Shown: piece by piece, positions 1-64,000 of the stretch
How positions within the stretch are numbered: the first letter of the stretch is position 1
Layout: each line of letters starts with the position of its first letter
Assembly: GCF_937616625.2 (NCBI RefSeq)
Contig: NC_065571.1
Location: forward strand, 10,108,501-10,172,500
DNA: 64,000 bases
Source of the DNA: Mercurialis annua
Taxonomy: Eukaryota > Streptophyta > Magnoliopsida > Malpighiales > Euphorbiaceae
Direction of reading: 5' to 3'
The notes under the pieces: generated by a model
Seen by the model: the letters and a program-made list of their open reading frames with translations, nothing else
Told to the model about the DNA's origin: nothing
Databases searched by the model: none
Program-made: the position numbers and the translations under genes

Positions 1-740
1 AAAACTTATCAAAATCAAAATCATGTGACACATCTACAAATGTTACATGCAAGTACTGGGATTAAATGGTCATGTCGATGTTAGATTACCACCTAACTGC
101 CAAACAATTTTCTTATCCTTAAAATTCAATACGGCTAAATCAATTCAGCCATTGGAGCTTGACCCAGTGTTTGGGAACTTTACACATCTTTTAGGCAGCT
201 ACCACATATAGATTGGGACCTCCTTTAGTGTCCTCACACCTATGTTAGCATGACAATTTTTAAATTAAATTTTTTATTTTTATACTCCTTTCTAAAATTT
301 TAAAATTCAGAATTTATATATGTTATAATAAAAAAGTATTATTTGAATTAGTATTATTGAATTCCGTTAAAAAAAATTAGTATTATTGAAAACTAATTCG
401 GTTCAATTCCTTTTAAAATCCAAAAATGTAGTCCAACTGCTTTAAATAAATAAAAAGCAGTATGAACCGATAAATCACTGGACCGTAAAATCGTATGATT
501 TATAAGTTTAATTATAATTTATTTATTTTTAAACTACAAAAGTCGGGTAATTGATTTTGGTTATCGATCTTCAAATCGAATTAGTTATCGTACTAGACGT
601 TAATGACGTTTGACAGGTTTTGTAATGAAATTCGGTCAATGTATGCATGCATGAAATCTGATTTTTAGTGTTTGAACATTTTCCGTTTCAGCATTTTCAT
701 TTCCGTCCCAATACTAAACAATTTTGTATGTATTTTTCAG
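1..740 (+). other. Upstream intron of the GA2ox8-like gene (no other feature seen)
   Basis: AT-rich non-coding DNA that ends in a pyrimidine-rich tract and AG at 739-740, a good 3' splice site for the exon starting at 741. No earlier dioxygenase exon can be read here, so the first exon or exons must lie left of the window. That this stretch is intron is inference from the exon phase and the missing N-terminal half of the enzyme. Confidence 0.6.
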
Positions 741-1299
741 ATCAACAATGGAAGCATTTGCGAGAAGAGCAACCACCATAGCTGAAACAATAGCCAAAAT
801 TCTAGCAGAAAACATAGGAATCAAACCCAATTATTTCAAACAAAACTGCACACCAAACACAAGCTTTCTCCGATTAAACCGATACCCTCCATGCCCAAAT
901 TTATCCTCCAAAGTCTGCGGGTTAGTGGCTCACACAGACAGCGATTTTCTTACAATATTATACCAAGACACAGTCGGAGGATTACAGTTACATAAAGATG
1001 ACAAATGGGTTTGTGTTAAACCTAATCCTGAAGCTCTAATCATCAACGTCGGTGACTTATTTCAGGCACTGAGCAGTAATATTTATACAAGTGTCAAGCA
1101 TAGAGTGGTTGCGCCTCAGCAAGTTGAGAGATTTTCTGTCGGATATTTTTACTGTCCTCGTAATGAAGCTGTCATTGAGAGCTGCCGGAGTCGGCCGGCG
1201 GTTTATAGAAGGTTTAGTTTCGGTGAGTTTAGAGAGCAAGTGCAGAGGGATCTGAGAGCTACTGGTGCTAAAGTTGGGTTGTCCAGGTTTCTGTTATGA
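741..1299 (+). CDS. Gibberellin 2-beta-dioxygenase (GA2ox8-like, C20-GA type), terminal exon only
   Basis: This is the C-terminal part of a 2-oxoglutarate/Fe(II) dioxygenase. GA2ox enzymes inactivate gibberellins by 2-beta-hydroxylation, and the GA2ox8 class uses C20 precursors. The exon begins at 741 after an AG acceptor, with its first base completing a codon, and encodes about 186 residues up to the TGA at 1297-1299. The iron ligands are visible: His (931-933) and Asp (937-939) in a HTDSDF motif, and the second His (1099-1101) in VKHRV. The 2-oxoglutarate-binding Arg (1129-1131) is in RFSVGYF. The stretches around RYPPCP, HTDSDFLTILYQD and VKPNPEALI match Arabidopsis GA2ox8 closely as remembered, better than C19-type GA2ox or GA3ox/GA20ox. 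No frameshift or stop interrupts the exon. The N-terminal half lies outside the window, so the gene's integrity is unknown. Other 2-ODD subfamilies are possible but less likely. Confidence 0.85.
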
Positions 1300-3440
1300 A
1301 AATTGTGTCAAATTATTTATTTCTGTAAAATCGGTTATATGATATTGTATTTGTTTTTTTTTTTTTAAAGTGGTGATGGTGAGCAAATAATCTTAAATCC
1401 GATGTAATTTTTAATTGGATTGAAATTATTAGATTTATGATATGTTAAATCGAGAAGGTATCAGAAATTAATTTTAGCTATCGGGTTCATTATGGGCGGG
1501 CAGATTTTCGATCATAAAATTTATAGTTCAACGCAAATTTTAGGCTTTTAAAGATTTATATTCGTTTTTAGAATTTTTCATTATTACTTATAAAAATAAT
1601 TTTTATTTTACATTGTTAAGATATCATTTAAATCCTATAAATATGTTAATTTAATTAATTCATCACCATCAAATAATACTAAAAAATACACACCTCATGC
1701 TAGAAAATTATTTGGCGTTTTGAATTGTAAATGATGAAAACCCGATTTCATATAATAATACAATAAGTCGAGTCCTATAGAATCCGCCCACTGAAGTGGA
1801 CTTCTAGGACACGTCAAACAGTAATAAGTCAAAGATAAGGGATCTACTCACAGACGGGCTCCCTAAAAGCTTGTAATAGAGGAATCAACTCCTGTAAAAA
1901 CTCGGCCTTCAAGAACCGGGTCTCTATGGGTTTGCTAAAGTAGAGACGACTGAATCCCTCAGGACTCAGTAAGCACAGATATTCTGAAGTATCATCTAAT
2001 TATGTATCTTATCCAGAAATTTAGAATCTTAATTTTAATACAATGCTAACAATCCATGAGATTCTTGAAGACTTGTACTTTCTAGAAGATGACTAAGAAA
2101 AACATTGCTATAAGGAATCATATTCTTATTTAGAAACACAATCTTGTTTAGGAATTATATTCCTAACCAAAAACAAAGTGGACAAAACCATAGCATAAAC
2201 AGTGGTCGAAAAAGCATAAACGGCGATTGTACAGAGATCCATAGAGAAATAACACTCTTCATTTATAAGCCACAAGGTAAAGATACAAGAGAAAATGAGT
2301 ATAGCAGGGCGTGACAGAGGGAATAAGTAGAGAGGGATAAAATGGTACTGAAATTATAATGAAGTATAAATGTATGGTTTAAAAGTCAATTGAGAGACTT
2401 CTGCACAAGTTTTTTTTTCAGCCACTAACATATATTTTTATAAAAAATGAGATATGTGCAATTTCTTCTAAAGATATCAGTTATGTCAATTCGATTTATA
2501 CAAAATTTAGTTCGATCATGCTAAGAGTTTTAAGATTTTGGTAACCAAATTAATCGAATATTTTAGTAATTTTAATTGATTTTCAATTGTTATTCTTTAT
2601 ATTTTTATTGATTTGTCCGACTAATTTTAATTTTGATTGATTTAGTTTTTGTTAATTTAGTCGGGTTTTTTAGGGAAATTAAATATTTGATTAATTTAGT
2701 TTTGATTAACTAGCTTAGTTTTTTTATTGAACCGGCTGTTTTCTCACCCTAAAGTTAAAGAGGTTCTTATCTTGATGTACTAAGAACAAAATTTATACAA
2801 TTCTGCAATCTGTATGAGGATTGGTGAAAAAAACATCTGATTCGCTAACTCACACGAAATGTCTCTGAAGACGCGTGGCAATCTAAAAAAAACATTAAGT
2901 AATGCAATCCAGACTATCTGAAACCTAACTACATGCATTACTTAATATTATTAGGTTTTTACTTTTTTAAATCGGCTTTAAATCACAGGTCACACTGAGA
3001 CACGAAGTCAAGACCTGAAGAATGCACTGAAACGTTTTAGCTACTTGAGCTTGTTTTCTCTGTATACTATATTATGAGAGATAAATATTGCAATTTAGAA
3101 ACCATTACTAAGTTTTTTCAATACATAACATTTGGGGGTCGGATTGCTTCCTGAGGCAGAACGAGCGTGCTATGAGGGTAGGGTTTAAACTTGAAGTCCA
3201 CATTTGGTTATATGCCGACATGTAGATGTTCTTCAACCTCCTAACATATTCTGAACTTACAACTAACTTCATGTTTGAGAGTGTTTTGTGATATTTATGT
3301 TTTCTTTTGTACAACCAAGTACACACACATATGTCCCAATAGGTGTTTTGTCCACGGAATCAAATAAAAAAGGATAAAAGTAAAAATAAAAGTGCGGGAG
3401 ACTGAATGCGGTTTGAGCATGATTTAATTAGAACAGCGTC
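1300..3440. other. AT-rich intergenic DNA with a possible old LTR remnant
   Basis: No gene is supported. From about 1750 to 2400 the composition rises in GC and reads like a decayed LTR: palindromic AGGAAT/ATTCCT words, a TATA-like segment near 2260 (CATTTATAAGCC), and general similarity in style to the LTR at 13386-13978. Clear ends or a TSD could not be found. A 13-bp inverted pair (ATTAAGTAATGCA near 2894 and its complement near 2935) makes a small hairpin. The rest is low-complexity sequence. Confidence 0.35.
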
Positions 3441-3443
3441 TTA

Positions 3444-4143
3444 GACCATCTTCAAAGAGAGTCATCAAAATAGGGAGTCACCAAAATGGAAATTGATGAC
3501 TCCCTATCTCCAAGGGAGTCACCAAAATGCATTTTGATGACTCCCTCACACTCTCTTTCATCAAAAATGGTGAAGGAATTTTTCCTTCACCATTTCACTT
3601 TTTCAATATAATAATATAGTTAATTTACATTTTAGTACATATAATTTATAGTTGTATTTAATTAATTACTTACTTATTAAATAATTTAACGAGACAATAA
3701 TATAAAAATATTACATGAATAAAAATAATTTTATCATTTCACTTTTATGTTGTGTTAATTTAAATAAATTAATGTAATGATTCTTTTAGTTTTTTTATTG
3801 TGTTCGTTTAAATAAATTAATATAATATTAATTTTAAAATAGTTTTAATATAAATTAAAATTTATAAGATATTCATAATTAAAAAAATTAATAGCAATTT
3901 ATTTTTAAAAATATGAATAATATTATAATTCGGACGAATATGAGCATAAATAAGTTTGTGGGTATAATTGGTAAAAAGTGTATAAAATGATAATTATTAA
4001 AAATAATTATTATATTAAAAAGTAAAAAAGTAGGTTTTTTGGTGAAGAATTTGGTGATGACCATTGGAGTGAATTTGGTGAAAATTCACCAAATTGAAAA
4101 ATGGTGAGGGAAAAATGGTGACTTCCCTTGGAGATGCCCTCTA
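3444..4143. mobile_element. Harbinger-like MITE, about 0.7 kb, imperfect ends
   Basis: The left end (GACCATCTTCAAAGAG...) and the reverse complement of the right end (GGGCATCTCCAAGGGA...) are imperfect inverted repeats that continue into GTCACC/GTCATC words. TTA lies next to the left end (3441-3443) and at 4144-4146. The left terminus is almost identical to one end of the MITE at 6317-7113, which has a clean TTA duplication, so both look like one PIF/Harbinger-type family. No coding capacity. Confidence 0.6.
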
Positions 4144-4198
4144 TTACTCAGTGTCATGAAAATTTTGTTTACTATCTTATCACTTCTTAATATTTTAA

Positions 4199-5029
4199 GG
4201 CCTAATTGCTTAAAAACCCCCATTTTTTAATATTTTTTTCGTTTATACCTCGACCTAGGAAAAATTAATTTGTACCCTTTTTTTGATTTTTCGTTTTCAA
4301 CTGTACCCCAAAATTTAATTTTTTGACAATTTAAATAATTAAAGAATGCAAATATTAAAACAATAAAATAGAAGGGTTATATTAAACTTTTTTTTTCGAT
4401 TTATACAAATACAAATAAGTCCTTTAACTTTAAAACTATTCAATTAAATACTAAAAATTTAATCGTTTTAAATTTTTTTATTGAAAAAACTTTTGACCTA
4501 CCGTTGTATTTCTTCGATTTACAAATCCGCTACCAAAATCCGATAATTTTTTTACAAAAAATGAATTTTTTAAATTTTTTTTGGGAGGAGCAGATATGCT
4601 CCTCCTCCTGGAAGAGGAGCGCGCTGCTCCTTCTCCATGCTGCTCCTCCTCCTCCATGAGGAGGAGCTCCTCTCGAAAAAAAAATTAAAAAAATATTTAT
4701 TTTTTGTAAAAAATTTATTAGGTTTTGATAGCGGATTTGTAAATAGAAGGTAAATATATTTTTACGGTTTTGTATTTAAAAAATTATAAAATTAATTTTG
4801 TAAAGAAGAAGGTATTTTTGTACTATTAATAGTATTAAAGTCTAATTAGAATATAGGTTAAAAAACGAAGGACTATTTTAATTTTTTTTTAATGAAAAAA
4901 GTTCAATTTAATGCTTGGGGGTACAGTTGAAATTAAAAATCAAAAAAAGAGTACAAATGAATTTTTTCATATGTCAGGGTATAAACGAAAAAATGTTATA
5001 AGGTGGGGTTTTTTTTAAATAATTAGGCC
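4199..5029. mobile_element. Mutator-like MITE, family A copy 1 (831 bp)
   Basis: Termini are GGCCTAATT...AATTAGGCC, with inverted repeats extending over roughly 100 bp (shared words include TCGTTTATACC and TTTGTACCC). The 9-bp flanks are ATATTTTAA (4190-4198) and TTATTTTAA (5030-5038), 8 of 9 identical, which fits a Mutator-type TSD. The centre (about 4585-4680) is a GC-rich block of GAGGAGC and GCTCCTC words inside otherwise AT-rich DNA. No open reading frame for a transposase. Confidence 0.8.
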
Positions 5030-5102
5030 TTATTTTAATTACTTAAAACTCAATAGACATGTGTAATTCTTCAAGAAAAAGAAATAGACATATGTAAACT
5101 AA

Positions 5103-5926
5103 GGTCTAATTACTTAAAAAAACCTTCATCTTATAACATTTTTTCGTTTATACCCTGACCTAGGAAAAAATTTATTTGTACCCTTTTTTTGATTTTTTAT
5201 TTTCGTCTATACCCTAAAGAGCTAATTTGACCTCTTTTCATTTAAAAAAATATTCAAAATAGTCCTTTATATTTAGCTTATATTCAAATTAAACATTAAT
5301 ATTATTAATTGTACAAAAACACCCTCTTTCTCACACAAATCAATAACTAATAACAATTTACATTCTTTAAAAAAAAAATCGATCCGTAAGAGGAGCTCGA
5401 GCAACTCCTCCTTCATGGAAGAAGGAGCAGCAGCTCCTCGTCCTTTCATGAAGGAGGAGCGCGCGCATCTCCTCCTTCCAAAGGAGCAGATCCGCTTCTC
5501 CTTTCATGAAAGAGGAGCTACAGCTCCTTATCAAAACCTCCTTCTCGCCTGAATATTAAAAAGATTAATTTTTTCTTTGACAGTTTGTAAATTAGAAAAA
5601 TACGATGATAGATCGGAAATATTATTTAGTTTATCTAATTTTTAAATAAATTTTTTAAAATAATTAATTATTAAGATTTATTTGAATATTTTTAATGTTG
5701 GAGAATCTGTTTGTACTTTTCCAAATAGAAAAAAAAATATGATATAACCCTTGTATTTAATCATTTATAATGTTTTCATCCTTTAATTAATTTAATTGTC
5801 AAAAATATAAATTTTGGGGTAGAGATGAAAACGAAAAATCAAAAAAAGGGTACAAATAAACGTTTTTCTAAATCAGGGTATAAACGAAATAATATTATAA
5901 GGTGGAGTTTTTTTAATAATTAGACC
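5103..5926. mobile_element. Mutator-like MITE, family A copy 2 (824 bp)
   Basis: Starts GGTCTAATT and ends AATTAGACC, with long inverted arms homologous to copy 1. The flanking 9-mers at 5094-5102 and 5927-5935 are both GTAAACTAA, a perfect 9-bp TSD. A GC-rich core at about 5390-5540 again consists of repeated GGAGC/GCTCC words around CTTTCATGAAGG-type palindromes. Non-coding. Confidence 0.88.
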
Positions 5927-6059
5927 GTAAACTAAACAAATAATAGCAGCTCATTCTTTTATATTCACCATAAAATAGTAAATTTTCATTCTAAAATATA
6001 AATAAAATTTGTGGAGTTTAGAATTGAAAACCTTCTACAATACTCATAAAGATAAAAAT

Positions 6060-6290
6060 TATGTCATTTTTTAGAGAAATTTTTATGTAGACTCAGTCTA
6101 ACACGTTTTTTGTGAATTAGTTATGACACGTTATTAAAATAGTGGCACTATCGTAAATTTTTTTATTATTTATTTATACTTTTGAATAGTAATATTACGA
6201 TAGTATTACTATTTTAGTGACGTGTTATAATGTGAAAAACTAGTCCACAAATGATGTGATGGGCTGAATTTAAAAATTTATGCACTCTCT
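6060..6290. mobile_element. Small palindromic MITE-like element
   Basis: A roughly 230-bp stretch whose halves are inverted copies: AACACGTTTTTTGTG and ATAGTGGCACTATCGTA-type words on the left are mirrored by CACATTATAACACGTC and ATAGTAATACTATCGTA on the right. The exact ends and TSD are not clear. No coding potential. Confidence 0.5.
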
Positions 6291-6316
6291 AATATATTTG
6301 TTTCATCACTTCTTTA

Positions 6317-7113
6317 GTGCATCTCCAACCCAAAACCCATTTTTAAGTTTCAATTTACCCAATTTTGGGTTTGCTACATTGTTTTTACTCCAACCTGTTA
6401 CCCCATTTTTCACATCAAAAGAATATTCTCTATATATTGTCTTTTATATTTAATACTACTACATTTAACCATTTACCATTTCACATCTATATTTATATTT
6501 TAAACGCATACATCCTAATCTATTCATTTATTTAATAATGCTTAAATAATATTAAATTAAATATTAATTTTTTTAACATTATTTAATGTCCAATTATAAA
6601 AAATACAACAAATAATAATTAAAATTGAAACAGTAAAATTAAAATAACACATTATATTTAAATATTAATAATAAAATAACACATTACATTCAAATATTAA
6701 TAATAAAACTACAATTGAAAAAATCTTCTTCATGCCTCCGCATTAGTTTAATTATAATATTTATCTACCCGCTTTAAGTAATGTTTATGTTTAATGTAAC
6801 GTAATTTTTATGTTTAAATAAAAAATATGTTGTTTAAATTTAATGTATTTAATTTAAATAATTTAATTTATTTGTTTTATTTTTACCAATAAAAATAATT
6901 TGGATTACATTATTAAAAATTTAATTGGTATTTAATGAAAAATTGGACCAAAATTGATATTTACAAAGTTAGCTACATAAATTGTAATTAAAAAATAAAT
7001 ATTCAATTAACCAAAAATGGATTTGTGTGAATAGTGCATACCAAGAAGTAGGTATGGGTTGGAGTTGAAAAATAAGACCCATAACCAAAAATGGGTATGG
7101 ATTGAAGATGGTC
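6317..7113. mobile_element. Harbinger-like MITE (797 bp) with TTA duplication
   Basis: The left end GTGCATCTCCAACCC and the reverse complement of the right end GACCATCTTCAATCC are inverted repeats that both lead into ACCCATTTTT. TTA is duplicated exactly at 6314-6316 and 7114-7116, the target preference of PIF/Harbinger elements. The interior is AT-rich and without a gene. Confidence 0.72.
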
Positions 7114-7131
7114 TTAGCCCTTAAAATTTTT

Positions 7132-9341
7132 GAGGAAATTAGGCCCAGCACCGCCAAAAGCCTATTTAATCTCACTTTTACTACCCGGCCTCTATTCTTC
7201 TTTTTTTACGATCTTCATCTTCTTTCTTGCATATTTCTTCTTTTTGTTTTCTTTTTTTACTGTTACAATATATCATTAATATGGATTAACTTTCTAATCA
7301 ATTAGTGTTCTTCTTTTCATCTAATTTTATTTTCAAAAACAGCAAATCCTAGAAACTTCTTCTCCTTCGTTCAATCGTTACTAAATCAGGCCTCCAATCC
7401 CCCGAATCATCCACCGCAGTTGTCGTTGAGTCTGATTTGGTTACTACGATGCCGCCGTTGCTCCGCTTTCTTCATGACGTCGTCGTTGATCCGCTACTTA
7501 TAAACATCAGGTATTATTGATTTGAAAGAATTTAATTATAATTAAAGTCACTGATTTATGATAGATTTTGTAGAAGTCACCGATTTATTGTAACTTTTTC
7601 AATTTTCTGCAAATCGTTTTGGTATTTGAGCTGTTATTTTATCAATTGAAGCTTTTTTAGGTTTTTTTTTATGTGTAATAGCATTTGGATTGTGTGATTT
7701 AATGACAATTTGTTTGATGTGTTTTATTGTTTCTGCTACAATGTTGAATACTTAATGTTTATAATCAGACAAATAATTGAAAAGGCAAGAAATAATATTA
7801 TTCTTATATTCATTGCGGCCTGACAAGTGCTTAATTTTTTTTATGGACATATGATCATTTAGATTCAAAATTACACATCATAGGTTTTCCAAACTTTCAT
7901 TAGCTTCTTAATTAAGCAATGATCTATTTTTAGTATTATATCATGCTCTGAAGTTTTAAATATTATGCTTAAAGTGATGTTTTAATCTATTTATTATATT
8001 TCATGTTTGATGTATTTTATTCTTTCAATCCTAAATGCAGCTAATGTTTTGACTGACTATTCTGCAAATTTGTTATTGTGTTGTTTAGCTTGTCAAAACA
8101 CGCATTGAAATCTTGTTATATGTCATTAGAAGGAATGACTTTTTATTTGATGTTGTAATTATATTCAGTTACCTTATTATATGTATTTCCATCGTGTTTG
8201 TCTTTTTGTTTTTTTATGCGTTTGACTCGGTTGGTTGTCCAAGTGAGAATTGAATCTTCTTTTTGCATCTATCTTTGAAGTGAAGGGTTGCCTAACATTC
8301 TTTCATTTTAACTCACTCTTTCATGTAGGCAAAAATTAAGAGCATGAAGTCACAACTCAATGAAACTCTTTGTTCCAATGATGTTATAACAGAGAAATCC
8401 GAATTGGAAAAAAATGGAGTCTTCGTCCGAACGAGAAAAATTGAAATCGTTATGTTTTGTGATCTTATTTTGTAATTTATGATTGTAATAATTTTATTGT
8501 TGGTTTACCAACGGTTTACTAATAGTAAACCAATAATTTTAATTTTAGTAATACCGTTAGTAAATCTTAAGTTAACCATTGGTAAATTTATAATTATGTT
8601 TTGATGATACTCTTGATTTTTTATGTAATTTTGTTTTTCACTTGTATATTTGTAATGGTTTTATTGTTGGTTAACTAATGGTTTACTAATGGTACACCAA
8701 TTATTTTAGTGAATTAAGTAATAATTCATTTTAACATTTTATATTTTAAAAATAAAAAATAATAATTTGATTTTTAAGTAAACTGATAGTTGACCATTAG
8801 TAAACTGTTAGTGAACTAACAGTAAATAGATGTTTAGTAAACTGTTAGTCTACCGTTAGTAAACTGAAATCGTATTTTAGTAATACTATTAGTAAACCTT
8901 AAGTTGACCGTTGGTAAATTTTATAGTTATTGTTTTTATGATGCTCTCAATTTTTTTATATAATTTTTTTTTCACTTGTGTATCTGTAATATTTTTGTTG
9001 TTTGGTTAACCAATGATTACTAATAGCTAATAATTCATTTTAGCATTCTATAATTAAAAAATAAAAAATAGTAATTTGATTTTTAAATAAACTGATAGTA
9101 GACCATTAGAAAACTGTTAGTGAACTTATAGCAGACTATTAGTAAACCGTTAGTGAACTTATAGTGAATAGATTTTTGGTAAACCGTTAGTAAACCGTTA
9201 GCAAACTGAAATCGTATTTTTGCAAATAAAAAAAGTATTTTTATAAAAATATTTGGTCAAACCGTAAATTTTAACTAATTTTGGTCAAAAGGTATTTTTG
9301 AGAATATTTAGATGTTTTATAGGTATTTGTCTAAAAATCCC
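7132..9341. mobile_element. Non-autonomous element, family B copy 1 (2.2 kb), 9-bp TSD
   Basis: The segment begins GAGGAAATTAGGCCCAGCAC and ends CTAAAAATCCC. It is flanked on both sides by AAAATTTTT (7123-7131 and 9342-9350), a perfect but AT-only 9-bp duplication. Both ends are shared with the element at 19892-23764. Near the left end (7340-7510) there is a GC-richer, gene-like leader ending in CAG/GTATT, and a second exon-like stretch lies near 8330-8450. The right half (8490-9220) is a dense field of diverged words such as TTAGTAAACCGTTAG. No long ORF. Assignment to Mutator-like elements is inference from the TSD length; the terminal repeats are very short. Confidence 0.65.
8490..9220. repeat. 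Degenerate TTAGTAAACCGTTAGT-type repeat field
   Basis: Dozens of short related words (GTTTACTAATGG, ACCGTTAGTAAAC, ACTGATAGTTGACC) occur in both orientations. Many contain TTAACCAATGGTTA-like near-palindromes. The same field occurs in the family B relative at about 21290-22590. Confidence 0.7.
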
Positions 9342-10306
9342 AAAATTTTTTAAGGTTCCTTCCTTGCCCATATTTAACGTCACTAAAGGTAGTAAAAATG
9401 AGTCAGTATCAATTTACCTCTTAAACTTATAGACAATGAACAATTTAACAAAAATTATAACTTTCCTTTTATCAATTTACACCTTCAATTTGCCATTAAT
9501 ATTAATTAGGTCATATTAATATCACAAGAGGTTTAACTAATAAAAATAAAGTTCAATTTAACCCCTCAGCTTATTTATATATATTTACCCAAAATTAAAT
9601 AAAAAAATTTAAAAATCAATTGAATAAATCATTTTATTTAATTTTTTTAATAGCTTAATAATATAAAAATAATTAATAGTTTAGTATTTTGTTTTAAAAT
9701 ATATGAAATTTACATTTTTAAATTAGTCTGGTATTAAATTAAAAATTATTCAAACATTTTTATTTTTAAAATATTATATATTTAAAAAATAAGTTCATTA
9801 ATTTGTTAAATCTTCATTCAATTTATTATATATATTAATTAATTTTTCTAACAAATATTTTTTAAATTAAATAATATATATTAAATTTGATAAATTTTAT
9901 TTATTTAGGGTAATTTTATTTTTATTTCCTAAATAATTAAAATGAATTATTTTTAAGCATATTATGTTGATTATAATAATTATTTATTTGTTCAATCTTA
10001 AAAAAAATTATAATTTTTTTATTCAATTTTAAACTAATTTATATTAAATATAAGTTGAAAGGCTAAATTAAATTTTATTTTTGCTAGTTAAGCCTCTTGT
10101 GATATTAATATGGTCTAATTGGATCCCCAGGCCATCGCCCGTGATCTCCTCGTCAAGATTTCTAAAGACCGTGTTTAGTAGTTTTCTTTTGATTGTATTT
10201 GCCGATGTATTAATTTTGCTTTTTGTAATTCGCAATTTATGAATATATTTTCTTCGTTTTTCTTCGAAATGTGCTTTTGCCTTATCTTTATGTACTTGTC
10301 TTGCCT

Positions 10307-10578
10307 CGAGGGTTACTCTAAACCCTGTTCTTGGCGTTTGCTTTTTGTAGAGTTAATCTAAACTCTTTTTATTTTTGTTTTTGTTTCGAGTTAATCTAAA
10401 CTCTTTTTTGGCGATTCGCCTTTTCTGAGTTAATCTAAACTCATTTTTAGCCTTTCGTGGCGATCTGCCTGGTTTGGCTATTTTGCTTTGAGTTAATTTA
10501 AACTCGTTTTCTTGGTTTTTAGCCTTTCATGGCGATTTGCCTGGTTCGGCGATTTTGCTTTGAGTTAATTTAAACTCA
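10307..10578. repeat. Six spaced GAGTTAATCTAAACTC-type palindromes
   Basis: Six imperfect palindromes start at about 10307, 10349, 10387, 10426, 10489 and 10561. Each has a conserved AATCTA or AATTTA loop between GAGTT and AACTC arms. The first copy changes both arms together (AGGGTT with AACCCT), which preserves pairing. Between them runs a diverged spacer with GGCGAT(T/C)TGCCTGGTT words. They lie in the untranslated tail behind gag. Confidence 0.75.
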
Positions 10579-10820
10579 TTTTCTTGGCTTTTAGCTTTTC
10601 TTGAGTTTGATCTTTGATTTATTTTTTCTTCTTTCGTCTTTGATTTAATCATTCGTGGCTGTTCTTGATTTTTATTTCTTTATTGGTTCGTCTGGCTAAT
10701 CAGATGGTAGCGAAATTGAATTTTTATTGATAAAAAGATGGCATACAAAGCATTAAAGATAGATTTGACGCCATCTGGTAAGACGGAGAGTCGTTACCGA
10801 TGATGGGTCGTTTTTCATTC

Positions 10821-13301
10821 CTATTCTTCCTTCTTTTCGGTCTTGTTTTCTTGGAGATCCACCACTGATTCATCATAGCACTTCTTGGCTATTCCTTGGT
10901 CTCCTCTCAGCGTCACTACTCCCTTTTCAGTCGGTACCTTCATTGCCAGTGCTCTGATGCTGGTTACCGCTGCCGAGTCATGGAGGAAAGGTCTTCCTAG
11001 GATGGCATTATATGTCAATTCCATGTCCACTATGTTAAATAGTGACATGATTTTCTTGTTCATTCCTCTTTCTGGGCCGATTATTACTTCCAAGGTGACT
11101 GCTCCCAGCGGGGTGATGGAGGGTCCACCGAGTCCTGATAGCGGAATTGGGACTCGGCGTAACCTTGACGCTGTTCCTCCCAACATTTTGTATGCTGCAT
11201 TCGTCATGAGGTTTACTGCACTTCCTTCGTCGATAAGGATCCGTTCCATGTTCCAATTTTCAATGATAGTAGTCACTACCAAAGCATCGTTGTGAGGTGC
11301 TTTGACGTGTTCATAGTCTTCTACATCGAAGATCACTGGCGGCATGTGAGTTTCTCGTATGTTCATTACTTCCTTCCTTTGCTTCCTCCTGATCGTGGAG
11401 CTACTATGCCCTCCACCATTAATCATGTGTATGGTTCCCAGAATTTTGGATGGGCGCTCGTCTTCCTTTTCTTTTGGCTTGTCTTCTCTGTTTCTTTTTT
11501 CTCCCTTGTCATTGCTCTTCTCTTTTCGGGCCACAAATTTCCTCAGTTCGCCTGTGTCGATCATTCTTTCGATTTCGACCTTTAAGTCTCTGCAGCTATC
11601 CGTTTCGTGTCCGTAATCGTCGTGAAATTTGCAGTACTTTCTGGTGTCTCTTGCTTCTGCTTTCATTTTGGGTGGCCATACCACGTTTTTGATGTTTTCT
11701 TTGATCCACATGAGGACATTAGTTCGGCTGGTGTTTAATGGAGTGAAGTTATTCTCGTCATCTCTGGGATCGTATCTCGATTCATATCTTGTCTGGGGGG
11801 CGAATCGTCTGCTTTCTTCGGGTCTTCCTCTTCTGTCATCAGGTTTGGACTTGGTTTTTTCTCTGGATCTCTCTTTTGATTCTTTTCCTTTTGCTTCCTT
11901 TCCGCGAATCGCCCTTCGCCCTTCGTCTAACTCGAAGTATTTCTGAGCTATGCCCATTAAGTTTGAGAAAGTTGTGGGTTTATTGACTAGCAGCTTGTCC
12001 ACCAGCTTTCCGAATCGCGTCCCGTCTCGCAATGCTTCTGTCGCCATGTCGACGTTCAGGTTGTCTATCTTCATAGCTTGCTTGTTGAATCGTTCGATGT
12101 AGCTTCGCAGGGTTTCTCCTTCTTCTTGGATACAGGCTCTTAGGATACTGGTAGTGGTTTTAGCTGGGATGTTTGTGAGATATCTGTTGAGGAATTCTGT
12201 TGAAAGCGAAGCGAAGCTTTTGATCGAGCCTGGTTTTAATTTGTTATACCATCTCTGGGCTGTGCCCGTGAGCGTGGTAGGGAAAACCCTGCAGAGGATG
12301 GCGTCTGATACGCTGAGTAGCCCCATGGTCGCTGTGAACCTAGAGGTATGGTCTCGGGGGTCTCCTTCCCCATTGAAAATTGGCAAAGTCGGCAGCTTCA
12401 TGCTGTACGGGATGGTTTCCTCCATGATCTCGGGCGAGAGGGGTGATCCTTTCAGCCTGAGGTCCTCTATATCCAATTCTTCAGATTTTAGTTTTTTGAG
12501 CGCTTTGGCGATCTTCTCTTCTAGATCTTCTTCCACCACATATGTGGCTTTGCTTTTTTGGGGTGTCTCTGACGATTCGCCCTCTCCTTCTTGGTGTTTT
12601 TTCTTATTTTGTTCTTTCCCTGCATCTCTTTCTTGTCGCTTACTCCTTGGTGGGGCATCTTCTTTTTCCTTCTCCCTTCGTTCGTCTCGTTTCGTATTCA
12701 GACCGCTTCGGGCGTCCTCCTGGTTGTGCTCATTTCTGGGTGCCTCTGGTGATTCCTCGTTAGATTTTTCTCTGTCAGGACTTTCCTCTTCGCTGGTTTC
12801 CTTTTCTCGTTGGTTTCGTGCTTCGTTCCTCTCTTCGTTTCCTCTGGTCCGAGGTTCCTTGCTTTTGTTGTTTTCTGCCCTTGTCTCCCGTCGGCCTGGG
12901 TTTGCATCTCTTGTTCTTTCTCTTCTTCTGGGAGCTGTAGGGCTGAAGTTTTCCCTTAGCATTCTCATAGTTTCTTCGTGCCTGTCGTTTGTTCTTTTGG
13001 CCTCATTAGCCAATCTGTCAAGATTTGCCTGCACAGATTCTAGTATCTTTTTCAGCATTTCGCTGTGTGGATCTTGTGTCGCTGCATTTGGTGCTTGTTC
13101 TTCAGTGCTTAGGTTGAAAGCAATTGGGATGCTTCCTCTTATTGGATTAGTTTGGTACTGGGGTGTTGAGAAAGAGAGCCCTCCGGTGTTGCTTTTTTCC
13201 CCGGAGTTGAGAAGCCCATCTTCCGTCACGTTGATTATCTCCGGAGTGTTTTTTGGGTCCATTGGTTGTTTGTCTTTCAGGTTTACTCTTTCAGAAGTCA
13301 T
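10821..13301 (-). CDS. Gypsy-type retrotransposon Gag polyprotein with protease-like C-terminus (826 aa)
   Basis: A single uninterrupted ORF. The start was chosen at ATG 13299-13301, because a stop codon lies in frame about 30 bp upstream and the three codons before the ATG only allow a TTG start. Roughly the first 300 residues are highly charged (Arg/Glu/Lys-rich, low complexity). Next comes a plant Gypsy gag core with the motifs GDPRDH, QRWYNKL and YIERFNKQ. A zinc-finger-like segment follows, with Cys, His and Cys spaced as in the Tat/Ogre-type CKFH..YGH.T..C motif. The C-terminal part has an aspartic-protease-like block: IDEGSAVNLM, the usual D-T/S-G-S site with Glu in second place, then AILGRPFLH. 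The frame ends before any reverse transcriptase. An intact frame in an element lacking pol suggests recent insertion or mobilisation in trans; that is inference. Confidence 0.85.
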   Translation of the reverse strand: MTSERVNLKDKQPMDPKNTPEIINVTEDGLLNSGEKSNTGGLSFSTPQYQTNPIRGSIPIAFNLSTEEQAPNAATQDPHSEMLKKILESVQANLDRLANEAKRTNDRHEETMRMLRENFSPTAPRRRERTRDANPGRRETRAENNKSKEPRTRGNEERNEARNQREKETSEEESPDREKSNEESPEAPRNEHNQEDARSGLNTKRDERREKEKEDAPPRSKRQERDAGKEQNKKKHQEGEGESSETPQKSKATYVVEEDLEEKIAKALKKLKSEELDIEDLRLKGSPLSPEIMEETIPYSMKLPTLPIFNGEGDPRDHTSRFTATMGLLSVSDAILCRVFPTTLTGTAQRWYNKLKPGSIKSFASLSTEFLNRYLTNIPAKTTTSILRACIQEEGETLRSYIERFNKQAMKIDNLNVDMATEALRDGTRFGKLVDKLLVNKPTTFSNLMGIAQKYFELDEGRRAIRGKEAKGKESKERSREKTKSKPDDRRGRPEESRRFAPQTRYESRYDPRDDENNFTPLNTSRTNVLMWIKENIKNVVWPPKMKAEARDTRKYCKFHDDYGHETDSCRDLKVEIERMIDTGELRKFVARKEKSNDKGEKRNREDKPKEKEDERPSKILGTIHMINGGGHSSSTIRRKQRKEVMNIRETHMPPVIFDVEDYEHVKAPHNDALVVTTIIENWNMERILIDEGSAVNLMTNAAYKMLGGTASRLRRVPIPLSGLGGPSITPLGAVTLEVIIGPERGMNKKIMSLFNIVDMELTYNAILGRPFLHDSAAVTSIRALAMKVPTEKGVVTLRGDQGIAKKCYDESVVDLQENKTEKKEE

Positions 13302-13365
13302 CTTCTTCAATGAGATTTGTTTTCGAGTTCAGAAAAGCTCCTTCTTTTGAAGTTTAGTTAAGCTT

Positions 13366-13383
13366 TTCCCACAGACGGCGCCA
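13366..13383 (-). promoter_or_regulatory. Retroelement primer-binding site
   Basis: On the minus strand TGGCGCCGTCTGTGGGAA lies two bases behind the LTR end, in the position and with the TGGCGCC start typical of plant Gypsy primer-binding sites. The matching tRNA was not determined. Confidence 0.7.
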
Positions 13384-13385
13384 AT

Positions 13386-13978
13386 TGATGGAGTCTGCCT
13401 TCTGAACCGGTGAGTGAACCTGCAAAACAGGGTAGAAGCTAACCGGACGGTGGTTGTCCGATTAACTCTCCGATGCTAAAGTCAGTTTAGAGCTTTGAGC
13501 AGCGTTTTGAGTATATGAATGTAATTGTGATTCTAGGCATACCTCGTGCTCCTTTTATAGTAGACGAATATACCTAGTAGAGTTGTATTAGGTAGGTGAA
13601 TCCTACTTTGTAGGGATTCGGCCGTATCTTAAGGATTCTCCTGATTTGTCGAGATCTACCTTAATCTGATAAGAGTCCTATTTAGGAACGTCTTCCTAAA
13701 TAGTCTTATCTTCCTAAAGTAGAGCTTATCCTTCCATATGTAGTGTTTGTGTCCAAATAGGACAAGGTTTCCATATTTAGTCGTTTATCCGAATCCCGGA
13801 CCTGACGCGCTCTTGGCGGATCATGTGGGACTCGGTCTTTATTAGTGTATTACCGAATCTTAGAGATTCGGTATCTCCTTCATATCTTTCCGTCTTCAGG
13901 GGGAGTCCGGTGTCGCCTGAGAGTGGATCTCCTGCAACTCGGCTCCATTATACTTACAGTAGGATTCGGTATCCATCA
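13386..13978 (-). repeat. LTR of the gag element (593 bp)
   Basis: Bounded by TGATGGA...TCCATCA on both strands. A TATA box (TATAAAAGG on the minus strand, about 13552-13560) lies upstream of the probable transcript start, and the primer-binding site follows directly. The LTR contains short palindromes (ATTCGG/CCGAAT, TCCTATTTAGGA). No second copy exists in the window, so LTR-LTR dating is impossible. The 5-mer AGAAG follows at 13979-13983 but is not repeated at the other end. Confidence 0.72.
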
Positions 13979-14173
13979 AGAAGCATTGACAAGTTGAAGG
14001 GGCAACTTGATAGAAAAAGTTAAAATTTATGTTAATTACCCATCTCTTGTAAATTGAAAGGGCGAATTGATACGTTATTGTAATAAAAATCTACATATTA
14101 TGACTCAACTCCTATAAATTTTATATTAATGTTTGGAAAACTTTATTTGTGCAAAGATTAATTAATGTTTTTT

Positions 14174-15336
14174 GGTTAAATGACAAAAAAAAGGCAAACT
14201 TTTTATTAAATTTTTATAAAAAATTTAAATATTATAATTTTATATGTATCATCTTAAAATGCATGATTTCTTTTCATTAATGTCCAGCCCTAAAAAAACA
14301 CATGCTTTTGCTTATGTGTCGTGCCACACATGTGCCAACAAGGCAAACGCTGGGTTAAAAAGGTAAATAAATTTTTAATATTCTACCAATTTTATATTTA
14401 TAATTTGTTTTAGCATGTTTCATCCTCTCCTCTTCTTCATTTAAATATTAATGATTAAATAATATTTAAAATTAAAATATTTATTAAAAAAAATCAAACT
14501 CAATTAAACCAATTAAAATTTAATTAAACATTTCGAAACCCGATTAAATCAACCAAAACCTAATTAAACACATCCAATTTTATCTTCTCCGGCGACTGGC
14601 TCCACTGCCGGCCGCGGAGACATCTCCGGGAACAGACCAGTCTGTTCATGAAGAACATACTCGCTGGTCTGTTCTTGAAGAACGGACCAAATATTTCTTC
14701 GACCGGAGACCGGAAATTTCTCCTCCATATGAGGTTTTATAAATAAATACATAAATAATGGAATTATGATTGGTGTTGATGTGTTTAATTAGATTTTGAT
14801 TAGTTTTACTGGGTTTTGATGTGTTTAATTATTTTAATCACATCAAAATCCTTAAACACATCAAAACCATAGAAATTAAATTATTATTTTTAATTATGTG
14901 TCAAAGTGTTTAATTAGATTTCGATTGATTTAATCGGGTTTTGAAGTATTTAATTAGATTTCGATTGATTTAATTGGTTTTAATTTGTAATTTTATTTAA
15001 TTATAGATATGTAAATGAAGAAGAGGGCGAAAATGGTTAAAAGTCATAAATATAAAATTGGTAAGTATTTGAAGCATTAATTTGAAACTATTTAAAGTTT
15101 TTAGGGTGTAAATATTTTTTTAAAAAAAATTAAAAACTTATTTACACTTTTAACTTAGTTTTTGTCATGTTGGCACATGTGTTGCACGTCACTTCAGCGT
15201 CACATAAGTAAATGTATATGCTTTTTTAAGGTTGGACATCATTGAAACAAAATCCTGCGTCTTACTAATAAAATTGAAAGATTTGAACTTTTGTGAAATT
15301 TTTGTGAAACTTTTGGCTTTTTTTCGTCATTTGACC
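14174..15336. mobile_element. Mutator-like TIR element (1.16 kb) with GC-rich centre
   Basis: The left arm GGTTAAATGACAAAAAAAAG and the right arm (reverse complement GGTCAAATGACGAAAAAAAG) are inverted repeats extending over about 180 bp. They share the words ATGTCCAACC and CACATGTGCCAACA. T-rich 9-bp flanks (14165-14173 and 15337-15345) agree only partly. A GC-rich island at 14575-14720 carries an inverted pair built on GAACAGACCAG / CTGGTCTGTTC. No convincing protein. Confidence 0.62.
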
Positions 15337-15777
15337 TTTTTTTTATCCCTAAGCTTAATCCATTTTTTATCAACTTGATATTAACTTTGAGATATAAATA
15401 AAAAATTAAATTTTAACAAAAATTATTGTAAAAAGAATTTATATATTATAAATATAAAAGGATTTTTATATTCTACCCGCATCACCTATTTACTTTCCTA
15501 CCCTACTGCTTTTTTTTATACTCCATATGAAATATAACAAATTGCTTCTTCTTTTTCTTTAGGTCATCAAAGAAAACTAACTTCAGCTCATTAATTTCTA
15601 TTCAAAATTTTCAGTACATAACAATTCAGCAAATTGACTATTCTTATTTTATCACTACCTTTTGAAAAAAATTAGCAAATTTCAAATTTAATTTCATATC
15701 CATTCAAATTTTAAGTTAATAATCATCGCTTCAAATTCATCATATTCTTCAAAAAAGAAGAAAAGTAGTAAACTATT

Positions 15778-18324
15778 TGTAACACCCCGTATTTTTTCAT
15801 ATAGTCTTGTTTAACGGTCACTTTGGAGTTCGTTCGAGTAGTTCGACCACTTGAAATCGTGGTTTGAAGGTTTCAAACCTTTTGTATGATATTTTGAGAT
15901 GTCTTGGATGTGGCCTCGAGGTTTAGAGCCGTCTCGTTTTCATTTTTAAAAATTTAATTATTTCGAATCCAGTAGCAATATTGCGGGCGCGACAGGGAGG
16001 AGTTGCGGGCGCGACAGGGAGGAGTCGCAGGCGCGATGCGTATCTGTGATGTTCGTAAATTTTCTGTTTAAACTCCCTAAACTCGACCTAATCATTTTCT
16101 AAACATTTCTAAAACCCTAAAACGGTTGGCGACTCTCTGATTTTCATCTTCTATCATTCCTTGTTCCTATATTGATCTATTGTAAGTATTTTAATTACTT
16201 GTTCCATTATTTAATCATAGGATTATCACTCAATTGTATCTCCTATTCAAGTTTCCCTCTCATATGTTGTTATAGGCGGAATTGGGTTATCTTAAATTAT
16301 GTGTTTCCTCCTTTTGATCATTTAAGAGGTATGTCATTCCTTTTACTTTGGTCTTGTGGTAGGATTTAGGTGTTGTGTTGATTGAATTGTTATGCTAGAC
16401 CTCTACTTAAGGTGTTTATCTTATTGTTACTGTTTTAGCTTTGTTTATAAATTTTGAAAATGTTGATTTGATAATTAGTTTGGGTTATTGTTGTTAGCAA
16501 TACGTTGGGTGGTTTGGATGGATTGTTTAAATTGAATAGTATATCGATTGGTTGTTGTTGTTCTGTTGTAATTTTGGTTTGGCACTTAATCAAAATCTAG
16601 AAATGAGGAATTAGTTTTGCCTCTAAGAGGTTATTAGTACATTGGATGGTTTAGAATTTTTGGCTAATGCTTCATTAAGACGTTAAGAGGGTTTTGTTCA
16701 TATTAAATCGTTTTTTTGAATTAATTAGCTTTGCTGGAAATTATTCTCAAAATTTGGTTTTAAGCAATTAAGATGTTACCTTGGGCGTTATAGTTAATAA
16801 TTGGCTTAAGTTGAGATGCCATCTTAGGGTGATTTTAATCAAAGTGTAAAGGGTTGGAAACATGTTTTATAATTATGGTTTGGCATGTTAAAGGTGTAAG
16901 TCTCACTTTGGGAAGTTTGGGAATCTATCGATTTAAACTTTGGTGATTGAAATGTATGAACTCCGGTTGAAATTGTCAGGTATTGACAATTTATTGACTT
17001 ATTATTGTTGTTTATAGTTTTGGTTTGGTTGGGTTAAGCTTAATGAGTTCTATGTTTTCAAATGCAACGGTTTTGTTTAAAAAATTTAACTCTGGATTTC
17101 ACTCTGGCTTAAGTTGGGTCGGGTTAGACTTGTGTCGTCCGGCATGTTGTGTTAAGCATATAGTAGATATACAGCTAACACACCACTCTGGAATTTCTTT
17201 TGAATTCAAAAGGTGTTATCTAAATTTTAAATATTTCTCCGGATTGTTTTAAATAAGAACTCATCTAAACTTAACTAATTATTATATTGGATGGATGTAT
17301 ATGTGCTTTGCCTTTGGATTGCTTATATTTTTTGTTGTGGTTTGAGATGAGGTCTTACTTGTGTTTAGTATTCTTAGAGTCAGGGGTTATTTGGCTTTTA
17401 ACCTGTGCTTTGTTTTTAGACCCATCTACTGTTCGTGCTTCAGAGTCCGCACAGGGTTAGCTTGCTTGTCAAGATTTTCACGTGGATTAGCAAGCAGTGA
17501 GTTTGTAATGCTATTTACCGCTTATTAAGTACCGCAATTTATTTTAGTATTATAAATGTTTTCGAACTGTTTTAAGCGATTATAGATATGGATTGGAACG
17601 AGTTACTCGATAGGCTTGTATCAAGACTGTGTGCACCGGTAAGTACTCTGAGATCGGCAGACTAATATCATGCTTACGCTGGTATATGACGAGGATTTGT
17701 TCCTATTCATTCTGGGTTTCGATATGATACGTCATACTTACGCTGGGATCATTTCAATATTGTTATTCCATAATCTTATGTATATGAGTATAAAAGGATT
17801 TGTTTTAAGGGTTTTAAACTTAATAAATGTAAATAGTAGTATGAACTCATCTCAATATATCCGACCCCGTTGTTTTTCTAATTTTCCAGATTTATGATTT
17901 GAAAGCTTGATCGTCTCCGATTCTTTGATTCCTCGGAGGTTTCTACGATATTTAAACTAGTCAACTGTTTTAAACTCTTAGACCGCAGTAGAACTAGTTA
18001 TCATTTCTGATTATCGTACTCTAAATTGTCGGATTGGTCCGATTTTTTTATTAAGATCTTTGGCAATGTATACTTTGGTTTATATTGTTATATAAGGCAT
18101 GCTGTTGAGTCTCGGATTTTAGCCGAGCATTTCAGATATTTAAGTTATTATTTAAGTTGTTTTATAAACTGCTAGATTTAGGTTGGAGTCTCGGTTGCCT
18201 CCGAGCAGTGGTTTCCTTGCAAGTGTTTATATTTATAATTTATCCGCGAGGCTTGCTACAGGTTTTGATACGACCATACTCATACCCTAACGCCAGTCGC
18301 GATCCTTGAAAATGGGTAGTGACA
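15778..18324 (+). mobile_element. Solo LTR, large Gypsy-type (2547 bp)
   Basis: Begins TGTAACACCCCG and ends GGGTAGTGACA. The 5-bp flanks are CTATT (15773-15777) and TTATT (18325-18329), 4 of 5 identical. The last 80 bp (GCTTGCTACAGG, CCCTAACGCCAG) are homologous to the ends of the LTRs at 25104-26234 and 52595-56231, so all three are one superfamily. Very long LTRs beginning TGTAACACCC are known from the Tekay/Del chromovirus group; that assignment is inference. There is no internal region, so this is a solo LTR left by LTR-LTR recombination. Hairpin words such as TCTCGG...CCGAG occur near 18100-18210. Confidence 0.72.
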
Positions 18325-18344
18325 TTATTAATTTTTTTTCTAAT

Positions 18345-18890
18345 TAAAAACAGTTTTAAAAGGTTTCTGACAGTTTTACAACCATTTCAAAAAAAAAAAG
18401 TTTATACAACGGTTTTAAACAGTTTTTAAAACAACTCTCCCTAAAAACAGTTTCAATAAGTTTTCAACAAATTTCTAACAGTTTTTATGTCTTAAAAATA
18501 ATTTTAAACGATTTAAAAAAAATAGTTTCAAAATGTTTTAAACAGTTTTTAATAGCTTCTAAAACAGTATTTTTTAATAGTTTATAAATACAATTTTAAT
18601 ACGGTTTCTAGAAAAATAGTTTCCAACAATTTTAAACAGTTTCTAATTGTTTCAAATGGTTTTAAACGGTTTCTAAAAAAACATTTCAAACAGTTTGTAA
18701 TAATTTCTAACAGTTTTTGATAGTTTCTAAAATAACATTTTTCAATACTTTATAAAAACAGTTATAAAACAATTGGTCAAAAATAATTTTGTATAGTTTC
18801 CAACGGTTTCAAATAATTTTATATGATTTCTAAAATAATTACATTTTGGAAACTATTTCTAAAGACAGTTTATAAAGAGGTTTGAAACTA
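18345..18890. repeat. Degenerate AACAGTTT(C/T)TAA repeat tract
   Basis: About 550 bp made of diverged copies of a roughly 12-bp word, for example CAGTTTCTAACAGTTTTT, directly after the solo LTR. No gene. Confidence 0.65.
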
Positions 18891-18899
18891 AATCATTGG

Positions 18900-19891
18900 G
18901 GAAATAAAAATAAGAGACCAAATCGTTTGATTTTTAAATAAAAGGAAATAAAGTATGAATTATGATATATGTGAGGAGGTGTAGAGTAATTTGCTCAAAA
19001 ATAAAGTGCAAATAACATCCATTTAAGTGGAAGTACAATTACAAACAATAAAAAAATAAAAATTAGAGTAAATATTACAAATAGAATAGAAATAGAAAAG
19101 CATTTTCTGCAAATTCCTCTCATATAAATAGGATGAAAATTTGAGCCAACTTTGTAACCAGACCATAATTCATAATCGATATCCTTTTTCGTCATGACAT
19201 AGTTCACATTTGGTTCAGCCCATTTACACCTTCAGTCTTGAAGAAGCAGGGATGTGGCCCTCTATAAGCCATTCTAGGATTTAAATGTTGTATGGGTGTC
19301 CGTCAAGTCTTCAATAATAATTCTGAAAAGAAAAAATAGCTTATATTTTAGATGAAAAAATAATTGTAAATTGTTTATTAAGATAAAAAGGAATAATCAC
19401 CATACTTTATTCTAAAGGAAATTTAGAAATATATAAAAACACATCACAATTTTAATTTTTTTTATGATCTTACGGAGACATTTACGTACCAAAATACGAT
19501 TTCGAAGAGTAGAATCGATGAGTACTGAGTTAACCACGACATCGAACAAACGGATCTCTACTCAGTGTCAAAACAAATGAGAACGGATCAAGGAACGATA
19601 GATTCGATATTGGAAACAAACAATGAACAAAGCATAATTCTTACCAATTACAAGTTGAAAGAAAGATGATTTTGAACGTCTAATCAGATGAATTTCGGAG
19701 TATAAATGACGGCTAGGTTAGATGATGGTGAGGAATAATTTAAGGTTTAGAAACGATTAAATAGGGAGTGAAAATAGGGAAAGAAACATAACAAATAAGG
19801 AGAGGAAAAGAATGTGTGCTGCAGAAGAACTACATGCAGCAATTGCATAAGCAATTACATGGGCCAAGGCAAAAATGAAATAATAAAAAAA
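18900..19891. other. AT-rich intergenic DNA, possible minus-strand exon remnants
   Basis: A short minus-strand frame (18995-19207) and an exon-like GC-richer stretch near 19200-19310 and 19460-19600 look like spliced-gene remnants. They match no family I recognise and do not join into one frame. No function is proposed. Confidence 0.3.
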
Positions 19892-22800
19892 GAGGAAATT
19901 AGGCCCAGCACCACCTAAAGCCTAAATATTCTCACTTATACATACCAATATCTTTCCTTGCTAAAATACGATTCAAACCGATTTCCTTTTATTTTTGATC
20001 TTTTGTCTTTTGTTTTTTACTCTAAAATAACATCATAAATACATTGGACTATCTCCCTACCGGAGTCGACCATCTCTCCATCACTGTCCTCCTAATAAAA
20101 TTGCAGACAAGAATAACCGGAGCCATTGATCATCCTCTCATCACCCTGTCTCCAATTTATAAACTCATCGACTCGAGAGTACTCAGAATTCATGGGTTTG
20201 AATCATATTGAGAAAAATAAAACCTTCGGAGCTGATCGATTCTCGAAACGATGATGCATCACTAGCTGGGTTTGTTCTCGTTATGTGTTGTACGCCTTTA
20301 ATGGATCATGTGGTTGATGAATTTTGAGTTCCGTCCTATGTGTTCTACACTTCTGACGTTTTATTTGTGAACCGATATTAAATCAAAAAAACTGATTAAA
20401 GTTTTTGTAATTTATAAAATAAATTGAAAAATATTAAAAAACTTCATCAATTCCACATTATGTTGATTATTCTGATTTAATGTTTTGTTAGTTTTGATTT
20501 GCTTAGTGTAGGTGGTTGTAGAGTTTTCAATGATGCACATGTTATGTTTGATAAAACTACTCAATGATAATAGAAATTGTTTATGCACTTCCTATAACTT
20601 CTTTGGAATTCTTGGCAAGGCCTGTAAAACTGGTGAATATTCTATTCAGAAGATCAAGACTAGCTTTCCCAAACCTTGATTCATCATTTTTATAGATTGT
20701 CCAGTGTGTCTTTAAGATTACTTTTAATAAATGTTTGAATTCAATAAATCAGGTGAAGTTTGTCCATTGATGGATGAATAAGATTTGTTAGTATCCATTG
20801 GAAAATGAAGTAATATTTTCTTGTATATGTATTTGCTATGCTAATCAGCATATATTTTCCTCTTTTTTTTGAAAAAAGTACGTATTAGTTAAAGATAAAA
20901 TGATCAGTTGCGCCCCTCAACTTCACACAAAATATCAAAACCTCATTTTTTTATGTCTTTTAGATAAAAAAAAAAGAGGGGTTTAAATTCACCAAAAATC
21001 ACCAAATTTTATATGTTTTCGGTTTTAACATGATTTTTTAATTTTCACCAAAAATCACCAACTTTTATTTTTGCTATGCTAATCAGCATATGTTTTCAAA
21101 TTTTTTTGCAACTAAGACCACGTGTGTTTTTATATTGTTCTACAAGTTATATCGTGTTATATTTATATTGATATTATCAATTTTAATAATAATTAGATTA
21201 GAATTAGATTTCAATTCAAATGATGGCTCAATATAAAAGAATTTTATATTTGATGGGGGATTATTGAATTTTAATTTTCGATAACACACCCTTAGTTAAC
21301 TATTAGTAAACCAATTGTAAAATAGTAATGGACTTTCCTTTTGTATGCCGATAGCAGACTGATAGTTAACTATTAGTAAACTGATAGTTATCTATCAGTA
21401 ACCCGATTGCAAACTAGTAATGATTTTTTTTTGTATATTGATAGTAAATTGATAGTTGACTATTAGTAAACTATTAGTATACCAATAATAACTATTACTA
21501 AACCAATTGTAAAAAAATAATGATTTTTTTATATGTCGGTAGTAAATCGATAGTTGACTATTAGTAAACTGTTAAAAAATAGATAGTTGATTATTAGAAA
21601 ACAAATAGTTGAATATTAGTAAATTTATTTATATTTTAAAGTGGTTTTATATCGTTAACTATGTGTTAGCTAAGAGTTCCTTTTCCATTCATTAGTTTCA
21701 TTACTGATGCTTTTGTCACTAACCATATTTAGTTAACCATATTGAGTTTTTGATTTGTAATTTTTATAACCAATTTTTGTCGTTTGTTAACCAATGGTTA
21801 ACTAATGGTTAACTAATAATTTTGGATTTTAAAAAAGACGATTTAGGTTTTGTTTGACAGTTGCTGTTGCGGTGGTGAAGACGAAGGGTTTATAATAAAA
21901 TTTTGTAATTATTTTTTTTTGTTGGTTAACCAATGGTTTACTAATGGTACACCAATAATTTTGTTTGTAATACACTGTTAGTAAGCGTTAGGTTAACCGT
22001 TGGAAACTTGTAATAATTTTTATAATGATTATATGGTTAATAAATTGTTGGTAAACTTGAATTTTGTATTTTAAACATAATAAATTTATTTTTAGTACAT
22101 CGTTAGTTAACCGTGAGTAAACCATCGATAAATTTATAGTTAATTTCCATCTTTTAAGAAATTAATACAAATTATGTGATAGTACACCGTTAGTTAACCG
22201 TGAGTAAACTGTCGATAAATTTATAGTTAATTTCCAAAATATTATTTCCATCTTATAAGAAAAATAGCTAGCAAAATCGCAATCGTAAAGAACAAACAAA
22301 TATAGTAAATTGATAGTAGACCAATAGTTAACTACCTATTAGTTAACTGACAGTAGACCGTTAATAAATTGATAGTAGACCACTAGTTAACTACTTATTA
22401 GTTAACTGATAGTAGACCGTAAGTTAACTACTCGTTAGTAAACTAAAAGATAAACTAATTTTGTATATATTTATAACACTGATAGTAAATCAATAGTAAA
22501 TTTATCTTTTAATAAATTGATAATAAAAGTTGTATCTTTTTATATATTGATAGAAACCGATAGTTCACTATTGGTAAACTCTGAATTCTTGATACAAGAT
22601 TACATAATTCTTAATAATTATACAAAATATACAACTTCATGAGCATCTCTAACATTACAGAAGATTAACACAACAATTGACTTGATATTTGGAGAAAAAC
22701 TAAAAACTACATCTCCAGCTAGTGTGAATTATATTGGGTGAAACAACACTGATCATTTCCAATTTTAACTATATAACCTGAATCTTGCTTATATTAACCT

Positions 22801-23764
22801 CACAAATTCATTGCAAGGCAGGAGCCATCAATCCACCTCTTTGAATCATTGGATAATAAAAACACCAAAACTTTGGATCGGGAAGCACCACTTTGCAAGA
22901 CAAATATCCTTCCAGTAGAGAAACTCTTCTTTGTTCAAGACTCAAGAACTGAAGCCTGTTTTTTTGACCTGTTCTACCTGATAAATCATTATTAGAACAG
23001 CTTTATAGGCTAAAGGCAATCAGTTTACTATCATGTTCTTAATTACAGTAAAAAAAACCAAATTTGGCTAAAAAGTAAAGTCCAATGATAATCATACACA
23101 AGTTGGGTAATTGTAGGTAAAAGATAAACCAAAATTCCCTACTTGAAAAGAGAAAAATTGAATGAATACTTACAGAATCGTGGGTGTTGTGTTTACCGTT
23201 TCAAAACCTTCACAGACCCAACTTCCGTCGCCATTGATAGATACCAGTCCAACATATACATAATTTCGAATAAATAATTCACAATATCATGAACTGAAAA
23301 TTTGAAAATTAAAGAAATAATTGGGTTTGAAGGCACATACATCTACCAAAATGGTTAGCTGCAGATTCAACATATCTCTTGAGGATCATTATTTGAAACA
23401 TCTGTACCGATTTGTACAACATCCAGAGAGCCCAATATCGTGAAACGATGAACAAAATGCAAAAAAAATTCTTCTCTGATCCCAAACCCTAAATTTCTTT
23501 GCAACATTAAATCCAATTTTACAGAAAAGTTTAACGCATCGAGACAAAATACATCTTGCTCGTCTATGCTTCATCGATTTTGAAAAAAACAATCTGCTAT
23601 AAAATCGCGAGACAAATCTGTGATTTTTATCAGATCGTATTTCTCACAACAGAAAAATTATTTTTGCAACTTATTTTAGTCAAACGGTATATTTTAACTA
23701 ATTTTGGTCAATAGATATTTGTGAGATTATTTTAGTAATTTGGGGGTATTTGTCTAAAAATCCC
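19892..23764. mobile_element. Non-autonomous element, family B copy 2 (3.9 kb)
   Basis: Starts GAGGAAATTAGGCCCAGCAC and ends GTCTAAAAATCCC, the same termini and orientation as the 7132-9341 element. The A-rich flanks (ATAAAAAAA and TAAAAAAAA) are compatible with a 9-bp duplication but of low information. Order inside: a gene-like leader (20030-20270, donor-like site after GCTGG), AT-rich DNA, the TTAGTAAACC repeat field (21290-22590), then a minus-strand gene-like part (22800-23640) with exon-like islands but no long frame. The element is 1.7 kb longer than copy 1, mostly at the right end. No transposase. Confidence 0.62.
21290..22590. repeat. TTAGTAAACTGATAGTTAAC repeat field
   Basis: Same type of diverged short repeats as in 8490-9220, here about 1.3 kb, with words such as TTAGTTAACTGATAGTAGAC and GGTTAACCAATGGTTTACTA. 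Confidence 0.7.
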
Positions 23765-23774
23765 TAAAAAAAAA

Positions 23775-23938
23775 GAACAAGAGGCCAAGAGGCCCAACCA
23801 AAATAAAACAAAGTAAAACCCTTAATTAACCAATAAAATACAACCCAAATAATTTACTCAAACCACGAATCGAACCATAAATTCGTAACGATTCCAAAAA
23901 AACTCATCGAAAAATTTAAGAAAAATACGGGATGGTAC
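23775..23938 (-). repeat. Possible LTR start fragment
   Basis: Read on the minus strand from 23938 it begins TGTACCATCCCGTATTTTTC, close to the TGTAACACCCCGTATTTTTT start of the solo LTR at 15778. It is probably a truncated LTR of that superfamily. Only the start resembles; the rest is diverged. Confidence 0.4.
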
Positions 23939-24167
23939 ACTACCATATTTCCCCTCAGGATTAACCACATTTGAGCCAAGCTTTTTTTTGATTTTACACA
24001 CATGTATTCACCTTTTATCAATTCTTTTATTTTTCCTACTTTTGTTAACCAATGAGTTAATAATTTTGAACAATGATATTGAAAGAAAAAGACATAGAGA
24101 TCACTAAAAGATATAGCAACAAGGAGATCAAAGAAAAAAAATAAAAGAAAGAAACCAAGATCAAAGT

Positions 24168-25103
24168 TGAGAAAAAGATAAAGAGTTTGATGTTCAACCG
24201 AAGCTCAACCAAAATTTAACCCATAATATAAAATATAATAAATTTAGATAATATCTTTTATAAAATTTGAAACTAATGCAAAATTCCATCTGTATAGCTA
24301 CTGAATACTAGGAGCATGTGATGTTTTTAGTGTGTTGTAGAAATGTTGCCTTTTATTTTAAGAAGTCTAGGTTTAAATTTTGGATATGCATTTCTGCTGC
24401 CTTTTTTAGTTGATTGAAAATGATTTCTAACTTAACCGTAAGGAGTCTGACCGTTTATATATGCGGTTCAGCGGGTTAACCGCCGGTTTAAAGGGTTTAA
24501 ATGGTTTTTAAAAGTGAGTTATTATTGTAATCTGAACCGAAAATTAATCTGGTTTCCGATTATTCCGGTCGAACCGGCCAATCGTTTTTCCAATCTTTAC
24601 TAACTTGTTTTGTTTACACATTAAAGTAAATAAATTTACAAGATTGTGGGATTCATTCACTATCCAACATTTCCTGGTCCACTTCTTACAACTTACAACC
24701 CATTTTACAAATAATTATTCTTTTTCAAGTTGAAGGTTATAATCCACTAAAGCATCCCTACCAAAATCACTCATACATCTCTATATCCTTTAATCTCATT
24801 GGCCTGTCTAGTCAACCCTCTTCTCTTTCTCACATTACCTATTTTCTTGTGAACTACCATTGGCCAAAAATCTAAACTCAGACAACAACATGTAACTCTA
24901 TCTTGACATAAAAAGAATTAAAACAAAGATATTTGCAAAAGTCTTGGTCTTCCCTGTAGAACAAAAAGAAAAAGATTGAAGTTTTCTTGCTTCAATCTCC
25001 TATTAAACAGACCCATCACGCCCTCTTCATCTCAATCTTACTTCTCTTCATATTCAGATACCCTTTTGAAAACCCAACAAGAAAAACAAAACACATTTTT
25101 TCC
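24168..25103 (+). pseudogene. Duplicated NDR1 5' flank and leader, coding part missing
   Basis: About 935 bp are nearly identical to the DNA immediately upstream of NDR1 (27088-28026), from the AAAGATAAAGAGTTTGATG start to the leader word AAACACATTTTT. Differences are single bases and a short indel. The copy stops about 10 bp before the position equivalent to the NDR1 start codon, where LTR-type repeats begin. The NDR1 coding sequence does not follow on the far side of the LTR fragment, so the second gene copy was lost or never included. If its promoter still works it would drive LTR sequence. Confidence 0.85.
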
Positions 25104-25634
25104 GTCGGTTGGCTGTGCTATCGATGTCAGGATTGTGTGTTACATCGGTTGGCTGTGCTATCGATGTCAGGATTGTGTGTGTTACATCGGTTGGCTGTGC
25201 TATCGATGTCAGGATTGTGTGTGTATGTTAGATCGGTTGGTTGTGCTATCGGTCTCAGGTGAATATGGTTGATCGGTTGGCTGTGCTATCGGTCCCATAA
25301 TATTGTGTGTGTGTGTGTGTTAGATCGGTTGGCTGTGCTATCGGTCTCAGGATTGTGTGTTACATCGGTTGGCTGTGCTATCGATGTCAGGATTGTGTGT
25401 GTGTGTGTTACATCGGTTGGCTGTGCTATCGATGTCAGGATTGTGTGTGTATGTTAGATCGGTTGGCTGTGCTATCGGTCTCAGGTGAATATGGTTGATC
25501 GGTTGGCTGTGCTATCGGTCCCATAATATTGTGTGTGTGTGTGTTAGATCGGTTGGCTGTGCTATCGGTCTCAGGTAAATATGGTTGATCGGTTAGCTAT
25601 GCTATCGACCCCATAGTAATATGTGTGTATATTA
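25104..25634 (+). repeat. Tandem array, 12 units of about 40-52 bp, with pairing arms
   Basis: Each unit holds the core CGGTTGGCTGTGCTATCG followed by a variable tail with (GT)n. Three unit types alternate in a higher-order pattern. Type 1 has arms ACATCG/CGATGT, type 2 AGATCG/CGGTCT, and type 3 GATCG/CGGTC plus ATGG/CCAT. The arms therefore change together. The array lies within an LTR fragment. The ORF-like frames through it are just translations of the repeat. Confidence 0.85.
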
Positions 25635-26234
25635 TATTTGTTAGTTTTGCCATCAATGATAGATGGATGGAATTGAGAAATGTGTTTTCGATTTAAAAGT
25701 CAAGGTGAATGGTTGACTTTTATTGATATGGAATGACTTGTCAAAATATGTTATGTGTGAGCTCAGGCTTCAATTGTTTTAAAGACGTTTTCAAAGGATT
25801 TCGAAAATACATAAAGTTATTTTAAATATAAAACGGTTTTTAACTTTATGTAATATTTATTTGTAACGGCATGAACTCACCAGTATATCTGACCCACGTT
25901 GTGGAATTATTTTTCAGGATCGTTACCTGTCTTTTTGGACGAGACTTCACTTTATTTGCTTCTCGAAGTCTCCTTGTTTGAATTGTGGTATTTTGTTCAG
26001 TAGCGCTACAATAGTAGTTATCCGCAGTAGATTAGTATAGTCTTTATTGTATTCAAATGTTTTAAAGCGCATTTAAACTTTGATGTTTTATCCCATCAGT
26101 TATTTAATAAATGTGTCATACATTTCTTTTTAAAAGCGAAAAATTTATAGTGTTTTTCAGGCTTGCTACGGGTTTCAGAGCAATCACTCTCATTCCCTAG
26201 CGCCGGTCTCGACTCGAGATTTCGGGTCCTGACA
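25104..26234 (+). repeat. 3' portion of a large Gypsy-type LTR
   Basis: The end is GCTTGCTACGGGTTTC...CCCTAGCGCCGG...GGGTCCTGACA, the U5-like end shared with the LTRs at 15778-18324 and 52595-56231 (reverse). The 5' part is missing and the array abuts the NDR1 leader copy directly, so deletion or recombination removed the LTR start and whatever lay between. No downstream TSD can be tested. Confidence 0.75.
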
Positions 26235-27087
26235 GAATATTTATAATTTTACTCTGATGTACACATACTCTCTCTCTCTATAACACACATGTGCTCTCTC
26301 TCTTTCTTTCTCTCCACACGCCCAAGTCTTTTACAATTATAAAAAACTATTTTCCATTCAATTTTTTCTTGTTCATTTAATTTTTTTAGCTCTTTCACAA
26401 TTATGTATAACCACTTTCTATTCAATTTTTTTTTGTCCGTCAATTCTTTTTTATTCTTCCTTAAATTAACTGGAGATTATAAATTTATAATATGTTTGAC
26501 GTTTTTTTTTCATTTAAAAGTTATAATTTTTCTGTTTTTTTTTTGTTATTTATATTAATTATAGATAAATTTTTTTAATTAAAATATCAAATTTTTCTAT
26601 TAATTTTAAATTATGTACTTCTATTTATTTATTACTATTCATTTAATATTTTGCTTATCATGATATTATAAGTTTATCATAATATTATCATAGTATTATC
26701 GTAATAAAATAAATTGAACCTGCTAGTTTTAATCCAAGTCTGAACTTTAACCAAAATCTGAAAAATCAAATTGAACCAAACCAAGACTCAAATTTTAATC
26801 CAACCGAACCAAACTCGGGTCTCAATCCCAACTCAATTTTTATTCTGGATTGGAATACCAAATACGCCCTTAGCTAATTGGCAATAAGAAAATTGCAACC
26901 CATCTTTAAGAAAAAGAAGAAGGTTGCAACCTAGAAAAGCAAAGAATAGATAAACAATTAATTCCAAAAAATATATATCCTTTAAATAAAATAAACAAAA
27001 AGGTTAAAGAAAAACTTGGCTGGTATATATACTATGCTTTTTTCAATGTTGTTAAATCCGGTTTGATGTTTGAATTGGTGATTAGAA
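26235..27087. other. AT-rich intergenic DNA with a (CT)n microsatellite
   Basis: A CT/TC-rich tract lies at about 26266-26315. The remainder is AT-rich, with two diverged direct copies of a TTCAATTTTTT word group near 26350 and 26420. No gene seen. Confidence 0.6.
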
Positions 27088-28035
27088 AAGATAAAGAGTT
27101 TGATGTTCAACCGAAGTTCAACCAATATTTAACCCGTAATATAAAATATAAAATATAATAAATTTAGATAATATCTTTTATAAAATTTGAAACTAATGCA
27201 AAATTCCATCTGTATAGCTACTGAATACTAGGAGCATATGATGTTTTTAGTGTGTTGTGGAAATGTTGCCTTTTATTTTAAGAAGTCTAGGTTTAAATTT
27301 TGGATATGCATTTCTGCTGCCTTTTTTAGTTGATTGAAAATGATTTCTAACTTAACCGTAAGGAGTCTGACCGTTTATATATCTGGTTCAGCAGGTTAAC
27401 CGCCGGTTTAAAGGGTTTAAATGGTTTTTAAAAGTGAGATATTATTGTAAATTGAACCGAAAATTAATCTGGTTTCCGATTATTCCGGTCGAACCGGCCA
27501 ATCGTTTTTCCAATCTTTACTAACTTGTTTTGTTTACACATTAAAGTAAATAAATTTACAAGATTGTGGGATTCATTCACTATCCAACATTTCCTGGTCC
27601 ACTTCTTACAACTTACAACCCATTTTACAAATAATTATTCTTTTTCAAGTTGAAGGTGATAATCCACTAAAGCATCCCTACCAAAATCACTCATACATCT
27701 CTATATCCTCCAATCTCATTGGCCTGTCTAGTCAACCCTCTTCTCTTTCTTACATTACCTATTTTCTTGTGAACTACCATTGGCCAAATATCTAAACTCA
27801 GACAACAACATGTAACTCTATCTTGACATAAAAAGAATTAAAACAAAGATATTTGCAAAAGTCTTGGTCTTCCCTGCAGAACAAAAAGAAAAAGATTGAA
27901 GTTTTCTTGCTTCAATCTCCTATTAAACAGACCCATCAATCGTCCTCTTCATCTCAATCTTACTTCTCTTCATATTCAGATACCCTTTTGAAAACCCAAC
28001 AAGAAAAACAAAACACATTTTTCCGCCGGAAAACC
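27088..28035 (+). promoter_or_regulatory. NDR1 promoter region and 5' leader (duplicated sequence)
   Basis: This is the upstream region of NDR1, present a second time at 24168-25103. The leader just before the ATG is pyrimidine/adenine-rich (CAATCTCC, CATCTCAATC). No unambiguous TATA box or W-box cluster was identified. An ORF extends upstream in frame from the ATG, but its length varies between the two copies and it lacks a good start, so it is regarded as leader. Confidence 0.6.
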
Positions 28036-28668
28036 ATGCCGGATTCCGGCGGCGGTTGCTGCAGATGCTGCTGCAGCTTCATATTTACACTAGGTTTAAC
28101 AGCTTTATTCCTATGGCTAAGTCTACGAGTTTCAAAACCCAAATGTTCACTTCATAAATTCTACATTCCAGCTCTAAATCACTCATTAAATCCAAGAGGT
28201 AACACTTCACTGATCTTCCAACTCCGGCTAGAAAACACAAACAAAGACAAAGGTGTATATTATGACCCAGTTAATGTCACATTCTTTGACAATCCTACAA
28301 GAAATCATTCAATAGGAAATTTTACTATTACTAAGTTTCATCAAGGGCATAAGAAGAAAGCAACAAAGGGTGGTGAAATTAGTCTTAATTCGAGTTCCGG
28401 GTTCGATCAAGAAGCGGTTTTCAGGGCGGTTTCGAATGGGTCAGCGGTTTTCCGGGTGGATATGGTTACTTCTGTTAAATACAAGATCATGTTTTGGAAA
28501 ACTAAGAGGTATAAGATAATTGTGGGTGCTGATGTTAATATTACTACTCAAGGTAGTATAAGTGATCCTAAGAAAGGTGTTAGGCTTAAATCTGATGCTG
28601 CTAAATTTGGGAAATTAGGGATTTTTTGGGTTGGGTTTTTGTTTTTTGTTTTGATTAATTTGTTGTGA
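28036..28668 (+). CDS. NDR1: NDR1, plasma-membrane immune signalling protein (210 aa)
   Basis: NDR1 (Non-race-specific Disease Resistance 1) is needed by many CC-type NLR receptors, binds RIN4, and links plasma membrane and cell wall. The gene is intronless, as NDR1 is. The start is the ATG at 28036, giving MPDSGGGCCRCCC. Residues 8-13 are a Cys cluster, 15-31 a membrane segment (FIFTLGLTALFLWLSL), and 35-50 the KPKCS...IPALN block. The LEA_2-type domain follows, with NKDKGVYYD (69-77), FHQGHKKKA (101-109), NGSAVFR (134-140) and FWKTKRY (153-159), all near-identical to Arabidopsis NDR1 as remembered. Several N-glycosylation sequons (residues 56, 80, 95, 134, 168) and a hydrophobic C-terminus (194-210), the GPI-anchor-like signal of the family, are present. 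Arabidopsis NDR1 is 219 aa. The frame is intact. A hairpin-rich transposon lies 87 bp behind the stop and could affect transcript ends. Confidence 0.95.
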   Translation: MPDSGGGCCRCCCSFIFTLGLTALFLWLSLRVSKPKCSLHKFYIPALNHSLNPRGNTSLIFQLRLENTNKDKGVYYDPVNVTFFDNPTRNHSIGNFTITKFHQGHKKKATKGGEISLNSSSGFDQEAVFRAVSNGSAVFRVDMVTSVKYKIMFWKTKRYKIIVGADVNITTQGSISDPKKGVRLKSDAAKFGKLGIFWVGFLFFVLINLL

Positions 28669-28766
28669 TTTATTATTATTTTATTTATTTATTTGGATTT
28701 GTTCTTTTGGAGTTATGATAATGTTGTTGGTTATTTAATTTTATGTGAATTTTTAGGGTTTTTGAC

Positions 28767-29135
28767 ATTTCTGTGTCTCATAGACACAGAAATTCTCGTT
28801 TTGTGCCTCCTAACACCAGCCCGCTATCTCAGATAGCGGGCTGCAATTTTTTAGCACCAGCCCGCCATATGAGATGGCGGGCTGGTGGCTAATTACGGTG
28901 ATTATATTAATCACCGTAATTAGCACCAGCCCGCCATCTCATATGGCGGGCTGGTGACTGATTCCCTGCAACAGCAGGGAATCATTTGACCGACCAGCTG
29001 GTCGGTTGACTGACCAGCTGGTCGGTCAAACGATTCCCTGCTGTTGCAGGGAATCATTTAAAGCAAAGCAGCCCGCCATCTCATATGGCGGGCTGCTTTG
29101 CTTTAAATAGGTGAGTGCTTCAGCACTCACCTATT
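28767..29135. repeat. Left hairpin series of the stack element (10 hairpins)
   Basis: Hairpins occupy 28767-28793, 28817-28843, 28855-28887, 28888-28924, 28924-28956, 28960-28983, 28987-29028, 29032-29055, 29056-29108 and 29106-29135. Stems are 10-24 bp and mostly perfect, with loops of 1-7 bases. Higher order: 28855-28956 is itself one palindrome (the third and fifth hairpins are reverse complements), and so is 28960-29055 (the hairpin with loop AACA mirrored by one with loop TGTT). Recurrent stem words are CAGCCCGCCAT and GATTCCCTGC. Confidence 0.9.
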
Positions 29136-29494
29136 CAAACGGAGAGAACAGAAATTTTAAAGAAGAAAAAAAAAATTAGAAGATAGAGAAAAAAAAATAG
29201 GGAATTGTAATTAAATTTTAGTGGTTATCTCGTTAAAAAAAAATTAGTAAATTTTAGTAGAGTTTGACGGAGTGATTTTTCCGGAATTGGTTGAAGCGAC
29301 GGAGTTTATTTTGTGGAGCTTATCGGATATTTTTCTGGAGCTACATATTATTTTTCGGTCTGCTATTTTACGAGGTCTACAAGAGGTTAGTCCGTAATTT
29401 ATTTTTAATTCATTTAGTTTTACTTTATTTTTGAAAATATTGAAATTAAAAAATGTTAGAGTTTATTATAGATTAGAAAATGTTAGAATTAGAT

Positions 29495-29649
29495 TAAATA
29501 AAATAGATCTAAGTGGTAGCGACGACAACAGCTCCGGCCCAGATCTCAGACCTTATCGGCCATTGACTCATACCCAGATGAGTCGGCGTCAGAACAGGGG
29601 TCGAAACTTGAGGACACTCTTACGGACCCCAGATAGAACAAACATGTAG
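29495..29649 (+). other. Exon-like GC-richer frame inside the stack element
   Basis: An open frame encoding a Ser/Asp then Arg-rich peptide (SGSDDNSSGPDLRPYRPL, then RRQNRGRNLR) ends with TAG at 29647-29649. It contrasts with the AT-rich surroundings and may be a captured gene or retroelement fragment. I recognise no family. The start and upstream exons are uncertain. Confidence 0.35.
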
Positions 29650-30200
29650 TTGTATTTTATAGCTTTTTTTTATTGTTGTCCACATATTTTTGATTATTTG
29701 ACTTATTTTAATTTCTTTGTATGGCTTTTTTATAATTATTTACAAAACAGTAAAAACACTTCATAACAATCAAAATCATAAACCCTAAATTTGTTAATCT
29801 ATTTTTAAAAAGTATTGCATAGCAATGTCGTGTTTTTTACTAAAAGCGTGAATTACTAAAATTTAACATATAATCAATTAATCAAATACTACATTATTAG
29901 GTAAATTTAACTATTAAAATCACTTAATTAAAATAGATCTAACTCAAAATAAATTGGATATTAATATAGTCCGCACCACCATCTACGACTTTCATTTTTA
30001 CTCGAACTTTATTCGACATTTGTAAGATCTTTAAAATTAATGTCAAACTTAACTTTTTAAATTTAGATTGGTTCAAACAATAATTACAAATGACAATATA
30101 TTTTATAAAATAACGCTCGGAAGTCTCCGAAAATAACTCGAAATTAGTTAGCGTAAATTACAATTCATTGATAAAATAAATTTTTTTTTTATAAAAAAAT

Positions 30201-30506
30201 AAACTGATTGGGCAATTATTGCCCAATCAGTTTCAAATGATTGGGGAGAGAGTAATTAACTCTCTCCCCAATCATTGGGGAGAGAGTAATTAACTCTCTC
30301 CCCAATCATTGGGGAGCACCAGCCCGCCATATGAGATGGCGGGCTGGTGCTAATTACGGTGATTATATTAATCACCGTAATTAGCTACCAGCCCGCCATC
30401 TCATATGGCGGGCTGGTGCTAAATTACAGCAGCCCGCTATCTGAGATAGCGGGCTGGTGTCAGGAGGCACAAAATGAGAATTTCTGTGTCTATGAGACAC
30501 AGAAAT
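30201..30506. repeat. Right hairpin series of the stack element (about 7-8 hairpins)
   Basis: Hairpins at 30201-30233, 30239-30273, 30273-30306 (a duplicate of the former), 30317-30349, 30349-30385, 30387-30417, 30430-30456 and 30480-30506. The outer five mirror the left arm. The inner ones (AAACTGATTGGGCAA and GATTGGGGAGAGAGTAATTA stems) are unique to this side. Confidence 0.9.
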
Positions 30507-30526
30507 GTCAAAAACCCGAATTTTTA

Positions 30527-31630
30527 GTTATACATATGGGTTATGAGTTTTTTTTTAACTAAATTGCATTTGTGTGAGAAGATTTTAATTGTCACTAAAT
30601 TATACTAAATGTGGTCCGTCATGAACTATTGAGGAGGATGATTCTCTCATTTTATACTAAATGTGGTTAAGCCTGTTTTTAATTTCTTAAATTTATAGCT
30701 GTTTAAAATTATGACAGAAAAAACTGAAAAAAATAAAAAAATAATTAAGATGATTTGGTATTATAATTAATAAATTTTATATAGTTAGCTAGAAAATAAC
30801 ACTAGCGGAAAGGAAATTTGTATGCCATCAAAAGAATTTCATGAGCTTTACGATTACAAATTGAATGTTAGAAATGATTGCCGTAGAAATAAAATAACAT
30901 GGGAAATCTTAGTGAAAATAAATACTATAAAAATGCTTACTATTTTTGAATTTTAGGCTTGTCTACTCCACTATGTAAATCAATTTGTGGACGGTTTAAA
31001 TAAATTTATCAGAATTATCAATTTTTTGTTTTAAAAGAAAAAAAATCAAATCGAATTGAAAAGATAAAGTTGGATTTGTTTTGATTTTAAACTTTGTTGG
31101 AATATAATAATAATTTTTAAAAATAAAATTAATATTAGAACTAAGAAATATGAAAACGAGTTGACATTAAATGGAGCCTTCTTCCTTGCAATTTCATCTC
31201 ATATTACAAGCTCTTACCTCCTATTCATAAAAGCAAACAGAAATATAAATATAATGTTGTGTGCAGGAAAATTCAATGCATTTTCTTTTCTTTTCCCCGC
31301 ACTGCAGTTATAGAAATATAAATATAATTATAAAAATAATATCTAAGGCATGTTTGAATCAATTTTAGTATATGATTCATTTTAAATTCATTTCATTTTT
31401 AAATACAAAATTATTTAAAAAATAAATTTTTATATTTAATTTTTCGAATTTTAAATATGAAAATAATATTAAATTAAGTGAAATAAATTGAATGTTATAT
31501 TTCGAGTATAAATATAAGTTTAAATTGTGAAAATTTATTTGAACCAAACACATATTTTATAAAAATTCGACTGAATTCTATAAAAATTATGAAATTTATT
31601 TGAACTAAACTGACCTTAGAATAAAAATTA
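30527..31630. other. AT-rich intergenic DNA
   Basis: No gene, RNA or element with clear ends was seen. Confidence 0.6.
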
Positions 31631-32021
31631 GGCTTAATTACTTAAAAAATCTCACCTTGTAATATTTTTTCGTTTATACCATGACCTATAAAAAAGTTCA
31701 TTTATACTCTTTTTTTGATTTTTTGTTTTCAACTCTACCCTAAAGCACTAAATTGAACTTTTTATATCTAGAAAAAATTTAAAATAATCCTTCCTTTCTT
31801 AACTTATTTGTATTTTTTCAAATAGAAAAAAGATGATATAACCCTTTTATTTAATTATTTTTAATATTTTCATCCTTTAATTAATTAAATTGTCAAAAAA
31901 TAAAATTTTGGGGTACAGTTGAAAACAAAAAATCAAAAAAAGGGTACAAATGAACTTTTTCCTAGATCAGTGTATAAACGAAAAATTGTTTTAAAGTGGG
32001 GTTTTTTTAAATAATTAGGCC
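31631..32021. mobile_element. Mutator-like MITE, family A copy 3 (391 bp)
   Basis: Termini GGCTTAATT...AATTAGGCC, with arms sharing TCGTTTATACC and GGGTACA(A/G) words with copies 1 and 2. Flanks TAAAAATTA (31622-31630) and GAAAAATTA (32022-32030) agree at 8 of 9 positions. It lacks the GC-rich core. Confidence 0.82.
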
Positions 32022-33464
32022 GAAAAATTACTATTTAATTGGAAATTTGTGATGTTTTTATTCATGTGGACAGTGGACCACATGTTGGAATTACGATCCA
32101 ATAATAATTCACATTTAGAAGAAAAAAATCTTAACAGAAATCATTTTATGGTTACCAAAATAGCATGAACCACATGAAGTTAAAAGCTAAAGGAGTCAAG
32201 CCATTTGACGTCAATTTGGAAAGTTCTCCCCAATAAATGACCAATCTCTGCTCGACTTATCAAGAAGCTCTAAGTTACAAACGCTAAACAATAAACTGTT
32301 AAAATTATAGGTTTAAATCCTTCCAAGCTCCTCTCTTCCCCATTAAATAAAAAATCATTTGCTCTTTTAATTTAGCACAAAAATGTTAAAAAAGTCTAAA
32401 ATTAAAAATAAGATCAAAAGTACTCTAAACTGGTCTAAATCGGTTCTGAAACTCCTCCTATACTAACGTGACATTTTTATTAGAGAATGAGATTCTAAAT
32501 TTTAAATAATTAACTCTAAAACATATATAATTAAGTTAATTTAATTAAACATGTAATCTTAATTAATCACTTAATCTAAATTTTAAACCAATAAACTCAT
32601 CGATTTTTTCTTTTCCTCCACCACCACTTGTCCCTCTTCCTCCACTTCCACCAACCATCGTCCAATACTCGCCAACCACTATCCCAAAGCTGGACGAACA
32701 ACTCGTCTTCGTTGAGAGACGAATCCATCTGAATTCGTCTCCAACGGAGACGATCTGTTCGTCTCTGTCATACGTAATAATTATTTTACACTAATCGTTT
32801 TTAATTATATTTTACATATAAATTTAATAATATTTATATTTAAATATATTATTATATTTTATTTATAAATTAATTTATTTTTTTAAAATTTAAATAATTA
32901 TTAATAATTGAAGTTAGAAATTCAATTTAACCTGGTTAAACCATAACCCTTTTGTGAAATCTGTTTAATCTCTGATCCGGTTGTTAAAATCATTATGCAG
33001 AAATATTATAAGGGTAGAGTAGGCTTAGTCCAAACTTATGTAGATGTTTTTAAACATAAACATAATTATTTTTAATGAAAGATTAAGCTCAAATCAAACT
33101 ATCTAGAGATCATAAATGAACTAGAGATTAAAATCTGAACTGAAATAAATTTATGGATCCACCAACTGTTGGTGTTGAAACTAAAATCCCCCGCAGGAAG
33201 TAAAGTATTAGAAGATAGTGATAGACACCAACAAACCCACTCTCAATGCCAAAGTGCCACCAACCAATGTTCTAAAACTATTGGAAATAGTCCAAACTTT
33301 GACTCATTTTCAAAAAATGGAGATCTATCTAACTTTTAGTCATTTATGGACTAAGTTTGGGAGTTATTCACAATAATTTTAGTTATAAGATGAAACAAAG
33401 AGTATTAATCATATTCATATATATATATATTACTGAAAAACTCTATTAATTGTAAATTTATAAA
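32022..33464. other. AT-rich intergenic DNA with a GC-richer island
   Basis: At 32600-32770 a CT-rich, coding-like island (CCTCCACCACCACTTG) runs into an inverted GAGACGAAT / ATTCGTCTC group. It resembles the GC-rich cores of the nearby TIR elements, but no terminal repeats were found around it. The remainder is featureless. Confidence 0.45.
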
Positions 33465-33778
33465 GGCAAACCTCATATAGAGGCCCCTCTATTTTATCAT
33501 TTTTGTTCGAAAAGTCCCTACATCAAAATTTGTCACATCCGGGTTCTTATAATTTGCAGAATCACATTTTGATATCCCTTTTTGTTTTTTTTTTCAGTCC
33601 TTCTACTTACAATTTGTGATTTTTCCGGTACACAAAAAATGACTTAAAAGATTATAATTTATAATTTGAAAGATTGGAAGACCAAATAGGTAAGTAGAGG
33701 GACTTTACGAACAAAAAAAATACAGGGGCTACCTAAATAAAAATGATAAAGTAGCGAGGTCTTCGTATGAGTTTTGCC
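33465..33778. mobile_element. Mutator-like MITE, family C (314 bp)
   Basis: The left end GGCAAACCTCATA and the right end (reverse complement GGCAAAACTCATA) continue as inverted repeats through ATCATTTTT for about 55 bp. Flanks ATTTATAAA (33456-33464) and ATTTATAAT (33779-33787) agree at 8 of 9 positions. Confidence 0.78.
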
Positions 33779-34039
33779 ATTTATAATTCGAGTTAGGAAC
33801 TTTTGCTTGTATTGTATTATTTGGTCTACGTACCGAAACTGATAACATTCGAGATTATGCAGATGACTAATTAAATTAAAGCAATTGTATTTGTGAGTTA
33901 AGTATATGTATGAGTTTTATAATATTGAAATTTGTGTAAAAGAAATATTATTCTTAGAGATACTCTATACTCTAAACAAAATTTGGATTTTTTGGAGAAG
34001 ACCATTCTTAGCCCTTGCCTATCTCATCAAATAGGATCT

Positions 34040-34800
34040 GATCTGCTAAGCTTGCAAAGATCAGCAAATAAAGGTTAGGAGGAACTTTCGGTGGGGGGTC
34101 ACCGGATGTTCGCTCCAGTAGGTTTTAGTGAGTGAAAGAAGAAGAGAAATATTAGTGAAAAACGAGAATTACCTAGGGTTTGCATATGAGGCTCCTTTTT
34201 ATAGTTAGGGCTCATGTGCAAACCTTGCCTTGCTGGCAGCCTCTTCTTCTTGTGGTCCCTGTATTCGGTTATGCTCATGTGGCAGGTTCTTCCGCATTTT
34301 GTGCGGTTTGTTAGGTGCGTTAGGTGTAGGGAAAATTCTTTGTGTACTTGTCAAAAGATCTTCCGTGGGGCCAGAATCAGTTACACGTGAGTGTGGATCA
34401 TAGTGGGATCTCAGAGCTCGTCTCACGACCCTCGTTCGGCCGAGTTTCAGTGTTTAGTCAACGGAGCTCGGACGATGTTTTATGCTCGACGTCATCTGAT
34501 GTTTATCCGAGATACCACTTTGTTACACTTGGTTTGCTGACCCCCCCCCCCCCAGGTCACATGGTCGATGAATTAGTCGCGCCAGATCCGACTTGTGATG
34601 GCGGGCATCATAGATGGAGCTGGTGTATACATGTGTTTCTGAATTCGAGCTTCGGGCGAGGTGCTCCGTGTCCGTTGCAACTCAGTGTTCTTTATTGGCA
34701 TCAGGTCGGTGAAATGCTTGACTTAACGATACTTGTTTTTGACGAGGTTGTTACACCCCTACTAATCATTATCACTACGTTATCACTAGTCCCCCCCAGT
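34040..34800 (-). repeat. Gypsy-like LTR remnant
   Basis: GC-richer DNA. Read on the minus strand it has a TATA box (CTATAAAAAGGAGC, about 34191-34204), then a leader-like stretch with TTCACTCACTAAAACC and ACATCCGGTGACCCCCC, the same plan as the LTR at 13386-13978. A run of 13 C lies at 34541-34553. Ends are unresolved. The long frames here are not protein-like. Confidence 0.45.
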
Positions 34801-35857
34801 ATATTATATATTTATGTCCGAGTTGGTGGTGTTTTTCTGGACTGCGAAGTCACGTGGGTGTTGGTTTTTCAAATAAAGTTGCCCATTGTTTGGGACAGCT
34901 CTGACATCGAGCCGTTTGTCAGGCGAGGGGGTAAGCTACTCTTGAGATAAGGTGTTGGGCTTGACAAGACATAACCCTCTGATTGCCTTGCTGACAGTTG
35001 TTGATGAGTTTTTCTATCATGGCGGTTGCTTCTTATCAAAGTTTTTGCGACGTGTCGAGCTGTTACTGTTGGTGCGTTACTCAAGGAGGCGCTTCAATGA
35101 GAGGGGAGAGGAAATTTAAGACGTTTGTCTTTTCATTTTTCCTCTCTTTTCCGTTATAACAACATCTGATTTCAAAAGACTTAAAAACTTTTCGCTTCTC
35201 TCGTTGCTTTCTACTTTCTTCCCAGCGATTGTTCTTAGGTCCTTCTTTGTTTTTCTCTGAAAAAAGTTTCCTGGTTACTCTCATCTGGTTCCTTGATATT
35301 TCTTGCTTTCGCTCAAGGCTTTGTAGGCAGCTTTTGATAAATTCTCAGAGATTTCTTCTTCGTTCGTTTAACAAGTAAGTATTACTGCTTTCTTTTGCTT
35401 TGAGGTTTCTTGTTTTTTCTTTAGTTCTTGTGTTTATCTCTTCGTTATTGCCGTGTTTATCTGTTTTTGCATATTGAAATGTGAGTCGCCTGTTGATCAG
35501 CATGTTACTGTCAGTTGCCTTTTTTTTTTTTAAGCTTTTCAGAAACAGTTTAATGTTTACTTTTTACTTTTTCTAATCATTGTTTGTTTGCTGATTTGTT
35601 GATTTCAATGTGTATTGTTATTGTATGATTCCTGCTCTTTGATTTAGGTCTTAGAATTTTTCAGTGTTTGGCGTGTTTTTTGTATCAATGGATGATTTTC
35701 TGAAAATTGATCCTTTTTTTGCGTATGGAAAGTGAATTTCCTGGAAATTCACCTTCGTGTTCTTCGTGTTATGGTTGTTCACCTCTCTAGATTTCTTTAA
35801 TCTTTAAATTTAATTTTCTGTAAGTTTTCTCTATTAATCATTATCACTACATTATCA
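34759..35857. repeat. 1.1-kb segment between 27-bp direct repeats
   Basis: CTACTAATCATTATCACTAC (34759) recurs as CTATTAATCATTATCACTAC (35831), followed by (A/G)TTATCA in both. The enclosed DNA includes a pyrimidine-rich leader-like tract (35100-35370) ending in a donor-like AACAAG/TAAGT. It could be a retroelement leader or a recombination product; no protein. Confidence 0.4.
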
Positions 35858-36447
35858 GTCATCATTTTGAGCTTTAAGTAATCTATTTGGAATTTGACAT
35901 ATTCAAAGAATAAAATCTTTTCTTAATTGTAGATTGGTTTAAAATAGTAATGCTATTTAATTCAATAATTTTGTATCAATTTATCATATAATACTAAATA
36001 ATTGATATATTTTAATTTTAGATCATACACTTGTAATGGCAAAAAGAATAATGATCTATCATATGGAATTAAATTATTGATTTAGTTTAACATATATTGG
36101 ATTATCAAAGGATTCGAAAGGTAATTTTTGATTTGAAATAATGGCAATTATTTAAAGATTAACAAATAACAAAAGGCTAAAAGAAATGATATATCCATCA
36201 TTCTGTTGTTATCACTATAGTTAGTGGATTTGTTGATGCTATTGTCTTCACATTCAAGTGGGTGACCCATACTTCTGCCTAAAATGAAGTTCATGACACT
36301 AAAGATTTGTTTATGTAAGGAATAACATGTGCTTAAATTCCATAACTTTTCATGCTAAGATACAATGATCAAATGAATTGGGAAAATATGTATAACTTTC
36401 AGTATTTAACATTGCCCAAATGTAAATATAAAATCATAAATTGAAAA
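35858..36447. other. AT-rich intergenic DNA
   Basis: Nothing identifiable. Confidence 0.55.
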
Positions 36448-36813
36448 CAGGGCCGGCCTTAGATAAGATGAAACCCTAGGCGACTTTTTTGGACTACTTA
36501 TTAAAAAATCTACTTTCGTTGAAGTATTTACAAAAAAGCTTGTTTTATTTTTTCATAACAATACGTTCATTTTTCACTTTTTATTTTTATAAAAATACAT
36601 TTTAAATATATTGTTGATAAATTTTTAAAAAGTACATTTGAAGAAAAAAAAGTATTATTATGAAAAATTTAAATAAAGTATATATATATCTGTTTTTTTA
36701 TTAAATAGATAAATACATATAAATTAGACCCTAGACGATAAAAATGTATAAATTAAATATTATTTTAGTTGGTATTAGTCAGAAACTACACGTATTATTA
36801 AAAGGCCCAATAA

Positions 36814-36856
<43 letters not shown>

Positions 36857-37149
36857 GGTTTAGTATATATAATTTTTAAAGGACCTAAGATAAATGTGGG
36901 ACCCTTTAAAATTTAAAACTCTAATTATTTAAACTATATAATTAATTTTTAACATAAAAAATTTAATATTTATAAATAAAAAATTCAAAAACTACATAAT
37001 TTTAATGATTTAATATATATATTTTTTAAATATTTAATATTTTTTGAAGGACCCCATATTTATATGGGGCCCTTTAAAATTTGGAGGCCCTAGACATAGG
37101 CTTTAGTGGCCTATGCCTAAGGCCGAGCCTGATTCTAAGGCCGGGCCTG
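36448..37149. mobile_element. hAT-type MITE (702 bp)
   Basis: Starts CAGGGCCGGCCTTAG; the right end reads (reverse complement) CAGGCCCGGCCTTAG. Flanks ATTGAAAA (36440-36447) and AGTGAAAA (37150-37157) agree at 7 of 8 positions, the TSD length of hAT elements. The right terminus occurs twice in a row (TAAGGCCGAGCCTGA and TAAGGCCGGGCCTGA). A (TA)n tract of about 33 bp lies near 36819-36851. Confidence 0.82.
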
Positions 37150-37636
37150 AGTGAAAATAGTATCGAAAAAATCTTAAATTTTGAAACATTTCAAAAAATG
37201 ACGTTATTGTGAGAGCAATTACTCATAGGAATTGAGTATGATTTTTTATTTTGATCAAAATTATTGAAATAAAAGAAGTAATTTCAGATTAAAACAGAAA
37301 TAGAACTATATAAAATAATTTTTTTATTCAATTTTTATTAATTATAATTTTAAAAATAATATCAATCTTATTTAAGTATACTTAATTTTCAAGCGTTTGA
37401 AGTATACAGATTAGGAGTTACTTGACCTAATTTAAGAGAGTTTAGGATCTAATTGACTTAAAAGGTTAAAAATAATTTATTAGGCCATGAAATACAAATT
37501 TAAAGATTCTTATTGATTAAAAAAATTAAAAATAACTTATGACCTTAAATTTAAAAATTTAATTGACTAAAAAATGATAAAAAAAACTAATTTGATTCCG
37601 AGATACAAATTGGTTGACCTTTTGTTATTTTTAAAA
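37150..37636. other. AT-rich intergenic DNA
   Basis: Short diverged direct repeats around TTTAAAGATT / AATTGACTAAAAA occur, but there is no gene or bounded element. Confidence 0.5.
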
Positions 37637-38018
37637 GGCATAATTACTTAAAAAAAATCCTACCTTAAACTTTTTTTTCGTCTATACCCTAATTTTATAA
37701 AAAAGTCACTTGTATCCAATTTTAGATTTTTAGATTTCATCTCTACCCAATACAAAAATATAAATGATAATTTAATAAATTAAAAGATAAAAAATTAAAA
37801 ACGATTAAATAAAAGATTATATCATACGTCTAATTAGTATTTACATATAAATTGAAGGATTATTTTAAACTTTTTTTTCAAGTGAAAAGAGACAATTTTA
37901 GTACTTTGGGTAAAAATGAAACCTAAAAATTTAAAATTAGGTACAAATAATTTTTTTTTACAAAGTCAGGTATAAACGGAAAAAAATTTAAGGTGGAGTT
38001 TTTTTAAGTAATTAAGCT
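37637..38018. mobile_element. Mutator-like MITE, family A copy 4 (382 bp)
   Basis: Left end GGCATAATT, right end AATTAAGCT, with inverted arms sharing TCGTCTATACC and GTACAAAT-type words with the other copies. The 9-mers TTTTTAAAA at 37628-37636 and 38019-38027 are identical. No GC-rich core. Confidence 0.8.
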
Positions 38019-38311
38019 TTTTTAAAATCAAAGGATATTTTGATCATTTCTCATATACCCGTACTAAATGGCAAAATTGTAAAGTGAAGAATGGAAGTGG
38101 GAAGCGCACATTAGGCTCCAATGGCCTCCAATAGTGAGGCTACCTATTATAATAGTACACCAACGAATCAATTCAATTAGTATTTTTTAGTAATCAGTTG
38201 CCACTTCCCATTTATTGACTGAATAGTGTTAGTTTTAAACTACCATATTCAAAACCCTCTCAATTCTTTGACCTTTTAATTTACCCACAACCCATTTCTT
38301 TTCTGCTTTTA

Positions 38312-38319
38312 TATATAAA
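38312..38319 (+). promoter_or_regulatory. Probable TATA box of GONST1
   Basis: TATATAAA in a CT-rich context, about 110 bp before a donor-like AAAGG/GTATG at 38430-38431. It would place a 5'-UTR exon at roughly 38345-38430, spliced to the acceptor at 39918-39919. The UTR structure is inference. Confidence 0.5.
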
Positions 38320-39925
38320 TGGATTAAGCAACCGTCTTTTTGAGTTTCTAATAGCAACCCACAAATTCTTTTCACTGATCTTGTACAATCACACCATCAA
38401 ATCCTTCAATTTCATAGTTTTTGATAAAGGGTATGAACTTTTTTTCCTTGTCTTGTTTAATGCTACTTTTTATTATTGGTTTTGATTCTAATTCTTTGTT
38501 TTTGATTTGATGGGTATTTGTAGGAATGCATCCAAGTTGACTATATATTGAACTATAGAAAGATTAAATCAAGTCTTGATAAGTTCATTTATAAGCTTTT
38601 TTTTCAGGTATGTGTTCTTTATATGCTGTTAAAAGTTAATGGTGTGAGCATGTTCGGTCTCGAGCTCGTTGTGATTAAATTTTGTTCAGATGTTCCTTTA
38701 TGTGATGGGTTTAATGAAGTTTTAGAGTTCTTTTGCTTGGCTTCATTTCTGTAAGCTATTTGGTTAGCTGTACTGGTAGCTAATCTTGGAAGATTTACAT
38801 GTTTGACTTGTGTGTATTAGTTGATTGACTATATCTCTATTTTAGTTGAATCTTACTTGAGTCTTCCATGTGATTCCTTTTCTATGGACAACTTGTAGGC
38901 CATATGGGTAAAGAGCTTTACGATAAAATGTGGGTAGCCGGCGGCATCAGTTTCATACCTAAGTTACAAATTGCAAATTGCAGTTAATCGTAGATGATAT
39001 GTGTTATATAAGAAGCGCCATTACATAATTTACCATAACAACTGTCAACGAACTATGCTTTTATTAAAACAAATCTAGAGTTTGGATCTGTAGATGTTAG
39101 TCCCTTTCCCAATTCGGGTAGATCTTTCAAAGACAGGGTGATGAAGGAAATGAAAGGGGCAAAGAGCAAAACATCCTCTGTAGGTTCTCGTTGTGTTGCT
39201 AATTCTTCTACTAGCTTTTGACATAGGCTGTCCTGTCATTGCTCTTTGGCGCTAGTGAAACTCTACATCCTCTTTGAAATCAATTATTTTACATCATATC
39301 ATCAACTGAAGGAAAGTTAAGTTATGATGACAAACAGGAGGAAAAACAAACTTTGGATAGTGGATGTTGGAGATTTTTCAAAAAGCTAAGAGAAGTTATA
39401 TTCTGATAAAAAAACATCAGACATTGCATCTAATGAACAGGAGTAATGTATATCTAACACATTGTAATTTGATATTTGTTGTGAGGAGTTGGATGCTGAT
39501 TGTCCTTTGAGCTAACTGCTCATACTTAGATTCATACTATTCTCTGTCCTTTTTAACAGATTGTTGAGTGGTGATTCCATCCAAAATGCTGACCATTTAA
39601 TTGGACAGCTACAATGCGTAAAAACAATGTTAATGTTTTGCTTTTCATAAACTACAGAGCCCATAAAGCTTAGAGTTTTTTTTTTTTTTTGCATATGTCC
39701 TACATGTTTTTAAGAGCTTTACTGTGGCCCATGAAAAATTAGTGGAATGCTTCTTCTTATCAATTTAGTGATGCTAGGCATGTATTCTTGTTATTTCTGC
39801 ACCCTCTATGTTTCCCCAGTTTTTTTGCAGTTTTAATTTTGGGTAAAATCACTCTTGTTGTCTATACTCTATTTTGAAAGTCTTTGTCATTGTGTTTTCC
39901 TGATGGTTCCTGCTAACAGATCATC

Positions 39926-42900
39926 ATGGAGGACACAAGTACAGTTAGCCGAAGCGGAGATAGAGGACTCAAACTTCATGAAACAAATGTAGTAGTAGAG
40001 CAGATATCTAGTCCATTAAGAAAAGATGTAGTTAACAGGTATCATTTATTTTAGTTAATTAATTGTCCAGTAAGAAAATAATACCCTGTGATATGTTATA
40101 GTAAGGTTTAATCTTTCACATAAGCTTGTTTGATGATATTTAGTTCATGTTTAGTACTCTTAACAATCTTTACCTATTTTGTTGTTTCCTTTGACATGAT
40201 TTGGTTGCGGTCAATAAGCTGTTGTTTGAGACAACCAAATCCAGATGCCCTTTGCTTATAGTGTAATTAGTTATTACTATCTCAAGTAGCCTGAGTTAAG
40301 TTTCATGGTGTTCAAATTACATCCATCTTTTTTCTAATCGTGCTTCAGTTTTAACACCAAGTGCAAAACGTTTTCAAACATGTTAAATTATCTTTTCCAA
40401 GATTTTGGATTTGTTAGAATCATTGTGTGGATAACCAAAATAAAATTTAGTACAATGTTTCTCAATGAATGTCATTATACAATTTTTGATATAGCTATAC
40501 TAATTGTTTGGATAAAAAGATGAAAATCTATTTTGTAAGTGAATGTCCTTTGCTACTGTTGATATGTTAATATAACCGTTTTGATAGGAATAGGGAAATT
40601 TTCAAGGGATTAGAGTTACAAATTTACAAAGTCAAGGGGTAACGGAGGGTATTTTATTTTCTAGTTTCTATACCTTTTTGGGCATTTTTAAAGGTGAGGG
40701 TATAAAAAGAAAGTGAGTATATGTTCCACAAAACTATCCAGTTGTTTCCTTAATATTAGATGTGATCCATGAGTCCGTGATATTTGTTAAGGTCTAGTGT
40801 CTTCATACTTGAAATAGCTCTTACAATTTTGTTTGTCTGTGTATGTAAATAATATTTAGCAGGCACTGATGAACCTGAATTACAGCCATTAGGCACTGTT
40901 TAATTTTGTTCTATTTACATTCAGGTCGTCTTTTACAATGAGGTCTCATGAAAATGATGAAATTGACCTGGAAGGTGCAAAGTTGGAAAAGGACAGAGAT
41001 AAGACAACACGTAGTAATAGAGCTTTTAAAATACAAAATAAGGCCTTATTATCTGGCTTTGCATATTGCATTTCCTCCTGCAGCATGATTCTTGTGAATA
41101 AATTTGTACTTTCCAGCTATGATTTTAATGCTGGGATATCTTTGATGTTGTACCAGGTAATTTTCCGTAGTTGTGGATGAATATTTTTTATAATTTCGTT
41201 AATGATATGATATCTTTTTTATATTTCACATAATGCCATTTAGTACAAGATATGGAGAACAAATTGTATAAAGTATCTCAATGGTGGACTTTTTATTTAT
41301 TTGCAGAACTTTATCTCAGTAATTATCGTGTCATCATTGAGTTTTCTGGGCATAGTATCAACTGAGCCACTGACGTGGCGTTTGATCAAAGTCTGGTTGC
41401 CTGTGAATGTTATATTTGTTGGGATGCTTGTTACTAGCATGTTCAGGTATGATAATTTTATCTTTTTATTTGCCATTCTTTAGATTTCAGAGTGCCCCAG
41501 TAAAACTTTATATGGTCTTTAAAAACATCCTAAAAAACTTAAAATTTAAATTTTAGCACTTGATCTTTTCTATTTTATCATCTTACAATAATCTGGCCGG
41601 TGGTTTCTGCAGTTTGAAATATATTAATGTAGCCATGGTCACAGTTCTGAAGAATGTTACTAATGTAATAACTGCCGTTGGTGAAATGTATCTATTCAAT
41701 AAGCACCATGACAACAGAGTATGGACTGCTTTGTTTTTAATGGTAAGTTCTATTTTTTTGTTCGCAGAGAAAATATGATTTATGTTGTAGTTCGTAATTC
41801 TCTTAATTTATTTTATTGTTGTCAACAGTCATTGTACTTGGGCATAAGGCTTCATTGAGTTGAGTTGTAGTATATCAGTCTTTGTTATTTTGGTTCTTAA
41901 ACAGTGCTTTCTTTATTGTGTATGTGCTTTGTTTGAGATGGAGATTTTTTATAAATAATAAACAGTCAGTAAATGAGTTAAGTTTGAAGAAAAATATCTC
42001 TTTTACTTTTACAGATAATTTCAGCAATTTCTGGAGGGATTACGGATCTGTCTTTTCACGCCATAGGCTATGCATGGCAGCTTACCAATTGTTTTCTAAC
42101 TGCATCTTATTCTGTAAGTACAAAATTTAGGACTTCAATATTATCTGTCCTGCAATTTGGCTCCTACTCTCTTCACAGTCCTAATATCTTAAGATTTTTT
42201 CCATCATCATGTGTCCTGCTCTTTGAAGTTCCGTAAACAACCACTAAATTTCATTATTGAAAAGTCAAGCTTTTAAAACAAGGCTTTTGAGGAACTGACT
42301 ATGTGAAAAGTGCAAAAGTCCTGTTAAAAGATCCACACTTGATTTTTTGGATTATTACCTGGCTACTTGCGGTATTTATTATTCCTTTTTGTAGGCCAAA
42401 TTTCAATTCTTAGGCTTGGAGACTTGGTAACTGTTGCTGCAATTTCAAAACCTTACCGAGGATAAACCTTAATAGTTGTTGATTGTATTTTAGGCCTTAA
42501 AAGAGATTGATGCATAGAAATTTTTATTTCATCCATCCATTCAGTCGATTTATGTTTTCTCCAACCATCTCATTAACTTTAGTTGCACTCGAACTCTTCA
42601 ACAGCAGGTGATAAATTGTGCATTTTCTTTATTTTCTTGGTGCAGCTGACTTTACGTAGGGTCATGGATACTGCAAAGCAAGTCACTAAATCTGGCAACT
42701 TGAATGAGTTCTCCATGGTTTTGCTAAATAACACTTTATCATTGCCTTTAGGCATTATTCTTATTTTCATTTTCAATGAGGTGGAATATCTTTATACAAC
42801 GTGAGTTCTCTTTTCCCCATTTCATTTTTTCCTTATTGATTTAATTTAATGCAGCATTTGGTGCCTGCTTAATTTATTGCAATAAAAATGTGGATTTTTA

Positions 42901-43957
42901 AGTCCTTATATGATATGTGTTGATATCCAAATGGTATTCTTAGCACCTAATAGCTATCGGTTAGCGCCATCCTCTTTTCTCAGCTGATTCCCCAATCCAT
43001 TTCACTAAAGTTCATTTTTTTTTCTTTAGTTGCTATATAGCCTACAGCATCTCACTGCCACTGCCCATAATTTTTTCTGTCTGCCCTAACCTTCTTATCG
43101 TAGTAATTCGAAAATTTCTTTTCCTGGGGGCAATGACCGATTCTGTGTCTATGTATTAGGGAATTGGAAATGCTGAAATGAGAAACACCGAAACAGAAAA
43201 CAGTGAAATGATATTTTCGATAAAAAAATATTATAAATAGAGTTTTGGAGCTTCAAAAGCATTTCTGAACAAAAATGAAATTCCAAAATGTTGGGCTCTA
43301 CAAGTTTATGTGAATCATAGCTGTATGTCCATCTTTTTTATATTTTATTTCGTAGGGGTATGAGAAAGGTGCTTGAGTTTATACATTTCTCTTATTGGTA
43401 ACTTGATCATGAATTTAAATTTACAGTTTCTTCCTGTAATTTTTTTGTTATTAGCTCATGAAGCTAGACATTGTTTTGACAGACCGCTCTTGAGGTTACC
43501 CGTCTTCTGGCTGGTAATAACTCTAAGTGGATTCTTAGGTCTAGCAATCAGCTTCACTTCTATGTGGTTTCTTCATCAAACTAGCGCTACCACATACAGG
43601 TATATGATTAAAATGGTTGATTACTAATCCTTGGAAGAATTTATTGTTGGATTCTCATTCCTGATTTGCAATGTGCAGCCTTGTGGGATCACTCAACAAG
43701 ATTCCTCTGTCTATCACTGGCATAGTTCTGTTCAAAGTACCTACCAGTTTGGAAAATTCCGCTAGCATCTTCTTCGGTATGTTCTCATCCAGACTTCACA
43801 TATTCGTGTGTATCCATAATATACATCCCAATTCATCTTCTGTATTTTGAATGCGCATTTGGATCACATTGTCTTGTACTAAAACAAAGAATCAAATCGC
43901 GTAGGTTTATTAGCCGGAATATTTTTCGCACGAGCCAAAATGCGGGAGAGATCATAG
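39926..43957 (+). CDS. GONST1: GONST1-type Golgi GDP-sugar transporter, 9 coding exons, 378 aa
   Basis: Exons by GT..AG sites: 39926-40038, 40925-41156, 41307-41446, 41613-41742, 42015-42113, 42646-42800, 43483-43599, 43679-43776, 43905-43957. They total 1137 bp with all phases matching and a TAG stop. GONST1 carries GDP-sugars (GDP-mannose) from cytosol to Golgi lumen, where they serve glycosyltransferases, notably sphingolipid mannosylation. The product follows Arabidopsis GONST1 as remembered from FAYCISSCSMILVNKFVLSS to the end: hydrophobic helices of the NST/DMT fold, KYINVAMVTVLKNVTNV in exon 4, LLNN (264-267), the nucleotide-sugar motif GSLNK (332-336), and a cytosolic basic tail ARAKMRERS. 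Oddity: Arabidopsis GONST1 starts at the equivalent of Met43 (40938), so 42 extra N-terminal residues come from an extra exon; translation might begin at either ATG. A 5'-UTR intron is likely upstream. Confidence 0.93.
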
Positions 43958-44286
43958 GCCCGACTATTCTAACTAACATGATAAGACTACGCGTCTGGAT
44001 GAACTTCATTTGCAGAACTTCATAGCAGTTGATGTAGTTATTCTGGACAGAGGGAAATAGACAATGCATTCGGGTGGTACTAAAATTCCATTGCTGAGCA
44101 GTAATGCTGCGGCACCAGTCTATACAGTTTTGTTGTATTTGAAAATGCTGCCACTGAAATTTGCATTTTTCACTGGGAAGCTCATGTTTTTAATATGTAT
44201 GATTATGAGGTGTTTTAGGGGTGTTATGTATCATGGTCATATGATTAATTTATGCAAACCGATTGCTAATTTAATTATTATCTGTA
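43958..44286 (+). other. GONST1 3' UTR and flank
   Basis: Non-coding DNA between the stop codon and the first Helitron. Short frames here are chance. No clear polyadenylation signal could be fixed. Confidence 0.5.
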
Positions 44287-45294
44287 CTAGTCGTAAGTCC
44301 GCGTATTTACGCGGAATCAAATTAATATTTATTTAGATAATAAATTTAGTAGAAAATATATATATAGAAAAACATAAAAAAAAGAAAATCAGATACAAAC
44401 TAATAAAATTAAAATCTATTTTAATGTTAGTAATAAATTATTTGAAAGTATTGATTATATCTAATATTAACACTCTTTTATTAATAATTTTTATATTAGA
44501 TAAAAATCAAATAAATTATAGTATTTAATTATTAAAAGTTTAATAAATATTTGATATAAAATTTTAGCTTTTCAAAATTCTAGGTTAACTTATTTTTAAT
44601 GATAAATATTCAATAAAATAACTTGTAGAGATTAAAAGTTAATATATATTAGAACACCATGATGCATTAATACATATGCCGGTGTTTAAGAAATCAGCTA
44701 CAAATAATTAAAAATAGGGCGAAATAAAAAGAAAAAGAAGATAAATTTAATTTTATAGATTAATAAATTTACATCAATTACAAACTCAATAAGATAACAG
44801 AACTAAATTGAGTATTTTTGGAAAGGTGAAAACTTACACATACATCTTACCAAATTCAAAATGTTAATCAATCTATACAGCAATATATATAATTTATGTT
44901 CAACATGACTAAGATTAAATTTTAATATCACAATCTGCGAGTGGAAGTGGACGCTGGGTATAAGCCCCAAGACAACCATTCACTTGTTTAAGTGAATTAG
45001 AAATAATCAAATTGAAAAAGTTTAGAACAAATCGAGAGAAGTTTATAAAGTACAAATCAGAAATTGGGAGAAGTTCCTATACTAATAGGATTGGATGTCC
45101 CGGATGAATATAAATACTCTAAACGTAGTAATTCTAGAATAAAAAAGATAAATATTAAAGATAAATAGCTTAAAAAATCTCATTAAAAATAATAAAAATA
45201 AAATTAGTATTTTAATAAAAGTGGAAACTATGAGAATGCTCTATTTGGTAGAATCAATGAGAGGGCTCCGTTGGTCCTCTCAATTATATAAGTA
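44287..45294 (-). mobile_element. Helitron 1 of the array (1.0 kb)
   Basis: On the minus strand the 3' end is hairpin CCGCGTAAATACGCGG, then ACTTACGACTAG, followed by T, the Helitron CTRR end with its subterminal hairpin. The 5' side is ACTTATATAATTGAGAGGAC. No Rep/helicase coding region. It abuts Helitron 2. Confidence 0.8.
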
Positions 45295-47196
45295 CTAGTC
45301 GTAAACCCGCGCATTTGCGCGAAATCTGCTTGTATATAATTTTAGAAAAGCCGTACAACTAATGTTAACAAATTAATGTTTTATAATCTGTAAACAAATA
45401 AAATAAATAATAATCTTTCTAATAATTCTAGTAATTTTTTGTTTTAAAATATTAAATATTTATAGTATATTTTTTGTATTTTATATTTGTTAAGTTTTTC
45501 AGTTGAAACTATATTTTTATTTCTCCAATTTTTTTTTCCGTATCCCCACAAATTTTTCTGCAGTTATGTCTTGTAATGAAATATGGATCGGATACCTATA
45601 ATTTGCAACACTTCACAATATTCATCAACCGATGATATAATTGATGTTATTTTTCTATTATAAAATATGAGTTTGATAGGTGTAGAATTTTCATAATACT
45701 GAACGCAACTACTATATTTAATTTGTTTATTACTTAAATTGAAATAAGGTTAAGAAAAAGATAAGAAACAAACAAAGTTTGTAGTTCTTGTTCTACTACA
45801 TTATAGCAGGAAGTGGGAATTGGTTCATACTATTTTGCTTTAACTAAAACTCAACAAAACTTTATATGATAATTTAAGAGATAATAAGATAATTACCAGC
45901 AGGTAAAAGCATATTCAAAAGATACATACAATATACTTAAGAATTTACGTAAAAAAAGGATTAATTTCATAAAAAGTCACGACCTTTACACGAATTTTCA
46001 TTTTAATCACGACTTTTAAAAGTTGCCATATAAAATCACGACCTTTTATTTTTTTTCAAATCTATCACCAAATTATTTTTTGGTATATTTTTGATGACGT
46101 GGCCACCATAATCCGGCAGATTTGAAAAAAAATTGAAAGGTAAAATTCACCGGAAAAATAGTCGGTGATAGATTTAAAGAAAAATGAAAGGTCATGGTTT
46201 TATATGGCAATTTTTAAAAGTCGTGGTTAAAATAAAAATTCGTGAAAAGGTCGTGATTTTTTATGAATTAACCAAAAGAAAAACTTAAGAATTTAAAAAT
46301 AAATTATAAGATGAAACAATACACGTGTAATGTTCTTAACCCAAAAAAAAAAATTAGTTAAAGATTAAGGAACTTAGCATAGGTATATATGATATGATCA
46401 AATAGTTGATAAAGCACATGAATGAAATGATAAAAGATCAAAAAACTCAAGATCCGCAGCTATATAATCTCTCAATGACAATCATAAGTAAAATCTAACA
46501 CACTACAGAACTTGCCTTGAACCACCTTCTCGGCGTGATACGTTTTCATACCACATCTCATGCATGTCTGTTGCATCTATAGCAAGAACAAATCAATTTA
46601 TTAAAAATTAAATTTTTGTAAATGAATTAAAACAAAGAAGAAAAATCAATTAAATTGCATTTCAAGAGTTTGATTATATTTTATGGAAAAATCAATTAAA
46701 TTGCATTTCAAGAGTTTGATTAAATTTTATGGTATAAATGACTATTGCTTGTGATGAAATAATAATACCTCATACACTCAGTTTTCAAAGAGAAACACTA
46801 TCGACTGTAAATGAAAATAGAATATCAGATCATAAAAATAATTCATATGAAAAATTACAAAGATAATGCATTTACTCAACTGCTCAGATTGTATTAACAT
46901 ACAATAAATAGAGGTTTGTGTCCTATATAAACTATGGTTAAGTGGTTGATTGAAAAACAAATACTTCCAACGTAGTAATCTTAAATTAAAAAGGATAAAG
47001 TTTAAATAAATATTAACTTTTAAGATTAGCTTTAATTAAGATAAGTTAAAAAAATTGGAGACCTTATTTAGATTAAAAACTAATTAAATCAATTAAAATA
47101 AAATAAGTAGTGTAAAAAAATTGGAGACTACCAGAATACTCTATTTGGTGAGAATCAATGAGAGGCCTCTGTTGGTCCTCTCAATTATATAATATA
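45295..47196 (-). mobile_element. Helitron 2 of the array (1.9 kb)
   Basis: The 3' end has the hairpin CGCGCAAATGCGCG before GGTTTACGACTAG. The 5' side is TATATTATATAATTGAGAGG. Its 5' part (about 46577-47196) is closely similar to that of Helitron 4. It contains the nested MITE at 45958-46273. Confidence 0.78.
45958..46273. mobile_element. MITE, family D (316 bp), nested in Helitron 2
   Basis: The left arm GGATTAATTTCATAAAAAGT and the right arm (reverse complement GGTTAATTCATAAAAAATCA) are inverted repeats over about 90 bp with ACGACCTTT and TTAAAAGTTGCCATATAAAA words. The flanks are A-rich and a TSD cannot be judged. A related arm appears at the right edge of the window (63799 on). Confidence 0.7.
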
Positions 47197-49508
47197 CTAG
47201 CCGTAAACCCCGCGCAATTGCGCGAAATCAAATTTATTTTAAATTTAGATAATGATCTAAATAAAAAATTAGTAGTTTTTAAACTAATAAAGCAAAATAA
47301 AATATCAATATATCCTAATAATCCTATCAATGAATTATTTTAAAATATCGAATATTATGAAGTATGGACCAAGCATCATATTTTATAAATCTTATTATGT
47401 GGTATGGTCTTTTGCAATTAAAATAAGCATTTTTATTTTTTGCTCTTATATTTTAGTATCATACTATATGGGAAAACAGAATAAATAGGTGCTTCTTGAC
47501 CCTTGAAAGTAAATTGTACATTTTCTATCATATAGTGATGAGTATTAGATCGGTTTGATTAAAATAAATTCAAACTATTGCTACTCAATTATTTTAACTC
47601 TTTTTTTTGACTAACTGAATTAACTAAATTAAAGGAATACATATATCATAAAACTTAAAAGATTAAATAACAATCAACCCAATAAATAAGTTAATTCAAT
47701 GAAGCTGATAAAATTCGGGGTCCACCAATATAGCTTTAAAGTAGTATAATGAGAAATTTAGCATCAAGGTAAGCCGGATAATAATAGCTTATAAAAGCTT
47801 GTCATTTTGCTCAACCTAATTTTTGAGTTAATTAGAGGTTTGAGCCCTTATACAGTAATTCAAATAAAAATTCTGTTCAAAATTTTGAATTTTTCTGAGT
47901 ATTCCATCATTATATCTCTACAAATTGAATAAGATGATAACCACCACCTATTTTAACATAAAAAAAAACTACTTAATTACTCTGTTTCTATGTTAGTCCA
48001 GAAATTATTCACATTAGTCTAGTTCTAATGTTAATGTAGTTATTGTTTTTTTTTTTAAAAAAAAAACTAATCTAGTTGGAAAGTTGAGTAATTGATTTTG
48101 AGAGTTAGTGAACTTTTCAAAAATATAGAATGGATAATGAACTTTAAAACATAATAAAATAGTTACTAAATTTTTAAATTTGTGGTTCCAAAAGGTTTTT
48201 AAGTGATTTTCGATTATATTGTAATCAATTTCTGATTATTTATGATAAGTAATATTTGAAACTTTATATACACATAACCAACTAAAAATTGACTCAATTT
48301 TTTTTAATGACCAATAATTCTTTTTCTTAACATAAAATATAATTTAGCAACCACTTTGTCACGGTTTAGAAAATAAAATTCAGATAAAGTTGTCAAATTT
48401 TGAAACTAATACTATTATTTTGAAACGATCAAATAACTCTAAAAAAAATGGAGGTAAATTAGAACAATTTGTTACCTATCCCCCACAAAAGGGTGAATTT
48501 ACATGAGCAACAAATTCATCAAAACGTTAATTCATCAAATTATTCTAATTTCTTGATAATAAAATCAATCAATTAGTTGCAAACCGGATGCAATTTTTGA
48601 GGATCAATCTCACACTGTAGAATATTTGTTGCTATAATCTTCCTTTGCCTAGGTGCCCTATGAAAAGAAAGGACCAGATTGAAAAAACTAAAAAGATAAT
48701 AAAATAATTCAAAATCATATCGAAAGTATTAAAAAATTTAGAAAACATATTATTAAATCTTTGATAAAGTAGAGTGAAAAGATCATATTGTTAAAATTTG
48801 TCATATGACTCTCTTGATTGTACTTTGATCTTGTTTTAATGAATTCTAATTTTGAGGGGGAAAAAATCAATTGAAAATTAATTAATATAAAACAGAGCAC
48901 ATGATTTTTGTTTGACCTGATGTCTATGCATGATTTTTATCATCATAATCGCAACATATAATTCTTAAGAAACTCAAAAGGAAAAATGATTGCTAATACA
49001 GACCAAGAAATCACCAAACCTCTGAATAAGTAAATTAAACATTTAAGATAAACTATAATTGAGAATTTCCGTATAAGAGGACTCATGACCGACTATAACT
49101 TACAATTTACTATATCAAATGGACACATATAGCATTGAAAAAAGTTAGAGATCAAACCTGCTGAGAGAAATAAATTCATACCATCTTTAGATTATATATA
49201 ACTATTTTGCTAACCAAAATAATATCACCACACAAGCTATCGTGAAACAAAAGAATATTAGCAAATATTTTAGTTATGGATGATGGATGTTTTTTTAGTA
49301 GTTTATCACGATATATATGGATGTGAGATTTTGTTAATTGTAAAGAGGTCACTTAGAGATAAACAATATTTTAAATCAGTAGTTTAAAAAAAGTGGGAAC
49401 TGATGAATTTTTTTTATTTGGTGGGAATTAATAAGAAAAATTCATTTGGTGAGATTGAATGAGAGGGCTCCGTTGGTCCTCTCAATTATATAAGTATATA
49501 GATATAGA
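47197..49508 (-). mobile_element. Helitron 3 of the array (2.3 kb)
   Basis: The 3' end has the hairpin CGCGCAATTGCGCG before GGGGTTTACGGCTAG. The full 5' terminus TCTATATCTATATACTTATA (minus strand, from 49508) is kept, and the next element's CTAG starts at the very next base. Non-coding, with small AT-rich frames only. Confidence 0.78.
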
Positions 49509-51472
49509 CTAGTCGTAAACCCGCACATTTGTGCGGAATAAAATTATTATCTAAACTAAATATTGATTTTTAAAAAAAAATATGAAAAATTTATCAAAAA
49601 AAAAATATATATAAAAACATCAAAAAACTAAAAATTCATTATTTGTGAAATAAAAAAGAAACAAAAATAGAAACGTGTTCAAATATTTTAAGTAATAGAT
49701 TGTTTTAAAACTATTTAATATCTATAATATATCTTATACATGTTAAAATTTTGTAAATTTATTGTACCAGAATTGCATTTATTCAAATTGGCAAATTTTG
49801 GATTCAATTCTGATTACATTTTATTATAAAATTTTGTTTTTGATAATAGAATTTATAGAAACTTACAAATAACATTATTTAGAATTTGTATTCGAAATAT
49901 GGACATCGGTGTTGATTTATTTAATTTATGTATAAATATATGTGAATAAATGTATCAATTCAGAATTTAATGCAAATGTCAAAAAAACATCTCTAATTAT
50001 AATTAGACTGAAATTTAATAAATAAATAATTTTGCATAATCAATATTATATATGGATGTGTTTTTTTTAAGTTGGCAAAGTAATTAATCAACTATTAGTT
50101 TATATATCAGTCTTTGTTAATTTTAAAACTCTTTTAATATTAGTCTTTTGTTAAATTAAAAGACTTGCTTTACATCATTCTTTGTTCCTATCATAAACTA
50201 ACTGCTTTTTTTTATTCGTTCGGTATTCAAACATCAATTTGAAAAACAAAAAGATCTCATCTTAATTACAATTAGTTGCGGAAAAATTATAGAAAGTAAA
50301 TCAAACATCATCGAGAAAGGAAGGAAATGTGAAATTTTTTAAAAGTTTTCTTTTAAAAGTGCCGGCATTATACAAATTTATCTTATATATGTAAACGTGA
50401 CTCTCAGTACTTTGATAAGATTATAGTTGTATTTTCATGATAGTTGTTGAATTTGCTTTAGACATAAATACACATACATAAAGGGAAAAATATATTTATA
50501 TTATATTGTTATATTATCTAAAGACATTTGACAATGAATTCTATATCATGAAGAATTCTTTTTTTGATGAACATGTAGATTGATCACTCAAAAATATATA
50601 AAAAGATAAATCTATATTAATAGAAAAAAATATGATAAAATTTGAAAAAAATTAGATAACTACTTCATACAAATAAACTTTAGCTAATAAAAATTAAAAA
50701 TTCAATCAGTAACTTATATAAAATGTATAATAAAAAAAATTACAATTTCATGGGTGTAAGATACTAAAAAATTAAGAAAAAGAGAATTCACATGAAAATA
50801 CAAATCTTATAATGAACAAATAAACATTTTATTTTCAACAAATTCAGTTCTCGTTCATACCACATCCTCATTGCATATGTAGCAAGAACAAATCAATTTA
50901 TTAAAATTAATTTTTTATAACTGAATTAAAACAAAGAAAAAAAATCAATTATAATGGATTTCAATAGTTTGGTTATATTTAAGATATAAATGAATACTGC
51001 ATGTGATGAAATAATAATACCTCATATGTTACAACCCATAGAATGAGTTCAATTTTCAAAGAGAAAACCACCGCTGTCCTTTGCAAATAAAAATAGAATG
51101 ATGCATAGATCATAAAAATAATTCATACGAAGAATTACACAGCTAAAACACTAACGTAACTTTTCAGATTGTATTAACTCGCAAATAAATAGAAGTTTGT
51201 GTCCTATATAAACAATGGTTGAGTAGTTTATTGAAAAACGAATACCGGCAACGTAGTAATCTTTAACTAAAAATAATAAAATTTAAATAAATATTAGCTT
51301 TCAAGATTAGCTTTCAAGATAAGTTTAAAACGTTAGAGACTTTATTTAAATTAAAAACTGATTAAATTAATTAAAATAAAATAAGTAGTTTAAAAGAATT
51401 GGAGACTACCAGAGTACTCTATTTGGTGAGAATGAATGAGAGGGCTCCGTTGGTTCTCTCAATTATATAATA
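49509..51472 (-). mobile_element. Helitron 4 of the array (2.0 kb)
   Basis: The 3' hairpin is CCGCACAAATGTGCGG: both stem sides differ from the common CGCGC/GCGCG and still pair. The 5' side reads TATTATATAATTGAGAGAAC. The 5' half is similar to Helitron 2. No helicase. Confidence 0.8.
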
Positions 51473-52594
51473 CTAGTCGTAAATCCGCGCATTTGCGCGG
51501 AATTAAATTAATATTTATTTAAAATAATAGTTGTATTACAAAAATTAACAACAACAAATATTTTTTTTTTAGATTTTATAATTTGTATACTTTTTTTGAT
51601 TTCCTTGCAAATTCGTATTCAATTGTTTCTTGTAATGACCTGTGGATCGAGTACCATAATTTTTAGCACTTTATAATATTCATCAAATCCTCTTGCGTGA
51701 TATGATCTTTTTACATTTTTTAATAAAATTTATGCTCTTTTGTGATTATAAAATATGCGCTCGATTACCATAGTTGGATATTTATTTCTCGATGTTAAAA
51801 CTACTTTAAATTATAAAGTCTTTGTACTCTTTAGTATTTATAAATTTCAATAATAAACTTAGCATATTTATTTTTAACTATTTTATATTTTAGTATTACA
51901 TCATATTAGATATTTTTTAACATTGCTTATGAATTTATAAAAAAAAATCAAAATCAAAATATAATTAAAATTGCATTTTTTTTTCATTGTTATATAACAA
52001 TCATTATATCCAAAAAAATTCATAAAATATAAATTAAGCCTATAAGCACAAAAAAGACTTATTTGTTCAAATACCAAAAAGATCCAAATAAATAATTACC
52101 AAATATCAAGCATATGAACTGATAAATCATTCGAGTACCATTCTACTGTAAAAACATATAATCGTTAGAATTCTGATAAATAGTGCTGATACATATAATT
52201 TTAACATGAGGCCTACAATTTCTTAATTTGGATTTTACCAAATTATAAACTACACATATAAGTATATTTGCAGTTTCCACTTTCAGCAAAATAAATAATA
52301 TCACAAAACGAATATATGTTACATAAAATTTATAAATTCGTCATCAAAATCCATCACTCATGCATAACAAACATGCATCACAGGCATATAAAAAAGCTAA
52401 AAAACCTACCTTTTCCAATTGCCAGAGAACTCTTAAAATCTGTATTAATTTTTCCTTTAAAACACTCATAGCATTATTACTTCATAAAAATATTAGCAAA
52501 ACAAATCAAAACAAACAAATAACAAATAATTATAAATTATAGAAAATTATATGGTATAATTACAGAATCGTTATATCTGTAAGAACACATTATT

Positions 52595-55500
52595 TATCAC
52601 GACCCGATTTCTCGAGCCGCAACCGGCGCTAGGGAATGGGAGTGGTAGCTCCGAAACCCGTAGCAAGCCTAAAAAACCTATGTAAATTTTTCGCAAATCA
52701 AATCATTTTTTTCATATATCAAAATACATGTGACCCCATTTTACAAAAATATCAGAGTTAAAATGCGCTAGTCAAATACATAGACAAAAACATCTAGACT
52801 ACTGCGGACTGCTAGAATGAAAACCTTCTTTCACTTCTTGTGCAAATGACTTCCGAGAATTAAAACTTCGGAAGCTTGACTTTCCAAATAATATCATGCT
52901 ATCCCTGAAAAATGGGAGGAGCAACGGGGTCAGTATAAAACTGAGTGAGTTCACCAAATTACACGCAATATCACATAAAGGGTTAAAACCGTTGAAAACC
53001 CATTTTATATATAGAAAATACTCTTTTGAAATCATATTGCATACCCTCTTTACTTTTCTTCATATCTCTTTGTTTATTTCATAAACTTATAGTTTATACG
53101 TATTTGACATCTTCGATTTCTTATTATGGTTTTGATATTTTTCTTCTCTCGTTTTGTTTCATTAGTTTTCGACCGAATCTTAAATCTTAGTTTATATCAT
53201 CATGATTCTAAGTCGAACTAAATCATTGGCAAGTCTCTTGTGACTTGATCCTTATGGTTGGGTCCCGAGATAGTTCAACCGAGTTACCCATAACCATATG
53301 GTACAGTCCCGAGATAATTCAACCGAGTTACTTGTACCATTTCTCAATCCCAAACGATCGATAGGAGTCCCGAGATAATTCAACCGAGTTACTCCTTAGA
53401 CACGGGTCCCGAGATAGTTCAACCGAGTTACCTTCGTGTCTGCGTTCGGGCTCTGCACCCTGCAGGTCTTTTGAACTTAACTGTCGATTCATATAATTCT
53501 TATTGACATTTAATAGGAGTAATTGTTCACATTGTGTCTCGATCTTTTTTCGTATTGATTCTCGATGTATCACACTTACTTTTTCTTTCGTATGCGTTCC
53601 GAGGATTATCATCGAGAATGGATGAGATACAGGTCCCGGGATAATTCAACCGAGTTCAACCTTGTATCTCAGTTCTTATTATTGAGTGTACCATAGTACA
53701 ATTCTCATTTTACGTTTACTAATTGATTTTGTATTTTTCGTTCTGTTATATTGATCCTTTATGGACCATGGCATGCACATTACAATCTACACGCATACAT
53801 CTATCACACACGCACGTATGGGTATTTATTATGTTTGATAGTACATATCGGAATGTACTATATTTCCTTATTCATATTTGATTCGATACTTGTAATTTAT
53901 TCGATGTTCGATTTCATATTGTATAGCTTTACCCTTCCCCGGTATTTAAATAAGTATATTATCTTTATTTATTTATGTTATTATGAAAATAACGTAATAC
54001 GATAAACAGGTATTTCAAAACATATATATGTAGTACATTTGCAAACATACATTTCAAATATATAAATATTCATATAGTCTTTCGTATGAAAATACGCGGC
54101 TTTATGAATATTGACGAGTAATTTAAAGTGTACTCACCACTTGCTATCCAAATTCTTTATAGCGGCTAAGCGATGCCACGATCTTCTAAATTCCGAGCCT
54201 TGTCGATAGTCGCCTCATCGAGTCTATACAAACATAATTATAGCAAGAATTAATAAAATTCAAGCTATATCTATATAACTAAAAAGTTGGTTTACTAGCC
54301 AACTTCGGCTATTAAAAACGCTCACTAAAAATAGTCCAATTCCTAAACAAAATCAACATTCTTAAAGTTTGGAATGTCGCCTACAACTTTTGTTTAGGTC
54401 TCGGACTAAAACTAGCACCCGAAGGTATCGGAATCTAGCCCATAAGTTTTTTACACAGGGCTGTCCTAAAACTGCAAACCTGCTCTGAGCAATAAAATGT
54501 TCTGATCAATTTGGTTATCTTCGAGGCAGAACTAGGGAAAACTTAAAGCTAGACAATTGTAGTTAACATCTCAAAGTTTCCGTATCAACAAACGGAACTT
54601 GATTTGGAGTTATACAGCTCGAGATATTGCTCTTGCAATATGGCTGTTTTGCAGGACATTTTCTGCAAAAACGTTAACTATTGTCTATGCATTCGGATCA
54701 CAACTTTTACGCATCGTAGTTAACCTATCGATACCAAACTCTAACCTCGACATAATCCAGCCCCTTACACACATTAACACCAAATACAATTCAAGACCTC
54801 ATTATTATCAAAACCATTTGGGCATGATCTTCACATTTTGCCCGAATCATTCATGTCATTTTCAATCAAAGTTTAACAACCAAACTTTACAGCTCTAATC
54901 AACCTAAAATCCATGCTTGTAACCGTCAATACACATATATCATGATCTTCAGCCCATGGCCGAAACCCTAAGCCACCTTTCATACCAAAAATTCAATCCA
55001 TAACAACACAATTTCTTACAATCAATTCATCAAACACCTAAATCTCATGTTTATTGCCTAATTCATATGCTAAAGCATTACACAAATATATCAATTAAAA
55101 GCCAATAATTTTCAGCAACCTCACCTTGATTGAAGTCTCAAATCCGAAGGGTCTAGCTCCAAGATTCATCATCAAAATTGCTCCATGGAAGCTTATAAAC
55201 ACCTATGATTATCAATTACACCAAAACCCTCAATTAAACTTCAAAACCCGAAATTCAACTCAGAAACCCTAACTTCAAGTTGAATTTATTACCTCAAATT
55301 GATGCTATATATCAGTAGAGGATCCTTTCCTCGTTCCGTGGCCGCAAGAATCACTCAATTCGGATCAAAAACGAGTGAGATATGGCTTTTTGAAAAATTT
55401 CCATGGTTTGGTTTGAAGGAGGAAGATGAGCTACGAATTTTGGTAGCTGAAAATAATGATTTTCTGCTCAAAAAATCAAATCCTTTGGCTATATATATTT

Positions 55501-56231
55501 ATGGCAAAGGTCTCATTTAGTCCCTCACTTTGCCACCTCCTCAACTTTCACTTTATAACTTTTATTTCGTCCGATTTAGTCCACTAACCCTTTAGTCATT
55601 CGATTTTCGATAACTTCCGTATTATTTATTTCTCAAATAAATAACATTAGTCTCATACCTTATAATATCACTTTCCAATAATGTATTTTGGCTATTTTGG
55701 CCAAAAACGCTCAAGTTTCCATTTTGAGCTAACTTGCACTTTTTCGTCAAATTTTCATTTTAATGACTATCGATAACAACTTTATCGATATTATTTTCTT
55801 ATCTTGAAAATATAGAGTAAAACACAACTTCCTCCGGAAGTTTGTGGTTAAAAGTCCACTTTAGCCCTTAAAGTGGCTAATTTGCACTTTAACCCTTATT
55901 CTTAACTAATCGTCAAACTTTCTTCTAAAACGATTTCGTATACTTACAAAACTTTGACGATCATTTATTAATAATATTTCACGGACCTTGACGTTAATAT
56001 TATTAACTCTGGCTTTCCAACTTATTTTATTTTATTCCCTTTTTGTCTCAATTAAATCCAATTTATCGCATAATAATTTTCCATTTAAATTATTATTCTA
56101 CGATAATTCCAATAGACCCGCTTCAGTCTAAGTCCTTATTATCCAATCCTAAACCGATATTCTCGTTCTTAATCTTTACGGTTATGCCTCGTGGCACTAC
56201 ACGTAATACCTCAAAAATTTAGGTTATTACA
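52595..56231 (-). mobile_element. Solo LTR, large Gypsy-type (3637 bp), perfect TSD
   Basis: On the minus strand it begins TGTAATAACCTAAATTTTTG and ends CGGGTCGTGATA. TTATT is found on both sides (52590-52594 and 56232-56236). The U5-like end (GCTTGCTACGGGTTTCGGAG, CCCTAGCGCCGG) is the same as in the LTRs at 15778 and 25104. It carries the tandem hairpin array at 53245-53665. No internal coding region. Confidence 0.85.
53245..53665 (-). repeat. Five-copy hairpin array inside the solo LTR
   Basis: The conserved 26-nt core (GTCCCGAGATA.TTCAACCGAG on +, then TTAC or TTC) occurs at about 53261, 53306, 53367, 53406 and 53633. Each core is flanked by its own complementary arms: TATGGTT/AACCATA, ATGGTACA/TGTACCAT, TAGGA/TCCTTA, AGACACG/CGTGTCT and GAGATACA/TGTATCTC. 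The arms differ between copies while the pairing is kept. Confidence 0.88.
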
Positions 56232-58693
56232 TTATTATTGAGGTGCGAATTTGAAGATCATAACTCACAGATACTAATATTAGGAGACACTCTTGAATTG
56301 AGGATCATTACTCATATATGTTCTTTTGATCTAGTTGACAGATCAAAATTGAAAGTCTCTACAAAAAAATAGTCAAATCAATAGCTAATTAGAAATCTTA
56401 AGATATAAAAGATACACCAAATAATAAAAGGTTTTATTCAAATTACAAACTCCTAAGGTGTCTATAAAAATTGAATAGTCATGAAAATTATCTATTAATG
56501 AAATAAAATCATTTATTTTAGTTGGAAATTTAATTAAAAGTTAAAATATAATTGTTTTTGATTATTAGTTAAATATAAATTAATTTAAATAAAACGTGAA
56601 CTCATAAGAATGCAAGCTTTTATGAAAATCAGTGAGGGCTACTCATGCATAATTGATATAATATCATTTTCATATTAAATTAATTTCATTTAAATAAAAA
56701 TATATTATAGAAATATAATAAAATTTTTATGAAAAATAATATTAATTATTTTTCTATATATTACCAATAAAAACATTAAGATACAATTTGGTAAAAAAGG
56801 CAAACATAATTTTATATAATCTATGAAACTAAAGTAATTAATAAAATAAAATTATAATCTCTTATTAATAAATTATTTACTATATCTAATAATTGATCAT
56901 TAATGATAAGTAATCTATACAAACGGGTAGCTTATGATGACAATGCTCGGTTTATGATAATTTTTATAAATTTTTAATATTTAAATTTATTTTTAAAAAT
57001 TGTATACATACAAAATTAACATTTATTAATAGAGACACCAATTTTTTTCATATTCGACTTATGATAATTTCATAATTTAGTCTTACTTTTATTAACTTGA
57101 TTTATAACCTAATGATTCTAAATAGTTTTCTAATTCTTTATAATATTTTGTAGTTCAGATTAAATTTTAAACTTTGTTTTATCTTATAACTGTATGTAAT
57201 TTTAATTAATTTTTTTATTTCATCGTTACTTAGAAATCTTCAATGATGTTCTTTATCATAAAGAGCATCTTCTTTCAAATAAAGAGCATGTTAAGTTTAA
57301 AGATTAATTTTATTAATTTTATTTCAATAGACTCTAATTTTTAACTCTTTATTTTACTTTTTTCAATCAATATTAATTAACTTTTTTTAATTTTTTAATT
57401 AATCTTTTTTTATATTAGATTAGAAAAAAATATTAAGAGAAATTATTTTAATTTAACTTAAATACTAAATGTAATTGATAAAATATGGAATAGAGAATGA
57501 AAATTGGCTCCACATATAGAGAATCAAACTCACTCTCTTCTCTAAATATACATAATAGCTAGTTCATTAGACTTGCATTTTATTGTTACACTCTTTTATT
57601 TAAAGAGTTTAACTTTTTTACAGAGTCCGTCGGTGATGCTTATGTTTAAATTTTAGTTGTATTTATAATCCATTAAATAAAATTAGTTGAAGTTAAATAA
57701 AGTAATACATTTGTTATTTATTTTTAATTCATGATTTATTTTTAATTTTATTAACTTGATTTATAGCCTAATGATTCTAATTAAAATCCTTAATTCTTTA
57801 TAATTTTGTGCATTTCAAATTAAATTTTTGATTTTATTTTATCTTATAATTGTATGTAATTTTTTAACTATTTTTTTATTTTATCACTACTTAGGTTGAT
57901 ATTTTAGTTGTATTTATAATGAAGTTAAATAAAGTAGTACAATTTTTATTTATTTTTCTTTCTTGCTATCACTTTTTCTTAATTTTTTTTATAATGCTTT
58001 ATTCGATTATTATCAAGTCACATGAGACCGTGCTCTGTAGCATAAATAATTTTTATAGTGGACATGTAAATTGTGTGGACATGTAAATGTTACTCGGATA
58101 AAAATTTATGTATATGTAAAAATTGAAAAAGAAACTTGTACTACATCTATAATTAAATAATTAAAAAGTTATTAGCTAAATTTTAATACAAATAAACTGT
58201 AATTGTGATTCTATTATTAGAAATAATAATTAATAGTAATAAATTAAAAACTAATTAGATAGTGTATTTGAAATATGTAATATATAAATATAAATATAAA
58301 ATCTTCATTACTTAAAGTCTGAGAAACGTTGGGTATTTATACATAAGAATTAGTGGAGAATTAGCAGGTAATCAGTTGTGAGGTAATTAATTATTGACAC
58401 AGTAATTTTAACTTCCGAAGAAGAGTCTTTTTCAAAGTCCAACAAATATTCATTGAAATAGAAGAAAAAATAATTCATCAAACATGGTAACTCATGAGAA
58501 GGTAACTTATATAGAGTAAAAATTATTAAAAATATACTTAAAAATAAATAGTTTATAAAAAGTGGGAACTCATAAGAAAATTTTATTTGATGAGAATCAA
58601 TGAAAAAATTCTATTTAGTGAGAATCAATGAGAAAATTCTATTTGGTGAGAATCAATGAGAAGACTCCGTTGGTCCTCTCAATTATATAAATA

Positions 58694-61062
58694 CTAGTCG
58701 TAAACCCGCGCATCTGCGCGAAATCTATTTATATGTAATTGAGATGATACGTTTTTTTAAAAATCATACAAATAATGCTAATAAATAAAATAGAATAAAG
58801 AAATAATATATTTTTAAATTTATTCTATCGAAACTGTAACTTTTTCTCTTCAATTACTTTTTTTTTGTTTCCGCAAAAATTTCTCTATTGTTATTTGTTA
58901 TGAAAAAATATGGATCAAGTAATATGATTTGCAACACTTCATGATTTCATACTAATTTGCTAACGAAGCTCAACAAAACTTTAAAGAATAATATGTAAAG
59001 TATTTAAAAACAAATTATAAAGCGAAATAGTACATTTGTAATGTTATTAACCGAAAATTAAAGGTTAGCAAAAAGATTAAGAAATTTAATAGAGGACGAC
59101 ATATCACCTTAAACGTTAGAGGAAAGTCTATATTGTTAATTCAGGATGACCTTAAACGTTAGAGGAAACTCTATCAGATATTATTAGAAGGTAAAATATT
59201 GACTTACATATTTCTTGATTTGTAAAAGACGACATATCATTATCCACAACATTACTATATATCACTGAAGTATTTCTCCATTGAAGTGCGAATTGATCAC
59301 TCACACAAAAACCTTTATCATTAAAGAAAACAATGGTTTAGAAATAGTTTAAAACTCAAACCGAGAAGATGAAAGTTCATAATAGTTACCTAAAATCAAA
59401 GTATAAGGTGGTCATAAATTAACAAATCAAACTCAAAGTTCAAATTAGTTATTTGAAAATCAAAGTTTAAGGTGAACCTGAATTAGCAATATAAAGAAAA
59501 AAAACGTCCTGAAAATCAAAATATAATCCTGAATATGAAACACTTCAAAATTCGGAATAATTTTATGATTATAATATGAGGTATTGAATTAGCGTTATAA
59601 AGAAAAAAATGGATGAAAATTGACAAAATTTCAAACCTAAAAGATGATACTCTTCGAAGTACAAATTAGTTACCTGCAAATCAATGAAACAAAAAAAACT
59701 TATTAGAATAAAACTTAGAACACAGAGAATAAAAAATAAACAAAGATACGAAGAAAACGATACTAACATAACATACAACTCTGTTAAATTCAAAAGTTTT
59801 ACCTGCTTCAAAATTTTATTATGGAGTTTAAAGGTTGATGCAAGTTCGGAAGCTAATCACCAGCTGCTACCATAAATTGAATTGACATAAAGTAATAAAG
59901 ATGCTAAGCACAGTTGATATATTTTGTTTTTCTTTTGGGTTTAAGAAGTTAATATAAATTAGACACTTAACCACTTAAGTGATTGCTAAATCCACGATTT
60001 GTAAGCAGTAAAAATAAGAAATTTTATACCAGAAAATATTTATTTTTGTTTTTTAATGATTTAACTTTTGTGTTTTGTCACATTAAATATTTGTGTGTGG
60101 TCTGATTATTTTACGCTTGATAATAAAATTATGTTATTTTTCTATTATAAATATTAATCCGTTTTTGCATATTATGCTTTTTATAGACATTTTTGAACTG
60201 TTTTCGGTTTGTGATTAAATCTTTTATTGTGAGACAGCATGCAAAAATTTGGTTTTATTTTGATTAATTTTTTTTTAATCTTATATACATGACTCTCATG
60301 TTGGCAAAAAAATCGATTTGATTCGAATTTGGCTATTAAAGGAACACAATTTGTCAAAACGGGTTATATTTCCAATTTTGAAAAGTTTGGTTATAACTAA
60401 CAAAAAGCGTATACGTTTGATATTTTTATAGGTCTGGCTTTATAAAAATGTAGTTTAAACATATTGGAAAAATAGTTCAAAATATATTAATTGGTATAAA
60501 TTTTATTAAAATATCACCTGATGTTATTAATTAATTTTTTAGCAAAAAAAACATAAAGCAAAAGCTTTACTCACATAATAAGTATAAAATAAGATTAACT
60601 CTGATAAGAAATTTTTCGTTCGTTCATTAAATTATAAGATGTTGGAGTAAAAATTAAAACTTGTATTTAGAGATTAAGCTCACAAAGTTGCACGTGAATA
60701 TTGTCAAAATGATCGATTTCTATTAATATTAATGAATTATAAAGAGACATGCATCTTCTAACTTCACTGATGCCGAAAATAGTTAGGAATAATTGAATGA
60801 TTGTTATTAATAAATCAAATTAATAAGAGATTTTTTTTAATAAAATGAGTAGTTTATATAAGTTGAAAACTATTTAAAGAGATAAATTTAAATTTAGTAG
60901 TTTAGATAAAGTGGGAACTCATGAGAATTTTTTATTTGGTGAGAATTAATGAGAGTGCTCTATTTTATACGAATCAATGAGAGAGCTCTATTTTGTAGGA
61001 ATCAATGAGAGGGCTCGGTTGGTCCTCTCAATTATATAAGTATATAGATATAGATATATAGA
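58694..61062 (-). mobile_element. Helitron 6 of the array (2.4 kb)
   Basis: The 3' hairpin is CGCGCAGATGCGCG before GGTTTACGACTAG. The 5' terminus TCTATATATCTATATCTATA (minus strand from 61062) is intact and touches the next element. The subterminal block ATTGATTC(C/T)(C/T)A is repeated three times. No coding region. Confidence 0.78.
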
Positions 61063-62363
61063 TTAGTCGTAATCCCGCGCATTTGCGCGGCTCAATTTAT
61101 ATACAATTTAAATTATAATTATTTTTTTCAAAAAATAAATTAATAATTTCTAAAACTAAAAATTTTAATGTGTAAACTTATAAGAAAATAAAAATATAAT
61201 TTAATAATTTAAATGATGAATTGTCTCTACATTTTATATTTTTAACTATTTTTTTATCAAAATTTTATCTTTATTTCTTCAATAATTTTCTTCTGATAAT
61301 TTCATCAAAAACCACATTTATTTTTCACTTTTTACATTTAATAGGAGTCTAAGTTAAAAAATACACAAATTTGTTAGTAAGAAACTAATTAATTGTAACA
61401 CAGACTTGATAGGACTCTAATTGAAAAGTTTGATTTCAATACTAAAAACTAAACCTATAAATACAATAATTCTAATTAAATGTATTGTGACAGGCTTATA
61501 ATTAATCTGCTTATAAAACTCTTTGTTGATCATATTAGGACCCAAAAAAAACACAGATATGTTATTTATTGAAATATAAAAATTAGATAAAAATACAAAT
61601 CTAAAGTCTTTTAAAAATATAAAATACACTGCAAGTTGATTAAGGTTCCTTGATATTGGTCGAAGTATAGATACTAAACAACTGAAGACATAATCATGGT
61701 ACAAATAGCTAAATGATAAAAACAATTGATTTACAAAATATAAATTCTGCAATAGATTTCATGAGTCCATCACTCCTTCTAACTCAGAAAATACAAACCT
61801 GCAGTATGAAAAACAATTAATAACAACGTTGATCACTTCCTTAAAAAAAACAACATTAATGATCATCTAATAATATATACAATAATTATAAAAAAGAAAA
61901 TAAATACAATATAATAATTCAACAAATTATTGCAAGGTATTATCAAAGCATCAATAGATCCTTAGAAAATTAAACTTACATTTGCTGCCTGCATATAAAA
62001 TTGGGACGGCTTAAAATCCAAAGAGGAGAGTAAATAGATGATATTGATATAGGTTATGTTGATTATGAGTTTGATATAAATTAGAAGTCATACTTCGATG
62101 ATATATATAGTGTATGTGCATAAGGAGTTTGGTATAGATTGAAAGTCATACAAAAATATTAGTTAAATTAATTAAATTAAAATACGTATTTTAAAAATAG
62201 TGGGAACTAATGATATTGCTTTATTTGGTGAGAATGAATGAGAGAGCTTCTTTTGGTGAGATTGAATGAGAGGGCTTCTTTTGGTGAGATTGAATAAGAG
62301 GGCTCCGTTGGTCCTCTCAATTATATAAGTATATAGATAGATAGATATAGATATAGATATAGA
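61063..62363 (-). mobile_element. Helitron 7 of the array (1.3 kb)
   Basis: The 3' hairpin is CCGCGCAAATGCGCGG then GATTACGACTAA, so the terminal G of CTAG has become A, which still fits CTRR. The 5' terminus TCTATATCTATATCTATATC is followed on + by T (62364). This is the right end of the array. Confidence 0.75.
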
Positions 62364-63006
62364 TTTTATTTGGAAGCCTGTAGCCCCTATGTATTTGATT
62401 TTGGTCTGATGCAGCATTTCTTTTCTTTCTATTGTTTATATTTAAATCTAAAAATTATCCGAAAAAGAGATATTTTTTGTAATTTATATTTATTTTTCTT
62501 TAATTTTTTTACTTTTAAATCAATCCAACAATAGATTCTTTTGTTTTGCATCTTTAATAACTTTTCTTACTAAGTTTTACTTTTGAATTTGAGTAAAGGA
62601 CCATCGAGTCTTGAATTTATAAATCAAGCTTATATAAATTGAATTTATGTTATTTTCAAATTTATTGATTTGTATTCTTTAAAACAAAATTAATTATATC
62701 TATTTTTGTATTATAAGAAAGCATGAGAATAATTATTAAAATATTTTCATTTAATATATTATACTAGTTTTAATATATTTTATTTAATATTTTAATACCT
62801 TTGATTCTAATTCTAGTTTTATTTTACATATTTTGAGAAAATGTAAAAGTAAATTTAATTAAATTTATTTTAAAAATTAATAAACCAAATTATTATAGCA
62901 AATTAAATTTAATTGAGTAAATAGTCAATCAAATCTTTAAATTTGTGATTCAGGGTCAAACAATTGAGTTATTTGATCAATTAAGAATAATACTCTCTCT
63001 TTTTGT
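62364..63006. other. AT-rich intergenic DNA
   Basis: No gene or bounded element was seen. Confidence 0.55.
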
Positions 63007-63656
63007 GGGTGTTTGGTTCAATTTTTTGGTGGAACTTTTAGCTTTTACTTTTCAAAAAGCTCCACTAAAATGTTTGGTGAGAATTTTCTAAAAGCTTTTT
63101 TGAGCTTTTTGAACCTCCAACAGCTGCTTTTTGAAAAGCTCCGTTGTGGAGCTTTTTGCCAACAGCTGATAGCTTTTTCAATATTTTTAATTATTTAAAC
63201 AAAACTACCCCTATTAAAATGTATTGTTTTTTAGTATATATATAGTTTTTTAAATTATTTTTAAATACTCTAATCATTTTTAAATTATCTAATCTTATTT
63301 ATTTATATTAACAAATCTATAACTTAATTATTTTTTAAAATAAATCATAATTTTATCAAAAAATATATTTAAATAAGTTTAAACTAACGTTCCATATTAT
63401 AAAAAAATAATTTTTAATATTTTTATTGAATATTATATAATATAATATATTTATAAATTAATAAATAAAAATAAAAATTATGCCCTTTACGGTCATTTTA
63501 TATATAAACAGCAACAGCTAATCAAATCTCGCCAAACACGTATGGTCTATCAGCTATCAGCTACCAACCAACAGCTAACAGCTATCAGCAACAGCTAACA
63601 GCTAGCAGCAACAGCTAACAGCTAGCAGTTATAAGAAACAGCTGAACCAAACAGGC
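63007..63656. mobile_element. hAT-like MITE (650 bp)
   Basis: Left end GGGTGTTTGGTTCA, right end (reverse complement) GCCTGTTTGGTTCA. Flanks CTTTTTGT (62999-63006) and CTTTATGT (63657-63664) agree at 7 of 8 positions. Near the right end (about 63535-63635) there is a tandem AGCAACAGCTAACAGCT-type repeat. Confidence 0.7.
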
Positions 63657-63798
63657 CTTTATGTCAATTAAGTATAATATTACATTATCAAGAAATTTAA
63701 GACTGAGATGATCCAAGTTTGTCGACCTGAAAATAGAGAGTATTGTTATTTGTTCTCTATAGACACAAAATAGAAAGTATTGTCCTTAATTAATTAAA

Positions 63799-64000
63799 AG
63801 GGTTAATTCTTAAAAAAATCACGAACTTCACACGAAGTTTCATTTTAATCATGAACTTTAAAAGTTATCATTTAAAGGCACGAACTTTCATTTTGTTTCA
63901 AATCTATCGCCAAAGTAAAATCCGGTGTATTTTATCGAACCAAAAATTCCTAATCCTATATACTCTAACTAAAAGATAATAAGATTTAATGTCGATTTAT
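63799..64000. mobile_element. MITE family D relative, cut by window edge
   Basis: GGGTTAATTCTTAAAAAAAT followed by ACGAACTTCACACGAAGTTT is homologous to one arm of the element at 45958-46273. The partner arm is not within the window. Confidence 0.5.

Follow-up and report, generated by a model that had tools for sequence, protein, structure and literature searches.

A transposon whose inverted arms are chains of hairpins occupies 28756-30517 (1762 bp) of the Mercurialis annua window, the whole 64,000-nucleotide stretch of DNA that was analysed. Its sequence identifies it as a non-autonomous member of the Mutator-like elements (MULEs), and relatives elsewhere in the genome code for a transposase. 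In the reading that we consider quite likely, the copy arose by internal deletion of a longer parent, its arms are built and kept by template switching and turned over by slippage, and they persist as arrays of a short motif. To our knowledge, the origin of foldback arms and the upkeep of their symmetry are an old open question. Dozens of copies in this one genome record individual steps as both-sided stem changes, loop inversions and the gain and loss of modules, and template switching as the engine of transposon-arm evolution becomes directly testable in this family.

The element and its insertion site

The element is flanked by a 9-bp target-site duplication (TSD), GAATTTTTA, that matches perfectly between the two sides (Table 1), and its inverted ends, GGGTTTTTGACATTTCTGTGTCTC, are an exact match. 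The outer 201 bp form the TIR, in which the left and right copies are identical at 193 of 200 positions, with two compensating 1-nt gaps. The stop codon of an NDR1-like gene, whose best named relative is an NDR1-like protein of Ricinus (79% identity), lies 87 bp before the element start; an effect of the insertion on NDR1, for instance through structured RNA or small RNAs, is a possibility. The preliminary description of the window had already recognised a transposon with a perfect 9-bp duplication and mirror-image ends, 87 bp behind the NDR1 stop. This observation proved accurate to the base, the spacing was the same on recount, and its view of the element as a transposon is supported.

Table 1. 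Features of the hairpin-armed element and its flanks (window coordinates).
Feature	Position	Strand	Remarks
NDR1-like host gene	28036-28668	+	ORF; context, outside the element
Left TSD, GAATTTTTA	28747-28755	.	Identical to right copy
Shared TIR, left copy: 11-bp end and H1-H5	28756-28956	+	Alignable in 54 of 72 arms
H1: 12-bp stem, 3-nt loop	28767-28793	+	Both-sided changes at 14/36 and 16/34 in relatives
H2: 13-bp stem, 1-nt loop	28817-28843	+	Loop C or G in 56 of 56 pattern matches, 80 arms
H3: core CAGCCCGCCAT, loop ATGAG	28855-28887	+	Most conserved hairpin
H4: 17-bp stem, loop TAT	28888-28924	+	ATA in right arm, read from the outer end
H5: inverted copy of H3, loop CTCAT	28924-28956	+	With H3 and H4, a single nested palindrome
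Type-A subterminal hairpin z (GATTCCCTGC)	28959-28984	+	
Type-A double palindrome w w (CCAGCTGG)	28985-29030	+	
Second z hairpin, inverted	29032-29055	+	
Hairpin q: 24-bp stem around CAGCCCGCCAT core	29056-29108	+	
Hairpin t (GGTGAGTGC)	29106-29135	+	By eye
AT-rich core, 27% GC, no perfect 9-bp stems	29137-30200	.	Remnant of internal deletion
Internal deletion junction	29500-29508	.	L026 match ends at element position 745, resumes at 753
Type-B subterminal hairpin n (GATTGGGC), 16-bp stem	30201-30233	+	
Type-B hairpin g (TTGGGGAGAGAG), 34-bp unit x 2.4 copies	30236-30316	+	
Shared TIR, right copy	30317-30517	-	H5 30317-30349, H4 30349-30385, H3 30387-30417, H2 30430-30456, H1 30480-30506
Right TSD, GAATTTTTA	30518-30526	.	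Identical to left copy

Anatomy of the hairpin chain

The hairpins of the arms are perfect or nearly so. By eye, the left arm holds 11 of them and the right arm 8, a count of 19 that takes the overlapping 34-bp units at 30236-30310 as two; a greedy listing gives fewer because neighbouring hairpins overlap. Perfect stems of at least 9 bp cover 0.77 of the left arm, 0.75 of the right arm and 0.00 of the core. Stem coverage reaches at most 0.17 in other stretches of 381 bases (n = 1228, overlapping, step 50), and with 300 dinucleotide shuffles per arm it peaks at 0.058 and 0.063; chance or low-complexity hairpins are thereby ruled out. Folded as single-stranded DNA, the left arm has an energy of -188.6 kcal/mol against a shuffle mean of -50.2, and the right arm -150.1 against -36.7; these values lie 36 and 30 SD past the shuffles, and none of 100 shuffles reaches either. 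A Rfam gathering search of the whole window for known RNA families returned 0 matches.

The hairpins are also nested at a higher level. The stretch 28959-29056 matches its reverse complement with 94% identity, and 28855-28956 folds as a single long stem with a one-base bulge, its ungapped self-identity being 76%. Arms of consecutive palindromes, some of them palindromes of palindromes, had been described before, and both features are real; the earlier figure was about 17 hairpins, against the 19 counted here. Among 54 aligned arms, H3 is the most conserved, with a mean majority of 98.6% in the stem and 99.6% in the loop. The motif AGCCCGCYAT, contained in the H3 core, occurs in 4 to 8 copies on both strands within the outer 360 bases of 63 of the 72 arms, and such an array, together with the conservation of H3, is as expected of an array of binding sites.

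A Mutator-like family with transposase-coding relatives

A search of the genome with the element's end, suggested in the preliminary description, yields 162 occurrences of the 22-base end at up to 3 mismatches, against 5 for the reversed control. With 401 bases of left arm and flank as the query, at least 128 matches are found, 40 of 130 candidates having been scored. Together with the window, 47 stretches held 83 ends, from which 37 pairs were formed and 9 ends stayed unpaired; a spurious 49-bp pair was dropped and 36 two-ended elements of 0.96 to 11.0 kb were kept, a non-random sample since the loci were picked for matching the window element. With the ends free to shift by up to 2 bases, the TSDs of these copies agree at 9/9 positions in 27, at 8/9 in 4 and at fewer in 5. 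One locus (L038, C55:31141107 and 31142017) has two left ends in the same orientation, 0.9 kb apart, and is possibly a nested or rearranged copy. The exact hairpin-core pattern gave 0 hits in viral contigs and 5 loci of one site each in bacterial and archaeal contigs, and an element-derived peptide query gave five candidates, none at E<=1.

The MULE transposase domain PF10551 is found in the copy L034 (E 2.1e-15), and by tblastn the same region is also present in L026 (98%) and L030 (96%), the two longest gene-bearing copies with perfect TSDs. All three carry the SWIM domain PF04434; the MuDR DNA-binding domain PF03108 is weak in L026 and L030, below Pfam's cutoff. Similarity to the transposase extends to 12 of the 36 elements, in some as a fragment only. 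The family is Mutator-like because copies that share its ends contain MULE transposase domains; TSDs of about 9 bp, long TIRs of 201 bp and a DDE transposase in members with the same ends are all found here. Relatives with a transposase had been proposed as something to look for, and they exist; the companion statement that the element fits no standard family does not hold. A new transposon class is ruled out by the MULE domains, and the CACTA superfamily by ends of GGGTTTTTGACA and a 9-bp TSD as opposed to CACTA ends and a 3-bp TSD. Used as a query, the N-terminal part of the transposase shares words with 5126 candidate proteins; the 12 of these that reach E<=0.001 all belong to M. annua. One annotated M. 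annua gene model of 589 aa (P0126) matches this query at 48% with 90% coverage and has the domain PF10536; it is possibly a fused transposon gene model.

By comparison with these copies, the window element is an internal-deletion derivative of a parent type of 8.8-9.3 kb. Element positions 1-745 are 98.9% identical to L026, and positions 753-1762 are 91.4% identical to L026 and 96.2% to L027. With L026 as the nearest copy to its left half and a right half that resembles L027 more than L026, the element may be a mosaic. Both flanks of the junction within the core can be aligned to long copies from the family itself, and capture of a host gene fragment, as in Pack-MULEs, is not needed to account for it.

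A Plant Mobile Domain (PMD) gene adjoins the transposase within the same terminal repeats in L026 (2654-4121) and L030 (5142-6599), and PMD similarity is seen in 6 of the 36 elements. The parent joins a MULE transposase to a gene with a domain tied to transposon silencing, in which Arabidopsis members act as described in PMC8616336. The main text of a MAIN/MAIL1 paper (PMC7156037) contains no mention of Mutator, MULE, MuDR or DNA transposon. An anti-silencing role for the gene in the parent is only a guess.

Module turnover between copies

Arms can be read as strings of modules by means of fuzzy patterns. The left-hand set ending in q and t is present in nine arms, as zwwzqt in five, zwzqt in three and zqt in one; at the opposite end, eight of these nine elements have the other set, of p and g type, and in the ninth only the outermost module is recognised. 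Since opposite ends carry opposite sets, the left set and the TTGGGGAGAGAG set represent the two subterminal regions of the 8.8-9.3-kb parent. They had first been taken for modules private to each side of this copy, which is mostly incorrect. One extra 34-bp g unit (30283-30316) is absent from the close relative L027, and a doubled g is confined to the window, being absent from the module strings of the other 35 elements. The window copy is set apart from its nearest relatives by this unit and two substitutions.

In the zqt arm, the sequence that separates two copies of GAATCATTT is missing, the footprint expected of slippage. The module strings differ between copies, and the idea that arms gain and lose hairpin modules is upheld both by the zwwzqt, zwzqt and zqt series and by the 34-bp unit. 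Foldback (FB) transposons likewise have long inverted arms of repeated modules in variable number, as found here. The modules do not follow the tandem arrangement of Tetris: the hairpins alternate in orientation, and the 34-bp g unit is the only tandem module in the window.

Both-sided stem changes and inverted loops

The shared TIR was compared in alignment A1, which holds 54 of the 72 arms; 18 were dropped for low identity or long indels reflecting large module differences. In A1, 97.2% of cells are paired when G-U, which is not a DNA pair, is counted as one. Both-sided changes affect 11 pairs and 75 cells, against shuffle means of 6.3 and 23.4 that none of 500 shuffles raises to either value, and against 3-7 pairs and 3-7 cells in slid controls; further pair types are not more numerous than in shuffles. 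On a tree, co-changes fall on 13 branches, eight of which swap one Watson-Crick pair for another and five of which do not, some of the latter at ambiguous ancestral states. Slid pairs give 1 to 7 co-changes with 0 or 1 Watson-Crick swaps, and when the same changes are placed at random, 2000 trials average 3.0 co-changes and never exceed 9.

Pair 140/162 is AT in 36 arms and TA in 13, with no A-A or T-T intermediate, and pair 141/161 is CG in 29 and GC in 21, with no C-C or G-G intermediate. Pairing is not strictly kept: 14 of the 54 arms have an A-A mismatch at pair 14/36, and the 126 reconstructed column changes are mostly one-sided. The consensus that RNAalifold derives by itself is partly different; it omits H5, has another structure in place of H1 and credits covariation with only -1.18 kcal/mol. 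Three of the 72 arms have no perfect hairpin of at least 10 bp in their outer 360 bases. The window's two arms differ at ten ungapped positions. Nine of these are outside stems, and the remaining one, position 132, is the outermost base of the left-arm H3 and falls outside the stem only if H3 has 13 bp, and inside if it has 14.

Two loops, those of H2 and H4, occur in exactly inverted forms. By pattern matching over 80 arms, which include 8 unpaired ones besides the 72, the H4 loop is TAT in 8 and ATA in 2, TCT in 10 and AGA in 1, and GCT in 10 and AGC in 4; ACT (2), ACC (3) and TTT (1) complete this set. A variant H4 stem carries the loop ACT (7 matches), and a wider pattern picks up AAACCT as well (9 matches). 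In H2 the single loop base is G in 43 arms, C in 13 and A or T in 0. The H1 loop has no inverted form in the 80 arms (CAT 41, GAA 5, GAT 3, TAT 1), and loop orientation is constant for H3 and H5 in the arms of A1. The window's own arms have TAT on one side and ATA on the other. Among 31 arms matched for H4 loop and stem, 25 fall into these loop classes, and the outer stem is homogenised in 4 of the 6 whose loop is inverted as opposed to 1 of the other 19 (Fisher 0.005, with arms treated as unrelated).

Selection on structure, acting on extruded DNA hairpins or on transcribed RNA while point mutations are compensated one after another, would explain the both-sided changes and the share of paired cells, and it would also fit the greater conservation of the stems and of the H3 and H5 loops relative to the two spacers and the loops of H1 and H4. 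We nonetheless regard it as unlikely. The double transversion swaps at 140/162 and 141/161 lack the mismatched intermediates that stepwise compensation predicts, and exact loop inversions are not predicted by selection on pairing. Arms with the A-A mismatch at 14/36 exist, and two elements flanked by perfect TSDs, C54:14242202 and C3:70431749, have arms free of hairpins. As PMC8794818 points out for RNA genes, compensatory changes in hairpins need not imply that RNA structure is under selection.

A palindrome apparently under correction

The double palindrome at 28985-29030 reads GTCGGT twice in the window and GTCAGT twice in L026-L030. The window has G29004 and G29024, and all five relatives of the same layout have A at both sites; no other substitution separates the window's left arm from both L026 and L027. 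C28991 is the pairing partner of each new G, of the first in the inner fold and of the second in the outer fold. Among shorter versions of the palindrome, L031 and L032 have an imperfect C-A, L033 a perfect T-A and L060 a perfect C-G, and L035 has G at the second site in a rearranged layout. The family thus contains a half-corrected palindrome and, in further copies, each of the two states to which correction leads.

An alternative to self-templating within a hairpin is that gene conversion or recombination homogenises the arms, acting from copy to copy and from one end of an element to the other. The differing affinities of the left and right halves to L026 and L027 agree with such exchange, many modules are common to several copies, and a donor is possible for the second corrected site, where L035 and L060 have G in other layouts. 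Against it, the G/G state is found in none of the five relatives with the two-w layout (L026-L030 are all A/A), both Gs pair with the local C28991, and conversion between copies does not by itself account for a 3-nt loop that is inverted while its stem stays the same, as is seen when the window's two arms are compared. Overall, conversion is an improbable explanation. Either gene conversion or selection on structure would be expected to leave some of the same footprints as template switching.

Proposed template switching and the persistence of the arms

In yeast, template switching between short inverted repeats homogenises the arms and inverts the spacer (PMC8604942), and hairpins can be created and maintained by template switching as described in PMC8794818. 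Template switching is the most likely engine here because the arm homogenisation and loop inversion match the signature reported in PMC8604942. By comparison among copies, internal deletion of a parent of 8.8-9.3 kb carrying a MULE transposase and a PMD gene gave a non-autonomous copy, which inserted behind the NDR1-like gene with its 9-bp duplication. The footprints suggest that a strand folds back on a hairpin and the polymerase copies one side of the stem from the other. Such a switch would restore pairing and sometimes invert the loop, and a switch within flanking sequence would add an inverted copy. Inverted copies on both sides of a central hairpin, as in H3-H4-H5 and z-ww-z, are the footprint of fold-back copying of a hairpin with its flank. 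The junctions point to slippage between repeated stems, by which whole modules would be lost or duplicated. The arms probably persist because they array a putative transposase-binding motif in alternating orientation, for which CAGCCCGCYAT is the best candidate.

The arms might instead work as folded DNA, with the transposase or its PMD partner recognising extruded hairpins and with self-templated repair and loop flipping serving as upkeep of the recognition sites. We consider this distinctly unlikely; if true, recognition of folded DNA would let the family add or lose sites module by module. The suggestion that hairpins are small mobile modules inserted into the arms is very improbable: the 27-nt CAGCCCGCYAT core does stand in three flanking contexts (H2, H3/H5 and q), but none has a target duplication of its own in arms inspected by eye, and the flanks of H3/H5 and of q extend symmetrically, as fold-back copying predicts. 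Palindromes are generally hard to clone and to assemble, which would favour an assembly artefact. The chance of one is negligible, as the same modules occur in independent copies at other loci with clean TSDs and the published M. annua assembly was made from HiFi reads at 58-fold coverage (PMC11157195).

Relation to known foldback elements

The element is a well-preserved variant of Mutator-like foldback elements, and its unusual part is how the arms evolve. The plant elements MuTAnT and FARE1 are likewise MULEs with long modular TIRs that form a foldback (PMC4486113). As described there, the founding MuTAnT has 292 bp with 144-bp TIRs of four similar segments and targets TA microsatellites; in contrast, 11 hairpins in a row make up the left arm in the window, the subterminal sets differ from end to end, and none of the 9-bp TSDs listed here is a TA repeat. 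The Tm1 Mutator/Foldback elements of root-knot nematodes share the 9-bp TSD, composite TIRs, a variable number of internal repeats and a rare transposase-coding copy, but are built on an internally redundant motif of ~14 bp and not on serial hairpins, according to PMC3169594. MULEs with multiple TIRs also show duplication inside the ends, for which replication slippage is proposed in PMC3310237, although there whole TIRs of at least 100 bp lie in tandem and are not palindromes.

Similar architectures are reported outside the MULEs. The soybean CACTA element Tgmt* has a subterminal motif in both orientations, 14 potential stem-loops and unequal ends, and differs in its superfamily, its CACTA ends and its 3-bp TSD (PMC2613891). 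The Drosophila foldback elements Tetris and Galileo have modular inverted arms of variable length (PMC4079207, PMC4168063); the arms of Tetris differ in being composed of ~220-bp tandem repeats, and one source given for defective copies of Galileo is template switching while gaps are being repaired. Among open-licence PMC titles and abstract openings, none was found that describes hairpin-chain arms of this kind.

Other features of the window

The window contains several further features. A 183-aa open frame at 748-1299 (+ strand) has a 2OG-Fe(II) oxygenase domain (PF03171), and an 826-aa open frame at 10821-13301 (- strand) has a retrotransposon gag domain (PF03732). A tandem array at 25105-25634 is composed of a basic unit of 40-46 bp and a higher-order unit of 226 bp, and related TTAGTAAACTG-type repeats, with a spacing that is partly 11 bp, lie at 8478-9222 and 21271-22447. 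A family of direct and inverted repeats of ~100-185 bp at 4192-5922, 31627-32028 and 37627-38028 is, as a guess, MITE-like. Six - strand copies of a repeat with GCGCGG, GTTTACGA and CTAG before T are spread over 44286-61080; we take them to be Helitron-like 3' ends.
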